From contig RKSL01000015.1 in assembly GCA_008633435.1 (NCBI GenBank), positions 1 through 34,900 of the forward strand: a stretch of 34,900 nt of DNA, given 5' to 3'. A program made the position numbers and the translations under genes. The stretch is from Candidatus Desulfobulbus rimicarensis. GTDB lineage: Bacteria; Desulfobacterota; Desulfobulbia; Desulfobulbales; Desulfobulbaceae. Shown here piece after piece: positions 1 to 34,900 of the stretch (positions are counted from its first letter, which is position 1; every line of letters starts with the position of its first letter). The notes beneath the pieces were generated by a model. That model saw only the letters and a list, made by a program, of their open reading frames with translations. It made no database searches and was not told where the DNA came from.

Positions 1-1974
1 CATGGAGCCTTGAAATTTTCCGACCATCCCCGTGCACTGGTCAAAAATATCGACATCAGCGCCGCCTTGAGTGCCGAAGGCGTTAAAAAAGTGCTGCTGG
101 CAGCGGACATTCCCGGGCAACGTAATTCCGGCCTGATTGTCGAAGACTGGCCGCTGATGATTGAGTGTGGCGAGATCACCCGTTATATCGGAGATGTGCT
201 GGCCTCGGTGGTTGCCGAGACCGAGGCGCAGGCACGGGCGGCCGTGTCGCTGATTGAAGTGGAATATGAAGTGCTTGAGCCTCTGCTTGACATGCACAAA
301 GCGCTGACCAGTGATATCAAAGTGCATAAAAACGGTAATCTGCTCGGTGAAAAAATCATCCGTCGGGGCGATACCAAAGGATTACTGGCATCCTCCGCCT
401 TCACCGCCCAGGGGACATTTACCACCCCCACCATTGACCACGGCTTTCTGGAAACCGAATGCTGCGTGGTTATCCCAAAGGAAAAGGGCATAAAAGTTTT
501 TACCCAGTCCCAGGGTCCTTACCGGGAGCGGGACGAAATCGCCCACCAGCTCGGCCTTGGTGAAGAGCAGGTTGAAGTGGAGGTGATCGACTGCGGCGGC
601 GCGTTCGGCGGCAAGGAAGACATGACCGTGCAGGGCCACGCGGCTCTGGCCTGTCACCTGCTGGGCGTGCCGGTGAAATATAAACTTTCCCGCCCCGAAT
701 CTATCCGCATGCATCCCAAGCGCCACCCCACCTCGCTTGCATACACCATCGGCTGTGATGAAAACGGCAAACTCACTGCCCTCCATGCCCGGATTATCGG
801 CGATACCGGCGCCTATGCCTCGGTGGGCGGCCCTGTTATGGATCGGGCCGGCACCCATGCCTCGGGCGGTTACCATTTTGAGGCCGTGGATATCGAAGCA
901 CGCTCGGTCTATACCAATAATATCCCCTGCGGCGCCATGCGTGGTTTCGGGGTTAACCAGGCCACCTTTGCCCTGGAAAGTCTGATTGACGAGCTGTGCA
1001 GCAAAGGTGGTTTTGACCGTTGGCAGTTTCGCTATGGCAATGCCCTTGATATCGGCTCCATGCTTGCGCCTGGCCAGGTGCTGACAGCAAGCGTCGGCCT
1101 GAAGGAAACCCTGCTCAGTGTCAAGGACGCCTATGACAAGGCCAAATACAAGGGACTTGCCTGTGCCGTTAAAAACTGCGGTGTGGGGAATGGTATTCCA
1201 GAGCTTTCCCGGGTTGTCATCGAGATTGGCGAGGGTGGCAAAATACTCCTGCATCATGGCTGGACGGAAATGGGGCAGGGTGTGCATACCATTGCCCGCC
1301 AGGCATTATGTGAGGCCACCGGCATTGATGACATCGACCTGATCACCCCCTTTGTCACCACGGCCTCCGGAGCTGTCGGCGGCCCAACTACGGCCAGCCG
1401 CGGCACTCTGCTGCTGGGACGGGCTATTATTGACGCTGCTGCCGATCTTAAAAAAGACCTCCAGACCCATAGTCTGGCCGAGCTTGCCGGTAGGAGCTAT
1501 CGTGGCGAATTTCTCTGCGATTATACCCAGGCGGAAGGGGAACCGGGCAAGATCATCTCCCATATATCCTACGGTTATGCCACCAATCTGGCCATTCTGG
1601 ACGATGAGGGCAATCTGGAAAAGATTATCGCCTCCCATGATGCCGGAAAAATCCTTAACCCTAAACTCTTTCAGGGGCAGATCGAAGGCGGCGTGGCCAT
1701 GGGCGTGGGCTATGCACTGAGTGAAAAGGTACCGCTGAAAGACGGCTACCTCACCTCTGGGAAATACCGGGCGTTGGGGTTGCCCAGAATCAATGATCTC
1801 CCGGAAATAGAGGTGATCGGCGTCGAATCAGACGATCCGGAGGGGCCATTTGGCGCCAAGGGGGTGGGCGAAATAGGCTGCATTGCCACGGCTCCTGCCA
1901 TTGCCAATGCCTTTTGCGATTATGACGGCACCAGGAGATACGCATTGCCATTGGAGAAACCGGAAAAGAAATAA
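1..1974 (+). CDS. Selenium-dependent xanthine dehydrogenase, molybdenum-binding part (5' end cut by window edge)
   Basis: The frame is open from the first base, so the real start lies upstream; a TTG at position 10 is only an internal codon. About 657 residues are visible of a family usually near 850 residues, so the missing part should include the N-terminal 2Fe-2S domain. Visible motifs of the xanthine dehydrogenase large domain are CGGAFGGKED (near residue 200), GAMRGFG (near 312), EMGQGVHT (near 423) and GAKGVGE, which carries the catalytic Glu at visible residue 624. The end region (SYGYATNLAIL, GQIEGGVAMGVGYAL) resembles the Se-dependent xanthine dehydrogenase family as I recall it rather than E. 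coli XdhD. Known for the family: hydroxylation of purines at a Mo site carrying a labile selenium. It leads a run with ssnA, hyuA-like, ygfK and yqeB. Family confidence is high; the exact substrate is inferred. Confidence 0.9.
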   Translation, partial: HGALKFSDHPRALVKNIDISAALSAEGVKKVLLAADIPGQRNSGLIVEDWPLMIECGEITRYIGDVLASVVAETEAQARAAVSLIEVEYEVLEPLLDMHKALTSDIKVHKNGNLLGEKIIRRGDTKGLLASSAFTAQGTFTTPTIDHGFLETECCVVIPKEKGIKVFTQSQGPYRERDEIAHQLGLGEEQVEVEVIDCGGAFGGKEDMTVQGHAALACHLLGVPVKYKLSRPESIRMHPKRHPTSLAYTIGCDENGKLTALHARIIGDTGAYASVGGPVMDRAGTHASGGYHFEAVDIEARSVYTNNIPCGAMRGFGVNQATFALESLIDELCSKGGFDRWQFRYGNALDIGSMLAPGQVLTASVGLKETLLSVKDAYDKAKYKGLACAVKNCGVGNGIPELSRVVIEIGEGGKILLHHGWTEMGQGVHTIARQALCEATGIDDIDLITPFVTTASGAVGGPTTASRGTLLLGRAIIDAAADLKKDLQTHSLAELAGRSYRGEFLCDYTQAEGEPGKIISHISYGYATNLAILDDEGNLEKIIASHDAGKILNPKLFQGQIEGGVAMGVGYALSEKVPLKDGYLTSGKYRALGLPRINDLPEIEVIGVESDDPEGPFGAKGVGEIGCIATAPAIANAFCDYDGTRRYALPLEKPEKK

Positions 1975-1982
1975 AAAAGCAC

Positions 1983-2072
1983 GAAATTCGAATGGCGAAA
2001 TTCAAAACAAATTCAAAAGGCAGCGATTTGTTTTTTTCGGATTTCGAATTTCCGATTTCGGATTTTTTTTTT
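1983..2072. repeat. AT-rich intergenic inverted repeat ending in a T-run
   Basis: The gap between the Se-dependent dehydrogenase and ssnA is built from AT-rich words related to gaaattcgaa. An exact 10-bp inverted pair is present: gaaattcgaa at 1983-1992 and ttcgaatttc at 2043-2052. Further related words (gcgaaattc, cgatttcgg) surround it and a 10-base T-run ends at 2072, just before the ssnA ribosome binding site (aaagga). It could form a weak terminator or attenuator, or be a copy of a dispersed intergenic repeat. The sequence alone does not decide. Confidence 0.45.
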
Positions 2073-2083
2073 AAAGGAACCCC

Positions 2084-3370
2084 ATGACTCTTTACCTGCA
2101 GAACACACAATATATTGACGCCCAAACCCTGAACGTCACCTCGACCCATCTAATGGTTGAGGAAGGGACCGATGGTACGGTAACACTGATTGATACAATT
2201 CCAACTGCCGGAGAACGCCGGGAGGATGACCGGGTCATCGACTGCAAGGGGCGGTTTGTTACCCGTTCGTTCGGCTGCGGTCATCACCATATCTACTCGG
2301 CGCTCTGCCGGGGTATGCCTGCCCCACCGCAGATTCCCAACAATTTTGTGGAAGTGCTTAAATATGTCTGGTGGCGGGTGGATGGTCGTCTTGATCTGCC
2401 CATGGTTGAGGCCAGCGCCCTGGCCGCAGGCCTGCAGATGGCCCGGCGCGGGGTGACCTTCTGTATTGATCATCATGCCTCGCCCCTGCACGTGGAGGGC
2501 AGTCTGGAAACTATTGCCAAGGCCTTTGAACGCTGCGGTATCGGTCATCTGATGTGCCATGAATCTTCAGACCGCAACGGCGTTGAAGCCGCTGAAAAAA
2601 GTCTGTCCGAGCATGACAGCTATCTGGCCTCGGGTCGTCCCGGCCTGATTGGGCTGCACGCCTCGTTTACCGTCGGTGATGAGTTGCTCTCAAAATCCGT
2701 TGAACTGGCCCGCAAATACAACACCGGCCTGCATATCCATGTGGCCGAAGATCAGGCCGACCAGGCGCATTGCAGGCAAACCTACAACAAACGGGTGGCG
2801 GAGAGACTGTGGGACATGGGCGGGCTGGAAAGCCCGAAAACCATTCTCGGCCACTGCGTGCACTGCAACGATGAAGAACGAAAAATCATTGCCGACTCCG
2901 GGGTCTGGGTGGTGTCAAATGTTGAATCCAACCAGAATAACAATGTCGGCCTGACCGATTATGACTGGCTGGACAACATCATGCTGGGTACCGACGGCAT
3001 GCATAATGACATGCTTCGCTCTGCCAAGGCGCATCATCTCTGCTGTTCCACCACCGGCGGCATAGGTTATGACGAAGTGTACCGCCGATTCCGCAACGTG
3101 CATACCTATCTTGCCCAGTTTGACGGCGTGGGTGATGGCGAAAACAATCTGGTCATTCTCGATTATGATACCCCCACGGAACTCAACAGCGACAATTTTT
3201 ACGGTCATTTCCTGTTCGGCCTGGAGGCATTACACGTTGACACAGTCATTTCCCGGGGACAGGTTATTGTTGAACAGAGAAAATCAACCCTGGTCGATGA
3301 AGAGGAAATTCTTGGCTTTGCTCGTGAGCAGGGCTTGCGACTCTGGGAGGCTTTACAAAAATACCAATGA
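2084..3370 (+). CDS. ssnA: SsnA-type aminohydrolase
   Basis: A 428-residue amidohydrolase-superfamily protein. The metal ligands are visible: HxH at H67/H69 in GCGHHHIYSALCRGMP, the histidine of GLHIHVAED (near 217), the GHC of ILGHCVHC (near 256), and the Asp of GTDGMHND (near 303). The motif FVEVLKYVWWRVD and the conserved DHHASP are characteristic of SsnA, the putative selenium-metabolism aminohydrolase. SsnA genes travel with ygfK and Se-dependent xanthine dehydrogenases and were reported as part of a bacterial urate-degradation gene set; the exact reaction is unsettled. The ATG at 2084 follows an aaagga site. Its stop overlaps the next gene by four bases (ATGA), indicating translational coupling. 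Cytosolic; no signal peptide. Confidence 0.9.
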   Translation: MTLYLQNTQYIDAQTLNVTSTHLMVEEGTDGTVTLIDTIPTAGERREDDRVIDCKGRFVTRSFGCGHHHIYSALCRGMPAPPQIPNNFVEVLKYVWWRVDGRLDLPMVEASALAAGLQMARRGVTFCIDHHASPLHVEGSLETIAKAFERCGIGHLMCHESSDRNGVEAAEKSLSEHDSYLASGRPGLIGLHASFTVGDELLSKSVELARKYNTGLHIHVAEDQADQAHCRQTYNKRVAERLWDMGGLESPKTILGHCVHCNDEERKIIADSGVWVVSNVESNQNNNVGLTDYDWLDNIMLGTDGMHNDMLRSAKAHHLCCSTTGGIGYDEVYRRFRNVHTYLAQFDGVGDGENNLVILDYDTPTELNSDNFYGHFLFGLEALHVDTVISRGQVIVEQRKSTLVDEEEILGFAREQGLRLWEALQKYQ

Positions 3371-4737
3371 AAACCCTGGTGACAAACGGCATAGTGGTTA
3401 CATCCACCACATCGTTTCAATCGGATCTCCTGATTGAAAATGGCCGTATTGGTGCCATTGGCTCTGCCCTTTCCAGCCCGAATGCAACAATTATTGATGC
3501 CGCAGGCTGCTACGTCATGCCCGGCGGTATTGATGTCCATACCCATCTCAATCTTGAGGTGGGCGGTGAGAAGGTCAGCGACGGTTTTTACGCCGGTTCG
3601 GCGGCTGCGGCCTTTGGCGGCACCACCACCATTGTCGAGCATCCGGGATTCGGGCCGCCAGGCTGTGATCTGAATTACCAGACCAATTTGTACCACCAGC
3701 AGGCCGACCGGGAAATGGTGATTGATTATGGCCTGCATGCGGTCATCCAGCATGTTGACCGGGCTGTGTTGGAGGGCATAACTCTCCTGCCCGAGCAAGG
3801 CATTGCCAGCCTCAAGGTCTACCTGACCTACTCCGGCCGACTGGGCGATGAAGCAATTATTGAGGTGTTGAAAACTGCCCATGCAGCCGGAGTACGGGTT
3901 GCCTTCCACGCGGAAAATCACGCAATTATTTCCTCTCTGACAAACACATTCCGTGCCCGGGGCCACTGTACGGACCCGGGACTGCATCCTGCAAGCCGTC
4001 CCGACTATGCCGAGGCCGAGGCCGTTTTCCGCCTGATTCAGCTTGCCCGAGCCGCCGGCGAGGTTCCCGTTTACATCGTCCATCTCTCCACGGCTGCGGG
4101 CCTTGATATCATCCGTAAGGCCCGCAGGCAGGGCCGAGAAGTATATGCGGAAACCTGCCCCCAGTACCTCTGCCTCAATGAAACCTGCTACCAACAGCCG
4201 GACGGGCTGCAGTATGTCCTGTCGCCGCCCCTGCGCAGGCAGGAAGACTGCGACGCCCTGTGGGACGGTCTTGGAGACGGCTCCATTGATGTGGTGGCCA
4301 CTGACCACTGTTCCTTTTCTCTGGCGCAGAAGATGCAAAAAGGAAAAACAGATATTTTTGCCGCGCCCGGTGGCATTCCCGGAGTGGAAACCCGAATGCC
4401 GCTGCTCTTTAGCGAAGGAGTGGTAAAAAAACGTATTGACCTGAACCGGTTTGTTCGGTTGACGGCGACAAATCCGGCAAAGATCATGGGACTGGCCCCA
4501 CAAAAAGGTGACCTGATCGTCGGCGGTGACGCCGACATCATTATTCTTGAGCCAAGAATAAAAAAAACCATTTCCAGCCGACTGCTGCACCAGGATGTGG
4601 ACTATACACCCTTTGCCGGTATGGAAATCCAGGGCTGGCCGACAACGGTAATCCAGCGGGGTCAGATTGTTATAAAGGATGAACAACTAAAAGTCGCCAG
4701 GGGAGCCGGCTCCTTTGTGCAGCGAAAAATTCAGTGA
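3367..4737 (+). CDS. hyuA: Dihydropyrimidinase / hydantoinase-family cyclic amidohydrolase
   Basis: A 456-residue protein with the full binuclear metal site of the hydantoinase/dihydropyrimidinase family: HTH (H58, H60) in GGIDVHTH, a Lys at 150 in ASLKVYLTY that is normally carboxylated, H181 in FHAEN, H239 in VHLST and D313 in ATDHC. The family hydrolyses cyclic amides such as hydantoins, dihydropyrimidines or allantoin. Between ssnA and ygfK this matches the hyuA position in described urate-degradation clusters, so a purine-derived cyclic amide is the likely substrate (inference). It overlaps ssnA by four bases and is separated from ygfK by 29 bases. Allantoinase is an alternative reading of the family. 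Confidence 0.88.
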   Translation: MKTLVTNGIVVTSTTSFQSDLLIENGRIGAIGSALSSPNATIIDAAGCYVMPGGIDVHTHLNLEVGGEKVSDGFYAGSAAAAFGGTTTIVEHPGFGPPGCDLNYQTNLYHQQADREMVIDYGLHAVIQHVDRAVLEGITLLPEQGIASLKVYLTYSGRLGDEAIIEVLKTAHAAGVRVAFHAENHAIISSLTNTFRARGHCTDPGLHPASRPDYAEAEAVFRLIQLARAAGEVPVYIVHLSTAAGLDIIRKARRQGREVYAETCPQYLCLNETCYQQPDGLQYVLSPPLRRQEDCDALWDGLGDGSIDVVATDHCSFSLAQKMQKGKTDIFAAPGGIPGVETRMPLLFSEGVVKKRIDLNRFVRLTATNPAKIMGLAPQKGDLIVGGDADIIILEPRIKKTISSRLLHQDVDYTPFAGMEIQGWPTTVIQRGQIVIKDEQLKVARGAGSFVQRKIQ

Positions 4738-4766
4738 AAACCCGATAATTTTTACAAGAGCGTATC

Positions 4767-7568
4767 ATGAGAAAAGATCTTTTTGTCTGTACCGATATAG
4801 ATACCCTGCTCCAATGGATCCTTGCTGATCTTGACGGGAAAAATGAGATATTCGGCATTAGCCGCAACCAGTTTTTCATCCCGTCCACCGATGATCCTTT
4901 TCGCACGAGCCGTTACGCTCAGCTGCTGGAAACACCCCTTGGCGTGGCCTCCGGGCCGCACACACAGCTGGCGCAGAATATTGTCGCGGCCTGGCTCACC
5001 GGCAGTCGTTATATCGAGCTGAAAACAATTCAGGTGCTGGACGAGCTTGATGTGACCAAACCCTGCATCGACATGACCGATGAGGGGTATAACTGCGAGT
5101 GGTCGCAGGAGTTGAAGCTGGATGAATCGTTCAACGAATACCTGAACGCCTTTATTCTGCTCTATATTCTCCGTGATAAACTGGGTTTTGCAGGCGATGA
5201 ACCGGGTTTTATTTTTAACATGAGCGCGGGATACGAACTCAAGGGAATCCACAGTCCGTCGGTGCAGCGTTTTTTCGATCGAATGGAGGATTGCTCGGCG
5301 GAACTAACAGCAAAAATAGAAAAAATCGCTCCCATCTACCCACGGGTGCGGGAGCTGAACATCCCGAGCCGGATCAGCAACAGCCTGACCATCTCCACCA
5401 TGCACGGCTGCCCGCCCGATGAGATCGAAAAAATCGCCCGCTACTTTATAGAAGAGCGCGGCTACCATACCACCATCAAACTCAACCCGACCCTGCTTGG
5501 GCCGGAGCGGTTGCGTGACATTTTAAACAATAAGCTGGGCTTTCCCATTGATGTGCCGGATCTTGCCTTTGAGCATGACCTGAAATATCCCGATGCAATC
5601 AATCTGATTCGGTCTCTGCTTGATTCCGCCAAAGCACAAGGCGTTGCATTCAACATCAAGCTGACCAACACCCTGGAAACCACCAATATCGATCAGAAAC
5701 TGCCCAAGACCGAGGCCATGTGCTATATGTCGGGCCGGGCGTTGCACCCGATCAGCATCAACCTGGCCGCCCGGTTGCAGGAAGAGTTTGACGGCACGCT
5801 TGACCTCTCCTTCTGCGCGGGTATTGACGCCTTTAATGTCTTTGACACGCTGTGCTGCGGCATGGCTCCCATTACCGTCTGTTCCGATCTGCTTAAACCA
5901 GGAGGCTATGCCCGGGTAAAACAATATGCGGAAACCGTACTGACTGAAATGAAAAATATTGACGCGGGTTCGCTTGATCAGCTGGTCTGTAGCCGGGCGG
6001 ATATGGACAACAGAACCACCGCGGCCCTGACCAACCTGAAAGAGTATGCCGAAACTGTTGTTGAGAGCGGCAGGTATGGGAAAGATCGCTTCCCGCATCA
6101 AAATGTGAAAATAAAACGGCCGCTCCAGCGGTTTGACTGCGTGGCCGCGCCATGTACGGCAAGCTGTGGAGCTTCCCAGGATGTGCCTCGCTACGTGGAG
6201 TATACGGCTCGCGGTGATTTTGAAAACGCCTATAAAATCATCCTGGCGACCAACCCCTTTCCCAATGTGCTGGGCAGACTCTGTGAGCATCCCTGCCAAC
6301 AAAAATGCACCCGGATAAACTACGATTCTCCTGTGCGTGTTCGCGACATCAAACGATTTGTTGCCGAAACCCTGCAGGAAGAAACTGTACTCTCTGCCGG
6401 GCCGGATAACGGGAAAAAAGTCGCGGTTATCGGGGCCGGGGTGTCCGGTCTTTCAGCGGCATTCTTTTTGGCCCTTGAAGGATTTCAGGTTGATGTGTAT
6501 GAAGCCGGAAAATCTGTCGGGGGCAGGGCTGCTGATGTTATTGCCGCTCTGGGGACTAAAGATGACATCCTGAAAAAAGATATTGACCGCATCCTGGCTC
6601 TCGGAGTCAACCTGCATACGGACATGCGTGTTACGGAAGAAATATTTAGCCAACTCCGCAGCTCCCATGATTGTATCTATATCGGTGTCGGCGCCGGGGA
6701 AGGATCCGGAAAGAATCATCTTGATTTTCTTGCCGATGGCGAGCTGAGTGTTGACGGAAAAACCCTGCGCTCAACCCTGCCCTTTGTGCTGGCAGGGGGA
6801 GATGCCATAGAAAAAACATCACTTGATACCGCCGTTGGCCATGGCAGACTGGCGGCGGAATCCATTGTTGCCGCCTGCGGATTTTCTTCACAAATTGATA
6901 GAGCGCCGGCTGATGATCGCCAAGCTGACCTCAACTGGTGGTACAGCCGAAACGCGGTCAGAACTGCCGGTGTTGATAATGAAAAAAATCCGCTTACCAG
7001 AGAAGAGGCAATGGCCGAGGCAGCACGCTGCCTGCAATGTGATCTTCTCTGCAACATCTGTGTAACGGTTTGTCCCAACAGGGCAAATGTCGCCTTAAAA
7101 GCTGACCCGGTATCCTATCCTGTGCAGAGTATCCTTGCCGATGGTTCCATTGAGACAAGCGGACAGATTGAACTGACCCAGCCCTACCAGGTCATAAACA
7201 TCCCGGATTTCTGCAATGAGTGCGGCAATTGTAAAACCTTTTGTCCGACAAGCGGAGCGCCCTGTTTTGCCAAATCCCATGTCCATCTTTCTGAAAAAAG
7301 CCTTGAGGCGCACGGGGAAGGGTTTTATATGGCAGAGCCTGATGTAATGTATATCATGGCAGGCGGCAAAAAGGGTACGCTCACCCAAAACGGTGCACTA
7401 TGTATTTATGAAGATGCAGAGGTCAAGTTCAACCTGGACAGGGAGACTTTGCAGGCATCAAACGTCCAACTCAAGGGGAAGGTGAAAAACAAAAAACTGC
7501 GCAGAATTGCCGAAGGGGCAGTGCTGTTTACCCTGCTGGCCGGAAAATATCCGTTTATTCGGCAATAG
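4767..7568 (+). CDS. ygfK: YgfK-like iron-sulfur flavoprotein, apparently lacking the NAD(P)H-binding domain
   Basis: A 933-residue protein; E. coli YgfK is about 1030. The N-terminal part resembles a dihydropyrimidine/dihydroorotate dehydrogenase barrel (GPHTQLAQNIVAAWLTG near 72, STMHGCPPDEIEKIARYF near 211, KLNPTLLGPERL near 235). A GltD-like cysteine region follows (CVAAPCTASCG from residue 458; CEHPCQQKC near 510), then an FAD dinucleotide fold (VAVIGAGVSGLSAA near 553). Two C-terminal ferredoxin-like clusters lie at residues 755 onward (CLQCDLLCNICVTVCPN) and 816 onward (CNECGNCKTFCP). The second Rossmann domain with a GxGNxAxD motif, expected between the FAD motif and the returning PFVLAGGDA segment (near 672), is absent. 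Role inferred: an electron-transfer or reductase partner in purine breakdown with SsnA and the Mo hydroxylases. Confidence 0.88.
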   Translation: MRKDLFVCTDIDTLLQWILADLDGKNEIFGISRNQFFIPSTDDPFRTSRYAQLLETPLGVASGPHTQLAQNIVAAWLTGSRYIELKTIQVLDELDVTKPCIDMTDEGYNCEWSQELKLDESFNEYLNAFILLYILRDKLGFAGDEPGFIFNMSAGYELKGIHSPSVQRFFDRMEDCSAELTAKIEKIAPIYPRVRELNIPSRISNSLTISTMHGCPPDEIEKIARYFIEERGYHTTIKLNPTLLGPERLRDILNNKLGFPIDVPDLAFEHDLKYPDAINLIRSLLDSAKAQGVAFNIKLTNTLETTNIDQKLPKTEAMCYMSGRALHPISINLAARLQEEFDGTLDLSFCAGIDAFNVFDTLCCGMAPITVCSDLLKPGGYARVKQYAETVLTEMKNIDAGSLDQLVCSRADMDNRTTAALTNLKEYAETVVESGRYGKDRFPHQNVKIKRPLQRFDCVAAPCTASCGASQDVPRYVEYTARGDFENAYKIILATNPFPNVLGRLCEHPCQQKCTRINYDSPVRVRDIKRFVAETLQEETVLSAGPDNGKKVAVIGAGVSGLSAAFFLALEGFQVDVYEAGKSVGGRAADVIAALGTKDDILKKDIDRILALGVNLHTDMRVTEEIFSQLRSSHDCIYIGVGAGEGSGKNHLDFLADGELSVDGKTLRSTLPFVLAGGDAIEKTSLDTAVGHGRLAAESIVAACGFSSQIDRAPADDRQADLNWWYSRNAVRTAGVDNEKNPLTREEAMAEAARCLQCDLLCNICVTVCPNRANVALKADPVSYPVQSILADGSIETSGQIELTQPYQVINIPDFCNECGNCKTFCPTSGAPCFAKSHVHLSEKSLEAHGEGFYMAEPDVMYIMAGGKKGTLTQNGALCIYEDAEVKFNLDRETLQASNVQLKGKVKNKKLRRIAEGAVLFTLLAGKYPFIRQ

Positions 7569-7586
7569 AGCTGAGCTGGTTTTTTT

Positions 7587-8399
7587 ATGAGAGATTTAAC
7601 CAGATTACATATCATCATGCGAGGTGCCGGCGATCTGGCGACAGGGGTTGCCCTGCGTCTGTACCGGGCTGGTTTCAGGCGACTGCTGCTGCTGGAGACT
7701 ACGCATCCTCTTGCAGTACGGCGGCTGGCTTCTTTTTCAGAAGCTGTTTACCGGAAAACTGTTATGGTGGAGGGGGTCGGAGCAAGGCTTGTTGATTCCC
7801 CTGATCTTGCAGAGCGCTGCTGGCAGGATGGTGAGATCGCAGTGGTTGTCGACCCCGGGGCGCAATGTCTGGCCTTGAGTTCTCCGGATGTGGTCATTGA
7901 TGCCATTATTGCCAAGCGAAATCTTGGCACCAGTCTCAGCAACGGGAAATTGGTCATTGGCCTTGGTCCAGGATTTTCCGCTGGAGTTGATGTACATTGT
8001 GTTGTAGAAACCATGCGCGGTCATAACCTTGGCCGGGTACTGTATGAAGGGGCAGCTCAGGCTGATACCGGAGTTCCAGGCGCCATAGAGGGTATGACCA
8101 CAGAACGTCTGCTTCGGGCACCAGGTGAGGGCATTTTTTTAACCGCGCTTGATATCGGCTGTCGGGTGGCGGCAGGTGAGGAGATCGGCCGGGTGGATGA
8201 TGTACCGGTACAGGCGGCAATATCCGGGGTACTGCGCGGTCTGTTGCGCAACGATACTCCGGTGCGTGCAGGAACCAAACTGGGCGATATTGACCCGCGC
8301 AGTAACAGAGAATTTTGTGCTACAGCCTCAGATAAGGCGCTGGCCATTGGCGGTGGCGTGCTGGAGGCGATACTGCACCGGGAACATGCAAGCTGCTGA
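7587..8399 (+). CDS. yqeB: YqeB-family selenium-dependent molybdenum hydroxylase maturation protein
   Basis: A 270-residue protein opening with MRGAGDLATGVALRLYRAGF after ten lead residues, a characteristic start for the YqeB/EF2563 family. Further family-like segments are VVVDPGAQ, VIGLGPGFSAGVDVHCVVET and GRVLYEGAAQADTGVPG. The family co-occurs with Se-dependent molybdenum hydroxylases and is thought to help install or mobilise the labile selenium cofactor; the biochemical step is not established. The start at 7587 keeps the residues before the glycine-rich motif; an ATG at 7617 would begin right at it and is less likely. It lies 18 bases after ygfK and 57 bases before xdhA, so it can serve both dehydrogenases. 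Confidence 0.9.
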   Translation: MRDLTRLHIIMRGAGDLATGVALRLYRAGFRRLLLLETTHPLAVRRLASFSEAVYRKTVMVEGVGARLVDSPDLAERCWQDGEIAVVVDPGAQCLALSSPDVVIDAIIAKRNLGTSLSNGKLVIGLGPGFSAGVDVHCVVETMRGHNLGRVLYEGAAQADTGVPGAIEGMTTERLLRAPGEGIFLTALDIGCRVAAGEEIGRVDDVPVQAAISGVLRGLLRNDTPVRAGTKLGDIDPRSNREFCATASDKALAIGGGVLEAILHREHASC

Positions 8400-8456
8400 A
8401 TTAAAATCAGCACAGGATAGATCTGTATACCATGCACAGCAGGAGTGAGAGAAATT

Positions 8457-10739
8457 ATGACCGTTGGTAAATCACCTATTCGCAAGGATGTACGGGCCAA
8501 AGTAACCGGAAAGACCCGTTATACCGATGACTTCACCATGCCCGGCATGCTGGAGGCAAAATATGTCAGAAGCTCCATCGCCCATGGGCGGGTGACCAGC
8601 ATCGACACCTCGGCTGCGTTGGCCATACCCGGTGTTGAGGCGGTGTTTACCTTTGCCGATGTCCCCAAGACTCTCTTCCCCACTGCCGGCCATCCCTATT
8701 CTCTTGATCCTGACCATCAGGACGTTGCCGATCGGCTGTTGCTGACAGATCATGTCCGTTATCATGGCGACGAGGTTGCCATTGTGGTGGCTCGTGACCA
8801 GCTTACTGCCCACAAAGCGGCAGAACTCGTTCTGGTGGAGTATGACGAACTTCCTGTCTGCGTTACTTCGGCTGCTGCCATGGCAGACGAAGCACCGCCC
8901 ATCCATCCCGGTGGCAATACGATTAAATCGACCAGCTTTGCTGTCGGCGGTGACCCCAAAGAGGCTGAACAGGCAGCCGATGTCGTCTGTGAGGGCGTCT
9001 TCACCACCCCTGTCATCCTGCACTGTCATCTGGAAAACCACACTGCCTATGCCTACATGGATGATCAAAACCATCTGGTCATTGTCAGCTCCACCCAGAT
9101 CCCCCATATCTGCCGTCGTATTGTCGGCCAGGCGCTGGATATGAACTGGTCGACAATCAGGGTCATCAAACCCTACATCGGCGGCGGCTTCGGTAACAAA
9201 CAGGATGTGGTGCTCGAACCCATGGTGGCTTTTCTGACCCGCAAACTGGGGGGCGTGCCGGTAAAACTTGAGCTTGAACGGGAGGAATGTCTGGTCAGTA
9301 CCAGAACCCGCCATGCCCAGACCATCACCGCCCGGGCCGGAGCACAAAACGATGGGTTGCTCACGCTGCTGGACGTGAATGTTCTCTCCAACACCGGAGC
9401 CTATGCCTCCCACGGCCACTCCATTCCCATGGCTGCCGGTTCCAAATTTTGTCATCTCTATCCCCGGGCAGTAACACAGTTTTCTGCCACTTCCCATTAC
9501 GCCAACATCCCTGCTGCCGGAGCCATGCGTGCCTATGGTTCCCCTCAGCTCTTTTTTGCTGTTGAGGGGGTTGTAGAAGAAGCAGCCCGGAAAATTGGCA
9601 TGGATTCGGTGGAATTTCGTCTGAAAAATTCGGCAAGACCCGGTGATATAACCAGTAAAACAGGAGAGATGCTTCACTCGGTGGGGATGATTGAATGTCT
9701 GGAAAAGGGCAGGGATGCCATAGAATGGCAGAAAAAGAAAAAACGCTATGCCGATCAAGAAGGCACCATCCTTCGAGGCCTGGGCGTTGCCTCGTTCAGT
9801 TATGGTTCCGGCACCTATCCTGCCTGTGTGGAGATTGCCGGATGCCGTCTGGTATTGAATCAGGACGGTACTGTCCATATGCAGGTCGGCGCGACGGAAA
9901 TCGGGCAGGGCTCAGATACCGTTCTTGCCCAGATGGCCGCTGAAACTCTGGGTATTGATTATGATGCCGTGCATGTGGTGTCTGAGCAGGATACCGATGT
10001 CACCCCCTTTGATACAGGCGCCTATGCCTCCCGACAGACCTATGTGGCGGCGCCGGCAGTGCATGACGCCGCAGAACAGCTTAAGGGAAAAATTCTTGAT
10101 CATGCCAGCCTCATGACCGGTGTTGATCGTCAGCAGCTTGATCTCTCTGCAGGCCGGGTGGTGAGAGGAGATCAGCCGGATCAGGTGGTGCTTCCCCTGG
10201 AAGAGCTGGCCCTGGACAGTTATTACCACAAGGATCGGGGCGGGCAGCTCACGGCAGAGGTTTCGGTCAAAACACGCACCAATGCCCCCAGTTACGGCTG
10301 TACCTTTGTCGAGGTGGAAGTGGATATTGCGCTCTGTCAGGTGAAGATTATAGAGATCATTAATCTCCATGATGCGGGTACAATAATTCATCCGTTATCG
10401 GCAGAAGGCCAGGTACATGGCGGCATGGCCATGGGGATAGGCATGGCGCTTTTTGAAGAGTTGCTGATAGATGATGAAACAGGCTGGATTTATAACGGTA
10501 ATCTGCTCGATTACAAGATCCCCACCTGTATGGATATTCCGGAGCTTGACTGTGCCTTTATCCAGACCCATGATCCGACCAGTCCCTACGGTAATAAATC
10601 CCTGGGGGAACCACCCATTATTTCGCAGGGACCGGCAATACGCAACGCGATCTGGGATGCCACAGGCGTAAAAATACAGACCATGCCCATGACCCCCAAG
10701 GTGCTGTTTTCCCATTTTCGCGAGGCAGGGCTTATTTGA
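8457..10739 (+). CDS. xdhA: Xanthine dehydrogenase, molybdenum-binding subunit (XdhA, E. coli naming)
   Basis: A 760-residue molybdopterin subunit closely resembling E. coli XdhA along its length: VRAKVTGKTRYTDDF near the start, SSTQIPHICRRIVGQALD near 219, IGGGFGNKQD near 241, GAMRAYGSPQ near 356, GATEIGQGSDT near 478, and SLGEPP with the catalytic Glu at 718. It hydroxylates hypoxanthine/xanthine-type purines at a Mo-pterin site and passes electrons to the Fe-S and FAD subunits encoded next. I chose ATG 8457 because an aggag site sits about 11 bases upstream; an in-frame GTG at 8445 overlaps that site. This is a different lineage from the first gene in the window, so two purine hydroxylases coexist. 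Confidence 0.93.
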   Translation: MTVGKSPIRKDVRAKVTGKTRYTDDFTMPGMLEAKYVRSSIAHGRVTSIDTSAALAIPGVEAVFTFADVPKTLFPTAGHPYSLDPDHQDVADRLLLTDHVRYHGDEVAIVVARDQLTAHKAAELVLVEYDELPVCVTSAAAMADEAPPIHPGGNTIKSTSFAVGGDPKEAEQAADVVCEGVFTTPVILHCHLENHTAYAYMDDQNHLVIVSSTQIPHICRRIVGQALDMNWSTIRVIKPYIGGGFGNKQDVVLEPMVAFLTRKLGGVPVKLELEREECLVSTRTRHAQTITARAGAQNDGLLTLLDVNVLSNTGAYASHGHSIPMAAGSKFCHLYPRAVTQFSATSHYANIPAAGAMRAYGSPQLFFAVEGVVEEAARKIGMDSVEFRLKNSARPGDITSKTGEMLHSVGMIECLEKGRDAIEWQKKKKRYADQEGTILRGLGVASFSYGSGTYPACVEIAGCRLVLNQDGTVHMQVGATEIGQGSDTVLAQMAAETLGIDYDAVHVVSEQDTDVTPFDTGAYASRQTYVAAPAVHDAAEQLKGKILDHASLMTGVDRQQLDLSAGRVVRGDQPDQVVLPLEELALDSYYHKDRGGQLTAEVSVKTRTNAPSYGCTFVEVEVDIALCQVKIIEIINLHDAGTIIHPLSAEGQVHGGMAMGIGMALFEELLIDDETGWIYNGNLLDYKIPTCMDIPELDCAFIQTHDPTSPYGNKSLGEPPIISQGPAIRNAIWDATGVKIQTMPMTPKVLFSHFREAGLI

Positions 10740-10754
10740 CCGGCTGAGATTGCA

Positions 10755-10796
10755 GAGGTGTTGCTGTGAGACCTGCATTTCTGTAACACCTCACAG
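10755..10796 (+). promoter_or_regulatory. Competing stem-loops between xdhA and xdhB
   Basis: An 8-bp exact inverted pair (gaggtgtt at 10755-10762 with aacacctc at 10785-10792) overlaps a second 7-bp pair (ctgtgag at 10764-10770 with ctcacag at 10790-10796). The two stems share bases and cannot both form fully. No T-run follows, so this is not a standard terminator. It may be an intercistronic RNA element that tunes xdhB translation or message stability. Confidence 0.4.
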
Positions 10797-10827
10797 AGTT
10801 ACTCACCCGGCGAGGAGTTACGAAAAA

Positions 10828-10872
10828 ATGTATCAAGACGATATTGAACGAGAGAGCACATGTTTCCAATAG
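10828..10872 (+). CDS. Possible 14-residue leader peptide overlapping the xdhB start
   Basis: A short frame, [14 protein letters not shown], begins at ATG 10828 behind a good gaggag site at 10812-10817 and ends with TAG at 10870-10872, inside the first codons of xdhB (ATG 10860). The ribosome site is better than the one immediately before xdhB (gagaga), so translation of this frame could deliver ribosomes to the xdhB start by coupling. I recognise no homologue, and a frame this short can arise by chance. Confidence 0.3.
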   Translation: MYQDDIERESTCFQ

Positions 10873-11735
10873 AAAAATACTACTTTGCCGCAACCATTGA
10901 GGATGCCATTGCCGCACTTGAGGCCGATGAAAAGGCCCGGGTGATAGCAGGCGGTACAGATGTGCTGGTGCGGTTGCACGGTGGCAACCCCGATTATGGT
11001 TGCCTGGTGGATATCAATGGTCTGGACGAGTTGCGTCAAATCAGCATGGACGGGGAAGGCAATATTTTTATTGGTACCCTGGCAACCTGTAGCGAAATCA
11101 TAGAGCATCCTCTGGTCCAGGAGCATCTGCCCATGGTTGTCCAGTCCCTGGAGACCATAGGCGGCCCGCAGGTACGTAATACTGCAACCATGGGCGGCAA
11201 TATCTGTAATGGTGCAGTCAGCGCCGACAGTGCGTGTGCAGCCCTGGTGTATGAAATGGATCTGCTTATCCGCAACAGTAAGAGGGAGCGCATTCAATCC
11301 ATTAACGGTTTCCATACCGGGCCAGGGCGTACCGTGCTTGGCCGGGGCGATCTGTTCACGGCTTTTTGTATACGCCCGCAAAAATACCGGAATATGGGCG
11401 CAAGTTATTATAAATATGCCATGCGCGGAGCCATGGACATTGCCACCATTGGCTGTGGCGCCGGGGTACGAATGGCCGATGGCGCAGTCACAGAACTGAA
11501 ATTGGCTTTTACCGTGGCTGCGCCCACCCCGATTCGTTGTCCCCATGCCGAAGAAGCTGTCCTGGGTAAACCTGTCAACGCAGAAACTCTGCAACAGGTT
11601 GCCGATGCTCTGCTGGAGGACGTGCGTCCCCGTGATTCATGGCGGGCGGGCAAAGAATTTCGGTTGCATATTATCAAAACCCTGGCCCAAAAAGTGATTG
11701 GTCAGGCCGCAGAAAACCTGGGAGGTACCTTGTGA
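10860..11735 (+). CDS. xdhB: Xanthine dehydrogenase, FAD-binding subunit (XdhB)
   Basis: A 291-residue FAD subunit of the CO dehydrogenase/xanthine dehydrogenase medium-chain family, matching E. coli XdhB (about 292 residues). Visible FAD contacts are [12 protein letters not shown] (residues 29-40) and [16 protein letters not shown] (from about 110); a C-terminal CODH-type domain follows ([18 protein letters not shown] near 183, AAPTPIRC near 222). It takes electrons from the Mo site through the 2Fe-2S subunit and hands them to an acceptor, usually NAD+. It lies 120 bases after xdhA, the largest gap inside this operon, and its last base is the first base of the xdhC start codon (TGATG). Confidence 0.92.
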
Positions 11736-12202
11736 TGCAGAGCAGGACAATTTCCATGCAGATTAACGGCAAGAGCTATCAGGAGGAAGTGGACGTGCGT
11801 AAATCCCTGATGGAGCTGTTGCGTGAATTGGGGTTGACCAGCGTCAAACAGGGCTGCGGCGTTGGAGAATGCGGTGCATGCACGGTGCTGGTGGATGATA
11901 TCGCCGTGGATTCCTGTCTCTATCTTGCGGTCTGGGCCGACAACAAAGCCATTCGCACTGCAGAGGGGGAATGCAGAGGCGAACAGCTCTCGCCGGTACA
12001 GCAGGCATACGTGGAAGAAGGGGCGGTACAATGCGGATTCTGCACACCCGGACTGATCATGGCCTCCACCGCTTTTCTGGAAAAGAATCAGGGCAAAAAA
12101 CCCGGTCGCGAGGAGATCCGCCGGGGACACGCCGGCAACCTTTGCCGCTGTACCGGCTACCAGACCATTATTAGCGCTGTGGAAAAGGCTGCTGAAAAAT
12201 GA
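11735..12202 (+). CDS. xdhC: Xanthine dehydrogenase, 2Fe-2S subunit (XdhC, E. coli naming)
   Basis: A 155-residue two-cluster iron-sulfur subunit. The plant-ferredoxin-type cluster uses C41, C46, C49 and C61 ([17 protein letters not shown]). The second, helical domain cluster uses C100 and C103 (QCGFCTPG) and C137 and C139 (NLCRCTGY). This is the small electron-transfer subunit linking the Mo and FAD subunits. ATG 11735 overlaps the xdhB stop by one base and has a ggaggt site eight bases upstream; the open frame extends further 5' inside xdhB but that extension is not needed. The end overlaps guaD by four bases. It should not be confused with the XdhC/CoxI maturation family encoded at 29361-30365. 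Confidence 0.93.
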
Positions 12203-13524
12203 GTGGTACGGGTCTTGCCATCCGGGGGCGATTTGCCGATATAACCGGATCAGGAGTAGAAAACACGGCAGAACGGCTCCGGGAGCAGGACGATGGTTTG
12301 TTGCTGATCAGGGACGGACTGATAGAGTGGTTTGGCCCGTGGCAGGAACGTTGTGGTACAATCCCGGCCAGCTATGGTCTGCACGACCACAGAGGGAAAC
12401 TGATTGTTCCGGGGTTTATTGACAGCCATGTCCATTTTCCACAGACTGCAATTATCGGTTCCCATGGTGAGCAACTGCTTGAATGGCTGGAAAATTACGC
12501 CTTCCCGGCAGAAAAACGGTTTGCTGATAGAAAATATGCAGGCCGGATGGCAAATTTTTTTATCCGGGAGCTGCTGCGGAACGGCACCACCAGCGCCATG
12601 GTGTTTTCCACTGTCCATGCTGGCTCGGTGGAAGCGGTTTTTGAGGCAGCTCTTGCGAGAAATATGCGGCTTATCAGCGGCAAGACACTGATGGATCGAA
12701 ACGCGCCTGAGCAGCTCTGCGACACCCCGCAAAGCGGCTATGACCAGAGCCGGGAATTGCTCAAAAAATATCACAACAACAAACGCCTTCTCTATGCGAT
12801 TACGCCCCGTTTTGCGCCCACCTCAAGCCCGGAACAGCTAGCAGAGGCGGGACGGTTGAAAAGGGAATTCCCGGATGTGTATGTCCAGACCCACCTCTCG
12901 GAAAACAGGGCAGAGATAGCCTGGGTACGGGAGTTGTTTCCGGAACGCGCCACTTACCTGGACGTGTATGACCATTATGGCTTAACCGGGCCACGATCCA
13001 TTTTTGCCCATTGTCTCCATCTTGAGGATGAAGAATGGCAGGGGCTTGCCCGCACAGGTTCAACCATTGCTTTCTGCCCGACCTCCAACCTTTTTCTGGG
13101 CAGCGGTCTGTTTTCTCTGGATCGTGCCCGGCAGGAGCAGGTACGGGTGGGCATGGCCACAGACGTGGGCGGCGGCACATCATTTTCTCTGCTGACTACC
13201 CTGGGCGAAGGGTATAAGGTACTGCAGCTCCAGCAGCAGAATATGGCAGGGGCTGAGGCTCTCTATCTGGCCACCCTTGGCGGAGCAGAGGCGCTTGGGC
13301 TTGATCATCTCCTTGGTAGCTTTACCCCCGGCAAGGAGGCGGATTGCATTGTTCTTGACCCCGGGGCAACGCCCCTGCTTGAGCTGCGCAGCAGTCAGGC
13401 GGAGAGTATTGGCGAGCTGCTCTTTGCCCTGATGACCCTGGGGGATGACCGGGCTGTCTCCCATACCTATGTAGACGGCAGGCTGGTGCATAAACGGGGA
13501 GAAGTCATGGGATGCAAAGGTTGA
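12199..13524 (+). CDS. guaD: Guanine deaminase
   Basis: A 441-residue zinc amidohydrolase very similar in layout to E. coli GuaD (439 residues). Visible are the HxH metal site at H77/H79 ([13 protein letters not shown]), [19 protein letters not shown] (near 90), LMDRNAP (near 155), [16 protein letters not shown] (near 195), THLSEN (near 233), FAHCLHL (near 271), [14 protein letters not shown] (near 293) and the catalytic Asp in [10 protein letters not shown] (near 320). It converts guanine to xanthine plus ammonia in the cytosol. Coupling to xdhC by an ATGA overlap fits a guanine-to-xanthine-to-urate route. Confidence 0.94.
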
Positions 13525-13555
13525 CTGTGTTATTTTTCACCCATAACATACTGTA

Positions 13556-15133
13556 ATGACATTAACTAACATAAATATACCCCGGCTGCAACTGGAGGGG
13601 ATGACCAAAATCTATCCGGCAGTCATTGCCAATGAATCCATTGATATGACCATTGCCCCCGGCGAAATCCATGCGGTTCTGGGGGAAAACGGTGCCGGTA
13701 AGAGCACGCTGATGAAGATGATTTACGGCGTGATTAAACCGGACAGAGGGCGCATTCTCTGGAATGGCGAACCGGTGGACATAACCAATCCTGCCCATGC
13801 CAGAAAACTGGGAATAGGCATGGTCTTTCAACATTTTTCCCTGTTTGAGACGCTGAGCGTGGCCGAAAATATCAGCCTTGCCATGGAGGATTACGGCAGC
13901 CTGGATGATCTTTCCCGGCGCATCAGTGAAGTCTCAGAGGAGTATGGACTTCCCCTCGATCCAGGGCGTATGGTTCATTCGCTTTCCGTGGGGATTCGTC
14001 AGCGGGTCGAGATCCTGCGCTGCCTGCTCCAGCAGCCGAAACTGCTGATTATGGACGAGCCCACCTCGGTGCTGACACCCCAGGCTGTGCGAAAAATGTT
14101 TGCCACCCTGCGTCGGCTGGCAGCGGAGGGTTGTTCTATTTTGTATATCAGTCATAAACTTGACGAGATCATGGAACTGTGTCACAGCGCTACCATTATC
14201 CGGGGGGGCAAGGTGACCGGCTATGCTGTTTGCGCAGAGGAAAGCGCGGCAAGCCTTGCCAGGATGATGATTGGCCGCGAACTGCCGACCTGCTCACGAA
14301 AGCGTCCTGATGTTGAGGGCCAGGAATGTCTGCGGGTGAACCGGCTCTGTAAAATTGCAGCTGATCAGTTTGGTACCAGCCTTGAGCGGGTGAGTTTTTC
14401 TGTATATTCCGGTGAGATTGTCGGCCTTGCCGGCATTTCCGGCAACGGTCAGCAGGAGCTGCTGTACGCCCTGAGCGGGGAGCGGCCGGTGGCAGATCGT
14501 GGTGCCATCACCATTGATGGTGAATCTGTGGGGCATCTCAATGCGGCGCAGCGACGTGAGCTTGGCCTTGGTTTTGTGCCGGAAGAGCGGCTGGGTAGAG
14601 GTGCTGTTCCAGGAATGTCATTGTCCGACAACGGTATTCTCACGGCACATCGTCACGGCATGGTCAGGAAGGGGTTGCTGGATTTTGGCCGGGCAAAGCG
14701 GTTTGCGCAAAAATGCGTTACTGATTTTACCGTGAAATGTGGCTCTGTGGATGATTTGATAACCAGTTTATCCGGGGGGAATATTCAGAAGTTTATTACT
14801 GGACGTGAGATTTTGCAGCAGCCTAAACTGCTTATCGTGTCTCAGCCAACCTGGGGAGTTGATATCGGTGCGGCCAATATTATCCGCCAGGCAATGATTG
14901 ATCTGCGTAATAATGGCAGTGCAGTGCTGGTGGTCTCTGAAGAGCTGGATGAGCTGTTTGAAATATGTGACCGGCTGCTTGTTATCGCCCGGGGCAGGGT
15001 CTCCCCATCAGTTAAGGTAGAGAAGACCAGCAAAGAGGAAATCGGGCTCTGGATGAGCGGCATGTTTCCAGGCGGGCCAGTCGATACGAACAAAGCCCGG
15101 GAGCTGCAAAGTGAGGGATGCTGTGTTGATTAA
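13556..15133 (+). CDS. BMP-type purine/nucleoside ABC importer, ATP-binding protein (system 1)
   Basis: A 525-residue duplicated ATPase of the YufO/RbsA-like carbohydrate-nucleoside class. The first domain has Walker A GENGAGKST (residues 43-51), signature LSVGIRQRVE (near 142) and Walker B LLIMDEPTSVLTP (near 162). The second domain has a degenerate Walker A GISGNGQQEL (near 291), LSGGNIQKF (near 405) and a Walker B ending SQPTWGVDIGA (near 428), where the usual Arg after QPT is Trp. It powers the permeases encoded next. ATG 13556 has no clear ribosome site; an ATG at 13601 has ggagggg directly upstream but would remove part of the first strand. It overlaps the next gene by 23 bases. Confidence 0.9.
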   Translation: MTLTNINIPRLQLEGMTKIYPAVIANESIDMTIAPGEIHAVLGENGAGKSTLMKMIYGVIKPDRGRILWNGEPVDITNPAHARKLGIGMVFQHFSLFETLSVAENISLAMEDYGSLDDLSRRISEVSEEYGLPLDPGRMVHSLSVGIRQRVEILRCLLQQPKLLIMDEPTSVLTPQAVRKMFATLRRLAAEGCSILYISHKLDEIMELCHSATIIRGGKVTGYAVCAEESAASLARMMIGRELPTCSRKRPDVEGQECLRVNRLCKIAADQFGTSLERVSFSVYSGEIVGLAGISGNGQQELLYALSGERPVADRGAITIDGESVGHLNAAQRRELGLGFVPEERLGRGAVPGMSLSDNGILTAHRHGMVRKGLLDFGRAKRFAQKCVTDFTVKCGSVDDLITSLSGGNIQKFITGREILQQPKLLIVSQPTWGVDIGAANIIRQAMIDLRNNGSAVLVVSEELDELFEICDRLLVIARGRVSPSVKVEKTSKEEIGLWMSGMFPGGPVDTNKARELQSEGCCVD

Positions 15134-16199
15134 GATTGAACCCCGTCCAGAGCCGTCAAGGGTTATGCGCTACTGCTCACCCCTGCTGGCGGCACTGCTT
15201 ATGCTTATCAGCGGCCTGATTATTTTTACTCTGCTGGGCAAGAATCCGGTAGAGGCGTTCCACGCCTTTTTTGTGGAACCAATCAATGATTTTTATGGCC
15301 TTGGCGAGCTGTGTATCAAGGCTTCTCCCCTGATGCTCATCGGTACCGGACTGGCTGTGGGGTTTCGCGCCTCCATTTGGAATATCGGTGCAGAAGGTCA
15401 GCTGGCGATCGGCGCTCTCTGTGGTGGGGCTGTGGCAGTCTATTTCAACCAGTCCAGCAGCGGCTTTATTCTGCCGGCTATGATCTCTGCAGGTGCTGTC
15501 GGCGGAATGTTGTGGGCATCAATCCCGGCGTTATTGCGGACAAAATTTAATGCCAATGAAATTCTTGTTTCACTCATGCTCAACTATGTGGCCATCCTGC
15601 TGCTGGCAATGCTTGTGCACGGGCCGCTGCGTGACCCGGACGGTTATGGGTTTCCCCAGTCGGTACTCTTTGGCGAGTCCGCAACATTACCGATCATGAT
15701 CGAAGGCACCCGGCTCCATGTTGGTGTACTGCTTTCTCTTGCCGGGGTTGTTGCAGGCTGGGTGTTTCTGGAAAAGAGTTTTACCGGATACCAGATCAGG
15801 GTGGCAGGTGGTGCTGGCAGGGCTGCAACCTATGCGGGGTTTGAGTATAACCGCCTGATCTGGATCGGTTTGCTGGCAGGTGGCCTGGCCGCCGGTGTTG
15901 CCGGAGTTATGGAAATTGCCGGCCCCATTGGCCAGTTGTTGCCCTCGGTTTCTCCAGGGTATGGCTATGCGGCTATTATTGTTGCCTTTGTCGGCAGGCT
16001 GCATCCGGGCGGGATCTTTCTAGCCAGCCTGCTCATGGCTTTGCTCTACCTTGGGGGTGAGTCTGGGCAGATGAATCTTGATCTGCCTTCGGCGGTTACC
16101 GGAATTTTTCAGGGTCTGCTCCTTTTTTATCTGCTGGCCGCTGATTTTCTGGTGAACTACCGTATCCGGACAAAGTCGTCGCAGCAGGAGGGAAATTGA
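15111..16199 (+). CDS. BMP-type ABC importer permease (system 1, first permease)
   Basis: A 362-residue inner-membrane permease of the BPD_transp_2 family (YufP/NupP-like). The first hydrophobic segment is at about residues 22-42, and family motifs include GFRASIWNIGAEGQLAIGAL (near 84), FNANEILVSLMLNYVA (near 145) and LPSVSPGYGYAAIIVAFVG (near 280). Known role: one half of the heterodimeric channel for purines or nucleosides. The start is GTG 15111 with gggag upstream; GTG 15123 and TTG 15126 are in-frame alternatives, so the N-terminus is uncertain by a few residues. It overlaps the ATPase gene by 23 bases and its stop shares a base with the next ATG. Confidence 0.9.
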   Translation: MRDAVLIKIEPRPEPSRVMRYCSPLLAALLMLISGLIIFTLLGKNPVEAFHAFFVEPINDFYGLGELCIKASPLMLIGTGLAVGFRASIWNIGAEGQLAIGALCGGAVAVYFNQSSSGFILPAMISAGAVGGMLWASIPALLRTKFNANEILVSLMLNYVAILLLAMLVHGPLRDPDGYGFPQSVLFGESATLPIMIEGTRLHVGVLLSLAGVVAGWVFLEKSFTGYQIRVAGGAGRAATYAGFEYNRLIWIGLLAGGLAAGVAGVMEIAGPIGQLLPSVSPGYGYAAIIVAFVGRLHPGGIFLASLLMALLYLGGESGQMNLDLPSAVTGIFQGLLLFYLLAADFLVNYRIRTKSSQQEGN

Positions 16200-17128
16200 T
16201 GGATCTCTCGCTTGTTCTGCATATTATGGTGGCTGCAGTGGCTGCTGGCACCCCCTTTGTTTTTGCGGCCCTCGGAGAGCTGGTTACAGAAAAATCAGGG
16301 GTGCTGAATCTGGGGGTTGAAGGCATGATGCTGGTCGGGGCAATTACCGGGTTCATTGCCATGGCCAAGAGTGGCAGCCTGTTGCTTGCTGTTGTCAGTG
16401 GCATGGCCGCCGGTGCAGCCATGGCGGCAGTATTTGGAGTGCTTACCCTGACACTTATGGCCAATCAGGTGGCAAGTGGTCTTGCCCTGACTATTTTCGG
16501 CATGGGGCTTTCCGCCTTTTTAGGCTTGGATTATACCAGCTTTGCCCTGCCCGGCGTGGCTGAACTGCATCTGCCTCTGCTCAGTGATCTGCCCGTTATC
16601 GGGCCGCTGCTGTTTTCCTATGATGTTTTGGTTTACAGTTCAGTTGTGCTCTTTGTTGCTGTTTCCTGGTTTCTCTACAAAACCCGGGCAGGACTTTTAC
16701 TCAGAGGTATTGGCGAAGCACCTGAGTCGGCGCATGCCCTTGGTTACAATGTGATCGGCATTCGCTATCTGGCAGTACTCTTCGGAGGAGCCATGGCCGG
16801 GCTGGGCGGGGTGTATCTGTCGGTAGCCTATACGCCGGTCTGGGTTGAGGGCATGGTTGCCGGCCGGGGATGGGTGTCGCTGGCTCTGGTGGTGTTTGCC
16901 ACCTGGAGACCGTTGCGGGTGATGGCCGGGGCGTATCTGTTTGGCGGGATCACCATTGCCCAGTTTCATGTCCAGGGATTTGGCATTGAAATACCTTCCC
17001 AGCTGCTTTCCATGCTGCCCTATATTGCAACGATTATCGTCCTGGTGGTTATCTCCAGGGATCAACAGACGATCAGGTTGAATTCTCCGGCATCTCTGGG
17101 TAAAACATATCATCCTGAAAATCAGTGA
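16199..17128 (+). CDS. BMP-type ABC importer permease (system 1, second permease)
   Basis: A 309-residue membrane protein of the YufQ-like half of BMP-type importers. It has [19 protein letters not shown] and [13 protein letters not shown] near the start, [11 protein letters not shown] in the middle, and [14 protein letters not shown] with [17 protein letters not shown] in the second half. About eight to nine hydrophobic segments are visible. ATG 16199 overlaps the previous stop by one base (TGATG), with ggaggg upstream. It should pair with the previous permease. A 222-base gap with a weak hairpin follows before the binding-protein gene. Confidence 0.9.
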
Positions 17129-17150
17129 TGGTGAATCGTCAAAACCATCA
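17126..17150 (+). terminator. Weak terminator-like hairpin after the second permease
   Basis: tgatggt (17126-17132) and accatca (17144-17150) form a 7-bp stem with an 11-base loop starting at the permease stop codon, followed by the T-rich ttgattttt. The stem is short and AT-rich, so partial termination or message-end protection is more likely than full termination. A 9-bp piece, aaaccatca, recurs inverted at 17249-17257 (tgatggttt). The remainder of the gap to the binding-protein gene (17151-17350) shows no gene and no promoter I can defend. Confidence 0.4.
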
Positions 17151-17350
17151 TTGATTTTTGTGCGATACGGTGCAGGTTGCAGTGTATTTGCCACGCCTCA
17201 GTGACCGGGTTTCCTCGTCGGTTGTGGTTGACGATTATGATTCAGCCATGATGGTTTATGCGGCAACAGTACAAAATATGTGACCGTTCACCAAGGGAGC
17301 TGTAGCCTTGATATTACACCAAAATATTAACCAAAGGAAAGGAGAGCTTG

Positions 17351-18436
17351 ATGAAATCAATGACGCAACATGTAGTGGCCGGGCTTGTCTGTCTGGCGTG
17401 TCTGGCAGCATTTTCCCTGTCAGCTGTGGCAGGGGATAAATTAAAAGTGGGTTTTGTCTATGTGAGTCCGGTGGGTGATGCAGGATGGACCTATCAGCAT
17501 GACCAGGGACGTCAGATTATGGAAAAGAATCTGGCTGGCCAGGTGGAAACAAAGTTTATCGAAAGCGTGCCTGAGGGGGCTGAGGCAGAACGTGTTATCC
17601 GCGATCTGGCCAAGAGCGGATATGATCTTATCTTTACCACATCGTTTGGCTATATGAATCCCACCCTTAAAGTAGCCAAGATGTTCCCTGGAAAATATTT
17701 TGAACATTCCACAGGATACAAAACAGCAAAAAACCTGGGAACCTATATGTGCCGGTATTATGAGGGACGCTATCTTGCAGGTATTGTGGCCGGCAAGATG
17801 ACCAAATCCAACACTCTGGGCTACGTTGCCGCCTTCCCCATCCCCGAGGTTATCCGGGGCATTAATGCCTATACTCTCGGTGCAAAATCCGTCAATCCTG
17901 ATATCAAGGTCAAGGTTATCTGGGTTAATTCCTGGTTTGATCCGGGTAAGGAGCGTGAAGCAGCCGAGGCACTTATCACCCAGGGTGCTGATGTTATCAC
18001 CCATCACACCGACTCTACCGCTCCGGTGCTGACAGCCGAGGAAAAAGGGGTGTACGCCATTGCCTATCACTCAGACATGTCAAAATACGGCCCCAAGGCA
18101 CAGCTTACCGCAGTCACCCATAATTACGGTGATATCTACACGAAAATCGCCAAATCAGTTCTTGATAAAAGCTGGAAGTCCGAGGCAATCTGGAATGGTA
18201 TCAAAGAAGGTGCCATAAAACTTGAGGGTATGAACGCGGCTGTTCCGGGGGATGTGGTTGCCCTTGTTGAAAAAACCAGAAAGGGTATTGCCGAGGGCAG
18301 CATCCACCCCTTCCAGGGGCCGGTTAAGGATCAGAGCGGCAAAGTCGTGGTTGCGGCCGGAAAATCAATGAGTGATAAAGAGCTGCTTGGCATGAATTAC
18401 TATGTCGAAGGGGTTCAGGGGAATATTCCCAAATAA
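17351..18436 (+). CDS. BMP-family purine/nucleoside-binding protein (system 1)
   Basis: A 361-residue periplasmic solute-binding protein. The N-terminus is a signal peptide of about 27 residues ending SAVAG, with no lipobox that I can defend, followed by KLKVGFVYVSPVGDAGWTYQHDQG, the typical BMP/Med opening. Other family features are FTTSFGYMNPTLKVAKMFP (near 100), GRYLAGIVAGKMTKS (near 138), WVNSWFDPGKEREAAEALI (near 196) and ADVITHHTDS (near 217). The family binds nucleosides or free purines. ATG 17351 follows a strong aaggaaaggag site; a TTG immediately before it was rejected. It lies between the two permease pairs and is assigned to system 1 by position, so the pairing is inferred. Confidence 0.9.
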   Translation: MKSMTQHVVAGLVCLACLAAFSLSAVAGDKLKVGFVYVSPVGDAGWTYQHDQGRQIMEKNLAGQVETKFIESVPEGAEAERVIRDLAKSGYDLIFTTSFGYMNPTLKVAKMFPGKYFEHSTGYKTAKNLGTYMCRYYEGRYLAGIVAGKMTKSNTLGYVAAFPIPEVIRGINAYTLGAKSVNPDIKVKVIWVNSWFDPGKEREAAEALITQGADVITHHTDSTAPVLTAEEKGVYAIAYHSDMSKYGPKAQLTAVTHNYGDIYTKIAKSVLDKSWKSEAIWNGIKEGAIKLEGMNAAVPGDVVALVEKTRKGIAEGSIHPFQGPVKDQSGKVVVAAGKSMSDKELLGMNYYVEGVQGNIPK

Positions 18437-18449
18437 TTTTATTGAATTT

Positions 18450-18481
18450 CACCCGGGAAACGGCAGGCTGTTTTCCGGGTG
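18450..18481 (+). promoter_or_regulatory. Intercistronic stem-loop after the first binding-protein gene
   Basis: cacccgggaaa (18450-18460) pairs with ttttccgggtg (18471-18481), ten of eleven positions matching, around a 10-base loop. No T-run follows. Such hairpins after a binding-protein gene commonly protect its message and lower expression of downstream membrane genes. A second GC-rich hairpin sits in the same place after the other binding-protein gene (21587-21628). Confidence 0.55.
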
Positions 18482-18504
18482 GAAACGGGCATACACATTT
18501 ATCC

Positions 18505-19611
18505 ATGAAATCTCTATTTGGTCTACTCATTCCGCTTTGCGCAGTGCTTCTGGCTCTGGTGATGGGGGCGGTAATGCTCTTTACCCTGGGCGCAGATCCG
18601 TTAAGCGGTTATGCCACCATGTTTGGGGCAGCCTTTGGCAGTATTGAAGGCTTTTCAGAAACAGCGGTAAAATCCATCCCGTTACTGCTGGTCGGGGTGG
18701 GGATCTGTATCGCCTTTCGCGCTAATGTCATCAATATCGGCGGAGAAGGACAGATGGTTATGGGCGCATTGCTGGCCACCACCGTTGCCCTGCTCTTTCC
18801 AGGGGTTCCATCCCTGGTGCTTATCCCCATGGTTCTTCTTGCCGGGGCAGTTGGTGGAGCATTCTGGGGGGCAATAGCAGGCGCACTTAAGGCGTGGTTC
18901 AATGTGAGCGAGATTCTCTCCACCATTATGCTCAATATTGTGGCTGTGCAGTTTATGAATTTTCTGTTACGGGGCATTCTGATTGATCCGGCTGAAGTTG
19001 CACGGGGTACAGGAATTCCCCAGACCATGAGGCTTTCGCCAAATGCTGATCTGCCCATTCTGATTGAGGGCATGCGCATGCATCTGGGCGTGGTTATTGC
19101 CCTGCTGGTGGCAGTTGGCGCTTATATGCTGCTCTGGCGGACATCCATGGGATTTCGTTTGCGTGCAGTTGGCTACAATCCTGATGCGGCCCGATATGCC
19201 GGCATTTCTGTTCCTAAAAATGTGACGGCTGCTCTGGCCTTTTCCGGAGCCATGGCCGGTATTGCCGGGGCAATTCTTGTCTTTGGCAGCGAATCGCACC
19301 GGATGGTCACCGACGGCGGCTCCACCGGTTTTACCGGCAGTGCCGGTTTCAACGGTATTGTGGTGGCTCTGCTTGCTGGCCTGCATCCAATCTGGTCGAT
19401 CCCGTCGGCCCTGCTCTTTGGCGGTATGCTTGTCGGTGCCAATGCACTGCAACGAGTAGCCCAGGTACCTTCGGCGTTGATTATTGCCTTAAATGGGCTG
19501 ATTGTGGTTTTTGTGGTCAGTTCTGAATATTTCAAAAAACGGTATATGGAATCGGGCCGGGTAGATGTAGAGAGTGATGCTGAAGAAACAGAGGAGGTGA
19601 AAAATGGTTGA
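18505..19611 (+). CDS. BMP-type ABC importer permease (system 2, first permease)
   Basis: A 368-residue permease of the same family as 15111-16199, with FRANVINIGGEGQMVMGAL (near 70), FNVSEILSTIMLNIVAVQ (near 133) and GFTGSAGFNGIVVALLAGLHP (near 279). The C-terminal tail is acidic (DVESDAEETEE). I chose ATG 18505 (MKSLFGLLIPL) because it starts directly at the first membrane segment. The open frame extends to 18442, but that extension runs through the stem-loop at 18450-18481 and encodes no membrane sequence. No strong ribosome site is seen before 18505. It overlaps the next gene by eight bases. Confidence 0.88.
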   Translation: MKSLFGLLIPLCAVLLALVMGAVMLFTLGADPLSGYATMFGAAFGSIEGFSETAVKSIPLLLVGVGICIAFRANVINIGGEGQMVMGALLATTVALLFPGVPSLVLIPMVLLAGAVGGAFWGAIAGALKAWFNVSEILSTIMLNIVAVQFMNFLLRGILIDPAEVARGTGIPQTMRLSPNADLPILIEGMRMHLGVVIALLVAVGAYMLLWRTSMGFRLRAVGYNPDAARYAGISVPKNVTAALAFSGAMAGIAGAILVFGSESHRMVTDGGSTGFTGSAGFNGIVVALLAGLHPIWSIPSALLFGGMLVGANALQRVAQVPSALIIALNGLIVVFVVSSEYFKKRYMESGRVDVESDAEETEEVKNG

Positions 19612-20536
19612 TTCGTTTGCAGTACTTATCATTGTGTCGACCATTGCCTCGGGCATCCGCCTTGCCACTCCCTTTCTGCTCGCCTCACTGGGGGAGGCGC
19701 TTGGTCAGCGCAGTGGTGTGCTTAATCTTGGAGTTGACGGGGTTATGCTCATCGGTGCTTTTGGAGCCTATTACACTGTATTGCAGACCAATAATCCGTA
19801 CCTGGGGTTACTGGTGGGTATTGGAGTAGGGGTGATAATGGGGGTATTTTATGGGTTTATAACCCTCTATTTGCAGGCTGAACAGGGGGTCAGCGGTATT
19901 GGTATTTATCTGTTTGGCCTTGGCATGAGTGATCTGCTCTTTCAAAAATTTGTCGGTACGCCCCGGCCGATTCTTCCCTTTATGCCCCTCCATTTTCCTG
20001 TACTTTCCGATTTACCGGTGGTGGGCGAGATGCTTTTTCAGCACTCAATTATTGTCTATATCGCCTTTGGCCTGGTCCCGGTTATGGGGTTTATACTCAA
20101 GCATACCACCTATGGTTTAAATATCCGCGCCATTGGTGAAAACCCCGAGGCAGCAGACAGCCTGGGCGTGAGTGTGACCGCCACCAGGTATTCGGCCATT
20201 ATTATCGGTAACAGCCTTGCCGGACTGGCCGGAGCAGCTCTTGCCATTGAGCTTGGTATTTTTCAGCAGAATCTGACCAATGCCATGGGCTTTATTGCCA
20301 TTGCTCTGGTCTATTTCGGGGCATGGAGCCCGAAAGGGGTGATGATCGGTTCGCTGGTCTTTGGACTTGTTCAGGCAATTGTCCTGCAATGCAAGACCTT
20401 TGGGGTTATCCCCCGTTCAGCCTCAGATCTTGCGGCCATGGCCCCGGCCATCATTACAATTTTAGCACTTGTTGTTGTGGCAAAACGGTTTAAACAGCCT
20501 TCTGCGCTGACAAAACCTTATGTTCGCGGTAGCTGA
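19604..20536 (+). CDS. BMP-type ABC importer permease (system 2, second permease)
   Basis: A 310-residue membrane protein of the YufQ-like permease type: PFLLASLGEALGQRSGVLNL and GVDGVMLIGAFGAYYTV at the start, GLNIRAIGENPEAADSLGVSV near 172, and SLAGLAGAALAIELG near 205. ATG 19604 has an excellent gaggaggtga site at 19591-19600, located inside the end of the previous gene. It forms the second half of the system 2 channel. Forty-four bases separate it from the next binding-protein gene. Confidence 0.91.
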   Translation: MVDSFAVLIIVSTIASGIRLATPFLLASLGEALGQRSGVLNLGVDGVMLIGAFGAYYTVLQTNNPYLGLLVGIGVGVIMGVFYGFITLYLQAEQGVSGIGIYLFGLGMSDLLFQKFVGTPRPILPFMPLHFPVLSDLPVVGEMLFQHSIIVYIAFGLVPVMGFILKHTTYGLNIRAIGENPEAADSLGVSVTATRYSAIIIGNSLAGLAGAALAIELGIFQQNLTNAMGFIAIALVYFGAWSPKGVMIGSLVFGLVQAIVLQCKTFGVIPRSASDLAAMAPAIITILALVVVAKRFKQPSALTKPYVRGS

Positions 20537-20580
20537 AACAACGGCTATCACCCATTATTTACTTTAAAGGAGAACCTGAA

Positions 20581-21561
20581 ATGAGAAAATTGAGACTCTG
20601 TTTGTCAGCACTGCTTGTTGCTGCCATGGTGATTGCACCTGCAACCCTTATGGCTGCGGGCAAGGCATTGCGCGTGGCCATCATCGCCCCCAGTGCCCAG
20701 AATGATCTGGCTTTTACGCAAAGTATTGTTGACGGTATCAAGGCCATCCAGAAAGAGCGAGAGATCGAACTGGCCATCACCGATGGTACCTTTATTGTTG
20801 AGGATGCAGCGGCAGCTATCCGCGATTATGCAAAAAAAGGTTTTGATCTGGTTATTGCCCATGGCTCGCAGTATGGCGGTTCATTAAAAGAGATTGCTCC
20901 TGATTTCCCTGAAACAGCTTTTGCCTGGGGAACCTCTGCTGATACCTTTGGCCTTGCCAATGTTTCTTCCTATGAGGCAGCCTCAGATGAGGGTGGCTAT
21001 GTGATGGGCGTTATGGCAGCAGCCATGAGTAAAAAAGGGGGTGTTGGTGTTATCGGCCCCATTGAAGTTGGTGATGCCAAGCTCTATGTGAATGGGTTTG
21101 TTAATGGTGCCAAGGCTCAGAATCCCAAGATTCGCGCCAAGGTCAATTATATCGGCTCGTTCAGCGACGTCGCACTTGCCGCTGAGGCTGCAAAGGCACA
21201 CATGGCTGCCGGTGCGGATGTCTTAACTGGAACCGCTCAGATGGTCGTGGGGGCCATTGGCGCTGCCCGTGCCAAGCGTGTACCCTGGTTTGGCACCCAG
21301 GCAAACCAGACTTCACTGGCACCGGAAATTGTTGTTGCCTCCCAGGTATATAAGTGGGAAGTCGTTCTTAAACAGATCATTGCTGATATGGATAAGGGCG
21401 TAAAAGGCGGCAAGAAATATGGTATTAACCTGGCCAATGAGGGCATTGTTATCGAGTTTAATGATGGGTATAAACTTGATCCTGCTGTAAAAGAGCTTGG
21501 TATGAAGACCATTGCCGGCATTAAAGACGGTTCCATCAAAACCGGAAACGCAACTCCGTAA
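20581..21561 (+). CDS. BMP-family purine/nucleoside-binding protein (system 2)
   Basis: A 326-residue periplasmic binding protein with a signal peptide of about 25 residues (SALLVAAMVIAPATLMAAG), then LRVAIIAPSAQNDLAFTQSIVDG. BMP-like features include GFDLVIAHGSQYGGSLKEIAPDFP (near 84), ASDEGGYVMGVMAAAMSK (near 137) and ADVLTGTAQMVVGAIGAA (near 215). It differs clearly from the first binding protein, so the two importers probably have different ligands (inference). ATG 20581 follows aaaggagaa. A GC-rich hairpin lies after its stop, before the ATPase gene. Confidence 0.9.
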   Translation: MRKLRLCLSALLVAAMVIAPATLMAAGKALRVAIIAPSAQNDLAFTQSIVDGIKAIQKEREIELAITDGTFIVEDAAAAIRDYAKKGFDLVIAHGSQYGGSLKEIAPDFPETAFAWGTSADTFGLANVSSYEAASDEGGYVMGVMAAAMSKKGGVGVIGPIEVGDAKLYVNGFVNGAKAQNPKIRAKVNYIGSFSDVALAAEAAKAHMAAGADVLTGTAQMVVGAIGAARAKRVPWFGTQANQTSLAPEIVVASQVYKWEVVLKQIIADMDKGVKGGKKYGINLANEGIVIEFNDGYKLDPAVKELGMKTIAGIKDGSIKTGNATP

Positions 21562-21586
21562 AGCCTGACAGATGAGTAATGCAATT

Positions 21587-21628
21587 CCCCCGGACAACGG
21601 CGAGCGTATTGACGTTGTCGTCCGGGGG
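21587..21628 (+). promoter_or_regulatory. Intercistronic stem-loop after the second binding-protein gene
   Basis: cccccggac (21587-21595) pairs perfectly with gtccggggg (21620-21628), with a further partial match of aac/gtt inside the loop. A second small hairpin, ggtac/gtacc, follows at 21634-21648. There is no T-run, so this looks like a message-stabilising or attenuating element rather than a terminator. It mirrors the hairpin behind the other binding-protein gene. Confidence 0.55.
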
Positions 21629-21684
21629 GTGTTGGTACCCTCTGTACCACGGTGGAGCAGAAAACATTTTTCCCGATAGACCCT

Positions 21685-23232
21685 ATGTCTCAAGAACACA
21701 CGGATACTCCAATGCTGCAAATGCGGGGGATCACGAAACGTTTTCCCGGTGTGCTTGCAAGCGATAATGTCAATTTTGATGTCCGCGCAGGTGAGGTGCA
21801 TACCCTGCTCGGTGAGAATGGTGCCGGAAAATCAACCCTGATGAAGATTCTCTACGGCCTGTATCAGCAGGATGAGGGCGAGATTCTTCTCCATGGTGAA
21901 CCGGTACGACTGAACTCTCCAGCCGATGCCATAAGCCATGGTGTCGGTATGATCCATCAGCATTTTATGCTGGTGCCAACATTGACTGTTGCCGAAAATG
22001 TCGCCCTGGGGTTGCAATCGGGTCGGGCACCGTTTTCTGATCTTAAAAATGTCTCAAAGCGGATCACCGAGCTTTCCAGGAGTTTTGGCTTGCATGTTTT
22101 CCCTGATGAGTATGTCTGGCAGCTCTCTGTTGGCGAGCGGCAGCGGGTGGAGATTATCAAGGCGTTATACCGGGACGCATCCATCCTCATTCTTGATGAG
22201 CCGACAGCGGTGCTCACGCCGAGTGAAGTGGATGATATATTCGTCATTTTTAAACGACTTGCAGCCGATGGCCGGGGACTGGTGTTTATTTCCCATAAGC
22301 TCAAAGAGGTTCTTGAGCTCAGCGACCGGATCACCGTCCTCCGCCATGGCCGGGTAACCGGGGATACCACTCCCGCCCAATCGGATCGTCACGATCTGGC
22401 CCGCCTCATGGTAGGCCGGGAGGTTAAGCTGGCGCCGGATGCGCATGCTGTGCAACCCGGTGAACCGTTGCTGGTGATTGAAAATCTCTTTGTTGATGGT
22501 GACCGTGGCAAACATGCGGTACAGGGATTGAGTCTTGAGGTGAGAAGCGGTGAAATTCTTGGCATTGCCGGAATTTCCGGCAACGGTCAGCGGGAGCTTG
22601 CCGAGGCCATTGCTGGTCTGCGTCCATCTCAATCCGGCAAAATCACCCTGGCCGGACATGACACCACCAGATGCAAACCCCGCCAGATCAGAGAAAAAGG
22701 GCTTTCCTATGTCCCCGAAGAACGGATGAAAGACGGGGCTGTGGGCGAGTTTGACATCAAAGAAAATATTATTCTGCTTAACCACGACAAGGAACCGTTT
22801 TGCTCTAAAGGATTTCTTCAATTTGGTACAATTGCCGAACATTCCAGGAAGCTGGTCAAGGCGTATGCGGTGAAGACTCCATCCATTGACACCACCACCA
22901 AAAATCTTTCCGGCGGTAATATCCAGAAGGTGATCATGGCCAGGGAGCTTTCTGCCGGGCCAAAAGTCTTGCTGGCCTCTCAGCCTACCCGTGGGGTCGA
23001 TATTGGTGCAGCCGAATACATCCATGAGCGCATTGCCCGCCAGCGGGAAAAAGGCACGGCATCCATTGTTATTTCAGAAGATCTTGACGAAGTGATGGCG
23101 TTGTCTGACCGCATCGCGGTGATGTTTGACGGCAGGATTATGGGTATTATCCCCCGCAAGGAGGCCACCCGGGAATCCATCGGCCTGCTGATGACCGGCG
23201 AGCAGCAGCACGGAGCAAAGCAGAGAGCATGA
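21685..23232 (+). CDS. BMP-type purine/nucleoside ABC importer, ATP-binding protein (system 2)
   Basis: A 515-residue duplicated ATPase with first Walker A GENGAGKST (residues 43-51), LSVGERQRVEI (near 142), Walker B LILDEPTAVLTP (near 164), second-domain GISGNGQRELAEAI (near 296), LSGGNIQKVIMAREL (near 409) and SQPTRGVDIGA (near 430). The NBD2 motif keeps the Arg that is Trp in the system 1 ATPase. The start is uncertain: ATG 21685 has no clear ribosome site, and GTG 21652 is an in-frame alternative adding 11 residues that lies right behind a small hairpin. In this system the ATPase gene is last, the reverse of system 1. Its stop overlaps the next gene by four bases. Confidence 0.9.
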   Translation: MSQEHTDTPMLQMRGITKRFPGVLASDNVNFDVRAGEVHTLLGENGAGKSTLMKILYGLYQQDEGEILLHGEPVRLNSPADAISHGVGMIHQHFMLVPTLTVAENVALGLQSGRAPFSDLKNVSKRITELSRSFGLHVFPDEYVWQLSVGERQRVEIIKALYRDASILILDEPTAVLTPSEVDDIFVIFKRLAADGRGLVFISHKLKEVLELSDRITVLRHGRVTGDTTPAQSDRHDLARLMVGREVKLAPDAHAVQPGEPLLVIENLFVDGDRGKHAVQGLSLEVRSGEILGIAGISGNGQRELAEAIAGLRPSQSGKITLAGHDTTRCKPRQIREKGLSYVPEERMKDGAVGEFDIKENIILLNHDKEPFCSKGFLQFGTIAEHSRKLVKAYAVKTPSIDTTTKNLSGGNIQKVIMARELSAGPKVLLASQPTRGVDIGAAEYIHERIARQREKGTASIVISEDLDEVMALSDRIAVMFDGRIMGIIPRKEATRESIGLLMTGEQQHGAKQRA

Positions 23233-24062
23233 AGATGAGCAGGGCCGGGTTTATTGACTGGCCAAATAAAGTTATTACCCTGATGGGCATGTCAGGGGTG
23301 GGCAAGACGACCCTTGCCAGTCTGCTGCCAAAGAATGAGTGGTTTCATTATTCAGCAGATTACCGTATTGGTACCCGATATCTGAAAGAGCCGATCCTTG
23401 ACAACATCAAGGTTCAGGCCATGCAGCAGCCCTTTTTACGGGATCTGGTTTTGAGTGATTCGCTCTCCTTTCGCTGTAACATCACCTTTCAGCATCTCAA
23501 GCCTGTGGCCTGTTTTCTCGGAAAAATTGGTAATCCTGCGCTTGGTGGTCTTTCCATTGACGAGTTTAAGCGACGGCAGCGTCTGCATCGTCAGGCAGAA
23601 ATTGCCGCGACAACTGATGTAGCCGAATTTATCGGTAAGGCCAGAAATCTGTATGGACGGCCTCATTTTTTAAACGACACTGGCGGTAGTATTTGCGAGC
23701 TGACCAATGACGAGGCTTGGAATGAGCTTGCCAACCATTCCCTGATTATCTATCTCAAGGCAGATTCGGCCATGGAAAAGGTTATGATAGAGCGTGCCCA
23801 GGCAGACCCCAAACCGCTCTACTATGACGAAGCGTTTCTTGATCGCAATATAGCAGAGTATCTGGCGTTACAAGGGATTACAGAGACCAGTGAGATGAAT
23901 CCGGATGAGTATGTCCAGTGGGTTTTCCCCCGGCTTATTGCGCATCGTCGTCCGCTGTATGAGCGTATTGCAGCACAGTTTGGGTACACCGTTGATGCAT
24001 CCAAAGTGCTGACGGTAAAAAATGAACAGGATGTAATGGATCTCATCAGCGGAGCGTTATAA
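23229..24062 (+). CDS. P-loop NTPase, small-molecule-kinase-like, function unknown
   Basis: A 277-residue cytosolic protein with a clear Walker A, GMSGVGKTT (residues 20-28), placed as in shikimate-kinase-like enzymes. Further segments are LNDTGGSICEL (near 145), LIIYLKADSAMEKVMIERAQ (near 173, resembling the lid/Walker-B region of such kinases) and PLYERIAAQFGYTVDA (near 242). I do not recognise a characterised member. It overlaps the ABC ATPase by four bases and is followed two bases later by a threonine-synthase-like gene. A role phosphorylating a substrate for that PLP enzyme, as homoserine kinase does for threonine synthase, is suggested by context only. A regulatory ATPase is the alternative. 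Confidence 0.7.
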   Translation: MKMSRAGFIDWPNKVITLMGMSGVGKTTLASLLPKNEWFHYSADYRIGTRYLKEPILDNIKVQAMQQPFLRDLVLSDSLSFRCNITFQHLKPVACFLGKIGNPALGGLSIDEFKRRQRLHRQAEIAATTDVAEFIGKARNLYGRPHFLNDTGGSICELTNDEAWNELANHSLIIYLKADSAMEKVMIERAQADPKPLYYDEAFLDRNIAEYLALQGITETSEMNPDEYVQWVFPRLIAHRRPLYERIAAQFGYTVDASKVLTVKNEQDVMDLISGAL

Positions 24063-24064
24063 AT

Positions 24065-25321
24065 ATGGAGCATATTCTTCACCTGAAATGTCTTGTCTGC
24101 GGCAAAGAGTACGCGACAGATGAGATTGCCTATATCTGTCCGGAGCACGGCAATGAAGGCATTGTTGACGTCCGCTACGATTATGATCTGCTGAAAAGCC
24201 GGATAAGTCGGGAAAGCCTGGCTGCCAATGGTGACTATTCCATCTGGCGCTACAAACCGCTCCTGCCTGTGGCCTCAGATGCGCCGGTACCGCCGCTTGC
24301 CATTGGCTGGACACCGCTTTACAGGGCAGATCGCCTGGCGGAAAAGCTTGGGCTTGGTCAAGTTTTTGTCAAAGATGACGGACGTCTGCCCACAGCAAGT
24401 TTTAAAGATCGGGCAAGCGCGGTGGCCGTTGTGAAGGCACAAGAGCAGAATGCGGAAATAATCACCACTGCCAGTACTGGTAATGCTGCTGCCGCATTAA
24501 GTGGCATCTGCGCAAGCGTAGGTCAAAAAAATATCATCTTTGTTCCCGAATCAGCACCTCCTGCCAAGATTGCCCAGCTGCTGGTGTATAATTCAACGGT
24601 CATGCTTGTTCAAGGCACCTATGATGACGCTTTTGAGTTATGCCTTGAGGCTGCCAGTGAATACGGATGGTATAATCGCAACACCGGCTTTAACCCTTAC
24701 ATGACCGAGGGCAAGAAGACCGCCGCCTTTGAGATTTGTGAGCAACTAAACTGGCGTGCGCCTGAGGTTATTTTTGTCAGTGTTGGCGATGGCTGTATCA
24801 TTGGCGGTTTGCACAAAGGGCTGAAAGATCTGCTGGCCTTAGGCTTTATTGAGACCATGCCGCGTATTATCGGCGTGCAGGCTGAGGGCAGCAGTTATCT
24901 TTATGAGGCGTGGAAAAACAACGAAGATATTTTGCATAAAGCCCCGGTCTCAGGAATAACACTGGCAGACAGCATCAGTGCAGGACTTCCCAGGGATAGA
25001 ATCAAGGCGCTCGCCGCGGTGACGCAAACGGACGGCGCATACATCCAGGTCAGTGATGATGCAATTCTGGCAGCGGTACCAGAGCTTGCAAGAGGCATTG
25101 GCGTCTTTGCCGAACCAGCCGGTGCCTGCGCTTATGCCGGTCTTGTTCAGGCGGTTTCCGATGGCCTTGTCAGTGCTGATGAACGAATCGTTGTTCTTAA
25201 TACCGGCAATGGCTTAAAAGATATCCGCAATACCATGAAAGCCGTTGCAATGGCCGGGAGCAGCCCAAGTAGTATTGCTCCGAATATGAATGCATTACAG
25301 GACGCCTTAAACAGATCTTAA
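24065..25321 (+). CDS. Threonine-synthase-like PLP enzyme (fold type II)
   Basis: A 418-residue protein of the tryptophan-synthase-beta superfamily. The N-terminus has a short cysteine pair region (CLVCGKEY and YICPEHG), as in some threonine synthases. Core motifs are GWTPLYRADRLAEKLGL (near 79), the PLP lysine K114 in ASFKDRA, TTASTGNAAAALSG (near 135), FVSVGDGCIIGG (near 236) and NTGNGLKD near the end. Bona fide threonine synthase acts on phosphohomoserine. No other threonine genes are here, and the cluster is purine-catabolic, so a beta- or gamma-elimination on a purine-derived amino acid is plausible (inference). It may fill the place of YgeX (diaminopropionate ammonia-lyase), which it does not closely resemble. 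It lies 2 bases after the kinase-like gene. Confidence 0.82.
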   Translation: MEHILHLKCLVCGKEYATDEIAYICPEHGNEGIVDVRYDYDLLKSRISRESLAANGDYSIWRYKPLLPVASDAPVPPLAIGWTPLYRADRLAEKLGLGQVFVKDDGRLPTASFKDRASAVAVVKAQEQNAEIITTASTGNAAAALSGICASVGQKNIIFVPESAPPAKIAQLLVYNSTVMLVQGTYDDAFELCLEAASEYGWYNRNTGFNPYMTEGKKTAAFEICEQLNWRAPEVIFVSVGDGCIIGGLHKGLKDLLALGFIETMPRIIGVQAEGSSYLYEAWKNNEDILHKAPVSGITLADSISAGLPRDRIKALAAVTQTDGAYIQVSDDAILAAVPELARGIGVFAEPAGACAYAGLVQAVSDGLVSADERIVVLNTGNGLKDIRNTMKAVAMAGSSPSSIAPNMNALQDALNRS

Positions 25322-25361
25322 ACAGATAATCCACAACGTTGAAGTATGAGAAGGAACTAAT

Positions 25362-26846
25362 ATGAGTAACCTGATAGACCTGAGCCTGGCCGATAAGGGC
25401 AAACTTGAAAATGCCATCCAGCGGGCAAAGGAACAGAATATAATCATCCCCACCTTTAAGCAGATGATCGACCCTTCCCTTATCCCGGGAGGTATCAAAA
25501 AGCAACTGGCAGGGGTTGGTCTTTGGGATCTGAACCCGCTGAATCTGTTTCGCATCAATTGGCATAATGAGCCAACAGAGAGTGGCGGAACCTTTGGCGG
25601 GGTGAATTATCTGGTGTTGCCCAAAGAACTCTCCGGCATAGATGCCCGTATTGTCATTCTGCTGGGGAAATGGTTTCCGACGGGTGCGCATAAAGTGGGT
25701 GCTGCCTATGCCTGTCTGGTGCCCCGCCTGGTGACTGGTCAGTTTGACCCGACAACCCAGAAGGCGGTCTGGCCAAGTACAGGCAACTATTGCCGGGGAG
25801 GTGCCTATGACTCCAACCTGTTGGCCTGTGATTCCATTGCCATTTTGCCTGAAGGCATGAGCAGAGAGCGGTTTGACTGGCTGGCTGATGTGGCCGGTGA
25901 GACCATTAAAACACCCGGCTCAGAGAGCAATGTGAAAGAGATCTTTGATAAATGCTGGGAGCTGCGCAATTCGGGTCAGGATCTGATGATCTTCAACCAG
26001 TTTGAGGAGTTTGGCAACTATCTCTGGCATTACGAGGTAACGGGCAGAGCCATGCTTGAGGCGTTAAACGAGGTTATGGCTCCTGAAGATCGCTTTCGGG
26101 CAACGGTTTCCAATACCGGATCAGGGGGCACCATTGCCTGCGGTGATTTCATGAAGGTGCAGTTTCCCCATTCCAAAATTGTCGCCAGTGAGGCGTTGCA
26201 GTGTCCGACCCTGTTAAATAACGGTTTTGGCGCACACCGTATCGAAGGCATTGGTGATAAGCATGTCCCCTGGATTCATAACGTCAAAAATACCGACGTG
26301 GTCACCGCCATTGACGATTTCGGCCCCATGGGGTTAATTCGGTTGTTCAATGAAGATGCCGGTAAAGAATACCTTGCTGGTCAGGGGGTTGAACAGCGTC
26401 TTGTCGATGATCTGCATCTGCTGGGGATATCGAGTATTGCCAATGTTCTGGCTGCCATTAAAACCGCCAAATATTACGAGATGGACGAAAACGATGTCAT
26501 TGTGACCATGGCCACCGATTCCATGGAAATGTACCAGAGCAGGCTGACCGAACTGACCGAAGAGGAAGGCGAGTTTACCCAACAGGATGCGGCTGCGACT
26601 TTTCATCGCTATATGCTGGGTGAAACCACGGATAATATGCTTGAGCTGAGTTATGTGGATCGTAAGCGTATTCATAACCTCAAATATTTTACCTGGATTG
26701 AGCAGCAGGGAAGAAGCTATGACGAGATTCAGGCGCAATGGTATGACCATGATTACTGGACATCTATTCCTCCCTGCATGGAGAAAATTGACGCCCTCAT
26801 TGAGCAGTTTAACGAACGCACCGGTCTGTTGAAAAAGCTGGTTTAA
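25362..26846 (+). CDS. PLP-dependent beta-family enzyme (cysteine-synthase superfamily), function unknown
   Basis: A 494-residue protein. The likely PLP lysine is K111 in PTGAHKVGAAYA; a probable phosphate-binding loop is SNTGSGGTIACGDF (near 250). An N-terminal extension of about 80 residues and a C-terminal extension beyond about residue 370 (many Asp/Glu/Tyr) make it longer than ordinary cysteine synthases (about 310). The segments WPSTGNYCRGGAYDSNLLA and FNQFEEFGNYLWHYEVTGRAM are family-like. I do not know a proven reaction. Its position directly after the threonine-synthase-like gene suggests that the two act on the same or successive intermediates, for example ammonia release by beta-elimination. 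The start is ATG 25362 after aaggaac. Confidence 0.8.
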   Translation: MSNLIDLSLADKGKLENAIQRAKEQNIIIPTFKQMIDPSLIPGGIKKQLAGVGLWDLNPLNLFRINWHNEPTESGGTFGGVNYLVLPKELSGIDARIVILLGKWFPTGAHKVGAAYACLVPRLVTGQFDPTTQKAVWPSTGNYCRGGAYDSNLLACDSIAILPEGMSRERFDWLADVAGETIKTPGSESNVKEIFDKCWELRNSGQDLMIFNQFEEFGNYLWHYEVTGRAMLEALNEVMAPEDRFRATVSNTGSGGTIACGDFMKVQFPHSKIVASEALQCPTLLNNGFGAHRIEGIGDKHVPWIHNVKNTDVVTAIDDFGPMGLIRLFNEDAGKEYLAGQGVEQRLVDDLHLLGISSIANVLAAIKTAKYYEMDENDVIVTMATDSMEMYQSRLTELTEEEGEFTQQDAAATFHRYMLGETTDNMLELSYVDRKRIHNLKYFTWIEQQGRSYDEIQAQWYDHDYWTSIPPCMEKIDALIEQFNERTGLLKKLV

Positions 26847-26928
26847 CGGTATGGGGATATCGATATCAAGGGAGAGTGTCGCTATCTGCCGGGTAGCCTT
26901 CAGTATTTGAAAGGAGCTGGATAAGAGC

Positions 26929-28281
26929 ATGCGACTTTGGTTGAAAAATCCGCTGGCAGTTCTTGCTGATGATGGCCTGGATGCCGGCGGGGGTATCGTT
27001 GTTGAAGACAGTATTATTGTCGAACTGCTTCCTGACGGGAAGCAGCCGGAGCGGGAGGTCGATCAGGTTTTTGATGCCTCAGCCCATGGTATTATACCGG
27101 GGCTTATTAATACCCATCACCACTTTTACCAGACCTTGACCCGTGCCTGCCCGCCGGCATTGAACAAGGAGCTGTTTCCCTGGTTACAGAGTCTCTATCC
27201 TCTCTGGGCAGGGCTTACAGAGGAGATGATTCATGTTTCAACCCGACTGGCAGCCGTGGAGCTGCTGTTGTCGGGTTGTACGCTGGCTGCAGATCATCAT
27301 TATATTTTTCCTGAGGCTGCGCCTGAGGCATTGGATGTTCAGGTCGCGGCCATGGCTGAAATCGGCATCCGGGCAACGCTTACCCGTGGTTCCATGAGCC
27401 TGGGCGAGGATGAAGGCGGGTTGCCGCCACGCAATACCATCCAGAGAAGCGAGGTGATTCTTGCAGATAGCGAGCGGGTGATAGCAAAGTATCACGACCC
27501 CGGAGAGGGATCCATGCTCCAGGTAGCCCTTGCACCCTGTTCTCCCTTTAGCGTCAGTGAGGAGTTGATGGTGCAGAGTGCAGTTCTGGCCAGGGAAAAA
27601 AAGGTTCGCCTTCATACGCATCTTGCAGAAACGGAAGACGAAAATGATTTTTGTCGGGAAAGTTTTGGGTTGCGACCACTGGATTATCTGGAAAAAGTTG
27701 GCTGGATGGGTAAAGATGTCTGGCTGGCCCATGGTATTTTTTTTGACAGCAGCGAAATCGAGCGTCTTGGCAGTGCTGGAGTGGGTATTACCCATTGCCC
27801 CAGCTCGAATATGTTGTTGGGTTCCGGGATGTGCAAGGTGCTTGAGCTTGAGGCGGCAGGCTGCCCGGTCGGGCTTGGGGTGGACGGTTCAGCTTCCTGT
27901 GACAGCTCCAACATGATGCAGGAAGTGCGTCAGGCCTTTTTATTGCAGCGACTGCGCTATGGTGCTGCGGCTGTCAGCCATCTTGATGCATTACGCTGGG
28001 CCAGCGAAGGATCAGCCCAATGTCTGGGGCGGGATGATGTCGGAAAAATTGCTCCGGGAATGCAGGCAGATCTTGCTCTGTTCAAACTGGATGAGCTCAG
28101 GTTCTCAGGAGCAGGCGACCCCCTGGCCGCACTCGTCCTCTGCGGTGCTCACAGGGTTGATTATGTTATGGTGGGTGGCGTTTGGAAGGTGGAAGATGGC
28201 AGTATGGCAGACCTGGATCTTCCCGGCCTGCTGGCAGAACATGCAGGTCTTGCTCAGGAATTACTCTCAGGCGTAGAATGA
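26929..28281 (+). CDS. 8-oxoguanine deaminase-like amidohydrolase
   Basis: A 450-residue metal-dependent deaminase. The HxH site is H63/H65 (INTHHHFYQTLTRA), followed by ELFPWLQSLYPLWAGLTEEM (near 80), ADHHYIFPEAAPEA (near 121), TLTRGSMSLGEDEGGLPP (near 149), LAPCSPFSVS (near 202), LHTHLAETEDE (near 227), LAHGIFF (near 266), HCPSSNMLLGSGM (near 287) and the catalytic Asp in VDGSASCDSSNM (near 315). These match the characterised Pseudomonas 8-oxoguanine deaminase type, which converts 8-oxoguanine to urate; the same sequences are often labelled hydroxydechloroatrazine ethylaminohydrolase. It is the third deaminase-type amidohydrolase in the cluster. Start ATG 26929 after aaggagctgg. Confidence 0.88.
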   Translation: MRLWLKNPLAVLADDGLDAGGGIVVEDSIIVELLPDGKQPEREVDQVFDASAHGIIPGLINTHHHFYQTLTRACPPALNKELFPWLQSLYPLWAGLTEEMIHVSTRLAAVELLLSGCTLAADHHYIFPEAAPEALDVQVAAMAEIGIRATLTRGSMSLGEDEGGLPPRNTIQRSEVILADSERVIAKYHDPGEGSMLQVALAPCSPFSVSEELMVQSAVLAREKKVRLHTHLAETEDENDFCRESFGLRPLDYLEKVGWMGKDVWLAHGIFFDSSEIERLGSAGVGITHCPSSNMLLGSGMCKVLELEAAGCPVGLGVDGSASCDSSNMMQEVRQAFLLQRLRYGAAAVSHLDALRWASEGSAQCLGRDDVGKIAPGMQADLALFKLDELRFSGAGDPLAALVLCGAHRVDYVMVGGVWKVEDGSMADLDLPGLLAEHAGLAQELLSGVE

Positions 28282-28353
28282 CCTGAGCTATTAGTTAACC
28301 AGGTGATAAAACACCATTTATTAATACGTTGTATTTTTTAAAGGAGAGAAAAA

Positions 28354-29163
28354 ATGAAGAAAAGTGCGATTTTGGTTGCAGGCTGTGCCCTGGTCATTGG
28401 TTCCCTTTGCTCAGCTCCGGCTGATGCAAAGGGCTATTTCCACAAGACAGAGCTGGAAATGCATATGGATTTTAATCGTGACAAAGGTTTTGGTACAGAA
28501 ACAGATATTCTGACAGCAACAGTTAATCATTTTTCCGAATGGAAATATGGTGACAACTTTTTCTTTTTTGATGTTGAAGGAAAAGATGATTACAAATTGG
28601 AAGCCGCTCAATACTACGGTGAGTTTGCCTCTCGTTTCAGCCTTGACAAAATCATTCTCGGCGCAGACAATGGCAGCAACCTGCTCGGCTCTTTTTTGAA
28701 AGAGAGTTACATTAAACTCGAGTACAATGGCGGTTCTCCGGTAGACGGTTACGATTATATCGACGATGCGCTGCTCTATGGGGTGTCTTTTGACCTGGAT
28801 CTTGGTCAGCCTAATTTTGGTTTTACCAATCTGTCCTTTCTTATTAAAGATTTCACAGCAATTGATGGCCACGACAACAGTGAAACCAACTGGCAGGTCA
28901 CCCTGGTGTGGGGGCAGCCCTTCTCACTTGGTTCTCTGAATTTCAATTTCCAGGGATTTTTTGATGTCTGGGAATATAATAATGAAGTTGTTGTCCTGAC
29001 CGAGCCACAGATCAGGTTGCAGCTCAATTCTTTTGTTGGTCAAGACAACTTTCTTTCTGATTCTGCCATTGGTATGGAATTTGAGTTTTCCAACAGGTTT
29101 TTCGACCAAGGCAATTCAGACTGGTATGTTAACCCGACCGTATTTTGGGTAACAAAATTCTAA
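28354..29163 (+). CDS. Tsx-like outer-membrane nucleoside channel
   Basis: A 269-residue exported protein. The signal peptide covers about residues 1-25 (MKKSAILVAGCALVIGSLCS, cleavage after ADA). The rest is a small barrel of alternating hydrophobic residues with FFFFDVEGKDDYK (near 70), IKLEYN and WQVTLVWGQPFSLGSLNFNFQGFFDVW (from about 179, described in pieces), and it ends WVTKF with the C-terminal Phe typical of outer-membrane barrels. The length and opening (HMDFNRDKG, TVNHFSEWKYGDNFFFFD) resemble the channel_Tsx family, nucleoside-specific channels. Downstream of two BMP importers it gives the cluster its outer-membrane step. ATG 28354 follows aaaggagag; an intrinsic terminator follows the gene. 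Confidence 0.85.
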   Translation: MKKSAILVAGCALVIGSLCSAPADAKGYFHKTELEMHMDFNRDKGFGTETDILTATVNHFSEWKYGDNFFFFDVEGKDDYKLEAAQYYGEFASRFSLDKIILGADNGSNLLGSFLKESYIKLEYNGGSPVDGYDYIDDALLYGVSFDLDLGQPNFGFTNLSFLIKDFTAIDGHDNSETNWQVTLVWGQPFSLGSLNFNFQGFFDVWEYNNEVVVLTEPQIRLQLNSFVGQDNFLSDSAIGMEFEFSNRFFDQGNSDWYVNPTVFWVTKF

Positions 29164-29194
29164 TATTGTTGGTGTACAGATGTTGATGAATACA

Positions 29195-29222
29195 GGGCGG
29201 CTGACTATCAGCCGCCCTTTTT
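29195..29222 (+). terminator. Strong rho-independent terminator after the Tsx-like gene
   Basis: A perfect 10-bp stem, gggcggctga (29195-29204) with tcagccgccc (29208-29217), closes a 3-base loop and is followed by five Ts. It lies 31 bases after the Tsx-like stop and is the only strong intrinsic terminator in the purine cluster, so it probably ends the main transcript. Confidence 0.93.
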
Positions 29223-29360
29223 GTATGGTATACGCATTGCCTGTGACTGTTGAAAGGACAACATCAAAAGATCACGGGCGATGCTCTTCCTGTCATCTGC
29301 AATCTGGAATTGTCCTGGCTGGGTATCATCTGGAATACGCGTAATTGTTTGAGGGTCACC

Positions 29361-30365
29361 ATGATAGAAAGCAAAATTCTCAGCCGACTGGAACAGGGGG
29401 AAATCCTTGCTCTGGTCACAATTATTGATAAAAGCGGCTCTGCCCCAAGGCTGCCCGGCTCCAAGATGATTGTGGATGCAGATGGTCGTCAGCACGGCAC
29501 CATCGGTGGTGGCAGGCTGGAATATATGGCCGCAGAAGCTGCCCGCTCCATTGCCCGGGGGGCATCTTCGACGGTCACCGAGTTTGACCTGCGGGGCGAG
29601 GAGGGTGACAGTGACATGGTCTGCGGAGGAGTACAGCTGGTGCTTATTGAACGGCTCACACCGGAAATGGTTGCTGTGTTCAGACAGGCTGAACAGTGCT
29701 TTGCCGCCGGTAAGCAGGGGCTCTGGCATATTGATATTACAGACCATGCACATCCTCGCAGACGGTTTTGTCCTGTTGTCAATGGCCAGGTGGATTGTTC
29801 TGTTCCCCCGGATATAGACGTGCAGGCTCTGCTGAGGAGCCGTACCACCCGGCTTGTCCGCAGCAGCAGGCAACTGGTGGTACTTGATCCGTTGCCCAAA
29901 AACGGCACTGTGGTACTGTTTGGCGGTGGACATGTTTCACTGGAAGTTGCGGCATTGGCAGCATATATTGATTTTGACGTGATTGTTTGCGATGATCGTG
30001 ATGAATTTGCCAACAATGAGCGATTTCCCATGGCAATGGAAACGCAACTTGTCGATTTTACAGATGTGTTTTCAGGTCTTGATTGCCGGGGAGAGCTGTA
30101 TTTGCTCATCATTACCCGGGGGCATGGGTCGGATCAGGAGGTGCTTGCTCAGGCATTGCGCACCAGGGCTCGTTATATCGGTATGATCGGCAGCCGGAGA
30201 AAACGGGATATCATTTATACCAATTTGCGTCAACAGGGCTTTACCGAAGCAGATTTTGCCCGGGTTCATTGCCCGGTTGGACTTGCCATTGGCTCGGAAA
30301 CTCCCCGTGAGATTGCCGTGAGTATTACGGCTGAGATCATTGCCGCCCGTGCCGGAGTGTTGTGA
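29361..30365 (+). CDS. XdhC/CoxI-family molybdenum hydroxylase maturation protein
   Basis: A 334-residue two-domain protein. The N-terminal XdhC_CoxI domain contains VTIIDKSGSAPRLPGSKM and GTIGGGRLEYMAAEAA (residues about 15-60). The C-terminal Rossmann domain contains VVLFGGGHVSLEVAALAAY (near 183) and ends VGLAIGSETPREIAVSITAEIIAA. The family binds Mo cofactor, helps sulfuration or related maturation and inserts the cofactor into xanthine-dehydrogenase-like enzymes. ATG 29361 is preferred, with gaggg just upstream; the open frame runs back to a TTG at 29250 but the added residues look unlike the family. It follows the terminator, so it should have its own promoter, which I cannot place. The next gene starts 3 bases after its stop. 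Confidence 0.9.
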   Translation: MIESKILSRLEQGEILALVTIIDKSGSAPRLPGSKMIVDADGRQHGTIGGGRLEYMAAEAARSIARGASSTVTEFDLRGEEGDSDMVCGGVQLVLIERLTPEMVAVFRQAEQCFAAGKQGLWHIDITDHAHPRRRFCPVVNGQVDCSVPPDIDVQALLRSRTTRLVRSSRQLVVLDPLPKNGTVVLFGGGHVSLEVAALAAYIDFDVIVCDDRDEFANNERFPMAMETQLVDFTDVFSGLDCRGELYLLIITRGHGSDQEVLAQALRTRARYIGMIGSRRKRDIIYTNLRQQGFTEADFARVHCPVGLAIGSETPREIAVSITAEIIAARAGVL

Positions 30366-30368
30366 TTG

Positions 30369-31130
30369 ATGACAGATGTTTTTTCAACCCTTATCCAGTC
30401 CGGAGACAAGGTAGTTGCCATTGTCGGGGCAGGCGGAAAAACTGCACTTATGTTTTGTCTTGCCGCAGGTTTTGTTGGGCAGGGCAACAGAGTTATCACG
30501 ACCACAACAACCAGAATTCTTGTCCCTGAATCCCAGCAGTCTCCACGCGTTGTACTGGCAGAAGATGCAGATTTTCCTGCCACTCTGCATCACGGCCTGA
30601 CCAGCTGTAACCATGTCACGGTTGGCCGACAGGTTCTGGCTGCCAATAAGTTGCAGGGGCTGTCTCCAGCCGAACTGAAATGTATTGTTGATCATGCCCC
30701 GGTTGACCGGCTCATTGTCGAGGCAGATGGGGCCCGGGGGCTTTCGCTCAAAGCACCGGGAGCAAGAGAACCTGTTGTCCCCTTTGATACGGATCTTTTT
30801 ATCGTTCTTGTGGGGCTGGATATCATTGGCCAACGCTTGAGCAACAACCACGTCTTCCGGCCGGAACGGGTAGCCGCACTCACCGGCTCCGCCCTGGGGG
30901 ATGTAATCACCCCGCAGATTATTGGCCGCCTTATCACCCATCCCGAGGGGCTGCGTAAAGGCTGCCCGGAAACTGCCCGTTGCTGCATTTTTTTAAACAA
31001 AGCGGAAACTCCTGATCGTCTTGCCTGTTCATCCGAAATAATCAGTGCAACCAAACGTCTTTTCTGGCCGACAACCTGCATATTTGCGACAGGTTCAATC
31101 CTCAATGATAAGGCCGAAATCCTCGGTTGA
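30369..31130 (+). CDS. yqeC: YqeC-family selenium-dependent hydroxylase accessory protein
   Basis: A 253-residue protein with an N-terminal P-loop-like VAIVGAGGKTALMFCLA (near 18), ITTTTTRILVP (near 45), LIVEADGARGLSLKAPG (near 117) and the stretch VVGLDIIGQ-like LVGLDIIGQRLSNNHVFRPE (near 146). This is the pattern of YqeC, a partner of YqeB in Se-dependent molybdenum hydroxylase systems. It likely uses a nucleotide; the chemical step is not known. ATG 30369 is chosen over a TTG three bases earlier. Together with the upstream XdhC-like gene it forms a two-gene maturation operon, about 22 kb away from yqeB. No MocA/YgfJ-like cytidylyltransferase is seen in the window. Confidence 0.9.
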   Translation: MTDVFSTLIQSGDKVVAIVGAGGKTALMFCLAAGFVGQGNRVITTTTTRILVPESQQSPRVVLAEDADFPATLHHGLTSCNHVTVGRQVLAANKLQGLSPAELKCIVDHAPVDRLIVEADGARGLSLKAPGAREPVVPFDTDLFIVLVGLDIIGQRLSNNHVFRPERVAALTGSALGDVITPQIIGRLITHPEGLRKGCPETARCCIFLNKAETPDRLACSSEIISATKRLFWPTTCIFATGSILNDKAEILG

Positions 31131-31272
31131 TCGCCCTCGCCCCTTGCTGTTTTCTTTTTTCCCTTTGGTCGGCTCCAGCACCATTCTGTGCCTCAGCGGA
31201 GTATTCTGTTCCCTGGTGCAGACATTTTTTGTAGTAAACGGGGTGGAGCACAAGTTAACCTCCTGAAATACC

Positions 31273-31290
31273 GCCATAAATATTTATGGC
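31273..31290. promoter_or_regulatory. Perfect 18-bp palindrome upstream of the EF-hand gene
   Basis: gccataaatatttatggc is perfectly self-complementary. It lies in the 289-base gap after yqeC, 130 bases before the EF-hand gene. An AT-rich, dyad-symmetric site of this size fits an operator for a dimeric regulator. No T-run follows, so a terminator is unlikely. The owner of the site is unknown. Confidence 0.5.
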
Positions 31291-31313
31291 ATGATGTTTG
31301 CTAGTTGATAGGC

Positions 31314-31362
31314 AAAGAGCGCAATACGGTTGTTGGCTCTTTTGTCGTTTTGGCCAAAAACG
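31314..31362. promoter_or_regulatory. Second symmetric region upstream of the EF-hand gene
   Basis: aaagagc (31314-31320) and gctcttt (31336-31342) can form a 7-bp stem followed by a T-rich stretch. A 12-bp palindrome, ttttggccaaaa, follows at 31348-31359. The first could be a weak terminator for yqeC transcripts and the second a protein-binding site. Both are inferred from symmetry alone. Confidence 0.35.
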
Positions 31363-31419
31363 AATTGAGGAAATTGAAGAACAGAACCCTTACAATGTAA
31401 ATATTATGGAGGTAATCCC

Positions 31420-31650
31420 ATGTTGAAAAAAATAGTTCCGACAATCCTGGCCGTCTTCTTTGCTGCTTCTGCTTTTGCTGCTGCCCCTGCCTTTGGCCTG
31501 CTTGATCTTGACCAGAATGGCACACTTTCCAAGGCTGAGGCTGATAAAGCCGGTATCACAACAGAGCTTTTTGCCCAGGCAGATGCTGATAAGGACGGCG
31601 CGTTGTCAGCTGAAGAATATGGCACCCTTGTCAATGGTGAAAAGAAATAA
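31420..31650 (+). CDS. Small secreted EF-hand protein
   Basis: A 76-residue protein with a signal peptide (residues 1-20, ending SAFA) and two calcium-binding-type loops: DLDQNGTLSKAE (residues 29-40) and DADKDGALSAEE (residues 55-66). Both have acidic or Asn residues at loop positions 1, 3 and 5 and Glu at 12, so calcium binding is likely. The mature protein is only about 56 residues, essentially one EF-hand pair in the periplasm or outside the cell. ATG 31420 follows a strong ggaggt site. No partner is evident and there is no clear link to the purine cluster. Confidence 0.88.
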   Translation: MLKKIVPTILAVFFAASAFAAAPAFGLLDLDQNGTLSKAEADKAGITTELFAQADADKDGALSAEEYGTLVNGEKK

Positions 31651-31853
31651 CAGGATTTTTTTATCAGGGGTGGCAATGTAGCCTGTCACTCTACTCCATA
31701 AGATTGTACCGCAAATGTTTGACGTTTGCTCGCATCCTGTGGAGCCTGTTGTTGACTCCCTCAGTCCGTGCCCGGGTTGGGGGATTTTTTTTTGCAGAGA
31801 CACTCCCAAAGGATTTGTACAAGAGATATTTTTACGTATTAATGAGGAAAACG

Positions 31854-33080
31854 ATGAAACATCAACGTATTGTATTGGCAATCATCTGTTTGCTGATCAC
31901 AGCTGCGGCTCCAGCAGTCTTTGCCGCAACAACCCTGCATAAACTGGGTAAAAGCCCGTTTCACAAACCATCACTTACCAGCCGGGCTGATCTGGTCGCC
32001 ATGGTGCAGGCAGAAGGTGCCGCCATTGAACAGGGATTTGCAAAAGCAGGATATCCCGAGCTGTATACCAGTTTTACCGAGCAGGTTCACAACGCTGCTC
32101 CTGAGGACATAGAGATTAGTCAGGGGGAAAGGCTGGAATGGATGCTTTACCGGAAAAATGGTCAGGGTAAGGTACGGGTTGCCAAAGATGTAACCTGGGC
32201 TGGAGAACACCCTTTTACCGCGTTCAGGCTTTATCTGCGTCAGAACGAACACCGCTATGAGATAATAATCCCTCATATTTGCGGGAATATTGCCCTGCGC
32301 TCAATAACTGAGGCAGCTGTTCCACCACCGCAACCTGTTGCCAACCAGGAGCCGCAATGCCGGATGACAGTCTCGCAACAGCCGCTGTTTTGTGGTGATC
32401 AGATAACCGTTGATGCCTCTGGCTCCTCGGATAATGATGGCTCAATCTCAACGGTAACAATTGCCATGGTCGACGATGAGGGCAAGACCATTGAAGAAAA
32501 AACCATCACCTCTCAACCCTTTTCAGGTACCTTGACCGTTCCATGTGGCGGAACCTATCATGTGGAAACGCGGGTGACCGATGATCAGGGCGCAGAAACA
32601 ACATCTCCTGCCTGTCGTCAGGATGTCTCGGCCCGGCAACGGATTGTGCCGGTTGCTGCTGTCGGTTTCATGCACCTGGTTGATCCCGGAAATTTTGCGA
32701 CCATGCGTGGCGGCCTCGAATACTGGGTCAATGATAATGTTTCAGTAATGGGTATGCTTGGCTATTCGATCCATATTGATGGTAACCAGGGTGACGACGC
32801 TCTGTCAGCTGATCTGCTCGGATTATATCATATCGATGATTATTATATAGGAGGCGGTATTGGCTGGTGGAACATGGATGATGAAAGCTATGACCGCTAT
32901 CAACGCGAAATTCTGGACGGCAGTAATCTTGATTTGATCCTGCAGGCCGGAAAAAAGGTCTATGGAGAGGATGAAGGTTTTACGGTCTCTGTTTTTGCAG
33001 AAGCCCGAGCCTTTGCCGATAGCCTTGATGAGCTGGAAGTCGGTACCCGGTTTACCGGAGGACTGCTCTTCCATTTTTAA
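31854..33080 (+). CDS. Exported protein with PKD-like middle and outer-membrane barrel-like end
   Basis: A 408-residue protein. The signal peptide covers about residues 1-24 (MKHQRIVLAIICLLITAAAP, cleavage near VFA-AT). Residues about 25-150 form an unrecognised region. A proline-rich linker follows (VPPPQPVANQEP), then a PKD/Ig-like domain (FCGDQITVDASGSSDNDGSI near 180, DDQGAETTSPAC near 243). From about residue 265 a barrel-like region (VPVAAVGFMHLV, MRGGLEYWVNDNVSVMGMLGY) ends in LLFHF, a terminal Phe typical of outer-membrane proteins. ATG 31854 follows tgagga and starts directly at the signal peptide; the open frame back to 31704 was rejected. Function unknown; a surface or envelope structural role is likely. 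Confidence 0.8.
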   Translation: MKHQRIVLAIICLLITAAAPAVFAATTLHKLGKSPFHKPSLTSRADLVAMVQAEGAAIEQGFAKAGYPELYTSFTEQVHNAAPEDIEISQGERLEWMLYRKNGQGKVRVAKDVTWAGEHPFTAFRLYLRQNEHRYEIIIPHICGNIALRSITEAAVPPPQPVANQEPQCRMTVSQQPLFCGDQITVDASGSSDNDGSISTVTIAMVDDEGKTIEEKTITSQPFSGTLTVPCGGTYHVETRVTDDQGAETTSPACRQDVSARQRIVPVAAVGFMHLVDPGNFATMRGGLEYWVNDNVSVMGMLGYSIHIDGNQGDDALSADLLGLYHIDDYYIGGGIGWWNMDDESYDRYQREILDGSNLDLILQAGKKVYGEDEGFTVSVFAEARAFADSLDELEVGTRFTGGLLFHF

Positions 33081-33098
33081 ATAGGCCCTGCGATGTTA

Positions 33099-33130
33099 CC
33101 TCCCCGTGATGAGTTTTTCTTCCGGGGAGG
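33099..33130 (+). terminator. Possible terminator hairpin after the barrel protein gene
   Basis: cctccccg (33099-33106) pairs perfectly with cggggagg (33123-33130) around a 16-base loop that contains a T-run. The Ts sit in the loop and not after the stem, so it is not a textbook terminator. It lies 19 bases after the stop and before a convergent - strand gene, where a transcript end is expected. Confidence 0.5.
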
Positions 33131-33208
33131 AGTCCTGGTTTAGTCACATGGAGATCAAGCGATGTGAGCAAACCTGTGAGACTCTACAAGGCAATTGTCA
33201 AGGTACCC

Positions 33209-34339
33209 TTAAATAAACGCCTTTCTATTCTGAGCTCCTGTTTTCGAAACAGGGGTCGATTCTGCAAAAAACACCTGATACAAAAAAATAACATACAAGA
33301 CTATTGCGGCTCCTGCAAAAGGCAGGGAAAAATATCCCAATGGGCAGAGCACCAGCACTGTGAGCCAATGCAGGGTAATCAGCCGTTTTGAATTGAGTTG
33401 AATGGGGAAATCCTGTCGACGACAGATAAGAAGAAGGCCACTCAGGTTCCAGCCGTAGAGGGATGTGAAGGTGTGGAGACGAAGTAAAGGCTCGAGCTGA
33501 GGCTGGGTGAAACCGCCAGAGTATTTTAAAAAGATATAGCTGATTCCCGAAATTGAGGTGATGAGTAGAAAGAAAATGCCTGAGGTGAGAAAATTTTTCT
33601 GCTGCCCGGGTGAGCCATACTGAAGATACACAAACAAAATGAGCAGCACCAACAAAAAAAGCAGGGTGGCAATCGCCATTTGAGGGACATATAAATGACC
33701 AAGAATAAGAAGGAAAAAAAGAATAACACCAAGATTTATCCCCCAGAATGAAAGCTCACTCAGTACCTGAATAACACCAGAAAAACGTGAGTCTATTTGC
33801 GTAAAAACAACAGCCAGGGAAATAAGAGAAACCGGGAAAGAAAAAGCCAGGTAAAAGGTGTTAAGGGAGAAGCCATTCAGTATGGTCCAGGTGCCGAATT
33901 GCTTATTATAGAGGACCACACTTGAAAAAATCAACGCACACGACAGACAGAGCAGGGATGCCTGATGAAATTTTCTCCCGATATTTTCTGTTGCTGAAAA
34001 CAGAGCCGACGGAAGTATCTGGCCAAAAGTTTTGTACCGGACTGTCTCAACCAAAACGGCAAGAGGCCAGGGCAGAATCATTGCTGCCAGGGTAATATTA
34101 AAAAAGGAGCTGAGAGCAAAACCTATTGCAAGAAAGAGAAACAAACGCCCGTATAGAGAAAGCTCTTTCCTGTTTTCACTGAAATAGAGAATCAACGTGC
34201 CTCCACTGCACAGATTAAAAAGAAAAATGTGGAGCCGTTCAAAGTTATACTGATCTGGTGGAATCAGCAGATGCAGAAAACCAGACAGTATGCCTATGGC
34301 AAGCATCACCAGGAAGAGAAATTTCAGTGGATTACTCAT
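33209..34339 (-). CDS. Polytopic membrane protein of unknown function
   Basis: A 376-residue protein on the - strand made almost entirely of hydrophobic segments, about ten to twelve, with short charged loops; the tail is polar (ESTPVSKTGAQNRKAFI). Segments include LKFLFLVMLAIGILSGFLHLL near the start (described in part) and WLTVLVLCPLGYFSLPFAGA near the end. No transporter or enzyme signature is recognised. ATG with its A at 34339 is preferred, with agag upstream and an immediate membrane helix; the open frame reaches 34426 but the extra 29 residues are polar. It is AT-richer than the purine genes and oriented against them, so it belongs to a separate unit. Confidence 0.7.
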   Translation of the reverse strand: MSNPLKFLFLVMLAIGILSGFLHLLIPPDQYNFERLHIFLFNLCSGGTLILYFSENRKELSLYGRLFLFLAIGFALSSFFNITLAAMILPWPLAVLVETVRYKTFGQILPSALFSATENIGRKFHQASLLCLSCALIFSSVVLYNKQFGTWTILNGFSLNTFYLAFSFPVSLISLAVVFTQIDSRFSGVIQVLSELSFWGINLGVILFFLLILGHLYVPQMAIATLLFLLVLLILFVYLQYGSPGQQKNFLTSGIFFLLITSISGISYIFLKYSGGFTQPQLEPLLRLHTFTSLYGWNLSGLLLICRRQDFPIQLNSKRLITLHWLTVLVLCPLGYFSLPFAGAAIVLYVIFLYQVFFAESTPVSKTGAQNRKAFI

Positions 34340-34494
34340 AAGGCTCTTTGTTAGAGTTGCAGAAAAGAAGGTAATGCTGCATAAGCTGACGGCACATCCT
34401 CGTTGTTTGGATGAATTAATTGACAAGTTACAACAGATTAACTGAGTTTTGAATTCCAGAGTAAGGCTCCGGAAAAAAGAGGCTCACTATACAA

Positions 34495-34797
34495 ATGCAA
34501 ATGATGACTCAATGCAATCTCATTCTTGCCCTCCTGGCCGGATTAGTATTTCCAGAACTGGCTTTGGCAACAAATTTTTATGTTACCACAGATGGCAACG
34601 ATGCCAATAGCGGAACCTCGCTTTCCGCTCCCTGGAAAACCCTGGCTTTCGCCGCCACTTCACCTCTTATCCAACCCGGTGATACGGTATTTGTCCAGGC
34701 CGGGCAATATTCCGCAAATAAAAAGGGTCAGGTACAAATTATCTCCGATAGAATCCTACTCAACCTTGTACGGCGGGCTTGGTGTCCAGGAACGTAG
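34495..34797 (+). pseudogene. Truncated DUF1565-like (parallel beta-helix) exported protein
   Basis: The frame encodes 100 residues: a signal peptide (about residues 1-25, ending ALA), then NFYVTTDGNDANSGTSLSAP, WKTLAFAA and IQPGDTVFVQAGQYS. This is the classic N-terminal repeat of secreted parallel beta-helix proteins (DUF1565 type), which normally continue for several hundred residues. After about residue 73 the family pattern disappears, and the frame stops at 34797. The +1 frame reads TLYGGLGVQERSAVS, which looks more like a natural continuation, and it too stops by 34816. A frameshift or truncation is likely; the window ends about 100 bases later, so no intact copy can be excluded nearby. 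Confidence 0.6.
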
Positions 34798-34900
34798 TGC
34801 TGTTTCTTTAATTTGAAAAAAGGATTGACGATTTAAAACTACTCTGACCCGAATGGCACTTACTTTAGTAATTCATTCTCGACTAATTAGCCGAAAAACC

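Follow-up and report, generated by a model that had tools for sequence, protein, structure and literature searches.

The closest described system is the YgfK protein of E. coli, a NAD(P)H-dependent yanthine reductase which, together with SsnA, turns yanthine into ureidomethyl-hydantoin (PMC12507026). In C. difficile the place of YgfK is filled by UacX, a protein without an FAD domain that was assayed with reduced methyl viologen (PMC12507026). Clostridial PydAc, a ferredoxin-dependent dihydropyrimidine dehydrogenase, has both Fe-S domains while its NADH/FAD domains are absent (PMC7332683). The reductive urate pathway, elucidated as late as 2025, gives a meaning to the form of YgfK described below; what donates its electrons is still an open matter, as has been stated for the urate reductase XdhAC (PMC12990295). 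In the papers searched, by titles, abstracts and term counts and by full texts in part, none was seen to describe a YgfK devoid of the NAD(P)H domain.

The DNA analysed here (34,900 nucleotides of contig RKSL01000015.1 of Candidatus Desulfobulbus rimicarensis, hereafter the window) carries at 4767..7568, on the forward strand as are its parts and the genes up to guaD given below, an uninterrupted ORF of 933 aa which by its operon context and AlphaFold model (pLDDT 90.4) we assign to a short form of ygfK, a yanthine-reductase homologue. It is of the same lineage as E. coli YgfK (b2878, TIGR03315) and has the same domain order. The FMN-barrel domain of DHODH/DPD type (residues ~10-430, 4794..6056), the predicted purine-reduction site, is recognised by structural match, conserved columns and low dN/dS. 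It is followed by the N-terminal-type [4Fe-4S] domain Fer4_20 (residues 457-539, 6135..6383; PF14691, E=4e-20), which retains its six invariant Cys, by the first half of the FAD Rossmann fold (residues 551-640, 6417..6686; Pfam, alignment and model), with GxGxxG, Glu579 and GG retained, by the second half of the FAD domain with its AGGD motif (residues 672-705, 6780..6881; alignment and model) and by a C-terminal ferredoxin-like domain (7029..7247), which on the alignment has 9 invariant Cys, is predicted to hold two [4Fe-4S] clusters and shows an unchanged rate in the short clade.

Against TIGR03315 (YgfK / Se_ygfK) the window protein scores 688 bits, under the curated full-length equivalog cut-off of 835.3 that is exceeded both by an intact relative (L016, 881 bits) and by E. 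coli YgfK (1,779 bits); being below the annotation cut-off of a family named 'selenate reductase', such a protein would be missed or misnamed. In the scan of its own genome, profile positions 8-634 correspond to window 4794-6704 and positions 786-969 to window 6720-7349, and ~150 profile positions (~635-785) are skipped at window 6705-6719. Pfam recovers Fer4_20 and the start of the FAD Rossmann fold, with Pyr_redox_2 sub-threshold; in intact L016 Pyr_redox_2 spans residues 551-839. The GxGNxA motif is absent from the 933-aa translation.

The sequence-only reading had proposed that a second Rossmann, NAD(P)H-binding domain is missing in frame at 6420-6840. The peptides it quoted (residues 553-563, VAVIGAGVSGL, and 585-596, 611-622, 636-648 and 672-683) do lie there, at window ~6423-6815, and the absence is confirmed by the alignment, by modelling alongside a positive control and by its recurrence in five further genomes. 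Across 91 aligned homologues, the segment from '...CIYIGV' to 'FVLAGGD' measures 180-188 residues in 79 full-length relatives, as against 40 for the window protein and 37-46 for five other short forms; the other low values come from sequences truncated at contig ends and from L036, discussed below. The distribution is bimodal, 180-188 vs 37-46, and the difference in length is far beyond chance. The loss had been put at roughly 100 residues; the protein is indeed shorter than E. coli YgfK (1,032 aa), from which that figure came, but in comparison with close relatives (1,091-1,129 aa) ~134 domain codons are missing, together with 10-15 linker residues in some members, these being the window protein and L013/L014.

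In intact relatives the motif LDFL flanks the NAD(P)H domain on both sides, 134-135 codons apart (the second copy reads LGFL in L016). The short forms have a single copy, with the upstream residues ahead of it and the downstream residues behind: GKNH-LDFL-ADGELSV in the window protein (GKNH-LDFL junction at 6705..6731; profile gap 634->786 at 6704/6720) and GMIEH-LDFI-PEGEIEV in L011. As judged from the junction, this fits an in-frame excision between the short LDFL repeats. The linker remnants differ, GMIEH being kept in L011 and not in L013/L014. An intact NAD(P)H fold elsewhere in the window protein, the finding against which the sequence-only reading had set its claim, was not found. A split gene or a separate NAD-domain gene was considered and rejected, since an intact 142-residue domain matched only two full GltD-like proteins in the source genome and no stand-alone NAD domain. 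Alignment and model together indicate that the nested NAD(P)H-binding Rossmann domain is lost from this YgfK homologue with clean boundaries, the FMN and Fe-S sites being retained. That NAD(P)H is not used at this site, as had been suggested, would follow from the predicted loss of the fold.

The AlphaFold2 model of the window protein, built on 67 own-locus sequences (pTM 0.90), comprises the FMN barrel, the Fe-S domain and a closed FAD Rossmann fold with strands at 551-555, 574-578, 615-617, 636-639 and 674-676, and a low-confidence loop (~641-660) replaces the NAD(P)H domain. In the model of intact L016, the positive control, this domain is present, with strands and helices at 680-784. The FMN-barrel domain matches dihydroorotate dehydrogenases structurally (Z ~25). 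The Fer4_20 and FAD fold of dihydropyrimidine dehydrogenase (DPD; 1GTE/1H7X) and of NfnB (5JFC) superposes on the short model at 2.2-2.6 A; both of these proteins keep an NADPH domain, which is unmatched in the short model. With VIA-align on NfnB (5jfc_L 48-472) the short model superposes over 247 residues (2.2 A) and intact L016 over 380 (1.7 A), and on porcine DPD over about 256 and about 396, respectively. In the models, the 133-residue difference on NfnB is the lost domain.

UacX takes the same reaction slot and, like the short YgfK, has Fe-S and FMN and no NAD(P)H domain; it is viologen-driven, lacks the entire FAD domain and is a homologue of PydA/PydAc and not of YgfK, whereas the short YgfK keeps both FAD halves and Fer4_20. 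PydAc, an FMN enzyme of the same superfamily with ferredoxin as donor, may serve as a mechanistic model, although it acts on uracil and its whole FAD/NAD module is gone, while the short YgfK lost the nested NAD domain alone, and its FAD halves are modelled as one closed fold. As aligned and modelled, the short YgfK is an intermediate architecture, with the Fe-S domains and FAD halves kept and the NAD(P)H domain gone. The best reading, by analogy, is that it is functionally parallel to the FAD-less PydAc and UacX and was reached by partial excision.

As a constraint set we took the 223 columns conserved in >=95% of the 79 intact homologues. Serious departures of the short clade from this set are confined to the NAD domain and to I592, P593, F595 and R596 of the IPxFR motif, the few other changes being mostly conservative. 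In the window protein this motif is degenerate (residues 592-596, IAALG, 6540..6554); its I, P, F and R columns are conserved in 78-79 of the 79 intact homologues and it is broken in every short form. Presumably it corresponds to the IPQFR segment of mammalian DPD, the Arg of which contacts FAD. The FMN-domain columns of the set are retained in the short forms, except for one conservative L->I in L013, and all 15 of the 15 family-invariant cysteines are kept in the window protein, which agrees with the earlier statement that all Fe-S clusters remain.

Pairwise dN/dS values, for which dS is partly saturated, are 0.07-0.12 in short pairs and 0.05-0.06 in intact pairs for the FMN domain, 0.11-0.23 vs 0.03-0.04 for Fer4_20 (a third intact pair being saturated) and 0.10-0.33 vs 0.07-0.08 for the FAD N-half. 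The FMN values (~0.07-0.12) indicate that this domain is under purifying selection. Scaled to the FMN domain, the FAD N-half has a branch length of 2.7 in one short sublineage and 2.6 in the other (0.6-0.85 in intact forms), and Fer4_20 has 2.9 and 1.1 (0.7-1.15 intact), Fer4_20 being accelerated only in the window's sublineage; the C-terminal Fe-S part, at 1.2 and 0.8 (0.65-1.3 intact), shows no acceleration. The Fisher test of Fer4_20 plus FAD N-half against FMN, a weak one, yields p = 0.026, neither domain being significant alone. From these rates and the test, the former NAD(P)H input half therefore looks relaxed, unlike the FMN domain and the C-terminal Fe-S part.

A YgfK-like gene is present in 19 of the 258 genomes of the window's class. 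Besides the source genome (G000), the short form occurs in five other Desulfobulbales genomes (G015/L011, G014/L012, G013/L096, G113/L014 and G097/L013); that of G013/L096 is partial, yet contiguous across the junction. A clade-wide trait, as had been raised beforehand, it is only in part, since close kin, some of the same genus, are intact: intact YgfK is found in G011, of the same family, in G101, G103, G114 and G116, of the same genus as G113 and G097, and in more distant genomes. The short forms descend from within the intact YgfK sequences, being nested among them in trees. The whole-protein tree computed without the lost region unites the short forms in one clade (100/100), and the tree of the FMN domain is compatible with one or two losses in Desulfobulbales. 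Two loss events as well as one come into consideration on the FMN-only tree and the differing linker remnants. A one-clade test that grouped five of the six short sequences rejected the clade solely because the remaining one, L096, had been counted with the other sequences, and we disregard it.

No further short form was found in two other classes of the phylum. In 'Candidatus Desulfovibrio kirbyi', a Trichonympha ectosymbiont of the termite gut, we observed a 916-aa YgfK (L036:8911-11658) without the NAD domain and the second FAD segment inside a complete urate operon. The L036 protein lies apart from the short clade in the FMN-domain tree and has lost more, including the AGGD segment, and because of this the loss of the NAD(P)H domain has at least two origins, in the Desulfobulbales clade and in L036. 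In both independent lineages the Fe-S and FMN positions are kept, and the NAD domain and IPxFR are lost. The genome of 'Candidatus Desulfovibrio kirbyi' is undergoing reduction and has 86 pseudogenes (PMC7608387), and L036 is for this reason weaker evidence for function. A different alteration was seen in Ignavibacteriota-type YgfK-like proteins of normal length (L046, L048, L059, L067 and L086), in which GxGNxA is altered (GAGLSA in L048); judged from sequence, this may perhaps reflect a changed nucleotide preference.

The short ygfK stands among the same operon partners as its E. coli counterpart (ssnA, hyuA, ygeW, ygeY, ygeX and yqeB). The contig starts inside an xdhAC-type urate reductase gene (1..1974), which encodes the Mo domain and has TIGR03311 as best match, sub-cut-off as truncated; no FAD subunit lies beside it. 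Window 1-60 matches the reverse strand of another contig of the genome (C183) about 155 bases from its end, and C183 carries the start of xdhAC with the N-terminal 2Fe-2S part, then ygeW, yqeA, ygeY and ygeX. Downstream of xdhAC follow the ssnA aminohydrolase (2084..3370; assigned by synteny, PRK07203/TIGR03314 being the best matches, below cut-offs) and the hyuA hydantoinase (3367..4737; TIGR02033, above cut-off). Behind ygfK lie yqeB, for a Mo-cofactor/selenium maturation protein (7587..8399; TIGR03309, above cut-off), xdhA-xdhB-xdhC for the Mo, FAD and 2Fe-2S subunits of a xanthine dehydrogenase (8445..12202; Pfam and profile matches) and guaD, guanine deaminase (12199..13524; TIGR02967, above cut-off). 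The set present in the genome is therefore ygeX / ygeY-yqeA-ygeW-xdhAC-ssnA-hyuA-ygfK-yqeB-xdhABC-guaD, with nucleoside-type ABC transporters in addition, and the xdh urate reductase, ygfK, ssnA, hyuA, ygeW, ygeY and ygeX of a reductive urate operon occur together. The core gene order is common to intact and short relatives; in the neighbourhoods compared, the operon of the short forms contains no extra redox gene or replacement subunit, and no ferredoxin gene was seen linked to it. A YgfM FAD subunit for the urate reductase was considered as a correlate of the ygfK loss and rejected, as YgfM is absent beside xdhAC in the neighbourhoods compared, whether ygfK is short or intact.

We consider it probable that the short form, a member of the YgfK lineage, acts as a reductase of yanthine (2,8-dioxopurine) that has turned NAD(P)H-independent and is fed by reduced ferredoxin or a like one-electron donor, PydAc and UacX being the analogy. 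The reaction, left unnamed by the sequence-only reading, would by lineage and operon be that of yanthine reductase in the reductive urate pathway, with yanthine as the presumed substrate. An in-frame excision would have removed the nested NAD(P)H-binding domain, IPxFR being lost as well. Single electrons would then enter from reduced ferredoxin (or flavodoxin) and travel along the [4Fe-4S] clusters to FMN, which would reduce yanthine, and SsnA would open the product. FAD, presumably either relay or relic, would accept no hydride from NAD(P)H any more; against a pure relic, the core motifs GxGxxG, Glu and AGGD are retained, which a vestigial FAD would not need. The earlier suggestion of electron exchange with another partner was thus a fair one, and of the partners it named ferredoxin is the better supported by the PydAc/UacX analogy.

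Alternatively, FAD may still be the entry point, another protein, either a flavoprotein or an NAD(P)H dehydrogenase (e.g., GltD/NfnB-like, or ETF), docking at the site of the lost domain and reducing FAD in trans. The aligned Desulfobulbales short forms retain the core FAD motifs, AGGD among them, and the genome encodes GltD-like proteins whose NAD domain shares 50% identity with the lost one (C228, 494 aa), while C242 carries a long Fe-S/flavin protein. However, both are unlinked to the operon, that of C228 resembles an ordinary subunit of the GltD/NfnB type, IPxFR is lost, the FAD N-half evolves faster and the operon of the short clade has gained no gene, which leaves this reading rather unlikely. 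We regard as unlikely, too, and slightly more so, a third architecture of purine/pyrimidine reductase, in which, hydride transfer from NAD(P)H being impossible, the exposed FAD would be kept and re-purposed as the site where ferredoxin, flavodoxin or ETF docks and where single electrons enter (or are split); if true, the urate pathway of the short clade would be wholly uncoupled from NAD(P)H.

That the gene is decaying, the short form being a remnant with partial activity or none, could be argued from the faster evolution of the electron-input half and from L036, its symbiont genome being in reductive evolution with 86 pseudogenes (PMC7608387), but the frame is open in five Desulfobulbales genomes and one partial sequence, FMN-domain dN/dS is ~0.1, all Cys and FMN-domain conserved columns are kept and the operon is complete, so that decay seems improbable. 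Still more improbable is that the enzyme exchanges electrons directly with the Mo hydroxylases beside it, XdhAC or XdhABC, the other partner proposed earlier, whereby xanthine oxidation would feed purine reduction in one complex: the genes are close in the operon and XdhABC retains its FAD and 2Fe-2S subunits, but nothing specifically favours these enzymes because intact and short clades share the same neighbours, which consequently leave the loss unexplained. An assembly or binning artefact, conceivable as the genome is fragmented and the window one of its contigs, is rejected as having a negligible probability, since the same kind of junction recurs in five other genomes with the frame kept and the flanking residues diverged independently.

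Close relatives of which some have the NAD(P)H domain and others lack it, at about 70-77% overall identity, amount to a natural experiment on a change of electron donor, and studied side by side they could tell which parts of the redox chain remain needed after such a change. Further along the window, two successive BMP-type nucleoside ABC transporter sets (13556-23232), each of an ATPase, two permeases and a binding protein, are followed by a three-gene unit (23229-26846) placed between them and an 8-oxoguanine deaminase; it encodes a P-loop ATPase-like protein of 277 aa (sub-threshold AAA_18 only), a threonine-synthase-like PLP enzyme and a divergent CysK-like PLP enzyme of 494 aa (PALP, 42 bits). 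The purine cluster also includes a gene (28354-29163) for a 269-aa protein that contains DUF5020 and is predicted to be exported; we take it to resemble a Tsx-like outer-membrane nucleoside channel.
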